Counted from the first letter of the stretch, positions 1 through 40,200 are shown. The stretch: DNA of 40,200 nt from a virus (IMGVR_UViG_3300001533_000263:1-40200); one strand, 5' to 3'. Numbers and translations are program-made. Notes: a model not told the origin generated them from the letters alone.

Positions 1-96
1 ATAACCTCTCCTTGATTTTATTGTGTTTTATAGGCAGATATAAGTTTTTTTTCTACCTTATGCATACTTTTATCGTCACTACCATATACTTTTTTC
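1..96. repeat. Terminal direct repeat, left copy
   Basis: The first 96 bases are identical to 40105-40200. Either the contig is circular and the ends overlap, or the virion DNA has short direct terminal repeats. The repeat cuts through a small gene (18-116, minus) whose left copy is whole and whose right copy is truncated. This favours an assembly overlap over a functional boundary, but does not prove it. Confidence 0.95.
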
Positions 97-116
97 TTTT
101 TTGGTTTTTTAATCAT
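18..116 (-). CDS. Small basic protein, 32 aa
   Basis: Starts with ATG at 116 after a strong AGGAGGT Shine-Dalgarno and ends in TAA at 18. The N-terminus is lysine-rich (MIKKPKKKKVYGSDD). No family is recognised. It follows the P-loop-like gene at 477-127 by 10 bases in the same direction, so is probably co-transcribed. The upstream SD and good spacing are the main reason for calling it. Confidence 0.6.
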   Translation of the reverse strand: MIKKPKKKKVYGSDDKSMHKVEKKLISAYKTQ

Positions 117-126
117 CTTATACCTC

Positions 127-477
127 CTAATATTTATTTATTTCTTCTATCGCTTTACGGAAAGGTCTTAGCACTCTTGACAGTTTTTCTTCTATTGCAA
201 AATGGTCTACAAACACAACACAATTCGGATGAGCTCCTTTTAAAGAAAGAGTCTCCCAATCAAAATTACTAAGAGAATTCTCTGTTTCGACTTTGATTCC
301 AGACACACAACTATAAGGATTTCCGTCACCCAAAAGTTTAGCAAGCTGTAATTGGTGTTTCTTGTTCGCAGCAACAATATATACTGCTCTTCCCCCTTCA
401 GCCAGTTTCTTTGCTTCCTCTAACATTCTTGTTGTTCTACCTGTCCTTCTTAGCTTATCATCAAATAAGGTTAACAT
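127..477 (-). CDS. P-loop-like phage protein, 116 aa
   Basis: Not assigned to a named family. Near the N-terminus is RRTGRTTRMLEEAKK, a compact P-loop-like stretch (GRTTR) followed by a helix. A second hydrophobic segment ending in acidic residues (CVVFVDH, about residue 87) resembles a Walker B strand. The protein is far shorter than a full ATPase, so it may be a degenerate or minimal nucleotide-binding fold. It sits in the run of small accessory genes between the exonuclease and the end of the operon. ATPase activity is an inference from the motifs only. Confidence 0.6.
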   Translation of the reverse strand: MLTLFDDKLRRTGRTTRMLEEAKKLAEGGRAVYIVAANKKHQLQLAKLLGDGNPYSCVSGIKVETENSLSNFDWETLSLKGAHPNCVVFVDHFAIEEKLSRVLRPFRKAIEEINKY

Positions 478-484
478 AATTTCC

Positions 485-748
485 CTACCTCTCTTGTTTA
501 AATAAACTCGGCTGTAAATATTCTAATATCTCCTCTCCCTTCGCCTTATACACATCATCTTTGCAGGTATACCCTTTACATTCCTTTTCCAATCTCCCTA
601 ATTTTCTTATCAATCCCTGTTCCTGAAAATCCCTCTTCGTTCTGTCTGCCCGGAGATAATAGTTTCTCATCCCCCACTCTACTACTTCGTGGGTAGCAAA
701 AACTTCCTTTCTTTTCATCCATTTTAATAGCTCCAATTTCTTATTCAT
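485..748 (-). CDS. Small winged-helix-like protein, 87 aa
   Basis: Unrecognised. Charged and helical, with a central segment (ATHEVVEWGMRN...DRTKRDFQEQGLIRKL) whose helix-turn-helix-then-strand layout resembles a small winged-helix DNA-binding domain. The start overlaps the stop of the exonuclease gene by 4 bases (ATGA), which supports co-translation. A DNA-binding role is inference. Confidence 0.6.
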   Translation of the reverse strand: MNKKLELLKWMKRKEVFATHEVVEWGMRNYYLRADRTKRDFQEQGLIRKLGRLEKECKGYTCKDDVYKAKGEEILEYLQPSLFKQER

Positions 749-1077
749 TCTAACCCCCTTTTATATTTCTTTATATATGTTCCTGTTTCTTCCGACAACT
801 CTTTCTCTTCTACCACATACTTTATTCCCGCATTTGTTACAGGTAAGGCATTTTTAATCATCTTTTGGATTACTTCTTTATCCTGTTCTAACCAGAATTT
901 AATAGTGTCACCCCTTACTTCAAAACCATTATCTAAAGCATCTTGTATTTGTATATTTTCACAGAATTTATCTCCTATTTCACCTGTATTTCTATCAAAA
1001 TAACAAGCTCCTATTTGGGTTATAAGACCTCTTGTGCCTGTTCCTAATGTTTCAATATCTATCATTATGTCTTTCAT
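745..1077 (-). CDS. DnaQ-like 3'-5' exonuclease, C-terminally truncated
   Basis: The N-terminus MKDIMIDIETLG...LITQIGACYFD carries the DxE motif (Exo I) of the DnaQ/RNase H-like exonuclease fold. The phage form of this family usually has Exo II and III motifs further on and runs to about 170-200 aa. Here only 110 aa are present and the later catalytic Asp/His motifs are not seen, so it may be inactive or truncated. The C-terminal 30 residues (EEKELSEETGTYIKKYK) look like an unrelated graft. A 22-bp piece of its 5' coding end is duplicated at 1582-1603. Confidence 0.65.
   Translation of the reverse strand: MKDIMIDIETLGTGTRGLITQIGACYFDRNTGEIGDKFCENIQIQDALDNGFEVRGDTIKFWLEQDKEVIQKMIKNALPVTNAGIKYVVEEKELSEETGTYIKKYKRGLE
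1046..1067. repeat. 22-bp repeat, copy 1 (exonuclease motif I)
   Basis: Identical to 1582-1603. On the minus strand it encodes MIDIETL, the catalytic DxE motif of the exonuclease gene. Copy 2 lies inside a disrupted upstream gene. Confidence 0.9.
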
Positions 1078-1110
1078 TGTTTATCCTCTCCCTTCTGATA
1101 CTTTTCCATC

Positions 1111-1266
1111 TCACTCTCCTTTCAAATCCTCTAAGGTTAATATGTTCTCTTTATCGTTTACCCTGAAACTTACTTTTACTACTACACCGTCTTGGAAGGT
1201 TGTTTTTACATCTCCGTTCTTTATTGTCTTGGCTATATGGTCTATGAGTTTAGACTTTTCTTTCAT
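1111..1266 (-). CDS. Hypothetical protein, 51 aa
   Basis: ATG at 1266, stop at 1111. The translation (MKEKSKLIDHIAKTIKNGDV...LEDLKGE) is protein-like, amphipathic and charged, with no family assigned. The start codon overlaps the stop of the micro-gene at 1328-1263 (ATGA). It lies upstream of the exonuclease gene in the same operon. The segment IDHIAKTIKNGD resembles the C-terminal IIDHINGDT of the broken gene at 1646-1408, possibly an ancient relationship. Confidence 0.55.
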   Translation of the reverse strand: MKEKSKLIDHIAKTIKNGDVKTTFQDGVVVKVSFRVNDKENILTLEDLKGE

Positions 1267-1328
1267 CTACACTTCCATTCGTATATAATTAAAGCCATTG
1301 TTAGTAATATAATTAGTTCCCATTCCAT
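1263..1328 (-). CDS. Putative 21-aa membrane peptide
   Basis: ATG at 1328, encoding MEWELIILLTMALIIYEWKCR. It is almost entirely a single hydrophobic helix with charged ends. It overlaps the 3' end of the 33-aa membrane gene and its stop overlaps the next start as ATGA. The tight overlap spacing supports translation, but the length makes this tentative. Confidence 0.35.
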   Translation of the reverse strand: MEWELIILLTMALIIYEWKCR

Positions 1329-1414
1329 TTATCTATATATTCCTTTTTCCTAAACACTAACCCGATAATTAAACCTAAGTAAAAGCCTATAAATATGCCG
1401 ATTATGATTAACAT
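1313..1414 (-). CDS. Small single-pass membrane protein, 33 aa
   Basis: Encodes MLIIIGIFIGFYLGLIIGLVF then a basic tail (RKKEYIDKW). This is one clear transmembrane helix with a glycine-zipper-like spacing and a positive-inside C-terminus. The ATG overlaps the stop of the upstream broken gene. Function unknown; small membrane proteins of this kind are common in phage accessory regions. Confidence 0.5.
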   Translation of the reverse strand: MLIIIGIFIGFYLGLIIGLVFRKKEYIDKWNGN

Positions 1415-1646
1415 TGGGTATCTCCGTTTATATGGTCTATTATTTCGTTAAGTTTCTTTCTTACAGCTGTGTCTGTAAACTCGTAATATCCAAAATCTTC
1501 TGTCAGGGCTACTTTATCTATCTTCCTTTCTTCTTCCGGCAACTTTACTTCTCTTATGTTCCAATATTTAGTCAGCTTTTCAATGTTTCAATATCTATCA
1601 TTAAGAAGTTGTTTATGTCTTTATCTTCTACTTGCCATACTTTCAT
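1408..1646 (-). pseudogene. Frameshifted hypothetical gene carrying a 22-bp exonuclease fragment
   Basis: An ATG at 1646 behind AAGGGGATAA opens MKVWQVEDKDINNFL, then runs into MIDIETLKS and stops at 1572. The 22-bp segment 1582-1603 is identical to the exonuclease start region at 1046-1067. Beyond it, a different frame is open to 1408 (NIEKLTKYWNIREVKLPEEE...) and reads as ordinary protein. The simplest reading is one gene of about 75 aa interrupted by acquisition of the exonuclease fragment, with loss of frame. A sequencing error is less likely because the insert is an exact copy of local sequence. Confidence 0.5.
1582..1603. repeat. 22-bp repeat, copy 2
   Basis: Exact copy of 1046-1067, also read in the MIDIETL frame on the minus strand. 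It sits at the frame break of the gene at 1646-1408. Confidence 0.9.
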
Positions 1647-1662
1647 AATTTATCCCCTTTCT

Positions 1663-1962
1663 TTAATCAGCAACATTTCTTGCTTCTTCTGCGAAATGGT
1701 CGTATTCCTGCGCTATACCTACTTCATAATCACCTTTAGGTAATGTTATTGTGTTATGTTCTTGGTGTGTTAGGTCTGCTTCTTCTCCTGTTACTCTTAA
1801 AAATAAAGTCCCTTCGTGTTCATAAAGTTCTGCTTCACCTTTTGTAATAGTATGGTGGTGTCCTGATACTTCTCCCTCTGCTAAAGTTAAATGGTTAAGT
1901 TTCTTTCCTTTTATGCCTTGTGTTGTCTTTAATAAGACGTCTCCTTGTTGATAATATTTCAT
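1663..1962 (-). CDS. Conserved phage/bacterial protein of unknown function, 99 aa
   Basis: The layout QQGDVLL...LAEGEVSGHHHTI...EHEGTLFLRV...HQEHNTITLPKGDYEV matches a small, all-beta family common in phages and prophages. Its pattern is a QGD N-terminus, a GEVTGH(A/H)H loop and a final LPKGxYEV strand. The conserved histidines in the loop suggest metal binding, but no function is established to my knowledge. A good SD (AGGAGG) precedes the ATG at 1962, 13 bases after the repeat-protein gene. Confidence 0.7.
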   Translation of the reverse strand: MKYYQQGDVLLKTTQGIKGKKLNHLTLAEGEVSGHHHTITKGEAELYEHEGTLFLRVTGEEADLTHQEHNTITLPKGDYEVGIAQEYDHFAEEARNVAD

Positions 1963-1975
1963 TTTTTCCTCCTGT

Positions 1976-3172
1976 TTAAGTTAGTTTTATTGGTTTACCT
2001 TCTATCCCGTTACGCCAATTAAGAGCTTGTTCTACTGTTCTTATCTCTGGCGATACTCCTTCAATGTGGTATGTTCCTATACTCGGATTTAACATTTTTA
2101 GGTAAGGTCTCTTTCTGCCGTCTTGCAGGTCTAATAATAATAACTCATAATCGTCTTGTTTATCTATACACTCCGCACCTAATTTCTGGCATATTCTTTC
2201 TATTCCTATTTTTCTTACTATTTCTCTCCTTACTTCTGCGTTCTTTTCTTTTAACATTATTTGCGGGTCTATCTTTTCAGCAGAAGTAGTTACTATTTCT
2301 TCCGGCACTCTTACCCCATTTAGGCAATATATACCATATCCGTCTGGATATTCTACTGCTTTGCCCTTTTCGTTGTGTAATGAGTTGTTTTTCCAGTGTA
2401 CCTTTTTTGGTTTCTCACTTATAAAAGATATGCCTTTATAGGAAATAATAAAATTGACCTCACTATTAAAATCCATAAAAAGGTTGTAATTTCCCTCATC
2501 AAACTTTACCCCTACCATCTTTGCGTATTCATACCATCCGCACCAAGATAGCCACCAAACACCTAAATACCAGTCTTTATTTATTTTTTCAAGCTGTGAG
2601 TCAAGCTGTGGGTCAAGCTGTGAGTAAAGCTGTGGGTCAAGCTGTGAGTGAAGCTGTGGGTCAAGCTGTGAGTAAAGCTGTGAGTGAAGCTGTGAGTGAA
2701 GCTGTGAGTCAAGCTGTGAGTGAAGCTGTGAGTAAAGCTGTGAGTGAAGCTGTGAGTAAAGCTGTGAGTCAAGCTGTGAGTAAAGCTGTGAGTCAAGCTG
2801 TGAGTCAAGCTGTGAGTGAAGCTGTGAGTAAAGCTGTGAGTAAAGCTGTGAGTCAAGCTGTGAGTAAAGCTGTGAGTGAAGCTGTGAGTGAAGCTGTGAG
2901 TCAAGCTGTGAGTGAAGCTGTGAGTAAAGCTGTGAGCGAAAGTCTTTCTTTTTCTCTTTTGTTAGAGTATAGAATAAAGCACATAATAAAGTTGTGTTAA
3001 AAGGAGAAAGTCCGAATATAACAACCGGTTCTTCTTCTCCCATAGCTCTATAAATTGCTTTTGTTGCTGTTATAGCTTGTTTATGGTTCATTGGTGTAGA
3101 GGCTTTATCTACCCACTTTTTAATATGTTGTGGGATTTGAGCCTCTTGTGATTTAGTTAATTTCTTTATCAT
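1976..3172 (-). CDS. DUF6745-like protein with a 29-unit SQLx repeat, 398 aa
   Basis: Residues 1-80 are a helical N-terminus. About residues 80-195 are 29 tandem tetrapeptides SQL[Y/H/D]. The remainder (WWLSWCGWYEYA..., VHWKNNSLHNEKGKAVEYPDGYGIYCLNGVRVP, IMLKEKNAEVRREIVRKIG) matches my memory of DUF6745: a LHNxxGxAxxYxDG segment followed by a NAExRR helix. That family often carries similar short W/SQx repeats. Function is unknown. The repeat would make an elongated regular rod or solenoid with Tyr, His or Asp displayed every fourth residue. It overlaps the HNH gene by 4 bases. Family assignment is moderate; the repeat is directly visible. Confidence 0.7.
   Translation of the reverse strand: MIKKLTKSQEAQIPQHIKKWVDKASTPMNHKQAITATKAIYRAMGEEEPVVIFGLSPFNTTLLCALFYTLTKEKKKDFRSQLYSQLHSQLDSQLHSQLHSQLYSQLDSQLYSQLYSQLHSQLDSQLDSQLYSQLDSQLYSQLHSQLYSQLHSQLDSQLHSQLHSQLYSQLDPQLHSQLDPQLYSQLDPQLDSQLEKINKDWYLGVWWLSWCGWYEYAKMVGVKFDEGNYNLFMDFNSEVNFIISYKGISFISEKPKKVHWKNNSLHNEKGKAVEYPDGYGIYCLNGVRVPEEIVTTSAEKIDPQIMLKEKNAEVRREIVRKIGIERICQKLGAECIDKQDDYELLLLDLQDGRKRPYLKMLNPSIGTYHIEGVSPEIRTVEQALNWRNGIEGKPIKLT
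2588..2935. repeat. 29 x 12-bp tandem repeat with one three-way variable base
   Basis: On the coding strand each unit is TCA CAG CTT NAC. N is G, T or C (10 Asp, 9 Tyr, 9 His) and never A; the last unit is GAA. Synonymous positions are essentially invariant. Three units near the protein C-terminal side have CCA for TCA (Pro), always after a GAC. The order Y-H-D-H-H-Y-D occurs twice (units 1-7 and 17-23), showing an 84-bp block duplication. Confidence 0.95.
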
Positions 3173-3570
3173 ACTATTACCCCCTTTCTTTTTTCTTTAT
3201 CTTTTAACTTCTTCTTGTAATATTCAACCATCTCCTCTAAATCCGTGGTAGTGAACTTTATTATTTCCTCTTTCCTTTCTTGTAGGTATTCCCATCTTAC
3301 AGGAAAAGTCTTTTTAAACCATTCTCCGGATTCAACCGGATTCTTGTGCCACCAATTTAAATGACAATGGAAACAAAGAACCTTCAAGTTCTGTAAATCC
3401 CACCTTAAAGCATTACCTTTACTGCGTGGTATAACGTGAGAAACGTGGAGGTTATGTCTTTCTACCTTCTTCCGGCAATGTTGACAGATAGAGTTGTCTC
3501 TTGAAATGGTTAGTTCTCTTACTAACTTGTCTAATTTGTCTGTGAGTTTCTTTCTTTTACTTTTTGCCAT
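3169..3570 (-). CDS. NinG-like / HNH-type zinc endonuclease, 133 aa
   Basis: A first zinc knuckle CQHC (about residue 29) is followed by [37 protein letters not shown]. This is the His-rich core and second CxxC of the HNH/NinG-type nucleases seen in phage recombination regions. Lambda NinG is implicated in Holliday-junction processing in the Red pathway; the same role here is an inference. A homing-type HNH nuclease is the alternative. A degenerate second copy of the same gene lies at 4424-4486. The C-terminus is a charged helix (YYKKKLKDKEKRKG). Confidence 0.7.
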   Translation of the reverse strand: MAKSKRKKLTDKLDKLVRELTISRDNSICQHCRKKVERHNLHVSHVIPRSKGNALRWDLQNLKVLCFHCHLNWWHKNPVESGEWFKKTFPVRWEYLQERKEEIIKFTTTDLEEMVEYYKKKLKDKEKRKGVIV

Positions 3571-3579
3571 TATTACCTC

Positions 3580-3735
3580 TCACCTCTCTTTTACCTCCTG
3601 TTCATTAAGCCTCATTATTACTTCATTTAGGGTTCTGGCTATACGATAGATTATTGGAGTAACTGGGTCTTTTCTCTCTACCGCCTTGTCTAACTCGTAT
3701 ATATCTATTGGCTGGATTTTTTCTTTATCTTTTAT
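3580..3735 (-). CDS. Hypothetical 51-aa protein with no ordinary start codon
   Basis: A protein-like frame ([19 protein letters not shown]...[17 protein letters not shown]) opens directly after the stop of the pentapeptide gene and ends at 3580. No ATG, GTG or TTG lies near its 5' end. The best candidate is ATA at 3735, overlapping the upstream TAA as ATAA, with a weak GAGAGGT ahead of it. It may be translated by reinitiation or be the 3' remnant of a lost gene. A predicted amphipathic helix ends it. Confidence 0.4.
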
Positions 3736-4415
3736 CTTTTACCTCTCAATCCCAAATCTTCCAATTTCTTCTCACCTACAACCCTACACTTATACACTCT
3801 AAACTTGCCATCACTGCCTATTGGAATACAAGCTATGTCTTTCTTGGTAAATTCACATATCAAAATTTTAAACCCCTCTTTCCATCCCCTTATGCACCAG
3901 TCTAATGTAGCAAGATTTATCCCTGCCCCGCACTGGTTTTGTTCATCAATATCAGCATTAGGTTCTTTTACTGTTTTCCCTTTTAAATATTGAATTCCCC
4001 CGTTATATATCCCTTCGTTGTTTTTATTAACAAGTTTATAGGCTCTTATCTTGCCTATTTGGTCTAATATACCATATAGCGGAGTTGTTATTTGTTTGCT
4101 TATACCTTTAACAGAGCGAAGGTCAGCAGAGCAAAGGTCAGCAGAGCGAAGGTCAGCATAGCGAAGGTCAGCATAGCGAAGGTTAGCATGGCGAAGGTCA
4201 GCAGAGTGAAGGTTAGCATGGCGAAGGTCAGCAGAGTGAAGGTCAGCAGAGCGAAGGTCAGCATAGCGAAGGTCAGCATAGCGAAGGTCAGCAGAGTAAA
4301 GATTAGCTCTATAAAAACTTCTGTTTTTGTTTTGTTCTATACAGTCTCTTATGCTCTTGTATTTGCCAGATACTATTATTTCGTTAGTGTCCCGTCTTTT
4401 TATTTCTACTTTCAT
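3732..4415 (-). CDS. Pentapeptide-repeat protein with DUF5758-like C-terminus, 227 aa
   Basis: Residues about 34-103 hold some 13 pentapeptide units of A(D/N)L(R/H/Y)x type ([15 protein letters not shown]...), which form a right-handed quadrilateral beta helix. The C-terminal part ([21 protein letters not shown] ... [15 protein letters not shown]) matches the DUF5758 type tail found after pentapeptide repeats in phage proteins. Some pentapeptide proteins mimic DNA and inhibit gyrase; that is not shown here. The DNA units are nearly identical 15-mers, so expansion is recent. Its SD (AGGAGG) lies inside the remnant of an HNH gene. Confidence 0.8.
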
Positions 4416-4423
4416 CTTTTGCC

Positions 4424-4486
4424 TCCTGGGGATTACGTGTGAAACGTGGCAGTTGTTCTTTTCTACTTTCTTTCACTTTTTGCCAT
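4424..4486 (-). pseudogene. Deleted remnant of a second HNH/NinG-like gene
   Basis: The minus strand reads MAKSERK then, in a shifted frame, [17 protein letters not shown]. The intact gene at 3570-3169 begins MAKSKRKK and contains [17 protein letters not shown]. The remnant keeps both ends of that N-terminal region with the stretch between deleted at the shared Arg/Lys-rich sequence. Homology stops where the pentapeptide gene begins, and the AGGAGG of IPR(R) now acts as that gene's SD. Confidence 0.65.
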
Positions 4487-4525
4487 CTAAACACTCCAAA
4501 CAATAGTTCAATTTTTTCTATATAT

Positions 4526-4654
4526 TTAATCTTCTTTATTTAAGGGAAAGGTTGTTTGTTTACCACACTCTCTACATAAATATTGTTGTTTACCATTTTT
4601 AATCCCATTCTTTACCATCCTTCCACCACATATACAAACCTCTGCTTTTTGCAT
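4526..4654 (-). CDS. Zinc-ribbon protein, 42 aa
   Basis: ATG at 4654 gives MQKAEVCICGGRMVKNGIKNGKQQYLCRECGKQTTF. A CxC and a CxxC pair about 18 residues apart, with the G-x-x-x-G-x-Q-x-(Y)-x-C-x-x-C pattern, match the zinc ribbon at the front of IS1/InsA-like and related transposase proteins. No transposase follows, so it may be a stand-alone nucleic-acid-binding ribbon. It sits 12 bases after the helicase gene. Confidence 0.6.
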   Translation of the reverse strand: MQKAEVCICGGRMVKNGIKNGKQQYLCRECGKQTTFPLNKED

Positions 4655-4666
4655 TATCAAGCCTCC

Positions 4667-5536
4667 TCACAATCCGAATATTTCTGAATATTCTGTACGG
4701 ACTTTATCCATATCTCTAAACCTGTATTTAGCCCCATCAAAAAATACCTGTTCTGTTTTTGTTTCTCCCTGTCTGTTCTTGGCTAAGTTTATGTAATGTT
4801 CTCTTTGTTCGTCTGCTTCTATTGTATAAATAAGTAATATCTTATCAGCTGCGTTTTCTATTGCCCCTGAACCTTTTAAATCTATTATGTCCGGTGGTCT
4901 TTCATAATTAACCCCTGAAGGTAATCGTCTTAACTGCGATATAATTACAAAAGCTATCTGCATTTTATTAGCTAACTCTTTAATCTTGCGAGTATATTCC
5001 ATTAAAGCTATATGTTCTTCTCTATACGTTTTCCATTCTATAAGCTGTAAAAAATCTAAGAAAATTACGTCAGGTTTTTTAGTTTTATAGGCTGTTTCTA
5101 TAATCTTTTCCACTTCAGAAAACTTATATCCATATTCAAATATCTCAAAATCTATGTTTTTAATGTATTCTCGGAAGGTTTTTTCTCTTTCTTTGAAGTT
5201 TTTAGGAAAGTATCCTTTTCTTAATTGTGCGAAATCTGCACCCTGCATTTCACAAAACATTCTTGTTACCAGTTCCCACCCCCTCATTTCTAAACTTAAA
5301 AATAAAATAGAATGGTCTTTGTTATCAGCAAAGTTACGAGCCATTTGTAAGGCTAAGGTAGTTTTACCTGACCCTGATTTACCCGCTACCACCCAAATAT
5401 CGCCTCGTCTAAGACCATCAGTAGCTTCGTCTACCCATTTTAGTCCTGTCTCAAATTCCGGTTTACCTCTTTTTCTGCGTTCTTCATATCTTTCAACCGC
5501 CTCACTCCAATATTCAACCAACGTTTTGTTTTCCAT
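4667..5536 (-). CDS. DnaB-like replicative helicase (RecA-fold domain), 289 aa
   Basis: Walker A GKSGSGKTT at residues 52-60 sits after GLKWVDEATDGLRRGDI, the typical opening of the DnaB C-terminal ATPase domain. Walker B is VIFLDFLQL. VIISQLRRLP and a DLKGSGAIENAADKILL segment are the H3/H4-type motifs, with an arginine/KNRQG stretch following. The DnaB N-terminal primase-binding domain is absent, so it is a minimal phage helicase. I chose the ATG at 5536 because AAAGAAAGG precedes it; an upstream in-frame ATG at 5584 lacks this. It probably works with the upstream initiator and loader. Confidence 0.88.
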   Translation of the reverse strand: MENKTLVEYWSEAVERYEERRKRGKPEFETGLKWVDEATDGLRRGDIWVVAGKSGSGKTTLALQMARNFADNKDHSILFLSLEMRGWELVTRMFCEMQGADFAQLRKGYFPKNFKEREKTFREYIKNIDFEIFEYGYKFSEVEKIIETAYKTKKPDVIFLDFLQLIEWKTYREEHIALMEYTRKIKELANKMQIAFVIISQLRRLPSGVNYERPPDIIDLKGSGAIENAADKILLIYTIEADEQREHYINLAKNRQGETKTEQVFFDGAKYRFRDMDKVRTEYSEIFGL

Positions 5537-5697
5537 AAGGCAACCTTTCTTTTTGCTAATAACAGATCTATAATTTCTAAACACTGCCTTCTAATCTTTG
5601 TGTTGTTTCTGTTGTTGGATATTCTTCCTCGCCAGAACTTAATCTCTTCTAAACACTCTTGAGCTTCCTTTTCGTATTCTTTAGCAAACATATCCAC
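5440..5697 (-). CDS. Hypothetical basic protein overlapping helicase start, 85 aa
   Basis: Unrecognised. Acidic helical N-terminus (MDMFAKEYEKEAQECLEEIKFW) and a strongly basic C-terminal half. The last 97 bases overlap the helicase coding region in another frame, an unusually large overlap for this genome. The 5' two-thirds looks like genuine coding sequence. The stop at 5440 may reflect an old frameshift, or the tail may be translated. Confidence 0.5.
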   Translation of the reverse strand: MDMFAKEYEKEAQECLEEIKFWRGRISNNRNNTKIRRQCLEIIDLLLAKRKVALWKTKRWLNIGVRRLKDMKNAEKEVNRNLRQD

Positions 5698-5705
5698 CTC
5701 GCTTT

Positions 5706-5930
5706 TTATACATACTTCTTGATTTCAGCCTTTTTAATTATATCCCCGGGGGTGGGTAAAATGTGCCACTTTATTTCCTTTTCAACCTTATCACAATAAC
5801 GGTTAAATCTACCTTCTTCCCAGTCTTTAAAATGTTTATACCAAATCTCACACGCTTTTCTACTGTATTCTATGCCTGATAACGCTTCAAAATCTTCCAA
5901 CCTTTCGCTTAACTGTTTTCTTGTAACCAT
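5706..5930 (-). CDS. Possible helicase loader-like protein, 74 aa
   Basis: I start it at ATG 5930 (MVTRKQLSERLEDFEAL), behind a purine-rich AAGGGGGAAGGGAG, inside the end of the initiator gene. The layout is a short helical protein with a WYKHFKDWEEGRFNRYCDKVEKE helix and a final LPTPGDIIKKAE. It resembles small phage proteins in the helicase-loader position (G39P/G40P-loader type), where the C-terminus reads P-T-x-(A/G)-D-I-x. Placement between initiator and helicase supports this, but homology is uncertain. Confidence 0.45.
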   Translation of the reverse strand: MVTRKQLSERLEDFEALSGIEYSRKACEIWYKHFKDWEEGRFNRYCDKVEKEIKWHILPTPGDIIKKAEIKKYV

Positions 5931-6616
5931 TTCTCCCTTCCCCCTTTTTCCTGTTTCTTGCTTTCCTGTAATGGATAAATACCTTTCCACCCTCTTTCTA
6001 TGGCTTGTTCCAACATATCCACCGCTGTTTCTAAGGGTTGCTTGTGTAGCTTATTTAACGCTATGGTAAAAGCACGCTTTGTTGCGGGTACTTTCAGCTT
6101 CTTTCTTACCTCTAACCAATCATCCCAACTATCTTTAAATTCTTTGTTGTTTAAGAAAGGATACAGAGAAAAATCAATCTCTTTATCATTATTACCATTT
6201 ATACCATTATTACATTCTTTAGTTATAGTCTCGTTTCTGTCTCGTTTCTGTCTCGTTTTCATCTCGTTTATGCTGTCGTTTTTGTAGTTGGTTATGTTTT
6301 GGTAAGTGTTGTAGTTACAAATGGTTATGTTAATTCCTCGTGTCGTTTTCTGTGTCGTGCAAATTCCCTCTTTCCTCATCCAACGCACGAGATTGTCTAT
6401 CGTTTCTGGTTTTATTCCTTCTCTGTCAAGGTTGCAGTCTTTATATATATCCTTATATTTAAAGAAGGCACTTCCTCTTTTGTTCTTCTTATCTTTGAAG
6501 GAAACTTCCATAATAAGATAACAGAAAACCTTAAGCCACCACGCAGGTTTATCCCACATCTTGTTTTCTTGAACTTTCCGTGCTATTAAAACACACCCGT
6601 TAGGAATTAAGGCCAT
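5909..6616 (-). CDS. Phage replication initiator (replisome organiser-like), 235 aa
   Basis: The N-terminus (NGCVLIARKVQENKMWDKPAWWLKVFCYL) followed by GSAFFKYKDIYKDCNLDREGIKPETIDNLVRWMRKEG matches the winged-helix domain of phage replisome organisers that bind the origin. A low-complexity Asn-rich linker (about 135-160) follows. A C-terminal helical domain (FKDSWDDWLEVRKKLKVPATKRAFTIALNKL) is typical of this class. The origin is often within the gene. The start at 6616 fits homologues by length, but no Shine-Dalgarno precedes it; instead a hairpin with a U-rich tail abuts it. Confidence 0.75.
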   Translation of the reverse strand: MALIPNGCVLIARKVQENKMWDKPAWWLKVFCYLIMEVSFKDKKNKRGSAFFKYKDIYKDCNLDREGIKPETIDNLVRWMRKEGICTTQKTTRGINITICNYNTYQNITNYKNDSINEMKTRQKRDRNETITKECNNGINGNNDKEIDFSLYPFLNNKEFKDSWDDWLEVRKKLKVPATKRAFTIALNKLHKQPLETAVDMLEQAIERGWKGIYPLQESKKQEKGGREKWLQENS

Positions 6617-6620
6617 TGTA

Positions 6621-6681
6621 TAAAAGAAAGACGGCGGGGCAGAGATGCCTTTAGGGCAAGACTGATGAGCTCCCACCGTCT
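6621..6681 (-). ncRNA. Hairpin leader/attenuator-like element before replication genes
   Basis: On the minus strand AGACGGTGGG pairs with CCCCGCCGTCT (10 bp with a bulge). An inner hairpin TGCC-CTAAA-GGCA sits inside it, and TTTCTTTT follows. This is the layout of an intrinsic terminator located in the 5' leader, 5 bases before the ATG. A segment inside the stem (GCTCATCA, 6663-6670) is perfectly complementary to 6723-6730 near the predicted transcript start. An alternative, antiterminator-like pairing is therefore possible. Confidence 0.6.
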
Positions 6682-6735
6682 GTTTTTGTCTTGTTTGTTA
6701 ATTGAATTATAAACACCTCTTTGCTCATCACCCAT

Positions 6736-6763
6736 ATTTTATCATTTCCTCATTTAATGTCAA
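6736..6763 (-). promoter_or_regulatory. Sigma70-type promoter of replication operon
   Basis: Minus strand TTGACA (6763-6758), a 16-base spacer, then TAAAAT (6741-6736). Expected start near 6729. It lies directly after the stop of the NinB-like gene and about 115 bases before the initiator ATG. It is the best consensus promoter I found in the window. Confidence 0.75.
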
Positions 6764-6771
6764 GGATTATT

Positions 6772-7170
6772 CTAAAAACCTATCTCATTAGGGAGAGGGA
6801 TATAACAGCCCATCGTTGAGGCCCACTCCCTAATAAGTCTTAGATAATCTTCAAACTCTTGTGTTGTTAGTGATGTTGTGCTTTTGGTTATTACAAATTC
6901 TTCGTGCAAAATCTTAACTTTGTAGGAAAGAAACTTAGTCTTTAATACTTCGTGCATTTCGTCTCTTGAGTATCCGGTAAAGTCTGAAAGGATTTCTATT
7001 ACTATGCCCCAATAATAACTGTTCTGGTTCAAACTCCTGTTAGGCTTAAATTCTTTGATAGTAACAAATACTTCTTTTCCGGATAAGGATTGTAATAAGT
7101 TAGACAACCTTTCCGGGTTCTGCCAGACTATCTGTGATTTTTCTACTTTAGCTCGTAGTTGCAGTTTCAT
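6772..7170 (-). CDS. NinB-like recombination protein, 132 aa
   Basis: The central RSLNQNSYYWGIVIEILSDFTG followed by DEMHEVLKTKFL and STTSLTTQEFEDYLRLIREWAS...GCYIPLPNE is the characteristic pattern of the NinB/YbcN family. In lambda, NinB binds single-stranded DNA and assists recombination at an Orf-like step. It overlaps the SSB gene by 23 bases and sits with ERF and a RecB-like exonuclease, consistent with a phage recombination module. It has typical family length. Confidence 0.8.
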   Translation of the reverse strand: MKLQLRAKVEKSQIVWQNPERLSNLLQSLSGKEVFVTIKEFKPNRSLNQNSYYWGIVIEILSDFTGYSRDEMHEVLKTKFLSYKVKILHEEFVITKSTTSLTTQEFEDYLRLIREWASTMGCYIPLPNEIGF

Positions 7171-7468
7171 ATTCTTTAGGGTCTAAAAAGTCTATTCTGT
7201 TAATAATTATTCTTACTTTACTTCTCTTTTCTCCATCTTTTTCCCATCTGTCCTGCTGTAACCTTCCTGAAATACCTACCTTACTCCCTTTAGATAAGTA
7301 TTGTGAACATATTTCAGCTGTCTTACCAAAAGCTACTGCATCAAAAAAAGATACCTCATCTTTATTTCTGTTAACCGCAACAGACAAGTTAACAACAGCA
7401 GTCTCCTGTGGAGTGTATCTTAACTCAACATCTTTAGTTAAGTTACCAATTAAACACACTTGATTCAT
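7148..7468 (-). CDS. ssb: Single-stranded DNA-binding protein, short form, 106 aa
   Basis: MNQVCLIGNLTKDVELRYT...VNLSVAVNRN...FFDAVAFGKTAEICSQYLSKGSKVGISGRLQ is the classic OB-fold of bacterial SSB. The protein stops right after the fold (about 106 aa), without the Gly/Pro-rich linker and acidic DDxPF tip that recruit partner proteins in cellular SSB. It protects ssDNA during replication and recombination. Its start overlaps the stop of the 33-aa gene as ATGA. Confidence 0.92.
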   Translation of the reverse strand: MNQVCLIGNLTKDVELRYTPQETAVVNLSVAVNRNKDEVSFFDAVAFGKTAEICSQYLSKGSKVGISGRLQQDRWEKDGEKRSKVRIIINRIDFLDPKEYETATTS

Positions 7469-7566
7469 TTTTCCCCTCCTTTATATATCTTGTTTATGTT
7501 TTCTTGAACCAAATCTTCAACTTTGTAATTAGTTTCTTTTGTTTGTATTACTTTAAATTCTTTCAT
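7465..7566 (-). CDS. Hypothetical 33-aa protein between ERF and SSB genes
   Basis: ATG at 7566 with MKEFKVIQTKETNYKVEDLVQENINKIYKGGEK. It overlaps the end of the ERF gene by 14 bases and the SSB start by 4 (AATGA). The SSB ribosome-binding site AAAGGAGGGG is encoded in its last codons. Coupled translation is likely. No family recognised. Confidence 0.5.
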   Translation of the reverse strand: MKEFKVIQTKETNYKVEDLVQENINKIYKGGEK

Positions 7567-8296
7567 TTTGCCCTCCTTTATACAAACTTTCCATAGCATT
7601 TACAGCCTTTCTCATATTAACCAACAACCCATTTGAGAAATCACCTTGCTTATAACTATTATACACCCCGAACCTTTTTAAACAATGCTCAAATTCTTCT
7701 TTAGATAACTTTTCTTCTGCTATTGTTAGTTTTTGCTCTAAGACCTTCTTCTCATTATGCCCGTATTCGTGCGAGGATGGATTTTGAGAGGGTTTTGGGG
7801 GTTTATCCGTAGTTTGGTGGACCTTAGGTTTAAAGCCCTCTTTATTTTGGCTCTTATCCATTCCTGATTGTTGATGATGTTCGTTTGTATCTGCATCTTT
7901 TGTGTCGTCTATACAAAGCAATCCGTTAAGAGCATACTTTCTGGCGTAACTTGAAGCTGTTCCTGTGAGTTGAGAATCGTCCATCTTTTTTTTGTTCTCT
8001 GGTTCTCTTGCGTAGCTGGTAGCCCCTATACTTCCCTCGTAATCAAATGTTGGTCCAGTAGAACGATAATTCCCCTCTTTCATTAGAACTGCGGTGGCTT
8101 TAATATAGTATCTATCACCCAAGTGGACCATCTCATCGCTTAAAACGATGGCAACATTGTATTTTTTCAGCAAAGGCTTAACAGCTTCTAAAATGTCCTC
8201 ACAAGAACGAAAGTAAAACTCTCCGAATTTGTTATACCGTTTTTTAGGTATTTTTAGTTCTTGTTGTATTTTGTTCAAGATTGTTAGAATGTTCAT
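7553..8296 (-). CDS. ERF-family single-strand annealing protein, 247 aa
   Basis: Residues 1-140 show the ERF pattern: NKIQQELKIPKKRYNKFG.. YYFRSCEDILEAVKP, then YYIKATAVL and the signature GATSYAREPENKKKMDDSQLTGTASSYARKYALNGLLCIDDTKDAD. ERF proteins form rings on ssDNA and anneal complementary strands. A polar Gln/Lys/Pro linker (about 145-190) separates a C-terminal helical domain. It is directly coupled to the exonuclease gene (shared base at 8296), giving an exonuclease/annealase pair like lambda Red. Confidence 0.9.
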   Translation of the reverse strand: MNILTILNKIQQELKIPKKRYNKFGEFYFRSCEDILEAVKPLLKKYNVAIVLSDEMVHLGDRYYIKATAVLMKEGNYRSTGPTFDYEGSIGATSYAREPENKKKMDDSQLTGTASSYARKYALNGLLCIDDTKDADTNEHHQQSGMDKSQNKEGFKPKVHQTTDKPPKPSQNPSSHEYGHNEKKVLEQKLTIAEEKLSKEEFEHCLKRFGVYNSYKQGDFSNGLLVNMRKAVNAMESLYKGGQNERI

Positions 8297-8928
8297 TACA
8301 CCTCCTTCTTTAATCTATGTAAGTTTAAACAATTCTTAAATATTTCCCAATAAGTATCAAGTTTTTTAACTGTGTGTGTTGCAAAGTTACCTTTCTTATC
8401 AAAGTGTAGTATGTAGGTGTCTGTTATATCATAACCGTTTTCTTTACATAGGTGGTAATATGCTGCCAATTGTATATGAGCTTCTGCATAAACCCCTTTA
8501 GAAGTTTTAATGTCAGCTAATATCCATTTTCCATCCACCTTGTAAAGCATATCTATTGTTCCACCGTATCTGTGTTGTTCTGATACAAGCTGTGTTTCAG
8601 GATATATCTCACCTATCTTATGTTGTTTTTTCCATTCTAAATAACCTAAGAAACAGGTTTCGGCTATTTCTACATCCGCAGGTGCATAGTCTTTTAAGTC
8701 AGGCTCTATCCTTCTTGCATCACACTCGCATAGATAGTGTGCTATTGTGCCTATTTCAGCAGCCTTATCTCTAACTTTGTCGGGGTCTTTGCCTTCTTTA
8801 GCCGTTCTTTTAGCCCAGTCGATAAGCACATTTTTGTTCCATCCTAAGTTAGAGTTTATTACTGTTGTTGCCCCGGGAACTATTACCCCATTCTTTAATT
8901 TGTATCTCTGATGAGCTTTTGTTTTCAT
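8296..8928 (-). CDS. RecB-like PD-(D/E)XK exonuclease, 210 aa
   Basis: An N-terminal region with GTIAHYLCE (a HxxxE-like motif) is followed by the nuclease core: YGGTIDMLYKVDGKWILADIKTSKGVYAEAHIQLAAYYHL. This supplies the catalytic Asp, the DxK (DIK) and the QxxxY of the PDDEXK_1/RecB family. It would resect double-strand ends for the ERF annealase encoded next to it. Length is typical of phage versions. The start region overlaps the next upstream gene by 4 bases. Confidence 0.85.
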   Translation of the reverse strand: MKTKAHQRYKLKNGVIVPGATTVINSNLGWNKNVLIDWAKRTAKEGKDPDKVRDKAAEIGTIAHYLCECDARRIEPDLKDYAPADVEIAETCFLGYLEWKKQHKIGEIYPETQLVSEQHRYGGTIDMLYKVDGKWILADIKTSKGVYAEAHIQLAAYYHLCKENGYDITDTYILHFDKKGNFATHTVKKLDTYWEIFKNCLNLHRLKKEV

Positions 8929-9104
8929 AAAACACCTTCTTTTATTAACTCTTTTTGTTGGTTATCTAAGTCTTTACTTACTTCTCTCTCTATTACAGTA
9001 TTGATAATTTCTTTTAAAGAGTTGAATGTTCCTTTATCTATCTTGCCTGTAACTAAAGCAAACCTTGCTAAAAATTCTGCACCGTTAATCCATTCACTTG
9101 TCAT
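8925..9104 (-). CDS. Hypothetical helical protein, 59 aa
   Basis: I start it at ATG 9104 (MTSEWINGAEFLARFALVTGK), behind AAAGGGGGTTAGT. The frame extends further upstream but without an SD. It is all-helical with a charged C-terminal half (VIEREVSKDLDNQQKELIKEG). Not assigned. Position at the head of the recombination genes suggests, but does not show, a role there. Confidence 0.55.
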   Translation of the reverse strand: MTSEWINGAEFLARFALVTGKIDKGTFNSLKEIINTVIEREVSKDLDNQQKELIKEGVL

Positions 9105-9115
9105 ACTAACCCCCT

Positions 9116-9337
9116 TTATATTCTTTCTATCCATTTTCCTCTACCTAAACATTCCGGACAAATTACCTCACCTGTCCTACGCCAATGTTTAAAACTATCC
9201 CATACAGGTAAACTACTGCCCCTAATTGTTGTTAATAACCCTATAAAATCTTCATAATTAGGCATATTCACATACCCTTCCCCGTTGCAATAAGCACAAC
9301 TAGCTGTCTTTTCTCTGTAACTTGTTAAATGGTTCAT
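9116..9337 (-). CDS. DnaJ-type zinc-finger protein, 73 aa
   Basis: Two CxxCxGxG knuckles, CAYCNGEGYV (about residue 14) and CPECLGRGKW (near the C-terminus), match the cysteine-rich motif of DnaJ central domains. They are separated by a spacer of about 35 residues. With only two knuckles it would bind one zinc. The ATG at 9337 follows AAAGGGGGTTAGTG, the same SD block used by two neighbouring genes. Confidence 0.65.
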   Translation of the reverse strand: MNHLTSYREKTASCAYCNGEGYVNMPNYEDFIGLLTTIRGSSLPVWDSFKHWRRTGEVICPECLGRGKWIERI

Positions 9338-9430
9338 CACTAACCCCCTTTCTTTTAAACAATGGACACTTTATTATTTTGTTTACAAGCCATTGTTTAC
9401 ATTCGTGTTTACATTTTAAACATTGTTCAT

Positions 9431-9922
9431 TTACTCTTTGCACAACTTATCCATCCAATGCTTTGCGTTTGGATACCAGTTTTTATTTAACTCTTTTTCT
9501 TTTTTAGTTAAATCACCTTTAGTCGGACACCATCTGTCAGCAAAAGCCTTTAAATCACCAGTATAACGCTTCTTAATAGTTCCCGCCGCCCATTTTGCCT
9601 GTGTAATAAAGCTCTTTTCAGGGTCTTTATATCTCATAGCTTGAGGATGTAGAACCCCAAACTCTCTGCCAACAGAGCCGTCCTCGACAATTCTAATGAC
9701 AAAGAGTAGGGTTCTACTTTTGCCTACCAAAGCATATTCGTCTGCTACTTTATTTATTTTTTTGATTTCGTGTTTAGGGAGTGGATTACTTAATGCTGTG
9801 CAGGTAAAAAGAAACATAAATAGTAAAGGGAGCAGGTAGGGGTTAGCTCTACTTTTGCAGTAGTCTGGTTTGTCAGAACCTACTCCCCTGTTAATTTCAA
9901 TTTGTTTTTTAAGTTTTTTCAT
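9431..9922 (-). CDS. Putative phage lysis enzyme with N-terminal membrane segment, 163 aa
   Basis: I start it at ATG 9922 (MKKLKKQIEINRG) behind GGGGTTAGA. Residues about 27-45 (LLPLLFMFLFTCTALS) are a signal-anchor or signal-peptide-like segment. The rest (LLFVIRIVEDGSVGREFGVLHPQA...FITQAKWAAGTIKKRYTGDLKAFADRWCPT...NWYPNAKHWMDKL) matches a domain seen in phage lysozyme-like proteins. It has an early Glu (RIVEDG) and an aromatic C-terminus. A SAR-type or secreted endolysin is the best guess; catalytic assignment is not certain. Confidence 0.55.
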   Translation of the reverse strand: MKKLKKQIEINRGVGSDKPDYCKSRANPYLLPLLFMFLFTCTALSNPLPKHEIKKINKVADEYALVGKSRTLLFVIRIVEDGSVGREFGVLHPQAMRYKDPEKSFITQAKWAAGTIKKRYTGDLKAFADRWCPTKGDLTKKEKELNKNWYPNAKHWMDKLCKE

Positions 9923-10006
9923 TCTAACCCCATTTCGCATAACTAAGATTATCACAACTAAAAATAATTGTCAAGGTTTTTTTGGACTTTTTTTAAGCCA
10001 ATGTTT

Positions 10007-10276
10007 TCAAGGGGTTTTGTCTGTAATGATGTTAATTGTGCTTATCCAAGAAACAGGAATAGTAAGTAAATCTTGTTTGTTGTGGTCGGGTGAGAATGAG
10101 TGTGAAAGGATTATGCGAGTCTCGTCAAAGTATCGTATCCATCCGGAAGAAAATATGTGAATAAGGCCTTCTTGAACCACCTTATCTAAAGTTTCGTCTA
10201 TATCTATTCTTGTGTCATACCATTGAACAACACAAAACTTACCTATATCGTCTTTAGCCAGGTCTTTAACTTTCAT
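10007..10276 (-). CDS. Hypothetical protein behind operator-like repeats, 89 aa
   Basis: MKVKDLAKDDIGKFCVVQWYDT... is a small, mixed alpha/beta protein with several Trp and Tyr in strands (GLIHIFSSGWIRYFDETRIIL). No family recognised. An AGGAGATAA SD precedes the ATG, and three GAGTATAG repeats lie 17-56 bases upstream of it. It is therefore the first gene of a regulated unit. It could be a regulator or an early protein. Confidence 0.6.
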   Translation of the reverse strand: MKVKDLAKDDIGKFCVVQWYDTRIDIDETLDKVVQEGLIHIFSSGWIRYFDETRIILSHSFSPDHNKQDLLTIPVSWISTINIITDKTP

Positions 10277-10287
10277 AGCTTATCTCC

Positions 10288-10345
10288 TATATTGAGTATA
10301 GCCTATCGAGTATAGTCTTATATTGAGTATAGTCATACTCAAATA
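10288..10345. promoter_or_regulatory. Triple GAGTATAG repeat, candidate operator/promoter
   Basis: GAGTATAG occurs at 10294-10301, 10308-10315 and 10325-10332. The first and third copies sit in the longer context TATATTGAGTATAG. The third copy forms a perfect inverted repeat with ATACTC at 10335-10340 (GAGTAT-AGTC-ATACTC). On the minus strand the same sequence gives repeated CTATACTC blocks containing TATACT-like -10 elements. The rest of 10277-10426 is AT-rich and I see no gene in it. Confidence 0.55.
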
Positions 10346-10426
10346 CATTAACTTATCATTTTTGTTAACTAAAATGATATACTTTTTGTTTAATCATTTA
10401 CCTAAATGTAAGGTTTAGTCTTACGT

Positions 10427-10543
10427 TTAGAGTTTATTCTTAACTTTGTCTGCTATCCACCAGAAAGGAAACATTAGTACAATGCACGTCCATATAGGTA
10501 TTAAGCAGATGAAGATAATTGTCCAAGAAATTAACTTTCTCAA
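10427..10543 (-). CDS. Small membrane protein, 38 aa, TTG start
   Basis: A TTG at 10543 overlaps the previous stop (TTGA), with GAGGTAAGG ahead of it. The product MRKLISWTIIFICLIPIWTCIVLMFPFWWIADKVKNKL is one long hydrophobic helix with basic ends. It could be a holin or pinholin-like peptide given the neighbouring lysis genes; function not shown. Confidence 0.45.
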   Translation of the reverse strand: MRKLISWTIIFICLIPIWTCIVLMFPFWWIADKVKNKL

Positions 10544-10659
10544 AACCTTACCTCAAATTTAAAACCGAAATATTCCTTACCACCTATATTCATAAACTCG
10601 TTAAGTCTATGTTCAGGTGTTCTTAGGTTACCTACTTTAGTATGTTTACCGACAAACAC
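10540..10659 (-). CDS. Hypothetical 39-aa protein, GTG start
   Basis: GTG at 10659 is 6 bases after AGGTAAG. The product (MFVGKHTKVGNLRTPEHRLNEFMNIGGKEYFGFKFEVRF) is basic and strand-rich. It lies between the holin-like gene and a membrane peptide and overlaps the latter by 4 bases. Unrecognised. Confidence 0.45.
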   Translation of the reverse strand: MFVGKHTKVGNLRTPEHRLNEFMNIGGKEYFGFKFEVRF

Positions 10660-10679
10660 AATAGTCTTACCTATCTTAA

Positions 10680-10889
10680 TTATTTGCCGGATTGTTCCAA
10701 AAAATCAGCCACCTTTTGTAACTTAGCTGATAACTTGTGTTCTTCTATCCAAGCTACTATCTTGTCATCTTTTTCTGTAGGTGTTAAACTTGCTATACCT
10801 GCCAAAACTTTAGTTAAAGCCTCAACTACACCTATAATTAAACCTATATTCTTTGTTATCCATCCCAATATGTTAGTTAATGCGTTCAT
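10680..10889 (-). CDS. Holin-like small membrane protein, 69 aa
   Basis: Residues about 5-35 (ILGWITKNIGLIIGVVEALTKVLAGIASL) form a long hydrophobic or amphipathic segment. A hydrophilic charged tail follows (TPTEKDDKIVAWIEEHKLSAKLQKVADFLEQSGK). Similar small phage proteins with a ...LTPTKKDD... turn occur near lysis genes. Holin function is inferred from context and topology only. Confidence 0.5.
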   Translation of the reverse strand: MNALTNILGWITKNIGLIIGVVEALTKVLAGIASLTPTEKDDKIVAWIEEHKLSAKLQKVADFLEQSGK

Positions 10890-10968
10890 CTTCTCCTCCT
10901 TCTTCCTCTTCCTCTACTTGGTTTTGAATCGCCCTTCTTCCCAACACGCGGATTTTTTCCACAATCAC
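10873..10968 (-). CDS. Small acidic-tailed protein, 31 aa, GTG start
   Basis: GTG at 10968 overlaps the stop of the upstream coiled-coil gene (GTGA). The frame VIVEKIRVLGRRAIQNQVEEEEEGGEDERIN runs past the start of the holin-like gene. The glutamate run coincides with the purine-rich SD of that gene, so the frame may be partly an accident of GGAGGAGAAG sequence. Tentative. Confidence 0.3.
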   Translation of the reverse strand: MIVEKIRVLGRRAIQNQVEEEEEGGEDERIN

Positions 10969-11150
10969 CTTTTTTTGCTGCCATTTTTCTCCTCCTTGTT
11001 CATTTCTTTGGCTATAACATCCAGAAATAGCCTATCTATTTTTTGCTGTAACATACCCAACGCCTTAGAGACATCTTTAATATCGTGCTGTATTCTCTCT
11101 AAACGTTCACCAACCCTTTTTGAGTATGAGTAAGCCTTGATTTTATTCAT
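10965..11150 (-). CDS. Coiled-coil protein, 61 aa
   Basis: ATG at 11150, overlapping the upstream stop by one base (TAATG). MNKIKAYSYSKRVGERLERIQHDIKDVSKALGMLQQKIDRLFL has heptad spacing of Leu/Ile/Val and a basic C-terminus. Probably a partner or regulator of the adjacent membrane protein; no family assigned. Confidence 0.5.
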   Translation of the reverse strand: MNKIKAYSYSKRVGERLERIQHDIKDVSKALGMLQQKIDRLFLDVIAKEMNKEEKNGSKKR

Positions 11151-11470
11151 TATAAAAACCCCTTTATAAGTGTTCCAATTACAACAACAAATATTAGTGT
11201 ATATATCAACCTCTTTATAACTACATATTCTTTCTCTAAGGAATTTATCTTTTGCGTGTTTGTTCCACAAGGTAAATTGTTTAATAATTTAGCCAACGCT
11301 TTATCTTCTGCTTTAGAATTTATAAACTCTCTATTCAACCATTCCTGTAAATCTTTACCTCTTTTATTATGTTCTTCCCACTTAACCCTATTCTCGGTTT
11401 TTATTTCTGTTACCAGGTTCTTTAAGTTGTTAAACTGTTCGTTAAAATAAGTTGTTTCGTTGCCGTTCAT
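11150..11470 (-). CDS. Coiled-coil protein with C-terminal membrane anchor, 106 aa
   Basis: The N-terminal 80 residues are a long charged helix. The last about 20 (LIYTLIFVVVIGTLIKGFL) are a transmembrane segment preceded by Lys/Arg. The layout resembles XhlA-type haemolysin/holin partners, which anchor by a C-terminal helix. It overlaps the 3' side of the large virion protein gene by 4 bases. A lysis-related role is inference. Confidence 0.55.
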   Translation of the reverse strand: MNGNETTYFNEQFNNLKNLVTEIKTENRVKWEEHNKRGKDLQEWLNREFINSKAEDKALAKLLNNLPCGTNTQKINSLEKEYVVIKRLIYTLIFVVVIGTLIKGFL

Positions 11471-14400
11471 TTGTTTTCCTTTCTTATCATATCTCTTAAT
11501 AGTTTTTCTATTAAGCTTTTATTCATATAAGGAACATATCTTTTCTTCTCAGAAGAGTTCATTTTCTGGTATAAGTATAACTGTTCGTCATTACTTAGAT
11601 ATTTAAAAACCCTTACATCTTTAGGAAGTTTGGCATTTTCTGCAAAGGTTTTTAGGTTATATTTAAGTCTCCCTATTGTGTCTCCTTTTATGATTCCTTG
11701 TTTAAAAGCTGTAACTAAATCTTTATTCGTTAAGTTGTTTTCTTTTATCTTCTTTCTTAGTTCAAATTTCTTCTTTATCTTTTCCCATTCTGCACGAGTT
11801 AAGTCTCGCTTAAATTTACTTTCGTTTATATCAAAGATTTCTTTTTGCAGTTTTGTCCGGGTTACATACTTAGGTGCGGTAGAAAACCCTAAAAATGGAG
11901 CAACTTTTTCCCAGGAAGATGAATCAGGGTTGTACCTTAAATTTGTTTGTAATGAAGATATTGATATCGGTTTTTTCTTGAGAAAATAATCCATTACTTG
12001 CCCTACTTGTTCTAATACAGGTGCTTGAGGGTCTCTAATATCTACTCCGTAATAATCTTTGTTTCTTATAAATACATCTATCGCCTCTGATAAAGCAGGA
12101 CTCAATTTATGGCTTGCATATTTTGGAATACCTCTTATTATTCCATATTTACGAATAGCCTCTGTGCTGGATAAAAACTCTTTTGTCATAGCTGGGATTA
12201 CTACTCTTACCTCATTCCCTTCATCATCTATTTCTCCTGTAGGTGGTGCAATAAAATCTTTAGCTGTTTTAGGGGCTCGTCCCGCTACTAAATATCCTAC
12301 CAAAGAACCTACTCCTGCTATTGTAATAAGATAAGCTAATGTCATTAAATTTCTATCGACATATAGGGGGTCTTTTGATTTAGATTTTATGCTTTTAAGA
12401 TTACTTACTATATCTACAGGAGTTCCGCCAAATTGTCTTATTGTTCCCATATTCCAACCTAAAGATAAAGTTGATAATACACCTAAATCTCTTGCCCATC
12501 TATCCCAAAACAAGTTATCGTAAACCATTTGACCAAAATTGTAATCCATCAAATCCCAAGTTCTGCTCAAATATTTATCTACTTGGTCTGTTGTTGCGTT
12601 TGGATGGTTAGCCAACCAGTCGGAAACCAATTTGTAATAATTAGCTACCTTTAGTTTTGGAACATAGAACTCTAAAATAGGTTTCATTGAATACTCTAAT
12701 CCTAACTTTACAGCTCTTGGTATTACACCTATAACATTTTTTTTGTGGATAGCTTTCATAAATGCCTGTTTTGCTTTTACTTTATATATAGCAGGCATTG
12801 TCATACGCCCTCCACCTCTTATAAGATATTCACTTGCCCGTTTAGCCCATTCAGGAGCGTCTTTACCATAATAAGCGTTTTGTATTTGTTTTCCTTTTAA
12901 TATTGACACTAAGGGTTGAACAATAGCTGTACTTGCTTGTTCTATTGCCTTTCCTATATGCCCTCTCCCTAATGATTTCATAGCTAAAACACCCTGTATA
13001 GCTATATCGGAAGCTGTAACTTCAACTGCGTGAAATCCAGAAAGGTTTAATATATAAGAAACATACATATTTTTTGCTTGTAATGCCCCCTTCATAACAT
13101 CTCCAAACCAATTATCTAATTCATAAATTGAAGGTTGCAGTTTACGATTTATCAAGTTTATTATTTCCGGTTGTCCTTCAAAGATTCCAAAAGGGGTTTG
13201 GATAAGAGCTTTGTTTGGGTCTTTTTCTTGAGGAGAAACTTCTTTTAATACTCCTTGTTCCTGCATTCTTTTTAACATATCTGCGTGAGCTTTAGCTCTT
13301 AATGCAGAAACATATCTTGCAGTTACTAAAGATTCGGGATTGGTCGTTTTTAGTTTAAACCCCAATTCTAAACCTGTTTTTACTAAATCTAATCCCCTTA
13401 ACTTACTATACTTTTCTTTACCTATCCGTGTTTTATATTTATACAGAAAATCTTTAACTTTAGGAACATCTTCTCTTGCCCATATATGAGGAAAATAGTT
13501 ATCTATATAATTTATCTTTTCAGAAAGGTCTTTAGATAATTCATAAGCCTCGTCCAATATTTTTCTATACTCTTTGGCTAATGGTTCAAATTTAGAAGAT
13601 ATTTCACCTTTCTCCATCCCCATTATAAATGACAACTTTTCTTCTTCAGGCACTTTCTCCCAAAAAAGTAACCGTTTTTCAGAATCTTCGGCGAACTTTT
13701 CGGTCTGTTGAACTTTTCTTGCAAGAGACTGCCTAATAGTCATACCTGCCCTATACGCTTGCTTAGATGAACTCTCGGGAGCAAAAAAACTTCTAATAGA
13801 TTTACTCATACCTTTACCAGTAGAAATTACCTTTGTGGCAGCAGGTATAATATCTTCTTGAACAAACTTTTCGGGATATAAGGGAACTCCTAAGTGCATT
13901 TCTGTTGGTAAATCTTCTATTCTTTCTCCTTTCTCCCCTTGTGCCTGTTTCCAGATGTCGGTTAGTTGGGATTTGGGGTAATATCCAAACTCATTTATAT
14001 CATCACCTGCAAAAATAACATCTTTCGCCTTGACCTTAAATGAATATACTTTTTCTGGCGTATTTGGTTCAACGCTTTCCTGTGCATACGTTTTTGAAAA
14101 TGTGACCCAATCTCCAGGATTAAGTTGGTTCTGTCTTGTAGCCCTATAAACAGTAACCTCTGCCTCTGGCTTATTTCTTATTTTCTGCAAAACTCCCCAG
14201 CTTTCCCTTGCGGATTTATCAGTTTTTACATTTCTTCCACTTGCTATTGACCATTCAGGGTGTTCGTAAACATCTCTTGGTATTGCTTCTCCTTCAAGCA
14301 AATTATGAGCAGGTGGCATATCTTCATAAGTAGGTCTATGTGCCATTCCATAAGAAGGTTTTTCAAATTGTGCTTTCACAAACTCCTCAACCGTCTTACC

Positions 14401-15780
14401 CTCCGCTATGACTTTCTTGGCTTCTTGTATGAGGGACGGAGGCTTGATAACACTTTTTAAATCAACCCCAGGAGTAGCAGTTTTAGGCGGAGTAGCTTTG
14501 GGTGGGGTTTTAACAGTCTTTCTTAATGCTTCATCTAATTCTTGAACCTGTTTTTGTAAACCTTTGGTATTTCTATCAATAGTTTTTATATAATTAATTC
14601 TGGCTTTAGGAGATAGACCCCACTTACCTATACTTGCTATAGCTCTTTTACTTGCTTCTGCGTCAGATATTCCCGGAAAGTTTGATTTTATCTTTGCCTT
14701 TGCAGCTCTTAAATTCCAATCTTTTATTTCTTGTGATTCGTATGCCTGTGCAATTTCTTTAGCGTTGTATCCTTGTGTCAAGGCTGCTGTTATTGCATTT
14801 ATTGCTGCGTTTACATAATCTTCTGAGGTTAAAGGTTTACCTGGTTTTCTTGCCTTAGCAATAGAAAGAGTAGAAGAACCCACTAAAAGTCCTGCTAAAC
14901 CGCCTCTTTTTATGTTTCCTAAAGCGTCATCTATCTTACCACCTATCTTAGTTGCAGGGATAATCCCCCACGGAGCCCAAGTAGGAATACCCCATCCACC
15001 TTCTTTAGCTATTCTGCCAAAATTTATGTCCGTTATATCTTCTGCTTTAGTAAATTGTCGGGCAAATTCTTTTGTAGCTTCAATCCCGCCACCTATTAAA
15101 CCTCTTGATGCCATACTGCCTAATACTCGTGCTGCAGTAGGAAATGTTTCTTGTAACATAGGAATAGCACGAGAAACTTTAGGTCCTACACCTTTTGTGA
15201 AAGGACCAAAAAACTTTACTAAACCCAATGTATTTATTACATCTCCACCGCCCTTAGCTATACCCCAAGTCATTGGATATTTCTTTTGTAACTTTTCTGC
15301 TTGTTCGTCTTTAAACAGCTCCATAGTAGCACCTGTTAAAAGACCGGTTAAAGCTGTGGATACTCTTTCCTTTTGTTCTTTTTCTTTACCTATAATCTCG
15401 CCAATGTCAGTAGTCCCGTATTCTTTTTGAAGAACTTGAGGATTAAGTTGTTTTAATTGGTTGGCTTTAACTATATCTCCTTTTTCCTGTAACTTCTGCC
15501 CAATATCTAACTTACCTAAAGTTTTGGTAATTGCTCTTGCTTGATTTAAAACAGTGTTCACATTACCTGAAACATAATCCTGTGCTTTCCCAAAAAGGTT
15601 TCGTTCTTCAGGATAGTCCACTTGGTCGCTTTTTGCCACAGTAGAATAAGGAAGTTCCCTGCCCCCAAACTGTTTTTGTATTTGTTTGAAAGGGTTGTCT
15701 TCTGTTGGTTTATTTATTTTCAGAAAAGGGTTTTCTTCTTCTGAACGTTTTCTTTTAATTTCTAAAAAAGGATTAGCCAT
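11467..15780 (-). CDS. Large polyvalent internal virion protein with ART-like domain, 1437 aa
   Basis: The N-terminus has three NPF(L/K)xI repeats (ENPFLKINKPTEDNPFKQI), possible binding peptides. A Gly/Ile/Ala-rich region (about 140-330) could be membrane-active. Around residues 500-600 lies an ADP-ribosyltransferase-like segment: VTVYRATRQNQLNPGDWVTFSKTYA ... VIFAGDDINEFGYYP, the ART pattern of phage polyvalent proteins. The C-terminal third includes a FLSSTEAIRKYGIIRGIPKYASHKLSPALSEAIDVFIRNKDYYG segment typical of the large polyvalent protein-associated LPD38 type. Such proteins are carried in the virion and ejected into the host. Enzyme activity is inferred, not shown. Confidence 0.75.
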   Translation of the reverse strand: MANPFLEIKRKRSEEENPFLKINKPTEDNPFKQIQKQFGGRELPYSTVAKSDQVDYPEERNLFGKAQDYVSGNVNTVLNQARAITKTLGKLDIGQKLQEKGDIVKANQLKQLNPQVLQKEYGTTDIGEIIGKEKEQKERVSTALTGLLTGATMELFKDEQAEKLQKKYPMTWGIAKGGGDVINTLGLVKFFGPFTKGVGPKVSRAIPMLQETFPTAARVLGSMASRGLIGGGIEATKEFARQFTKAEDITDINFGRIAKEGGWGIPTWAPWGIIPATKIGGKIDDALGNIKRGGLAGLLVGSSTLSIAKARKPGKPLTSEDYVNAAINAITAALTQGYNAKEIAQAYESQEIKDWNLRAAKAKIKSNFPGISDAEASKRAIASIGKWGLSPKARINYIKTIDRNTKGLQKQVQELDEALRKTVKTPPKATPPKTATPGVDLKSVIKPPSLIQEAKKVIAEGKTVEEFVKAQFEKPSYGMAHRPTYEDMPPAHNLLEGEAIPRDVYEHPEWSIASGRNVKTDKSARESWGVLQKIRNKPEAEVTVYRATRQNQLNPGDWVTFSKTYAQESVEPNTPEKVYSFKVKAKDVIFAGDDINEFGYYPKSQLTDIWKQAQGEKGERIEDLPTEMHLGVPLYPEKFVQEDIIPAATKVISTGKGMSKSIRSFFAPESSSKQAYRAGMTIRQSLARKVQQTEKFAEDSEKRLLFWEKVPEEEKLSFIMGMEKGEISSKFEPLAKEYRKILDEAYELSKDLSEKINYIDNYFPHIWAREDVPKVKDFLYKYKTRIGKEKYSKLRGLDLVKTGLELGFKLKTTNPESLVTARYVSALRAKAHADMLKRMQEQGVLKEVSPQEKDPNKALIQTPFGIFEGQPEIINLINRKLQPSIYELDNWFGDVMKGALQAKNMYVSYILNLSGFHAVEVTASDIAIQGVLAMKSLGRGHIGKAIEQASTAIVQPLVSILKGKQIQNAYYGKDAPEWAKRASEYLIRGGGRMTMPAIYKVKAKQAFMKAIHKKNVIGVIPRAVKLGLEYSMKPILEFYVPKLKVANYYKLVSDWLANHPNATTDQVDKYLSRTWDLMDYNFGQMVYDNLFWDRWARDLGVLSTLSLGWNMGTIRQFGGTPVDIVSNLKSIKSKSKDPLYVDRNLMTLAYLITIAGVGSLVGYLVAGRAPKTAKDFIAPPTGEIDDEGNEVRVVIPAMTKEFLSSTEAIRKYGIIRGIPKYASHKLSPALSEAIDVFIRNKDYYGVDIRDPQAPVLEQVGQVMDYFLKKKPISISSLQTNLRYNPDSSSWEKVAPFLGFSTAPKYVTRTKLQKEIFDINESKFKRDLTRAEWEKIKKKFELRKKIKENNLTNKDLVTAFKQGIIKGDTIGRLKYNLKTFAENAKLPKDVRVFKYLSNDEQLYLYQKMNSSEKKRYVPYMNKSLIEKLLRDMIRKENK

Positions 15781-15787
15781 AATACCC

Positions 15788-16816
15788 CTATCTATAAAAC
15801 TTTAAAAATAAATCTGGATTATATCCAGCCTCTTTTAACATCTTGCTTATTTCAGCCAAACTTTTACCTTTCTTCTCTAAGTCCATCGCTTTATCTAATA
15901 TCATATCTGTTGTATCTTCTCCGTAAGAGGTTACAGCTTCTTCGTAAGCAGCTCCTCTACCTAACCTGCCTAATCCGGTTGCTCTTGGTTCTATTACAGT
16001 CTTCTTGCCAGCCTCTTTTTTGTCCTCATCTCCTTCCATCAAACTTTTTCTAAAGTCTTCTATGCTGGTTTCTTTAGGTTCAGGTGCTAACCCGCTTATG
16101 GTTTTTTCTAATTTAGCGTAATCTTTTAATGCCTCTAAAGCTCCAGGATTTCCTAAGTTCTCTTTTGTGAACCTTTGTATTCCCTTAAAACCTTCCTTTT
16201 CTTTAATTTTGCCAAGTGCTTGCATATAGACTGCTTTTTGTAAGTTTTCTTGTGAATCGTCTTTACTGTAACTTCTGGTTGGTGCTCCCAGTCTTGACCT
16301 CATAGCAGAGCCAAAAGTTCTTCCTAACCCCTGCCAAACACTCGGGTCTTCAGGCGGAGGTTTTCCTATAAATCCGTGTCCAAAACCCTGCCCTAACCCA
16401 AATAATCCTTCAGGGCTTTGTTGTTTTAATCGCTGATTCTGAACAATTTTATCTAACATAGCATAGTTTTCTGAAGGGGGAGTTCCCATCTGTTGGTTTA
16501 AACTATTTTGTGTTAATGCGGGTAAATCTTCGTTAACTACATCAGCAACTATTCCTTCAATAAGGTCATCAGTAGCCCCTGAAAGATATTCATCTAAAGC
16601 AGAACCTTCATCCTGACCCCCACCTCTAATGCCTTTTGTTGCTAACCCCTTTACAGGTCCTTCCATATCTTTGGTGGCTTCGGCTGCGATGTTAGCTGCA
16701 ATAGCTTTTTTTGCAAATGCTGCTATAATTGGCCAAAACCCATTTTTCATACCAGATTTATTGTGAACTGGTGCGTGTTTAAATGATGTTATTGCTTTTA
16801 ATAATCTTTTAATCAT
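15788..16816 (-). CDS. Internal virion-type protein, 342 aa
   Basis: I chose the ATG at 16816 (MIKRLLKAITSF), which follows GGAGGAATT; an earlier in-frame ATG at 16846 has no SD. A basic amphipathic start is followed by an alanine-rich segment (WPIIAAFAKKAIAANIAAEATKD). Long polar, probably disordered, charged regions follow. It lies immediately before the 1437-aa gene and after another low-complexity protein. This is the usual place for ejection proteins of short-tailed phages. No family name can be given. Confidence 0.6.
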   Translation of the reverse strand: MIKRLLKAITSFKHAPVHNKSGMKNGFWPIIAAFAKKAIAANIAAEATKDMEGPVKGLATKGIRGGGQDEGSALDEYLSGATDDLIEGIVADVVNEDLPALTQNSLNQQMGTPPSENYAMLDKIVQNQRLKQQSPEGLFGLGQGFGHGFIGKPPPEDPSVWQGLGRTFGSAMRSRLGAPTRSYSKDDSQENLQKAVYMQALGKIKEKEGFKGIQRFTKENLGNPGALEALKDYAKLEKTISGLAPEPKETSIEDFRKSLMEGDEDKKEAGKKTVIEPRATGLGRLGRGAAYEEAVTSYGEDTTDMILDKAMDLEKKGKSLAEISKMLKEAGYNPDLFLKFYR

Positions 16817-16824
16817 AATTCCTC

Positions 16825-17541
16825 CTATCCTCTGTAAAGTCCCCATAAGAATGATTGGTCGCCGTGTTGTAATGGCATTGGTCTTGATGCTTGTGCAAAT
16901 GGAGCATAAGTTTCCCCCATAAATCCCATAGTGTTCTGTGGGGTGAATTGTTGTGAATATTGTCCTGTCTGTGGCATTGCCGGTTGTGATAACGGTTGTC
17001 TGCCCATAAGCGATAACGCCATATCTTGGCTTCTTTGTTGATATTGTTGTTGTTGTTCCATCATACCTCTACTCATATAATCAGAACCTATACCAGAACC
17101 TACATTATAACCTAATCCGCCTGCAAGGTCTGAACGATATTGTTCTCTTGCCCAGTCAGGAACGTTCCCTGCTGCTCCTTCTGAAGCTTGTGCTGCTAAT
17201 TGTTCTTGTAAGGCTGTGGTCTCAGGGTGCATTGCTGACTGTGCTTTTTGTATAGCTTGACCCATTGGTGCTGCAAATTGTTCGGCTAATCCCACCTGTT
17301 GAGCAGCTTGTAAAGGGGCATATTGCATTTGTGTTTCATAGACTTGAGGCATAGATTCAACCCAAGCCGATATTGCGTCTGCTGTTGATGGTTGTGGCGG
17401 CGGGGTTGGTTGGTACACCTCAGTTTTACTACCACCCCCAGAATAAACAGCAAGTTCACCATTTATTCTGTTGGCTCTAATTGTTGAGTTATGCTCTGCG
17501 TAATAATACCCTTCTCTTTTGTTGTAAATCCATTTAAACAT
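16825..17541 (-). CDS. Q/A/G/P-rich virion-associated protein, 238 aa
   Basis: A short ordered N-terminus (MFKWIYNKREGYYYAEHNST) is followed by a PTPPPQPS linker. A long region rich in Gln, Ala, Gly and Met follows, with QQQQQYQQRSQDM near residue 165. Proteins of this composition often lie next to ejection proteins of N4/P22-like phages and are probably structural. Composition is clearly different from the replication genes. Confidence 0.55.
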   Translation of the reverse strand: MFKWIYNKREGYYYAEHNSTIRANRINGELAVYSGGGSKTEVYQPTPPPQPSTADAISAWVESMPQVYETQMQYAPLQAAQQVGLAEQFAAPMGQAIQKAQSAMHPETTALQEQLAAQASEGAAGNVPDWAREQYRSDLAGGLGYNVGSGIGSDYMSRGMMEQQQQYQQRSQDMALSLMGRQPLSQPAMPQTGQYSQQFTPQNTMGFMGETYAPFAQASRPMPLQHGDQSFLWGLYRG

Positions 17542-17544
17542 CTT

Positions 17545-17943
17545 CTACCTCCCTAAAAATTCTTTTACACTATATACTTTAATTCTGTTGCTACCATACT
17601 TTCCTGCTCGTTGATAGCCTATATATTTACATTGAGGGTTGTTTTTTATCCCTAAAAATAACAACGCCTTTAACACTTTTATTCCTCTTACCCCTTTTCT
17701 TATAATTACATCCATTATATGGACTGTATCATTATTTACCCAGTCCCATCTCGCTACTGCTGCTAAGCCTTCCTTATCATATATTTCCATGAATGTTCCA
17801 TATTGTTTATGCAACTTAATTACTTTTTCCAGTTCTTCTCTATCATATCCTTGATATACTTGTCCACCTTCGTTTTGTATAAAATCAATTAGTTCTTTCA
17901 CATTATTATTGGAATAAGAACAACTAAAGTATAACTCCCCCAC
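17545..17943 (-). CDS. GNAT-like acetyltransferase, phage type, 132 aa
   Basis: The run VARWDWVNNDTVHIMDVIIRKGVRGIKVLKALLFLGIKNNPQCKYIGYQRAGKYGSNRIKVYSVKEF resembles a small GNAT family present in many phage structural regions. It shows a beta-bulge strand, an R/K-G-x-G/R turn replacing the usual Q-x-x-G-x-G/A, and a final YxxxEF strand. Substrate unknown. The canonical acetyl-CoA loop is weak (IRKGVRGIK), so activity is uncertain. It overlaps the membrane-protein gene by 46 bases. Confidence 0.6.
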   Translation of the reverse strand: MGELYFSCSYSNNNVKELIDFIQNEGGQVYQGYDREELEKVIKLHKQYGTFMEIYDKEGLAAVARWDWVNNDTVHIMDVIIRKGVRGIKVLKALLFLGIKNNPQCKYIGYQRAGKYGSNRIKVYSVKEFLGR

Positions 17944-18422
17944 ACACCTAATTCATCCCATATAAGTTCTTTCCCAAGTAATTGTATAGTTCCTAATTTA
18001 CGCCACCATATTGACGATATACCGGCTATTACGCATAAGGCAATACTAAGTATGGCTAAACCTCTAAAACCCGCTGTATGGGCGAATATGGCTAATATAA
18101 GCCCTCTCAGAAGCCCTATTGTGCCTCTTACAAGTATATCTGATATAGGTTGTTCTCCTTTTGTGTATTTACACCAGAATTTACCAAGAGTAGAACCACC
18201 ATCTCCTTTGTTTGGTATTCCGTAACCTATCGGTAAAAACCAACCTAAGAAGATGAGAGAATACCAACCGTGTCCGAACAAGAAAGATAAGAGTATAAGT
18301 AAAAGAGGTATTCCTACTCTACGCCAACCCTTAGAAGTCTTGTGAGCTCCACCGTAAGCACCTAATAAAGAACCTGCTATTACGCTAAGACCTGCTATTA
18401 GTCTTTTAAGTTTTTTATTCAT
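17898..18422 (-). CDS. Multi-pass membrane protein, 174 aa
   Basis: About four hydrophobic segments are visible: IAGLSVIAGSLLGAYGG, GIPLLLILLSFLFGHGWYSLIFLGWFLP, GLLRGLILAIFAHTAGFRGLAILSIALCVIAGI and a final SYTLVVLIPIIM. The N-terminus is basic (MNKKLKRL). Related membrane proteins occur in phage late regions, sometimes near lysis or ejection genes. No function assigned. Confidence 0.6.
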   Translation of the reverse strand: MNKKLKRLIAGLSVIAGSLLGAYGGAHKTSKGWRRVGIPLLLILLSFLFGHGWYSLIFLGWFLPIGYGIPNKGDGGSTLGKFWCKYTKGEQPISDILVRGTIGLLRGLILAIFAHTAGFRGLAILSIALCVIAGISSIWWRKLGTIQLLGKELIWDELGVWGSYTLVVLIPIIM

Positions 18423-18639
18423 TTATCTCCTTAACCTCACAAGGTTTATTTAGTTTGCTGTCTGCGTAGTGATGGTGAGTATGCAAGAAGCACTTATTAT
18501 TTCTTACTATGTCTTTTAGGTCTTTTATCTTCTCTTTTGCCTCTGCCTCGTCTTTAACTTCTACTCTTAGGATTTCTGGCATTTGTTCTTCTTTTTCGGT
18601 TGCTGTTAATTGTTCTACGATTTCTAAGTATTGTTTCAT
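18415..18639 (-). CDS. Hypothetical small acidic protein, 74 aa
   Basis: MKQYLEIVEQLTATEKEEQMPEILRVEVKDEAEAKEKIKDLKDIVRNNKCFLHTHHHYAD. It is charged and helical with a His cluster (HTHHH). ATG at 18639 follows ATAGGAGGAAAA. It overlaps the membrane-protein gene by 8 bases. Unrecognised. Confidence 0.55.
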   Translation of the reverse strand: MKQYLEIVEQLTATEKEEQMPEILRVEVKDEAEAKEKIKDLKDIVRNNKCFLHTHHHYADSKLNKPCEVKEINE

Positions 18640-18681
18640 TTTTCCTCCTATGGGTTGTTTTTCCCTTTCTGGTTTTTCATT

Positions 18682-19952
18682 TTATCCATCCAAGGGATGC
18701 AGTCCAAGCATGACCCTTTTGATATCTGATTGGCTTAGGGCTTTGGAGAATATCATTGGGGAGTCTATTAAGCCATTGAAATTCCTATCTGCCATCGCTT
18801 CTGAAGCACCTATATATAATTTAGCATCGCTTGTTCCTGCTCCTTTAGCTAATTGTCTGTTATAACTATCTATTTCTGTTCCGTTCGTGTAAATTTTAGT
18901 ATAAGTGCCATTAGTAACTCCTACTATAAAAATCCATTCATCGGCTGTAACATCTGCAGAATCACTATCTGTTACACTACCATCAGTTGTAAAATATATT
19001 CTACCGTCTCTATGGACATATAGCCCATATCCTCCCGTTCCGCTAACACCAGATTCTTTAGCTAATATTCTTTGATAGGCATCACCAGTTAAAGTGGCTT
19101 TAACCCAAGCACATAAAGTTATATCTCCTGAAACTTTTAGAGTATCATTATTACCACAATCTATATAATCATCAGTCCCGTCAAAGCTATAACACTGTCC
19201 AAACTTTCCTGTGGTTAGAGATGCACCGTCAACGGTTCCTAAATTGTAATTATGAGAATCATCCCAAGCTCTACTTATCCAACTTGCACCGTCTATTGTG
19301 CCGTCATTACTATTCCCAGACGCATCATCTAGTGTTGTATTTTCTCCTTCATCCATTTTATACCAAGTAATAAGGTCTGTATCACTAACAGAATTACCAT
19401 TGTGAAATGCCTCTGCCTCACTTGAAGAAAGAACTCTTGAATAAATCCTCATATCATAAAGTTTCCCTGCGAAGTATCCGGCTGAACTTCCAGTCCACGA
19501 CCCCCCTCCCTTAAATGCACCTATCCTCCAATATCCACTATAATTTTGAGCACCTGATGCTGAACCTGTGCCATCAGATACACCATCCACATAGAGTATT
19601 AAATTAGTTCCATTAAATGTTGCACAAAAACTATGCCACTTTCCATCATTATAAGAAGTAGATGAAGTAGCTAACTTAACAGCACCATCATATACACCGA
19701 AAATCAATCTACCACTTGTATCTACATAAACATTCCTATCATGAGAATATGATGATTCTCCTGACCTTTGGTCCTCAAATCCTATTATCTTTCTTCCTGC
19801 TGTAGTAGTAGTATTAAAAAATCCACACAAAGAAAATGTCTGTGGATTAGTATATTGTGTTGTAGTATAGACATAATCATCAGTTCCATCAAAACTCAAT
19901 AAGTCAGCAGTTTTGTCACAACTATAATATGCTTTTAAGTTTGGTGTTATTA

Positions 19953-19956
<4 letters not shown>
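18682..19956 (-). CDS. Two-LamG-domain tail/fibre protein, 424 aa
   Basis: Two concanavalin-like (LamG/Laminin_G_3) jelly-roll domains in tandem. The first spans about residues 20-195 ([28 protein letters not shown] ... [15 protein letters not shown] ... [18 protein letters not shown]). The second spans about 245-420 ([33 protein letters not shown] ... [13 protein letters not shown] ... [17 protein letters not shown]). Each begins with SFDGTDDY and ends with an A-L-S/E helix. Such domains bind carbohydrates and are common in phage receptor-binding proteins. The start overlaps the collagen-like gene by 4 bases. Confidence 0.85.
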
Positions 19957-20786
<830 letters not shown>

Positions 20787-20795
20787 TGTTTACTC

Positions 20796-21038
20796 CTATA
20801 ATTTACCTTCCGATTTTAATTCTTCTATTACTTGTTTTTCTAATATTTCGTTCTTTCTTTGGTTGATTAGTTGTTGTCGTTTCTCTTCTGCTGTTGGTTC
20901 TGGTTTGTCTATTTTAGGGAAATCTTTTTTATCACATTCTATAAATTCATAATCAGAGGTGTTTTCTGGTTGTTTGGATAATTCGTAATAACTTTCAATT
21001 TTGTTTGTTTTTTTGTTTTTAATATATCCTGTTTTCAT
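20796..21038 (-). CDS. Small fibre-region protein, 80 aa
   Basis: MKTGYIKNKKTNKIESYYELSKQPENTSDYEFIECDKKDFPKIDKP then a charged helix (AEEKRQQLINQRKNEILEKQVIEELKSEGKL). This resembles small proteins between fibre genes that may act in assembly. No family assigned. The sizeable C-terminal helix could form a coiled coil. Confidence 0.5.
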   Translation of the reverse strand: MKTGYIKNKKTNKIESYYELSKQPENTSDYEFIECDKKDFPKIDKPEPTAEEKRQQLINQRKNEILEKQVIEELKSEGKL

Positions 21039-21047
21039 ATCAACTCC

Positions 21048-21740
21048 TTATGATAATGGTATCCAATAAATATCTCCCCAATTAAAATTTTCACCTGTAA
21101 CTTTCCAGTAATCATCTTTTTTAACAGGCATTGTTATTGATTGACGAGAAGTATTTCCATATTCTCCTTCACGAGAAGCAATTCTTAATGTTGCAGGAGG
21201 ATTACTACTGTCAGTATATCCTCTTACCCCAGGAGGTTCACCGTCTCTTGAACCCCAAGCTAAAACAAATCCATCAGTAGAAGCCTGATAAACTGTATCA
21301 CCACTTCTTGAGACCCAGGAACCAAACGCAACTTGAGGAGCGTTCTCATCTATACTCTCCTTTGTTTTCTTCGGTGTCATATACTTGGTGTCATTGGTAG
21401 CAGCCTCGGCTTCTGCTGTTGAAGCTTTGTCTAAGGCATTGGTAGTTATTTCGTCATCGACATATTTTTTCCTTGCCAATTCATCATCATCTGTTGGGTC
21501 ACTATCATTAGCTCGAGGCAACGTGCTAAATATATATTCCCCTGTTATTGTAAAATCTCCACCTGTGATTAAATAGCCAGATGAACTTAAATCTATTTTT
21601 GATGCGTCTATGTTTGCACTTGCGGATATATCAGCATTAACTATACCCGATACACTACCGTCATCTACTAAAGCGTTAAGTTTAGCTGCTGTTACGGTTT
21701 CTGAAGCACTAAACGTATGTCCTCTCGATAAATTAGCAAT
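21048..21740 (-). CDS. Tail fibre protein, 230 aa, apparent ATT start
   Basis: The coding frame is open upstream to ATT at 21740, six bases after a perfect AAGGAGG. It reads IANLSRGHTFSASETVTAAKLNALVDDGSVSGIVNADISASANIDASKIDL. This is the standard N-terminus of phage fibre proteins and parallels the neighbouring fibre gene ([25 protein letters not shown]). The middle (ARKKYVDDEITTNALDKASTAEAEAATNDTKYMTPKKTKESID) is a typical fibre linker. The C-terminus (QVAFGSWVSRSGDTVYQASTDGFVLAWG) is a beta-rich tip. A TTG at 21521 is in frame but lacks an SD and would lose the attachment domain. Confidence 0.75.
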   Translation of the reverse strand: MANLSRGHTFSASETVTAAKLNALVDDGSVSGIVNADISASANIDASKIDLSSSGYLITGGDFTITGEYIFSTLPRANDSDPTDDDELARKKYVDDEITTNALDKASTAEAEAATNDTKYMTPKKTKESIDENAPQVAFGSWVSRSGDTVYQASTDGFVLAWGSRDGEPPGVRGYTDSSNPPATLRIASREGEYGNTSRQSITMPVKKDDYWKVTGENFNWGDIYWIPLS

Positions 21741-21972
21741 AATGCACCTCCTTTTTAGCGTGCAATTGTCTATGACAATCTACACATAATGTATCTCCAT
21801 TCCATCTTTCATATCTTAGTTTTGGAAAATAAGTATATGAATAAATGTGATGTGGTTCTAATTTAATTGTTATCCCTTGCCCAGACTTCTTTCCACATTC
21901 TTGGCAAGTATTCTTTCAAAAACTTCTTTTCTCCATTTTATATACTGTGCATTCTTGTATGGTATTCCGTTC
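21733..21972 (-). pseudogene. Frameshifted HNH endonuclease remnant
   Basis: Two minus-strand frames join to give GIPYKNAQYIKWRKEVFER / CQECGKKSGQGITIKLEPHHIYSYTYFPKLRYERWNGDTLCVDCHRQLHAKK. This is a complete HNH zinc nuclease: CxxC, LEPHHI, and CxxCHR(Q)LH. The frame shifts near 21920 with a short deletion between FER and CQEC, and no start codon remains at the 5' end. Its 3' end runs 8 bases into the fibre gene. It is a decayed homing-type insertion between two tail genes. Confidence 0.75.
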
Positions 21973-21986
21973 TAGGATATACTCCA

Positions 21987-22262
21987 CTAGGCATTTTCTA
22001 TCTCCCCTATTTTGTCTGCTACAAAACATTCTGCCTCTAAATGAGTTTTGTATTTGTGCATTCTTCCTTTTTCTTCTACTGTTGTATAATCAGTTAATCC
22101 GTCTTTAAGGTGTTCTGTTAACAAAAACTTATTTCCCTTAAAGTTTATTTCTACTTCTGCTTTCTTGGGTTGACCATTATCTTGATATATTTTTCTATAA
22201 ACTTCTACATCACGGTTATATCTTCTTTTAAACTGTTTCTCTATTGACGGATTATGTTTCAT
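21987..22262 (-). CDS. Hypothetical protein, 91 aa
   Basis: MKHNPSIEKQFKRRYNRDVEVYRKIYQDNGQPKKAEVEINFKGNKFLLTEHLKDGLTDY... A basic N-terminal helix is followed by a small beta domain. The start overlaps the end of the stabilisation-protein gene by 11 bases. Not recognised; probably a minor structural or assembly factor from its position. Confidence 0.5.
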   Translation of the reverse strand: MKHNPSIEKQFKRRYNRDVEVYRKIYQDNGQPKKAEVEINFKGNKFLLTEHLKDGLTDYTTVEEKGRMHKYKTHLEAECFVADKIGEIENA

Positions 22263-23844
22263 CCTCGTATTCCTCCTTAAAGGTTATAATGTTTATCCCA
22301 TATAATTTTATATCTTCATCATTAGCGTTTGAATCTTCTATTTTTACTTGTATTTGTCTAAAAGAACCCAAACCGTCTAAATGAAACTTCTTTCTCATTA
22401 AATAGTTATCGGACAACTGAAAAGATAAATCTACAGGTAAAGTAGGTGCATCACCTGTTTCTAAGTCCATTGTTCCTAACGTAGAATAAGCCCCACCGTC
22501 TACTGCTACCTTAATTGTTAAAGAATAATCTCCACCTGTTGAAAAGGCTTCTATTTCTATTTCACCACCGCATTTCTTTTCTAAAGGTTGTTTAAAGTCC
22601 TCTTGTCTGCCTTCACATACCGTAGATTTGGCTGTCCCGTCTGTAGTTGTTGTTCCTTCGTCTGTATATCCATACCAGCCTCTATAAACCTTACCGTCTC
22701 CGTGTAAACCGTAATACATTCTTTGTTCACCGCTTATTGTATGGTTACTCATAGAACGAGGAGACCAGCCGTCCATCTTTACAAAAGCGTTAAAAGTAGG
22801 ATAAAATATCCAAGTCTCAAATGCTGATGATGATGTAGGAACTACAATAAATACTTTATTATCAAAATAATGAACTATAATCCGTGAGGCATAAGCCCAG
22901 TCTATACTTTCAAGCTCTCTTTTAAGGTGATAACTTAAAGGATAAGTTGTGCCTGACTGTATATCATCTGTTACGGTCCTTCTTAATTCTCTTAACCCGT
23001 CTTGTGCAAAATAGTAAATATTATCACCGGCTACACACCACGCCCTTTTACCTACTACTCCGTGAGAAGATACTATCGGTTCTGGTCTGTCTGTTGCTGC
23101 AGGAGTAGCTGAAGGGAACAAATTCCAAATAGCCTGTTTTCCCATTATTATCATACCCTTATCACGGGTAGCTACTATCCCCCTTTCTTCTCCTACCGGA
23201 ATACGGAATACATTACTTGTAGTATCAAAAGAAGTTGAATAATCACTATCGTAAGCATCGGAAAAATATAATAAATCGTCTTTAAGAACCCAAAACCTGT
23301 TACCATACCAAGCACCTACTGTTGAAGCAGGTGGTGAATCCGAACCTGTGCCTGATGTATTTCCTAAATCCTGTGTAGCCCAACTGTCTGAACTGTCTTT
23401 ATGAACTCTCCACCAATTATTACCGCCTACATTTATAAACGCTACATCGTCAGGAGTTAAACCACTTTCTTTTGCCTGAACGAACCCTATATCAGTCTGT
23501 GAAGCTGTAAAATCTCCTTTAACTTCTGAATGGTTTCCCTCGCTTGTAATATCGTTTAAATTATCATCTTCAAAAGCTAATAATACGTCTGTATAACCTT
23601 GTCGTTTATAGTCGTGTAAACCTACTACACTTTCATCACCCATATCATCAGAAATCATTACAGAACCTTTGGCTTTAGTTAATTGAGCCGGAGTTGATAA
23701 ATCCCAGTTGGTTAAATCTTCTCCCTGATTTTCTGCTAATCTATTAGGATGAACCCTTGAGTTCATTCCACCAGAGAAATCCCGTCTGGTTACAAATAAT
23801 CTGGGGTCGTCTGGTATAGGTTTTATTGAGTTAAATCTACTCAT
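22252..23844 (-). CDS. Beta-propeller-like tail/stabilisation protein, 530 aa
   Basis: The N-terminus RRDFSGGMNSRVHPNRLAENQGEDLTNWDLSTPAQLTKAKG is the classic opening of phage stabilisation/tail tubular B-type proteins (SGGxN... L..NQ...L.N). The body alternates strands with YGNRFWVLKDDLLYFSDAYD, KGMIIMGKQAIWNLFP and AGDNIYYFAQDGLRELRR, as in their propeller repeats. The C-terminus is a beta sandwich (LTIKVAVDGGAYSTLGTM). It probably closes the head-tail connector below the portal. Confidence 0.75.
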   Translation of the reverse strand: MSRFNSIKPIPDDPRLFVTRRDFSGGMNSRVHPNRLAENQGEDLTNWDLSTPAQLTKAKGSVMISDDMGDESVVGLHDYKRQGYTDVLLAFEDDNLNDITSEGNHSEVKGDFTASQTDIGFVQAKESGLTPDDVAFINVGGNNWWRVHKDSSDSWATQDLGNTSGTGSDSPPASTVGAWYGNRFWVLKDDLLYFSDAYDSDYSTSFDTTSNVFRIPVGEERGIVATRDKGMIIMGKQAIWNLFPSATPAATDRPEPIVSSHGVVGKRAWCVAGDNIYYFAQDGLRELRRTVTDDIQSGTTYPLSYHLKRELESIDWAYASRIIVHYFDNKVFIVVPTSSSAFETWIFYPTFNAFVKMDGWSPRSMSNHTISGEQRMYYGLHGDGKVYRGWYGYTDEGTTTTDGTAKSTVCEGRQEDFKQPLEKKCGGEIEIEAFSTGGDYSLTIKVAVDGGAYSTLGTMDLETGDAPTLPVDLSFQLSDNYLMRKKFHLDGLGSFRQIQVKIEDSNANDEDIKLYGINIITFKEEYEDET

Positions 23845-23854
23845 TTGTTTTCTC

Positions 23855-24700
23855 CTAAATATTCAAATAAGGATAATCGTTATCAACTATAACCCAAGTA
23901 GAAGGATAAAATATCGGTAAAGGACTGGTACTTCCAATGCTCAACCCTCTTTTCATACTCCAAGGGTTAGTTAATCCTGTTGTTGCTGTGTCGGTATAGG
24001 TATCTATATCTTTCATTTCAGAGGTTGTTTTGCCTGTTCCGCCATCTGATGAGTCTTGTCCTGAGGTTTCGGTGTCCCAAAAGGAGTCAGAAACTGTATA
24101 AGAATTATTAGCTACTAAACCACCGGCCTCCTCATTACCTTCAACACTTCCTGTTGAATAGCACTTAGAAATAGAACCTGTGTTTATACCAACTAAACCA
24201 CCTGCGTACCCCAAGCCAGCTGACAGAACTGAAGCCTTTGAGTAACAATTACTAATTGTCCCACTTCCATCATTAAGACCAACTAAACCACCGGCAACAT
24301 CATTACCTTTAACACTTCCTGTTGAATAGCACTTAGAAATAGAACCCTCAGACTCTCCAACTACTGCTCCAACGTAATAAAATCCAGTTATATCACATGA
24401 TAAAACACCTACATTTGAAATTTCTGAGCCCGAATCAGCATAACTAAACAACCCCACATAAATAGAATCTCTATCTATATATAAATCAGAAATAGTATGT
24501 CCATCGCCATCAAAAGTGCCTGAGAAGCCGTCAGAAGTATTCCCCAACGGTTCCCATCCCTCACCGCTATTAGCAGTAGACGAGGCATAGGTGTCATAGC
24601 CAGTAGAGTTTTGGTCTAAATCCGTTGTGAGGATATAGTCGCCTGCTAAGTTGTCTGCTATACCTGCTAAGTCTGCCCAGCTACTAATTTCTGTTGCCAT
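23855..24700 (-). CDS. GLUG-repeat tail/adhesion protein, 281 aa
   Basis: A start region of MATEISSWADLAGIADNLAGDYILTTDLD and GTFDGDGHTISDLYI is followed by four GLUG-type units. Examples are VGAVVGESEGSISKCYSTGSV, AGGLVGLNDGSGTISNCYSKASV, AGGLVGINTGSISKCYSTGSV and AGGLVANNSYTVSDSFWDTETSGQ. GLUG repeats form beta solenoids in IgA peptidase-like and other surface adhesins. In a phage, a receptor-binding or spike component is the likely role. Two of the units share identical ISKCYSTGSV stretches, indicating recent duplication. Confidence 0.8.
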   Translation of the reverse strand: MATEISSWADLAGIADNLAGDYILTTDLDQNSTGYDTYASSTANSGEGWEPLGNTSDGFSGTFDGDGHTISDLYIDRDSIYVGLFSYADSGSEISNVGVLSCDITGFYYVGAVVGESEGSISKCYSTGSVKGNDVAGGLVGLNDGSGTISNCYSKASVLSAGLGYAGGLVGINTGSISKCYSTGSVEGNEEAGGLVANNSYTVSDSFWDTETSGQDSSDGGTGKTTSEMKDIDTYTDTATTGLTNPWSMKRGLSIGSTSPLPIFYPSTWVIVDNDYPYLNI

Positions 24701-24702
24701 TT

Positions 24703-26208
24703 TTACTCCTTAATAATTACTCCTATACCGTCTCCGTAATATCCTACATCTTCAATGTATCTAAACTCAAGCATTCTCTTTTTGTTCAACTCTTTCCAAA
24801 ACTTCAATACCCCTAAGTGGAGTTTGTGGTTTGTGTGTATATCGTGTAATGCTACTATCTTGGCTAACGGAGAGTATAACTCATAATCTGTTTTAACCCC
24901 TTCGTAAGAGTGGTCTCCGTCTATAAATAATAAGTCTATCTTTCTGCCGTTTAGCCAGTTTTTAAGTTTGTTTAATGTTTCTTCTTTCTTGCTGTCTCCA
25001 TGTATAAAGTCATCACCCTTATATTTTCTTATATCAATTCCTTTATAATCAGCGTTAAACAACTCTTTGTAAAAATATCTCTGGTTTGCTTTTCTTAACC
25101 CTATCTCAACTACTACCGGTTTTTTTGGTAGCTTAGTCTTTAAAAAGTCTAAAAACATCTTGTATTCGTTATATCCTTGAGAAGGTTTGTGTTTCTCCCA
25201 CAGAATATCAAACTTGCTCTTTTCTAATAACTCACCAACTCTACTATCACAGGTCGCTTGGTTGTAATAACAATACTTCTCGCAATACCAGTATAAGAAG
25301 TTTCTTTGTTTCTCTTTGTCAAACCAAGTCAATTTAAGTGCGTCTTGTATCTCTGTTAGGTGTCTTAAATCATAAGTAACCCAATGATATTCCGGATAAC
25401 CCCAAGATATGATAGGTTTATCGTGCATCATCGCCTCAAACCCAGCACCGGAGTTAGCTAAGAATACACATCTTGCTTTCTCTAAGAAGTTATGTATATT
25501 ACCTCTACCTGTGTAAACAAAGACCTTATCGTCTATCTGGTCTAACTTTCTTGCTAATGCGGTTGAGAATTTAGTGTCTGTTGCGTCTTTACCGTCTGTG
25601 TAAGGGTGTAGTTTGACTACAATAGGTCTATTGCCTACTCTTACTAATTCTCTTATAACCGATTCTAACTTGTTCCAGTAGTTTCCGAAGTCGTATTCTG
25701 TTACTACCGAATCGCCACCGCATTGACCTATAACCAAGTAATAGTCGTCTTGTTTTATATCAATATCTTTAGTCTTAAAAGTAGCCCACTTTGAGGACTT
25801 ACTTTCTATCCAGTTTTTAACTTTTGTGTCAAAGAACTTATCGGTATTGTTACCCTCAAAATCAGGTTTATCGTAAGTAATACTTGAGTAAGGCCCGTAA
25901 CCTAAAGGGTCTAAAGTAGTGTGCCTTGCTGTCGGCACTGTCGGTTTCATAAACAATACCTTCTTAGCAGGCACTATATTGCCGATTAACTTAGTCTTGT
26001 CAGTATGATTATAAATCGCTAAGTCTATATCGTTTCTGTCTTTTTTAGGGTTATACACCCTTGATTGTAAACCTCTGCACCTGAAATGTTTATGCCTTAA
26101 TACCTCATACCCTCGTTTTCTTAAAGAATCAGCTAACCAGAGTGTTTGTTCCCGCCAGCCCTCTTTCATATCTGCAAATCTGTAATTCCAGAACAATACT
26201 TTCTTCAA
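24703..26208 (-). CDS. Glycosyltransferase-methyltransferase fusion, 501 aa
   Basis: Residues 1-330 look like a capsule-type glycosyltransferase of GT-B fold: KVLFWNYRFADMKEGWREQTLWLADSLRKRGYEVL, then VKLHPYTDGKDATDTK and ARCVFLANSGAGFEAMMHDKPIISWGYPEYHWV. The KpsC/KpsS-like signature is HP...NSGxGFEAM...G. Residues about 345-501 are a class I SAM methyltransferase of the Methyltransf_24 type (VVVEIGLRKANQ..., KIDLLFIDGDHSYEGVKTDYELYSPL...ALHDIH). Both act on sugars in known relatives. It closes the sugar cassette and overlaps the connector gene by 4 bases. Confidence 0.72.
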   Translation of the reverse strand: MKKVLFWNYRFADMKEGWREQTLWLADSLRKRGYEVLRHKHFRCRGLQSRVYNPKKDRNDIDLAIYNHTDKTKLIGNIVPAKKVLFMKPTVPTARHTTLDPLGYGPYSSITYDKPDFEGNNTDKFFDTKVKNWIESKSSKWATFKTKDIDIKQDDYYLVIGQCGGDSVVTEYDFGNYWNKLESVIRELVRVGNRPIVVKLHPYTDGKDATDTKFSTALARKLDQIDDKVFVYTGRGNIHNFLEKARCVFLANSGAGFEAMMHDKPIISWGYPEYHWVTYDLRHLTEIQDALKLTWFDKEKQRNFLYWYCEKYCYYNQATCDSRVGELLEKSKFDILWEKHKPSQGYNEYKMFLDFLKTKLPKKPVVVEIGLRKANQRYFYKELFNADYKGIDIRKYKGDDFIHGDSKKEETLNKLKNWLNGRKIDLLFIDGDHSYEGVKTDYELYSPLAKIVALHDIHTNHKLHLGVLKFWKELNKKRMLEFRYIEDVGYYGDGIGVIIKE

Positions 26209-26912
26209 ATTGTATCGTAACTCCTGTTACCCATAAATCTTTCTATTTTACTGATTCTGTAATTAGCTAATTTCCTTTGATAAGTTTGGTTAATCTTTAC
26301 ATATTCTTGTTTAATGAGTTTCCTTAACTCTGCCTCTGCCCTGTTTAACCACCAACTTGCTTTTTCATATTGTTTCTTGTAAGCAAATCCCTGACCTGTT
26401 GCATAAAATTCTAAATAAGTTGATATTGTAACGATAGACGGTGTATCACTATCATCACTTAAATCTGATACTTCTTTTTGATAAGGCATAGCGTAAGTTT
26501 CAGCTGTGTCCGGTGGCGGGTCTAACTTAATACTTCCCGCCTCAGGTAAAATTACATACCTCAAGGGGTTGCCTGAATCAAGTGAATCGTCAGAATAATC
26601 AGTAGCTCTGTTTTTCCACCAGTCTTTAATCTTGAATCTGTCTAACATGTGTCCGTTAGCTATGTCTGCTACAAATAACTCTTTACCAAAGTCTGTAATA
26701 CCTAAATCAGAAGAAAAAGAATATTCTGCTTGGTCAGCTACACTTTCAAAGGTGAAATCGTCATCTATTAAGTCAGCCCAATATGCTCTACGCCAGGCAT
26801 CTTGGTAAGCATCATTAACCCATACGCCGATAAGCGTATCTGTATCGTTAGATGTATCACAAATCATATTGCCTACGTTCGTCTTTATTGTGCTAAAAGT
26901 TTTACCTGTCAT
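26205..26912 (-). CDS. Head-tail adaptor/connector-type protein, 235 aa
   Basis: MTGKTFSTIKTNVGNMICDTSNDTDTLIGVWVNDAYQDAWRRAYWADLIDDDFTF resembles the helical start of gp6/gp4-like adaptor proteins (NxAYxxxxRR...W). The C-terminus is a helical region (GFAYKKQYEKASWWLNRAEAELRKLIKQEYVK) typical of connector subunits. It sits with another structural gene inside the sugar cassette. Role inferred from pattern and position. Confidence 0.6.
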   Translation of the reverse strand: MTGKTFSTIKTNVGNMICDTSNDTDTLIGVWVNDAYQDAWRRAYWADLIDDDFTFESVADQAEYSFSSDLGITDFGKELFVADIANGHMLDRFKIKDWWKNRATDYSDDSLDSGNPLRYVILPEAGSIKLDPPPDTAETYAMPYQKEVSDLSDDSDTPSIVTISTYLEFYATGQGFAYKKQYEKASWWLNRAEAELRKLIKQEYVKINQTYQRKLANYRISKIERFMGNRSYDTI

Positions 26913-26922
26913 TATTTACCCC

Positions 26923-27348
26923 TTATGCCATTTTAATATTAGTCCAAGTCCATTGAAAAGGTTTGCCCGGATACTCAAAGGTTATTGTAGATAAGTTGTC
27001 ATTACCTGTTCCGTCTGCGTCTGTGAATGTAGCTGTAACTACTTTAACCTCAACTGAAGTAGTATTGTCTTCTCTTACCCATAATGAACCAGCGTCTGCC
27101 TTTGCTGTTCCGTCTTCAAACACACCTAATTCAATGAATTTGGGGTCTGCTTCAATGGTTAATTTTCTCCCGTTTGCAAGTTCAATCGTTCCGCCTGTTC
27201 TGCCTATGTATTTTCCTGTTGTGCCTAAATCTTCTAAATATAATTTAAAAGATTCTGATGTCCCACTTATCGTTGTTGTCTGTCCGTCAATACATACCCA
27301 AGGTGAATTTGCTGTGTCTATTGTGAAAGTTCTCAATGCGTCTCCCAT
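26923..27348 (-). CDS. Beta-rich virion protein, 141 aa
   Basis: MGDALRTFTIDTANSPWVCIDGQTTTISG... GRKLTIEADPKFIELGVFEDGTAKADAGSLWVRED... TWTNIKMA. All-beta and polar, with the composition of a head decoration or tail-completion protein. No family assigned. An AGGAGG-type SD precedes the ATG at 27348. Confidence 0.5.
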   Translation of the reverse strand: MGDALRTFTIDTANSPWVCIDGQTTTISGTSESFKLYLEDLGTTGKYIGRTGGTIELANGRKLTIEADPKFIELGVFEDGTAKADAGSLWVREDNTTSVEVKVVTATFTDADGTGNDNLSTITFEYPGKPFQWTWTNIKMA

Positions 27349-27363
27349 TTTTTCCTCCTGTCT

Positions 27364-28113
27364 TTACTGAATTAACTTTTGTGCTATTAGGTGTATATCT
27401 GAATGCCCCATAAACCTTACTGATGAGTTATCCCTTGACATAATCACCTTAAACCCTACCTTCTCTACTTCTCTAACTAATGCCCTTTTTGAAAATAAAA
27501 TGTTATTATCGTCTTTCTGCCAATGTGCCCAATTAGCTACACCTTGTCTAAATATTGTATCAATATTAGGTGTAGATAAATATAAGACCCCTGTTGGTGC
27601 GAGAAGGTCATATATCTTACGAAGATAACCTAAGGGGTCGTATTGTCTTTCTAATGAATACTGAACCCATATTAAATCAAATAACCTTTTTTCTTCCTTT
27701 AGTTCTTCTTTTATCTCGTTATCTTGTATAGAGGGCGTAAAAGGATATAAAAAGATATCTCCTTTATATAAATTGTCTTTACCTTCTCCCTCTTTATCTA
27801 TACCCCAAACTAACCAACCTCTTTTTTCTAGTTCTTTTAAGGTTTCCGGAGAACGGGTATATCCTACTTGTAATACCTGTCTGCCGTAAGTAAGTTCTTC
27901 TATCAACGGTGCATATATCTTAACTCCGTGTCTTTGGTTGTTTTCTGTATCCTCTAAGTCTTCCTCTTTATGGTTAGGGTTAAACTCTTTTTGAAATATA
28001 ATCCCGCAAGGACATTGATACCATAAAGATTCTCCTCCTTTATGTTCTTTAATGTTGTAAACATAATTAGTTCCCCTTTTACAAATAGGACATTCTTTAG
28101 GTTCTATTGTCAT
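27364..28113 (-). CDS. Zinc-ribbon class I methyltransferase, 249 aa
   Basis: The N-terminal CPICKRGTNYVYNIKEHKGGESLWYQCPCGIIFQ is a CxxC/CxC zinc ribbon as in C-methyltransferases of sugar metabolism. A Rossmann SAM domain follows: QVLQVGYTRSPETLKELEKRGWLVWGIDKEGEG, then LFDLIWVQYSLERQYDPLGYLRKIYDLLAPTGVLYLSTPN. Motif I is altered (VGYTRS rather than xGxGxG), so activity is uncertain. It overlaps the GT9-like gene by 17 bases. Likely target is a sugar or glycan. Confidence 0.7.
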   Translation of the reverse strand: MTIEPKECPICKRGTNYVYNIKEHKGGESLWYQCPCGIIFQKEFNPNHKEEDLEDTENNQRHGVKIYAPLIEELTYGRQVLQVGYTRSPETLKELEKRGWLVWGIDKEGEGKDNLYKGDIFLYPFTPSIQDNEIKEELKEEKRLFDLIWVQYSLERQYDPLGYLRKIYDLLAPTGVLYLSTPNIDTIFRQGVANWAHWQKDDNNILFSKRALVREVEKVGFKVIMSRDNSSVRFMGHSDIHLIAQKLIQ

Positions 28114-29068
28114 TTTTAGCCTTTAATATTCTTTGGTATAAAGTTTCAGGTTTTATATCATACATACACCAGGAAGCACCTGTTACAAACTCGCAAGGAC
28201 ATTGAATTGTATGGTCGTAAATTAACCTAAAACAAGGAGAACAACTGCATCCGCTTTGTATTGAATAATCGTTCTTAAAATGTTTAGTTATGTTCTCAAT
28301 AGAAGTGTTTCCTAACAACCCTATCTTAGGTGTGTTAGTAGCACCTGAAGCGTGCAATATCCCCGTATCAGGCGAAACAACTAAATCTACTACCGAAGTT
28401 AATGCCATACTTACTTTCATGGGTATCTCACCGGCTAATTCTGTAAAATTCTTTTCCGGTAAAGATATAGTCTCTAACAGTTTACACTTTTCATCACCTA
28501 CGGTAATTATGTTTATGTTCGGTATTTTTTGTATCAAAGAACCCATTACATATTCAGTCCAGGGATAAGCCTTGTTATGTCCTGAACCTGATAAACACCA
28601 TAATAAGTTGTAGTTATCTTTTAAATATCCTTTAGCTTTTTCTATCTCACCATTGTTATATTCAATAACCGGATTATAATCATCAAACTTCAGATCTGAT
28701 ATTCTTTCAGTTTCTTCATAATAGTTCTTGTTACATTTAACCCTTCTTTCCTCTTTAGAATAAACGTATAAAGGTTGTGAAGGATGTAAAGCAAGATTAG
28801 TTTCTATGGATGATGTGAAATTCTTGAAATAATCAGGCTTAATCTCTTCTTTTAACTTCTCCCATTGTCTCGGTAAACCGTCAATAGGTGTATCTTCCTT
28901 GTGCATTATAAATTCATCTACAAAAGATGTGTTATCATAAACCTCTCTACCCCTGCTGTTTGTGTTAAATATTACATAATATCCTTCCTTTTTTAACTGT
29001 TTAAAAACAGGTGAAAGTATAATGGAATCTCCATAAGCTCCATATCTGATAATTAAGGCTTTCTTCAA
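28097..29068 (-). CDS. GT9-like (heptosyltransferase family) glycosyltransferase, 323 aa
   Basis: KKALIIRYGAYGDSIILSPVFKQLKKEG is the GT9 N-terminal signature (R-x-G-x-x-G-D). VDLVVSPDTGILHASGATNTPKIGLLG is the conserved DTG-x-x-H-(A/L) donor-binding motif. A unique Cys cluster (SGCSCSPCF...CPCEF) near the C-terminus replaces the usual end. Family members add heptose or related sugars to lipopolysaccharide cores. The start is TTG at 29068, overlapping the previous stop (TTGA). Confidence 0.78.
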   Translation of the reverse strand: MKKALIIRYGAYGDSIILSPVFKQLKKEGYYVIFNTNSRGREVYDNTSFVDEFIMHKEDTPIDGLPRQWEKLKEEIKPDYFKNFTSSIETNLALHPSQPLYVYSKEERRVKCNKNYYEETERISDLKFDDYNPVIEYNNGEIEKAKGYLKDNYNLLWCLSGSGHNKAYPWTEYVMGSLIQKIPNINIITVGDEKCKLLETISLPEKNFTELAGEIPMKVSMALTSVVDLVVSPDTGILHASGATNTPKIGLLGNTSIENITKHFKNDYSIQSGCSCSPCFRLIYDHTIQCPCEFVTGASWCMYDIKPETLYQRILKAKNDNRT

Positions 29069-29229
29069 ATATCTATCCCCACTGATTTGTTACCGTCTAA
29101 CCTTATTGTGTAAATCTCTAAACATTCAGGACATCGTTTGTAAAGTGTTTCAGTTGTAGGGTCTGAATAGTAATGTTGTAAATTACTTTTACATAACAAA
29201 CAAACGTCTGTGTCTTTATAAAGTTTCAT
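29065..29229 (-). CDS. Small zinc-ribbon protein, 54 aa
   Basis: ATG at 29229 reads MKLYKDTDVCLLCKSNLQHYYSDPTTETLYKRCPECLEIYTIRLDG. Two CxxC knuckles about 20 residues apart make a zinc ribbon. It overlaps both neighbours by 4-5 bases. It is one of several small Zn proteins embedded between the glycosyltransferases of this cassette. Unassigned. Confidence 0.6.
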   Translation of the reverse strand: MKLYKDTDVCLLCKSNLQHYYSDPTTETLYKRCPECLEIYTIRLDGNKSVGIDI

Positions 29230-29474
29230 ATTATATGCCAATGTAAGTGGTCTTTTACTTTCCTTTGGTTAAACCTAATCTTAACTTTACCAAACTTGCT
29301 ATACACAATTTGTAGTATAAATAAAACATCACTTAACTTTACGTTCATTTCGTGATGGTTATAAACTATCATCGGTTTACCGCAAGTCTTACAATCGGCT
29401 ATCCACCAGTCTTTTTCGTCAAGATACCATTTAGTTAATTTCTTTCTTTCGCAAAGTTCGCACTTATTGCTCAT
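29226..29474 (-). CDS. Zn-ribbon protein with C-terminal HxHxH-like end, 82 aa
   Basis: CELCERKKLTKWYLDEKDWWIADCKTCGKPMIVYNHHE gives a CxxC...CxxC ribbon with conserved aromatic residues. The C-terminus is KDHLHWHII, a His-x-His-like motif. The overall pattern recurs in metagenomic phage and bacterial proteins of unknown function, sometimes next to sugar genes. It is translationally coupled to the HIHYR gene (4-base overlap). Confidence 0.55.
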   Translation of the reverse strand: MSNKCELCERKKLTKWYLDEKDWWIADCKTCGKPMIVYNHHEMNVKLSDVLFILQIVYSKFGKVKIRFNQRKVKDHLHWHII

Positions 29475-29875
29475 ATCTTTTTTAAGGTATCTACCATTTG
29501 ATTATATTCGTCTTTGGTTAAATGTAGTCTTATATCCCTGTAATGTATATGGACTGAATCATCGTGTTCGTGTTCTACTCTGAATCTGTTAGTAAAATAA
29601 TCAGAATCTTTTTTCATATCATCTTTAAACCCCATCTGTATAGGAATAAAGTTTTTACCTTCTTCATAATTCTTTTTCTCCATAATATCTAAACTTGTTT
29701 TATACATACTGAACACTTTTCTGCAAAACTCGTCCCACTCTTTTCTACTAAACTCCAGTCTTATGTTTCTATAATGAATATGTAAGTTCTCGCAAACATC
29801 TCCCCATAATCCTCTGTGATAATATTGTCTTTTAGGTAACTCTGTTTCACCTATTACTTTTTTTACATTACCCAT
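29471..29875 (-). CDS. Protein with duplicated HIHYRxIRL motif, 134 aa
   Basis: Two copies of a short unit, ENLHIHYRNIRLEFSRKEWDEF (about residue 30) and DSVHIHYRDIRLHLTKDEYNQM (near the C-terminus), show an internal duplication. Each is a strand with HxHYR followed by a helix. Similar single units appear in proteins beside glycosyltransferase/ParB-like genes in phages. Histidines and arginine may bind an anionic ligand; function unknown. Confidence 0.55.
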   Translation of the reverse strand: MGNVKKVIGETELPKRQYYHRGLWGDVCENLHIHYRNIRLEFSRKEWDEFCRKVFSMYKTSLDIMEKKNYEEGKNFIPIQMGFKDDMKKDSDYFTNRFRVEHEHDDSVHIHYRDIRLHLTKDEYNQMVDTLKKI

Positions 29876-30986
29876 CTATAACCCAGTCCTCCCCGTGCTG
29901 ACAACCACCCCTACTATGTATCTCAATAGGTATTGTCTTATATCCTAATTCTTTAAAAGCTACATATCGTTTAAACCCATCTAATCTTTTGCCATAAGAA
30001 GTTACAGCTATTGGTCTTATTCTCTTGCCTTTTTTAATCAGTTCCTTAACCTTTTCAGCACCTTCCCGGTGTTCTTTGTCTATGTTCTCTATGTCGTGTC
30101 CTGCGTCATTAGGATTTATTAAGTCAATAGGTATTTCTGTTTTGCCCTTTTCTATTAGTTTCTTAAACATCTTTTCTTTTTTAGTAGGGTTTGACGCAAT
30201 AACCATAAACTCTTTTGCAAGATAGCTTGGTTCGTGTTTACTCATTTTAACTATAAACCCCAGCTTCTTTAACTCCTCAGTAAAACTTAACAAATCCCAG
30301 ATAATATGGTGGTGATGTAACATCCACATACCAAACTCTAAGGGGTTATTAAAATTTATAAAGAACGGGTCAGGCATAAACACAACCAATAAACCGCCTT
30401 CTGTCAGATGTTCTTTTAGTTTACTTATTGTTTTTAAAGGATAATGTAAATGTTCTATAACGTGAGACGCCCATATAACATCATACTTTTTGAGTTTAGA
30501 TAAAACCTTAATATCCTCTATATCCCCATAAATCAGTTTATGACCGTTAGGGTTGAGGTTTTTGTTTATATCTACACTTGTTGTTTTCCAACCGAGATGT
30601 TCTCTAATCAAGTCCTCTAAAAGCAATCTTCCACAACCTATTTGAAGAAAAGACTTAATCTTGGGTTTTAAGTTGGTAAGTCCTCTTACTACCCTTTTAA
30701 ACCTGAGAGCTATATTGTTCTCCTGGGCTTTTTTAATCCTCTCGCTAATCTCTTCTCTTTTGTGTTTGTCTTGTTTGTTATTTTCCCAATCGGTGTACCA
30801 GATATTTTTACAGTTACAAAAAGAATATCCTTTGTTAGGATGAACTTTAACCTCTCCTGTATGATAATCATAAGTTGTTCCGTTGATATACATCGGGTGT
30901 CCCATACCGCAGAAAGGACAAGACATCAGCTTGTCTTTAGGGTAACTAAGGTCTATCTTCATTCTTCTACTTGTGAAATCTATCAT
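29868..30986 (-). CDS. Zn-ribbon / SAM methyltransferase / ParB-like fusion, 372 aa
   Basis: Domain 1 (about 20-65): MSCPFCGMGHPMYINGTTYDY...SFCNCKN, a zinc ribbon. Domain 2 (about 110-265): SFLQIGCGRLLLEDLIREHLGWKTTSVDINKNL ... YDVIWASHVIEHLHYPLKTISKLKEHLTEGGLLVVFMPDP, a class I methyltransferase with a recognisable motif I (QIGCG) and motif IV-like stretch. Domain 3 (about 280-372): PIDLINPNDAGHDI...RPIAVTSYGKRLDGFKRYVAFKELGYKTIPIEI, a ParB/sulfiredoxin-like fold. The combination is unusual. Start may be 30986 or 30962. Confidence 0.7.
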   Translation of the reverse strand: MIDFTSRRMKIDLSYPKDKLMSCPFCGMGHPMYINGTTYDYHTGEVKVHPNKGYSFCNCKNIWYTDWENNKQDKHKREEISERIKKAQENNIALRFKRVVRGLTNLKPKIKSFLQIGCGRLLLEDLIREHLGWKTTSVDINKNLNPNGHKLIYGDIEDIKVLSKLKKYDVIWASHVIEHLHYPLKTISKLKEHLTEGGLLVVFMPDPFFINFNNPLEFGMWMLHHHHIIWDLLSFTEELKKLGFIVKMSKHEPSYLAKEFMVIASNPTKKEKMFKKLIEKGKTEIPIDLINPNDAGHDIENIDKEHREGAEKVKELIKKGKRIRPIAVTSYGKRLDGFKRYVAFKELGYKTIPIEIHSRGGCQHGEDWVIDG

Positions 30987-31968
30987 AGATTTTATCTACC
31001 TGTTTTAAGATTTTCTTAGTATCAAAATATACACATAAAGGATGACCGTCTTTTACCGGACAACCAATGTATTGATAAGGGCCCTTACAGCAAGGTGAAC
31101 AATAAGCCGGACTTTGTAAACTGTAATCATTTTTAGCGTATTTAGGATGGTTGTCTAAAGAAGCTGCTGTCATTAACTGTATTGTAGGTGTACCCCACAT
31201 ATTAGCCCCTACCATAAGTCCTGACTCCATACCGATTACACAATTAACGTGTTTTGCCAAAAGTAATGCCTGTCTAAATGGTTGATGTCCTGTTATTGTT
31301 CTTACTCTTTTGTCATCAAGCCATTTTAAGTTTTTACTTTCGTGTTCTCTGCTGCCTGTTGTAATGATTAAAGCGTCTTTATGCTTATCTAAAATCTTCC
31401 TTGCTACCTCTTCGGCTTGAACAAACTGTTTATGAGCAGATGTTCCGGCTACATTTATTAAGACAGTAAACTTGTCTTTGTATTTATCAATGTATTCCTC
31501 AACTGCCTTGTGTTCTTCGTCTGTAAAGTAAACCTCACCTTGCCATTTTCCTTGTTCTTCGGGAAACCCTGCTGATAATAAAGTCTGGTCGTAATAGTTA
31601 ATCTTAGAGAAAGAATCTCTATATTTCTGGTGCATATAATATTCCGGTTGTTCTTCCATTTTAAGTATTGCCGACTCTATCGTTCCGCCTAAAAAGAAAA
31701 TATTATCATACTCAAGGCTCATAATTTTCAGGTGTTTTTGTAAAGCGTGTCTTGTAGATACTGCTTTCTTTTCATTGCCTGTTAATAGTTCTGAAGGATA
31801 AATAGCCAAATTGTCAATGAACGGGTTATTTACTAATATTCTATAACCTTTAATGCCTGTTTCTACATCTACTTTGTCATACCCTTTATCTTTTAATAAG
31901 TGGGGTAGAAATGATAGATGTAAAATGTCTCCATAAGCCCCTAATCTGAAAATCAATGCTCTTTTCAT
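30967..31968 (-). CDS. GT9-like glycosyltransferase, 333 aa
   Basis: KRALIFRLGAYGDILHLSFLPHLLKDKGY matches the GT9 N-terminal motif. NVAGTSAHKQFVQAEEVARKIL and CVIGMESGLMVGANMWGTPTIQLM correspond to the donor-site region, with E-S-G in place of the usual D-(S/T)-G. The C-terminus carries a Cys cluster (YCSPCCKGP...GCPV), like the paralogue at 29068. The two share their layout and are probably old duplicates. Its ATG directly follows the U-tract of the terminator hairpin and has no SD. Confidence 0.78.
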   Translation of the reverse strand: MKRALIFRLGAYGDILHLSFLPHLLKDKGYDKVDVETGIKGYRILVNNPFIDNLAIYPSELLTGNEKKAVSTRHALQKHLKIMSLEYDNIFFLGGTIESAILKMEEQPEYYMHQKYRDSFSKINYYDQTLLSAGFPEEQGKWQGEVYFTDEEHKAVEEYIDKYKDKFTVLINVAGTSAHKQFVQAEEVARKILDKHKDALIITTGSREHESKNLKWLDDKRVRTITGHQPFRQALLLAKHVNCVIGMESGLMVGANMWGTPTIQLMTAASLDNHPKYAKNDYSLQSPAYCSPCCKGPYQYIGCPVKDGHPLCVYFDTKKILKQVDKIYDRFHK

Positions 31969-31996
31969 AAAAAGTGGGGGCTTTTTGGTAGCCCCC
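31969..31996 (-). terminator. Intrinsic terminator after capsid module
   Basis: Minus strand GGGGGCT-ACCAAAA-AGCCCCC followed by ACTTTTT. The 7-bp perfect G:C-rich stem and U-tract give a strong minus-strand terminator between the decoration-like gene and the sugar cassette. The start codon of the next gene (31968) follows immediately. Confidence 0.85.
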
Positions 31997-32010
31997 GAAC
32001 CATTGATACC

Positions 32011-32433
32011 TTAGGTATCGCTTTGGACAAATCTTTCAATTAACTCTACTCTAGGTATTACTGTAGATACGTCTTGTGCCGTACCGTCCAATACTACACT
32101 AAGAGTGTCGTCAGCTGAAAGGTTAGTCTCTGTTACCGAACCGTCAATGTTAGTTTTCACCGCCTGAGTACCTGTAAGGGTAGCTGTTCCTATTTCTGTG
32201 AACGAGCCTGTTCCCCCGGTCTCATAACCTAAAACTACATCTCCCGGTGCTGCACCTGTACCAGCTGTTGTGGTAGCAAGGTTAAAACCTTTGATTGTAA
32301 CAGGATACATTAACTTAATCTTTGAATCTAAAGATGTTGCTGTACCTGTTCCATTCATAACCGCAGTCTCTGGTAACTCAATAGTTTTCCTTGACCCATA
32401 AGAAGGGTCTGAATAAGTTCTACCGTAGCTCAT
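32011..32433 (-). CDS. Head decoration/fibre-type protein, 140 aa
   Basis: MSYGRTYSDPSYGSRKTIELPETAVMNGTGTATSLDSKIKLMYPVTIKGFNLATTTAGTG... Beta-rich, Thr/Gly-rich, directly after the major capsid gene, with SD GGAGGGAATT. This fits a decoration or head-stabilising protein. Its stop codon lies in the 3-base loop of a small perfect inverted repeat, GATACC-TAA-GGTATC. Confidence 0.55.
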   Translation of the reverse strand: MSYGRTYSDPSYGSRKTIELPETAVMNGTGTATSLDSKIKLMYPVTIKGFNLATTTAGTGAAPGDVVLGYETGGTGSFTEIGTATLTGTQAVKTNIDGSVTETNLSADDTLSVVLDGTAQDVSTVIPRVELIERFVQSDT

Positions 32434-32443
32434 AATTCCCTCC

Positions 32444-34020
32444 TTATGAAGTTGTTACGTGAATAATTCTTGTTTCCCCATCATCACTAAAATCCCAAGT
32501 CTTGACCATACCGCCAAGATAGTACCAAGCAATTCCTTGGTCTCTACCAAAATCCTTAGGTAAATCAATTCTGATTTCCTCAGGAATCACAATACCTTCT
32601 CTGACTGCATCAGCACCAAAGAACACAGATTCCCCATAATCAGCATTTAAACTGTTGGAAAGAATATTTGTCTCTTCGATAAACCGTGTCCCATAATAAG
32701 TACCAACTTCGCCTGTAAACATCGGTCTTGCGTCTGTGTACTGAATCTTACTTTCAAAGTAATCATACAGTCCTCTAATAGAGTTGGTTGAAGCTATACA
32801 AATGTAATTCTGTCCGTCTGCTCTCGGAATATTAAGAGTTTTCATCCTATCTACAATATCCCTAACATTCTTATCGGACATATTAGCACCTGCATCTGTT
32901 CCACCTGCACCATTACTGCTAAAAACAGTTGAAGATGTGGTCTCACAAACTGCTTTATAATCTGATGTTTGAAACTGTGTTGCTGCGGCAGAATCCAAAA
33001 CCTTAGCCATATCATTCCTCAATACTGTTTTTACAATGTCAGGAACTTTAACTTCAGCTAAGACTTGACTCTTTAAAGTAAAAGGTACGGAATTTCCGTA
33101 CTCCTTCACTACCAAACTACCTTGCTTAATGGTGTAGTTGTTTTTAGGTATTGTCGATGTTTCCGACAATGTTCCGCCCTGTGTGGATATGTTACTAATC
33201 TTATCGAAAAGAACAGTATCCGAACGGTTTTTTCCCATAGCACCTTCCGGGTCAACGAATTGCCGAAATTTCATTCTTTGTGTTAGCTTACTGTCGCCAG
33301 TAAGAACGGACTATATCATCAAATTACCAACTTAATGGATAATTTGCCCTACGTGTAGTCTCTGAGGGGTTGATAGGTAATGAGTGTTTTGCTTCTTTTA
33401 ACTTCCTGATGAGTAGCCTTAAAATTACATCATCTGAAAGTCTTTTACTCCTGTCAAAGCAGTGTGCCATTTCTTCCCTTCGTTCTATAATCCATTTAAG
33501 GAATTTTGCCTGTTTTAATTTACCAGACAAATATGGCATTATTGCCTTCAAAAGCTTTTTCACTCTTCCTTTACCTTGAACAACAACAATAAGGGTATCA
33601 TTATGATTGCTCTTCTTTCGCTTGTTTATTTGGTAATAATAACCCACTCCTAAAGCACTTAGGATTTTGGTCGTTTTTTGGATTATTATTGCATCATTGT
33701 TGATTATTTGTATTCTTACGAATAAATTGATTCCCCTTCTTTTGTTGTTTCTACATTCTTCATTGTAGAATCGGGAAATTAAACACCCTTCTCCTTCAAT
33801 GATTCCAGCTAACCAAGCTACATCAACTTCCCTGCTGATTTTCTCCACCATAAACTTTTACCTCCTTGGGTGTTATGGATACTGAGACGTTCCAGCATAC
33901 AGTAAGGTTTTAAGCCGCCAATAAATTCAGCGGCTGTGCTGCGTAGCGTATCTTCTTAGAGAATTGGTCGGACCCTAAATATCCGCCAAGACTGTTGACA
34001 CTCCATATTTGTTGCGACAT
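32444..34020 (-). CDS. Major capsid protein, N4-gp56 family, interrupted by a group I intron
   Basis: Exon 1 is 34020-33929: MSQQIWSVNSLGGYLGSDQF...RYAAQPL, ending after CT. Exon 2 is 33275-32444: A, then MKFRQFVDPEGAMGKNRSDTVLFDKIS... Joined, they encode ...RYAAQPLMKFRQFVDPEG..., 307 aa. The continuous N-terminus of N4-gp56 family capsid proteins reads W-S-V-N-S-L-G-G...QPLxKFRQF. The junction restores frame exactly. Family features: a long early loop, a helical spine and the ITNRP-like C-terminal region. Without splicing, exon 1 would stop 36 codons in (…PLNLLAA) and exon 2 would lack its N-terminus. Confidence 0.88.
33276..33928 (-). ncRNA. Group I intron in the major capsid gene, 653 nt
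   Basis: Visible elements on the minus strand: P1, exon CCGCT pairing with GGCGG at a U.G splice wobble; P10, exon 2 AAT pairing with ATT just before GGCGG; P7 strands AGAGACTACACG (33363-33352) and GATATAGTCC (33317-33308); P9-like hairpin CTTACTG-GCGA-CAGTAAG with a GNRA tetraloop. The intron ends in G at 33276. The catalytic P3-P8/P4-P6 helices were not fully modelled. The open reading frame inside is a LAGLIDADG endonuclease. Confidence 0.85.
33324..33851 (-). CDS. LAGLIDADG homing endonuclease inside the intron, 175 aa
   Basis: WLAGIIEGEGCLISRF (about residues 13-28) is a single LAGLIDADG motif with the catalytic acidic residue. Strand patterns follow (FVRIQIINNDAIIIQKTTKILSALGVGYYYQ, LIVVVQGKGRVKKLLKAIMPYL). 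One motif implies a homodimer. It starts with ATG at 33851 after AAGGAGGTAAAAG. Its last codons run through the P7 strand and end 16 bases before the second P7 strand, so coding and ribozyme sequence overlap. It would cleave intron-less capsid alleles and spread the intron. Confidence 0.85.
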   Translation of the reverse strand: MVEKISREVDVAWLAGIIEGEGCLISRFYNEECRNNKRRGINLFVRIQIINNDAIIIQKTTKILSALGVGYYYQINKRKKSNHNDTLIVVVQGKGRVKKLLKAIMPYLSGKLKQAKFLKWIIERREEMAHCFDRSKRLSDDVILRLLIRKLKEAKHSLPINPSETTRRANYPLSW

Positions 34021-34031
34021 AACTTACTCCT

Positions 34032-35009
34032 TTAAATTTCACCTCTCGCCTTAGCCTGTGTAGACTTTCTTTCTTTAAGGTAATCTTCAAGAGAGTTACC
34101 GCTTGTAGCGGGTAGTTTCTCTTTATTCATAGACTTACCTGACGAGACGGATGATTTCCTTTTTTCTTTAGCCAGTTTTCTTTTGAGTTTCTCGTTCTCT
34201 TTTGAAGAAGCCTTAGTCTTTTTCTTTCTCAAGATTATCCTAATAGCGTCAGAAATAGCTAACCTTTGACCACCGTCTTTCTGGTATCTTTCAGCTTTAT
34301 TCTCATCTCTGTAAAGTTTACCAGCCAGTTGGACTAATAAAGAGTTTTGGTCTTTAATGTTTAGGTCTTTGTGAGAACCCTTATATATTTCAGGTTCTTC
34401 TTTATCAGATAGATACTCATATTCTTCTACTGTTGAATGCCATTCTTGAGCTGCTCTTTGTTGTTTCTTAATTATCTCCTGCTGTTTCTTTTCTTGGTCA
34501 GCTAAAGCTGCTTTCTTTTCTTTCTTTACCCTGTAATCCATAACCTCCCACATTAAGTTAGGGTTGTTCTCTTCCATAGCTTTCGCCATAGCCTGCCTTA
34601 ATAGGGTTTCGGAATATTCAGGGGTCTGTTCGGTGCTTTGTTTCTCTATCTTGTCTAACCTTTCCGCTAAAGCCTTTTTCTCTGCTACCAGCTTGTCAAT
34701 ACGTTTCTGAACACCTGACTTCTTCTCCTCTTTGTTTTCTTCTGTCTCAAAATCTTCCAGCTTTAAGTTTTCATCATTGAGGCCAATATCTTCATTGTCC
34801 TCTTCCCCTTCTTCAGAACCTTCTTCTAAGGGTTCTTGCTCTTTGTTACCATCATCCTCTTCTGAGGTAGCGTCTTCCTCTGTGCCGGATGAAGCAGGCA
34901 CATCTTCGCTTTCTTCATCAGTTTTAGGGAAGAAATCTTCTTCTTTCTTGCCCACAGTACCAACGGAACTGTCCTGTTCTTCTTGAACATTTTTCTTTTC
35001 TTCAGACAT
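34032..35009 (-). CDS. Acidic scaffold-like protein, 325 aa
   Basis: Starts at ATG 35009 (MSEEKKNVQEEQDSS), eight bases after GGAGG; in-frame upstream codons lack an SD. The first about 100 residues are extremely acidic and probably disordered (EEDATSEEDDGNKEQEPLEEGSEEGEEDNED). The rest is coiled coil (KRIDKLVAEKKALAERLDKIEKQ) with a basic C-terminus (KRKLAKEKRKSSVSSGKS). Position just before the major capsid gene and composition fit a capsid scaffolding protein. Confidence 0.75.
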   Translation of the reverse strand: MSEEKKNVQEEQDSSVGTVGKKEEDFFPKTDEESEDVPASSGTEEDATSEEDDGNKEQEPLEEGSEEGEEDNEDIGLNDENLKLEDFETEENKEEKKSGVQKRIDKLVAEKKALAERLDKIEKQSTEQTPEYSETLLRQAMAKAMEENNPNLMWEVMDYRVKKEKKAALADQEKKQQEIIKKQQRAAQEWHSTVEEYEYLSDKEEPEIYKGSHKDLNIKDQNSLLVQLAGKLYRDENKAERYQKDGGQRLAISDAIRIILRKKKTKASSKENEKLKRKLAKEKRKSSVSSGKSMNKEKLPATSGNSLEDYLKERKSTQAKARGEI

Positions 35010-35067
35010 ATTGCCTCCAGTTGTTTTAAGAGTCTGCACTCTCCAGGGTTTTAAGTTCCCAGAAACT

Positions 35068-35352
35068 TTAATAAACTTTTTGGTAATGTCCAGGGTCTAC
35101 TCGTTTCCATCCATCACATAAACCTTTCTTTCCATTACCAAATCCACCTACAAAAACATCTCCTCTACTGCCTAAACCAAAGGATAACGATTCTTTGACT
35201 GCTTCTTTAACAGCACCTTCACCTTCTCTTAACCTGAGTTGGTTTCTAAGGCTGTTTGTTAATCTCTTTTTGAGTTCGCTGTTCTTGACCTTACCTTCCT
35301 TCTGGGTTTTTTCTATACGTTTTAACCGTTTAGTAACGTCTTTATATGTCAT
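35068..35352 (-). CDS. Small basic coiled-coil protein of head module, 94 aa
   Basis: I use ATG 35352 (MTYKDVTKRLKRIEKTQ), preceded by GGTGAGGGG; an upstream ATG at 35367 would overlap the neighbour. The first 60 residues are a basic amphipathic helix. The C-terminus is glycine-rich (GLGSRGDVFVGGFGNGKKGL). Unrecognised; probably a minor head protein. Confidence 0.5.
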   Translation of the reverse strand: MTYKDVTKRLKRIEKTQKEGKVKNSELKKRLTNSLRNQLRLREGEGAVKEAVKESLSFGLGSRGDVFVGGFGNGKKGLCDGWKRVDPGHYQKVY

Positions 35353-35356
35353 CCCC

Positions 35357-35740
35357 TCACCTTCCATACTTGCCCCCTTTCATAGGTATTGTATATTTAG
35401 TGGGTGATTTAGCTTGTTCTTCTAAGTTCTTTATTTGTTTCTTCAATAAATCTATGCTTTCAGGATAGTTCCATATCCTGTTATTTAAGTCCATAAGAGC
35501 TTGTTTATAGCCTATATAATAGTCTGATTTCTCATAATCAGGGCTGGATAATATACCTTTTGAATATGTGTTCCCTTTCTTTGACCCTGTGATATCTGTT
35601 ATCATTTTATCTATTGTCGGCTGAATTATAGTTCTCCACCCTTTCTGGTTTAATAATCTTTTAACACTTCTGCATAATGTTAACTTTTTGTTTAGTGCTT
35701 TAGCTTTTTCGTTAAGCCTATTTACTGTAAGCTCCGTCAC
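35357..35740 (-). CDS. Hypothetical head-module protein, 127 aa, GTG start
   Basis: GTG at 35740 sits six bases after GGAGG and reads TELTVNRLNEKAKALNKKL. An in-frame ATG at 35764 has no SD. It overlaps the portal gene's end by 23 bases. The product is helical (CRSVKRLLNQKGWRTIIQPTIDKMI...YYIGYKQALMDLNNRIW...IDLLKKQIKNLEEQ). It resembles small phage proteins that follow the portal gene in P22/N4-like phages; role unknown. Confidence 0.55.
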   Translation of the reverse strand: MTELTVNRLNEKAKALNKKLTLCRSVKRLLNQKGWRTIIQPTIDKMITDITGSKKGNTYSKGILSSPDYEKSDYYIGYKQALMDLNNRIWNYPESIDLLKKQIKNLEEQAKSPTKYTIPMKGGKYGR

Positions 35741-37745
35741 TAATTGCCTCCATTTCGCCTTCAAAGTTCTTCACTTCTTCTTTAGCTTTCTTCTCTACTT
35801 TAGCTAAATCTTTCTGTTTGTTCTCTAACTCTTTCTGTAAAGCCTCTAACTGTTGTCCGCCTTGCTGTATCTGTTGCATCATCTGGGTTAGTTTTTTCTG
35901 TGCTATCACTTCCGGATTAGTAGAATAATCTTCAGGGTCTTTTACACCGTCCTTTTCCAGCCAGTCTCTATACGAGTTATACACATCTTCTGTATCAGCT
36001 ACTCCTACTTGTAACATCTGCATCGCTGCTTGTAACCTTAACCAAGCTTTCTGTGTGGCTATGTTTTGGTCTGCCATCTCTAATGTTCCGTTAGATTTGA
36101 TAACAGCAGGAAAGAAAAAGTCTTCTTTAGTTATCTCTTGCCCGTTTATCCATATAGAATCGCCAAGCCTGTCCTGCATTACATAAAATATCTTAGTATA
36201 TACCCGTGATAATGTTTCGTTCCATCTTATAACTTCTTGAGTTAAACTCCCTTGCGATTTCTGTATCCCTCTATCTATTTCTCCTAACGTTTTACCGCCA
36301 CCTGTGTTAGTAGCGTTTCTGAATAACTGGTCTGTAGAGGATTGATATTCTTCTACAAAGGCCTTTGTTAGCTGTATTATGTTGGTAGAGCTTACATCAG
36401 GTATCTGTTTCTCGTCCATTCTCCTTACTTCTGCACCTAACTGGCTTACAGGAACAAATTCGCCAGGTGCAAACGTGGAATCTCTTTGTAATATGTCTGA
36501 AGTTTCAACCACTTCGTATAAAGGGTTGTTGTTGTGTTCGTCCCTTATCAACATATTATTTATTGACCGTTCCATAGTTTCCTGTAAAGCTCTAACTTGT
36601 TCAGGAACACCTCTGGAATTGTAATGTCTTGCGTCTTTACGTTCGTTATCAAACCGTTCAAAGTTCCAACCGTCAAATTCAAAAGGGAATGGTATCATAC
36701 GTAACAAAGAATCTTCCGGGTCTGTAACGTCAGCTAAAAAGGTAAATACCCATCTTTGGTAACAATCTTCTCCTTCAGGTTTATACCAAGTATAAGTCTC
36801 GTGTATTCTGTATAGCTCGTCTGTAGAGTTTTCTACACCTTCGTTCATCTTCTTCTGGTGCGTTATAACGTCATCGTCGTTCTTCTCGGATATCTTCTCA
36901 AGGTCTTTCTTATTATAAATGTCTGCCTCAAACTTTTCTTCTAATTCGTGTTTAGTTAAAAAGAACTCGTGCGTTATACGTTCAGCGTTATTGATATCAG
37001 TAGTGTATGCAGGAACAAATATCTTGTCAGGTAACGGTATTTCTATGTTAGGATATGACGATACTTCTTCTATATCAAACTCTATAATGTCATCACCTGA
37101 CCTAAACTGGTCTATTATATCTTTAACAACCTTCTTATCGTCCTCATCTTCTAAGTCAAGGTTGTATCTGTCTGAAAGAAACTGTCTTAACTCATCATTT
37201 GTAGCGTTCTTTAACATCTCTATTTGTTCGTCTTTATATGTATCAAGTTCTATTATTTTATGCACTTTCCGGGACTTGAACTCTTCTACTATCTTAAATA
37301 TGCAATGACCTTTCTCTTTTGCGTAATCAGCAGCAAGTTCCAGTTTGTTATATAAATCTATCTTGTTACGTAACACCATATTCATAGCTTCTTCAGCTTT
37401 ATAGGCTTGTTGTTTTATTGCGGGTGTTACTTGTGTCCCTTCTTCAGGTTTTACAGAACATAGCTTTTTTACGCTCCAGGCACTTAAAACTAAGTTAGGA
37501 GTTTGTTTCTTTATAAGTTTATCTGTTTCAGGTAACGGAATATCCGGGGCGTTCTCGTAAGGATAGTTAGTTACTCGTTTGATACCTAACCTCTGGTTAG
37601 AGGCTGTTATCATCTTCTCTTTCCATATAGCTCTGTCGGTATCGTCTTTGCCTATCTTAAACCTTAAATCGGTAAGATATTCCTTTAAATCAAAGGTTAT
37701 GTTCTTCTTCTGTGCTTTCTCTTTAATGTTTGCCTCTTTACGCAT
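35718..37745 (-). CDS. Portal protein, 675 aa
   Basis: A large helical protein directly after the large terminase, overlapping it by 8 bases. RLGIKRVTNYPYENAPDIPLPETDKLIKKQTPNLVLSAW and the segment NNMLIRDEHNNNPLYEVVETSDILQRDSTFAPGEFVPV match the P22/N4-type portal fold. VSQLGAEVRRMDEKQIPDVSSTNIIQLTKAFVEEYQSST belongs to its wing and stem regions. The last about 70 residues form a coiled coil (QIQQGGQQLEALQKELENKQKDLAKVEKK). It forms the dodecameric DNA channel. Confidence 0.8.
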   Translation of the reverse strand: MRKEANIKEKAQKKNITFDLKEYLTDLRFKIGKDDTDRAIWKEKMITASNQRLGIKRVTNYPYENAPDIPLPETDKLIKKQTPNLVLSAWSVKKLCSVKPEEGTQVTPAIKQQAYKAEEAMNMVLRNKIDLYNKLELAADYAKEKGHCIFKIVEEFKSRKVHKIIELDTYKDEQIEMLKNATNDELRQFLSDRYNLDLEDEDDKKVVKDIIDQFRSGDDIIEFDIEEVSSYPNIEIPLPDKIFVPAYTTDINNAERITHEFFLTKHELEEKFEADIYNKKDLEKISEKNDDDVITHQKKMNEGVENSTDELYRIHETYTWYKPEGEDCYQRWVFTFLADVTDPEDSLLRMIPFPFEFDGWNFERFDNERKDARHYNSRGVPEQVRALQETMERSINNMLIRDEHNNNPLYEVVETSDILQRDSTFAPGEFVPVSQLGAEVRRMDEKQIPDVSSTNIIQLTKAFVEEYQSSTDQLFRNATNTGGGKTLGEIDRGIQKSQGSLTQEVIRWNETLSRVYTKIFYVMQDRLGDSIWINGQEITKEDFFFPAVIKSNGTLEMADQNIATQKAWLRLQAAMQMLQVGVADTEDVYNSYRDWLEKDGVKDPEDYSTNPEVIAQKKLTQMMQQIQQGGQQLEALQKELENKQKDLAKVEKKAKEEVKNFEGEMEAISDGAYSK

Positions 37746-39084
37746 TATATGCTCCTAGTTTCCATCCGTAAGGACTTCTTGTTTGTTTAAACCATTTGTT
37801 CTGGCGTCTTTTATACAGTGTTTCTTTCTTCGGGGTAAAATGTTTTAACCCCCATATACCATAAACATAAGCGTCAGCTCTGTCCGGTGAACGCCCTAAC
37901 AATAGTTTAGTCTTAGCTTTAGGGATAAGTGCTACTTTATTTTCGACTACTATTTTATATTCTACACTAGATAATTGTCGTCTTAACTCTAAATCTTCAG
38001 GATATATTATCCTTTTATCTTTCATCTGTTCCCATACATACCACCACATCTCTGTCCTGCGATTAGTAAACCTGTCGTCTGACGACTTCTCACCTGAAGA
38101 AATGGGTAACAGTTTAATATCTTGTTCTTTTATAAGCATAGCTATACAGTCTGATACACCTTTACCCACACCTACACTGTCTATTGATATGCCTCTTGCT
38201 TTATATCTATGTGCCAATGACACTATCTCATAAGCTATCTTCTGGGTATCTGTAAGGTTTAACGACTTCTCATCAATTATCTTGGTGTTTTCAAAGACAT
38301 ATACAATACATTCATCACCGCCGACTACCGCGGGGTCGCAGGATATATGTGTTATAAGGTTATCTTCAGTAAAGTTGTTTCCTCGTAAATCCTCTATATC
38401 TTCTAACCTGATAAGTATGTTCTGGTCTGATGATAAGAAAGAACACAAATATTCTTGCTTGTATATCTCAGGTCTTAAATCTTCTTTAGCTTGTTCTATT
38501 TCACCGTCAGGTAAAAATGGATTATCTGTAGAGATAAACCTGAAACTCTTGAAATCTTTATATTCCGGACTTTCGCCTCGTTTGAATAGTTCGTAAAAAT
38601 AGTTTAAACCCTTAGGTGTTCCTATAAATAATGCCCTGCCTTGTGTATCAGATAACATAGGTCTTAATATCTCTTGCCAAGTCCTTTCTGCGTTAGGTAT
38701 TGAGGCTACCTCGTCTATTACCAGAAACTTAACACCTACACCTAACAAACTTTCAGGAGTATCAGCACCTTTAAGTTCTATTCTTGAACCTGTTGGAAAC
38801 AGTATAGATAATTCGCTTTCGTTATATTTCGGGGTTAATTCTCGTGGTAGTTCTTTACACTTGTCTTTAAGTATCTGCCAGGCTATTGTCTTTGCCTGTC
38901 TATATAAAGGAGCTACATACCAATTAAGAGAGTTTTGGTTTAGTAATGCTGATGTTAATAGCTCGTTACAAGATAATACTGTCTTACCCCACCTTCTTCC
39001 TGCTACCAATACCCTGAACCTTGTCTTATCTAAAAAGACTTCTTTCTGGTGAGGGTGTAACCTTATATCAAGGTCTTTATCCAT
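37738..39084 (-). CDS. terL: Large terminase subunit, 448 aa
   Basis: Walker A GRRWGKT at residues 29-35, Walker B FLVIDEVASIP, and a C-motif (RALFIGTPKG) form the packaging ATPase. The nuclease domain shows the three acidic sites ISCDPAVVGGDECIVYVFE, GISIDSVGVGKGVSD and SPDRADAYVYGIW. This is the DNA-packaging motor that also cuts the genome at headful or cos sites. Its start overlaps the small-subunit gene by 8 bases. Confidence 0.93.
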   Translation of the reverse strand: MDKDLDIRLHPHQKEVFLDKTRFRVLVAGRRWGKTVLSCNELLTSALLNQNSLNWYVAPLYRQAKTIAWQILKDKCKELPRELTPKYNESELSILFPTGSRIELKGADTPESLLGVGVKFLVIDEVASIPNAERTWQEILRPMLSDTQGRALFIGTPKGLNYFYELFKRGESPEYKDFKSFRFISTDNPFLPDGEIEQAKEDLRPEIYKQEYLCSFLSSDQNILIRLEDIEDLRGNNFTEDNLITHISCDPAVVGGDECIVYVFENTKIIDEKSLNLTDTQKIAYEIVSLAHRYKARGISIDSVGVGKGVSDCIAMLIKEQDIKLLPISSGEKSSDDRFTNRRTEMWWYVWEQMKDKRIIYPEDLELRRQLSSVEYKIVVENKVALIPKAKTKLLLGRSPDRADAYVYGIWGLKHFTPKKETLYKRRQNKWFKQTRSPYGWKLGAYNA

Positions 39085-39427
39085 CTGTTCCTATTATTCT
39101 TATGTTAAAGTTTATATCTCCTGTGTTTTCTTGCTGTATTTTGTCAGTCCAGCCAAAGTTTTTTAGTGCAAATATATCTCCACTTCTACCTTTATCAATT
39201 AACCTTAGCTCGTAAGAATTTTCTACCTTAGTCTTTCCTTCTTTTAGGGTGTTACTAAACTCGTCCTTTTTTCCGTATCTAATTAACGTAATCCTATCTG
39301 TGTCAAGGGCTAACGCAAGTCCGGTGATAGACCACTTCTCTTTAGGAGTATCTTTAAAATATTTGTCCATCTTCTGTTTAAGTTCTTCTACTGTTTTAAA
39401 CTTTAGCGGTCTTCCTACTTTTGCCAT
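39077..39427 (-). CDS. terS: Terminase small subunit-like protein, 116 aa
   Basis: MAKVGRPLKFKTVEELKQKMDKYFKDTPKEKWSITGLALALDTDRITLIRYGKK opens with a GRPxKF segment and a helix-turn-helix as in phage small terminases of the P22 gp3/DNA-packaging class. A helical middle (YELRLIDKGRSGDIFALKNFGWTDK) matches the family pattern AIFxLKNxFGWxD. It recognises the packaging site and recruits TerL. The ATG at 39427 has SD GAGGGTAAAG. Confidence 0.85.
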   Translation of the reverse strand: MAKVGRPLKFKTVEELKQKMDKYFKDTPKEKWSITGLALALDTDRITLIRYGKKDEFSNTLKEGKTKVENSYELRLIDKGRSGDIFALKNFGWTDKIQQENTGDINFNIRIIGTDG

Positions 39428-39484
39428 CTTTACCCTCGTATTTACTGAAGTTAATACAACTTGAGCATTGGTTTTTGTTTATAC

Positions 39485-39526
39485 AGTCAAATCTTAAACA
39501 ACTTCCTTGCCAATTAAGTCTTGACT
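39485..39526. promoter_or_regulatory. Inverted repeat upstream of terminase, candidate operator or packaging site
   Basis: Arms AGTCAAATCTTAA (39485-39497) and TTAAGTCTTGACT (39514-39526) are complementary at 11 of 13 positions with a 16-base loop. It lies between the terminator-like hairpin and the small terminase gene, where phages often keep a late promoter or a pac/cos site. No clear -35/-10 pair was seen. No gene is present between 39428 and 39641. Confidence 0.45.
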
Positions 39527-39540
39527 TGTGTCCCATAATA

Positions 39541-39586
39541 AAAGTGGGGGTTTGCGTTCCTTAAGGCAGGACTTCACCCCCAAACC
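39541..39586 (-). terminator. Terminator-like hairpin before packaging genes
   Basis: Minus strand GGGGGT...ACCCCC with an inner hairpin TCCT-GCCTTA-AGGA, followed by ACTTTTATT. It would end transcripts of the accessory operon that terminates at 39642. Its inner sequence is closely similar to that of the replication leader hairpin (plus-strand CCTTAAGGCAGGACT here against CCTTTAGGGCAAGACT at 6648-6663). Confidence 0.7.
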
Positions 39587-39641
39587 TCGCCAAATCATCA
39601 AATATACTATCCCTCAATAGTAGTGGGCAACTGTCAAGGAG

Positions 39642-39887
39642 TTATTCTTGAGAACCCCACTTCTCACTAATCCCGGCATCTTTTCTGCCTTTAGAGTTAA
39701 GACTTGATATGGGTATTTCACGCCATCTGCCCCATTTCTTACGTTTTTGGTTGTTGGGCATCTCTGGTCTAATCCAGTCCGCAGAATACACCCCTTCTGC
39801 ACGTAAGATTTTCTCTACTTTTTTACAAGGTTTCTTTGTTTTTAAGCAAGATTTGTTTTGGCAGGTTTTACATATAGAAAAAGACAT
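39642..39887 (-). CDS. Cys-rich phage regulator-like protein, possibly truncated, 81 aa
   Basis: MSFSICKTCQNKSCLKTKKPCKKVEKILRAEGVYSADWIRPEMPNNQKRKKWGRWREIPISSLN. The C-x-x-C-x4-C-x6-C N-terminus followed by VEKIL...YSADWIRPEMP is, from memory, the front end of phage proteins that continue into a sigma70 region-4-like HTH. Here the protein stops (GISEKWGSQE) before any HTH. It may be a truncated or minimal form. SD AAAGGAG precedes the ATG. Function as a transcription factor is inferred only. Confidence 0.55.
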   Translation of the reverse strand: MSFSICKTCQNKSCLKTKKPCKKVEKILRAEGVYSADWIRPEMPNNQKRKKWGRWREIPISSLNSKGRKDAGISEKWGSQE

Positions 39888-39970
39888 AACATACTCCTTT
39901 CGGTTTCTGTTATGCCTCTGTAAGTCAGTTTTACCCTCTTAGCCAGTCAGCATAAGGTTTAGTTTAAGTT

Positions 39971-40048
39971 TTAGAAGTCTGAACCTTTACAAGCCCATAT
40001 AAAGTCTGTTTTTTCTTCTGGTAAATTGAATTCTAATTTAGCTTTCAT
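39971..40048 (-). CDS. Short MKAKLEFNLPEE-type protein, 25 aa
   Basis: ATG at 40048 behind CAGGAGGAC encodes MKAKLEFNLPEEKTDFIWACKGSDF. The N-terminal KLEFNLPEE is a common opening of a phage protein of about 70-90 aa whose remainder is missing here. It is probably a shortened version, perhaps non-functional. No other gene is seen between 40049 and 40104. Confidence 0.45.
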   Translation of the reverse strand: MKAKLEFNLPEEKTDFIWACKGSDF

Positions 40049-40104
40049 TTAGTCCTCCTGTTTTGTTTAGGAATAAATAAACATTCTCCTTTACTGCGTT
40101 TAGA

Positions 40105-40200
40105 ATAACCTCTCCTTGATTTTATTGTGTTTTATAGGCAGATATAAGTTTTTTTTCTACCTTATGCATACTTTTATCGTCACTACCATATACTTTTTTC
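40105..40200. repeat. Terminal direct repeat, right copy
   Basis: Identical over 96 bases to 1-96. It carries part of the coding sequence of the 32-aa gene that is whole at 18-116. Confidence 0.95.

Follow-up and report, generated by a model that had tools for sequence, protein, structure and literature searches.

A capsid-adjacent glycosyltransferase and methyltransferase cassette with a candidate role in head glycosylation of tailed phages

Genes at the capsid-adjacent locus

The window, which is the whole stretch of viral DNA analysed here, comprises 40,200 bases, the entire viral record, and carries a direct terminal repeat of 96 bases, so the genome is probably complete. Its genes include those for a terminase, a portal and adaptor of the SU10 type, a capsid protein (MCP) that appears to be of the N4-gp56 type, a DnaB-like helicase, an SSB and an ERF, and no integrase was recognised among the genome proteins scanned. 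On the minus strand, the genes follow in the order MCP, p140, GT9a, MTparB, the HIHYR protein, two small Cys/His proteins, GT9b, ZnMT, p141, the adaptor, a KpsS-like glycosyltransferase (GT)-methyltransferase fusion and the tail-region genes. The features are as follows:

24703–26208, minus strand: KpsS-like (Capsule_synth) glycosyltransferase fused to Methyltransf_24 (Pfam)
26205–26912, minus strand: head-tail adaptor, SU10 type (Pfam SU10_adaptor, 37.5 bits, cutoff 27)
26923–27348, minus strand: p141, 141 aa, Ser/Thr-rich (21%), conserved after ZnMT (homologues in the same place)
27364–28113, minus strand: ZnMT, Zn-ribbon methyltransferase (Pfam PF13489, Methyltransf_23, E 1e-15)
28097–29068, minus strand: GT9b, conserved GT9 glycosyltransferase (Pfam PF01075, 50.5 bits, cutoff 22)
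29065–29241, minus strand: 58-aa protein with two CxxC motifs, putative Zn knuckle (ORF and motifs)
29226–29474, minus strand: 82-aa CxxC/HxHxH protein, putative Zn protein (sequence motifs)
29471–29875, minus strand: HIHYR protein, 134 aa, two HIHYR(D/N)IRL repeats, putative small partner (sequence)
29868–30986, minus strand: MTparB, N-terminal Zn-ribbon (CPFCG..CNCK), class I methyltransferase and tentative ParB-like C-terminal tail (Pfam PF13489, Methyltransf_23, E 6e-15)
30967–31968, minus strand: GT9a, GT9-family glycosyltransferase, first cassette enzyme (Pfam PF01075, 28.7 bits, cutoff 22)
32011–32433, minus strand: p140, Ser/Thr-rich (26%), predicted beta-jelly-roll, candidate glycan acceptor or head decoration protein (co-inheritance with the first GT, model)
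32444–33274, minus strand: MCP exon 2, probable N4-gp56 family (TIGR04387, just below cutoff; 39.8% identity to Vibrio phage D279)
33275–33927, minus strand: probable group I intron within the MCP gene, ends approximate (Rfam RF00028, below gathering score)
33928–34020, minus strand: MCP exon 1, 31 codons, boundary placed from a relative without the intron (DNA compared with MSQQLWATDSLGGYLGNPKLSKKIRHLAQPLMKFRQF in L004)

The cassette is real and conserved. Every open reading frame named in a preliminary description of this DNA was present at its coordinates, and the overlaps of 4–20 bases reported there were recovered: 4 (26205/26208), 17 (28097/28113), 4 (29065/29068), 16 (29226/29241), 4 (29471/29474), 8 (29868/29875) and 20 bases (30967/30986). 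The p141 gene is flanked by gaps of 10 and 15 bases.

Both GT9-like enzymes of that description (28097–29068 and 30967–31968) scored above the curated Pfam cutoff and contain the RxGxxGD motif. Specifically, GT9a has an RxGAYGD motif, an ESGL..GTP region and a Cys-rich C-terminus, and L022, one of the nearest relatives, encodes a 69% identical orthologue in the corresponding position. In the GT9b alignment (A8), G10, A11, G13 and D14 are invariant; the conserved GxGD and PDTG/ESG motifs suggest that the GTs are active enzymes. GT9 membership is not proof of a heptose donor, since the NCBIfam cutoffs for the LPS heptosyltransferase I, II and III equivalogs were far from reached (best 32.2 bits against 134.6). 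A PDB profile search with GT9b yielded little apart from a weak match to a single GT9 structure, 3tov.

The two methyltransferase proteins (27364–28113 and 29868–30986) were likewise recovered, both as Methyltransf_23, but the ParB-like domain that had been assigned to the second is tentative, as its tail gave weak PHROG matches (ParB-like and nuclease, E about 0.007–0.009). ZnMT is 44% identical in L022 and stands after GT9b in most GT9b loci. MTparB has a 46% identical orthologue in L022, and its homologues in other GT9a-type islands are shorter (262–326 aa). In the fusion at 24703–26208, Capsule_synth was above its cutoff and joined to Methyltransf_24, as had been described; the NCBIfam KpsS equivalog cutoff was not reached (22.6 bits against 600). 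The fusion sits beyond the adaptor in a position that is not conserved, and it is absent there in L022.

The three small proteins (29065–29241, 29226–29474 and 29471–29875) carry the CxxC and His motifs attributed to them. The 82-aa protein had no Pfam family above cutoff, and the HIHYR protein matched DUF6686 below cutoff (E 1.4e-4); L022 has a 75-aa HIHYR homologue in the equivalent place. Of the two genes that had been called connectors, 26205–26912 is an SU10-type adaptor (63% identical in L022), but p141 (26923–27348) is conserved in position and gave no family match in Pfam or PHROG. Homologues of p141 stand in the same position in L024, L028, L030, L033, L110 and L111.

The MCP gene appears to be interrupted by a group I intron. 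Exon 2, taken without exon 1, scored 59.0 bits against TIGR04387 (cutoff 60, model positions 26–240). The intron matched the full length of the Rfam RF00028 model at 33287–33511 with 43.1 bits (gathering 50, E 3e-9), and the split reading frame of MCP agrees with this assignment. Moreover, the intron contains a LAGLIDADG ORF (33324–33851; PF00961, E 2e-4, 22.5 bits against a cutoff of 23.1).

Conserved order and linkage to the capsid gene

The nearest relatives, L022 and L004/L021 (TerL 60% and MCP 76% identity), share the order MCP-p140-GT9a-MTparB-HIHYR-GT9b-ZnMT-146-aa protein-adaptor. Two further genes are present in L022, a stand-alone Methyltransf_24-like gene upstream of GT9b and an HNH gene between GT9b and ZnMT. 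The order common to the relatives is MCP, p140, a first GT, variable genes, GT9b and ZnMT. Because the gene set and its order recur in phages with MCPs 67–76% identical, they are not due to chance. A check for genes that are single and scattered in relatives found this conserved order instead, and the reading of a coordinated set was left standing.

From at least 548 relatives detected by a capsid-first search, 80 were retained. GT9a or GT9b was present in 9 of the 10 close relatives, here meaning those with an MCP identity of 60% or more, for which 4.5 kb or more could be read downstream. Among distant relatives (MCP 38–46%, same downstream length), a GT was found in 13 of 31; there it takes the form of a fusion, MT-GT9, with a length of about 520 aa, and a TylF/Methyltransf_24-like gene often accompanies it. 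GT9b is homologous to the GT9 half of this fusion (alignments A8 and A9; hhalign probability 100, E 3e-65). GT9 is thus not essential across the clade, since 18 of the 31 distant relatives were without a detected GT9. The sequence of L029, the tenth close relative, ends early, and other GT-like genes are present in it.

GT-first searches of IMG/VR gave 53 loci with the GT9b alignment and at least 554 with the MT-GT9 alignment. The same MCP family was found in 121 of the 130 GT-first loci examined, and upstream on the same strand in 120, counts in which the loci are not independent because some are the same virus sampled twice. MCP and GT were mostly 0.3–5 kb apart. In eight of the nine loci lacking MCP, no more than 3 kb of available sequence precedes the GT.

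Deposited phage genomes (50,697) gave no tblastn match to the GT9a and GT9b of the window, the GT9b of L024 or the MT-GT9 of L076, and the GT-methyltransferase fusion and MTparB matched these records in their methyltransferase parts only. A related MCP occurs in 32–40 of the same genomes. Four such cultured phages (Vibrio D279 and 1.232.O, E. coli PTXU04 and Bas95) have no annotated GT between MCP and adaptor; only small genes occupy that slot, joined in one phage by an HNH gene. Querying IMG/VR with the HIHYR protein or MTparB as single sequences returned nothing, and alignments were needed. Scanning genome contigs with MCP identified two loci, one on a Bradyrhizobium contig, where a related MCP was accompanied only by weak matches (E 2e-9) to the methyltransferase part of the GT model, and one in a Deltaproteobacteria MAG, where a related MCP and the GT are both present. 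When genomes from the two phyla were sampled, the GT was found in 8 of 399 and in 4 of 395, several with an adjoining MCP; these may be prophages or free phage contigs.

Exchange of p140 together with the first glycosyltransferase

The part of the locus from p140 to GT9b varies between relatives. One set consists of GT9a and MTparB, another of GT4, a methyltransferase, GT4/GT2, a dehydrogenase-like protein and a hexapeptide transferase (Pfam), and some islands contain GT2, radical SAM/B12, Methyltransf_13/14 and GDSL genes. The island domains (GT4, GT2, GT9, methyltransferase, hexapeptide transferase and radical SAM) are a glycan-synthesis repertoire.

With island type assigned from the homology of the first gene, the type of p140 matched that of the island in every locus scored. 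In trees and distance comparisons of small samples (24 loci or fewer), the p140 tree required one change of island type in 100% of bootstraps, a value as low as this occurring in 0 of 500 shuffles. Seven changes were required on the MCP tree (shuffles average 8.2), eight on the GT9b tree, in which one row (L034) was mis-picked, and four on the portal tree of 14 rows. Within types, with remote lineages removed, pairwise distances of p140 and the first GT were correlated (r 0.85 for type I, n=11; r 0.76 for type II, n=9; p 0.0002 each), and those of p140 and MCP gave r of −0.14 and 0.06. GT9b and MCP distances were correlated with r 0.75 (n=17, p 0.0002). p140 is therefore inherited with the first GT and is uncoupled from MCP, and GT9b follows MCP. 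The joint transfer of the neighbours p140 and first GT could be plain linkage; however, distance alone fails to explain why p140 pairs with the GT rather than with MCP, because the MCP gene ends 11 bases before p140 starts.

p140 homologues have about 132–145 aa with 17–28% Ser and Thr, and the window copy has no predicted transmembrane stretch. Predicted models of both p140 types, of moderate confidence (pLDDT 76 for the window copy and 78, pTM 0.72), are all-beta with a similar strand order. In Foldseek, both types weakly matched the capsid asymmetric unit of cyanophage Pam1 (chain 7eel_H, TM about 0.4), and type I also weakly matched phage tail fibres and TNF/C1q-like folds. Judged from these models, a role as a head decoration protein is a reasonable but provisional assignment for p140, helped by the place of its gene beside MCP.

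Interpretation and comparison with known systems

Several observations point towards the virion: the cassette keeps its place and is linked to MCP, p140 is inherited together with the first GT and GT9b together with MCP, no membrane segment is predicted in the cassette proteins, and no integrase was recognised. We consider it probable that the cassette makes a methylated oligosaccharide and attaches it to the phage's own head, and the best reading of p140 is that of an exchangeable acceptor paired with its first GT. The first enzyme, which is GT9a here and of GT4 type in other relatives, would act late in infection, transferring a sugar from a host nucleotide sugar onto p140 in the cytoplasm. 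The GTs and methyltransferases of the exchangeable part would extend and then methylate the glycan, and MTparB and the small proteins may assist or methylate. The conserved GT9b-ZnMT pair would add and methylate a sugar on a constant part, either MCP itself or a shared piece of the glycan. p140 would be located on the virion, with p140 or MCP as the glycan acceptor; the sugars used and the order of these steps are those we infer. The benefit is probably masking of the particle or altered adhesion.

More tentatively, the locus may act as a phage "capsid serotype" locus, in which a decoration protein and its dedicated initiating GT are recombined as a unit between phages, inside a conserved capsid-GT9b-methyltransferase backbone, and each lineage wears a different methylated head coat, like the exchange of bacterial O-antigen genes. 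We rate this reading as slightly less likely than not.

The main rival is late modification of the host surface, whereby LPS, capsule or another glycan is altered so that superinfection or the binding of progeny to debris is blocked. Loci for surface polysaccharides typically carry GT9, Capsule_synth/KpsS-like, GT4, GT2 and hexapeptide domains such as these, and the GT beside the structural genes of Gratiaviridae was so read by its authors (PMC8008677). Nevertheless, the GT is linked to the capsid gene and co-inherited with the capsid-adjacent p140, no transmembrane protein is predicted in the window cassette and few are in the islands of relatives, and no integrase was recognised, so we regard this explanation as unlikely. 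The preliminary description had offered a virion glycan or host-surface conversion; the MCP linkage in 121 of 130 loci and the co-inheritance of first GT and p140 favour the former.

Alternatively, p140 could be a glycan-binding head protein with a TNF/C1q- or CBM-like fold, matched to a glycan that the first GT builds on another molecule. The same co-inheritance is expected in that case, and TNF/C1q-like, CBM and lectin structures are among the Foldseek matches of p140. These matches are weak, however, and an acceptor would be expected to be rich in Ser and Thr and encoded immediately ahead of the GT, as p140 is, which makes a lectin role rather improbable.

A further explanation is that the head-tail insertion site gathers unrelated surface-glycan genes through homing endonucleases, with no role in the virion. 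The HNH and LAGLIDADG ORFs in the MCP gene, the HNH gene inside the L022 island and the highly variable content agree with this, but GT9b keeps its place, sequence and MCP linkage over wide divergence with invariant motif residues, and we give such neutral cargo very little weight. Least probable of all is hypermodification of phage DNA bases by the GTs and methyltransferases, because the linkage is to capsid genes, no family for modified-nucleotide synthesis (thymidylate-synthase-like, dCMP hydroxymethylase, base kinase, TET/JBP) was found among the window proteins scanned, and, to our knowledge, GT9 and Capsule_synth are not among the known DNA glucosyltransferase families. On its side are the weak match of the C-terminal part of MTparB to a DNA methyltransferase PHROG and the frequent proposal that phage GTs act on DNA (PMC10202952 and PMC12619734).

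If head glycosylation is correct, many uncultured tailed phages, represented in IMG/VR by at least 554 stretches with the GT, would build diverse glycan coats of their own from the head operon, and capsid glycosylation would extend from mycobacteriophages to widespread environmental phages. The islands would offer a natural, directly testable series of acceptor-GT pairs and a source of new protein glycosyltransferases, and such GTs would not need to be read as host-metabolism or DNA-modification genes.

Among known systems, the bacterial GT9 heptosyltransferases WaaC, WaaF and WaaQ share PF01075 and the GxGD and D/E-x-G motifs with GT9a and GT9b, but the cassette GTs fall far below the NCBIfam cutoffs, have a C-terminal Cys cluster and belong to a phage head operon. 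The gtr serotype-conversion operons of temperate phages also encode GTs, with a membrane flippase and a bactoprenol GT, near the attachment site. In contrast, the cassette has no predicted transmembrane stretch, no flippase or bactoprenol GT gene was recognised, and there is no integrase among the proteins scanned. The serotype-conversion and DNA-modification readings were set aside because no partner genes for them were recognised. Chloroviruses and giant viruses are eukaryotic NCLDVs; their capsid fold and GT families are different, and their genes are scattered. Like the cassette, they encode their own glycosyltransferases, which serve capsid glycans such as those of PBCV-1 Vp54 (PMC9614988, PMC4691112 and PMC11571054). 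In Gratiaviridae, GT-AAA-HipA genes lie between the portal and capsid genes, so a GT is similarly embedded in structural genes; these are gut phages, however, with kinase and ATPase neighbours, and modification of the host capsule or wall is inferred by the authors (PMC8008677).

No description of the locus was found in open-licence papers. As far as could be searched, the earlier statement that no such phage system has been described is right about this arrangement, but virion glycosylation as such was reported in mycobacteriophages, among them Che8 and Rita (Freeman et al. 2023, as cited in passages of PMC11256854 and PMC12619734). Both systems have phage-encoded GTs, here with Pfam GT9 and Capsule_synth above cutoffs. 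Mycobacteriophages are actinobacterial phages in which, according to the same passages, the glycans are on capsid and tail proteins and no exchangeable pairing of acceptor and GT is mentioned; here, the tie of the GTs to virion genes is genomic. In Maravista, the GTs are near the 3' end of the genome (PMC11256854), unlike their place beside the capsid gene here. Since virion glycosylation is known in mycobacteriophages, the novelty here would lie in its modular, head-locus form.

Probable introns in the capsid gene

A single capsid gene, encoding the N4-gp56-type major capsid protein (MCP), appears to have been invaded by introns repeatedly in the window and in the related IMG/VR loci L022, L082, L036 and L039.

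Window, 33275-34020 (minus strand): MCP gene interrupted by a probable group I intron (Rfam E-value 3e-9), which carries a LAGLIDADG ORF
L022, 1617-3238: MCP gene holding an insertion with an HNH ORF, not at the site of the window's intron
L082, 5323-7574: MCP frame broken into three or more segments; HNH-like and LAGLIDADG ORFs present
L036, 6210-7597: MCP gene, grouped with the cases above
L039, 6411-8701: MCP gene, likewise grouped with them

Variation around the glycosyltransferase island

The gap between the conserved glycosyltransferase gene GT9b and the Zn-ribbon methyltransferase gene was occupied by an extra ORF in two separate loci, an HNH ORF in L022 (7674-8183) and a Cys-rich, possibly HNH-like ORF in the related locus L110 (~7950-8480). 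Homing endonucleases might drive island exchange. In L036, a 474-aa hydrophobic protein (8024-9445) stands in place of the usual glycosyltransferase island between GT9b and the gene at the position of p140 (the Ser/Thr-rich gene following MCP). This protein, which had no Pfam match, is probably a multi-pass membrane protein and might be a membrane glycosyltransferase.

Other proteins of the window

A 398-aa protein (1976-3172) carries a long (Y/H/D)SQL repeat run followed by a DUF6745 domain, and other frames of the repeat DNA are also open. A pentapeptide-repeat-like protein is encoded at 3732-4415 (repeats of 13 protein letters, not shown). The 1437-aa protein at 11467-15780, without a Pfam family, lies where an ejected internal virion protein is expected. 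Additionally, the tail region (18682-20786 and 23855-24700) encodes collagen-like GPT-repeat, double LamG and GLUG-repeat proteins, which are likely fibre or adhesion proteins.
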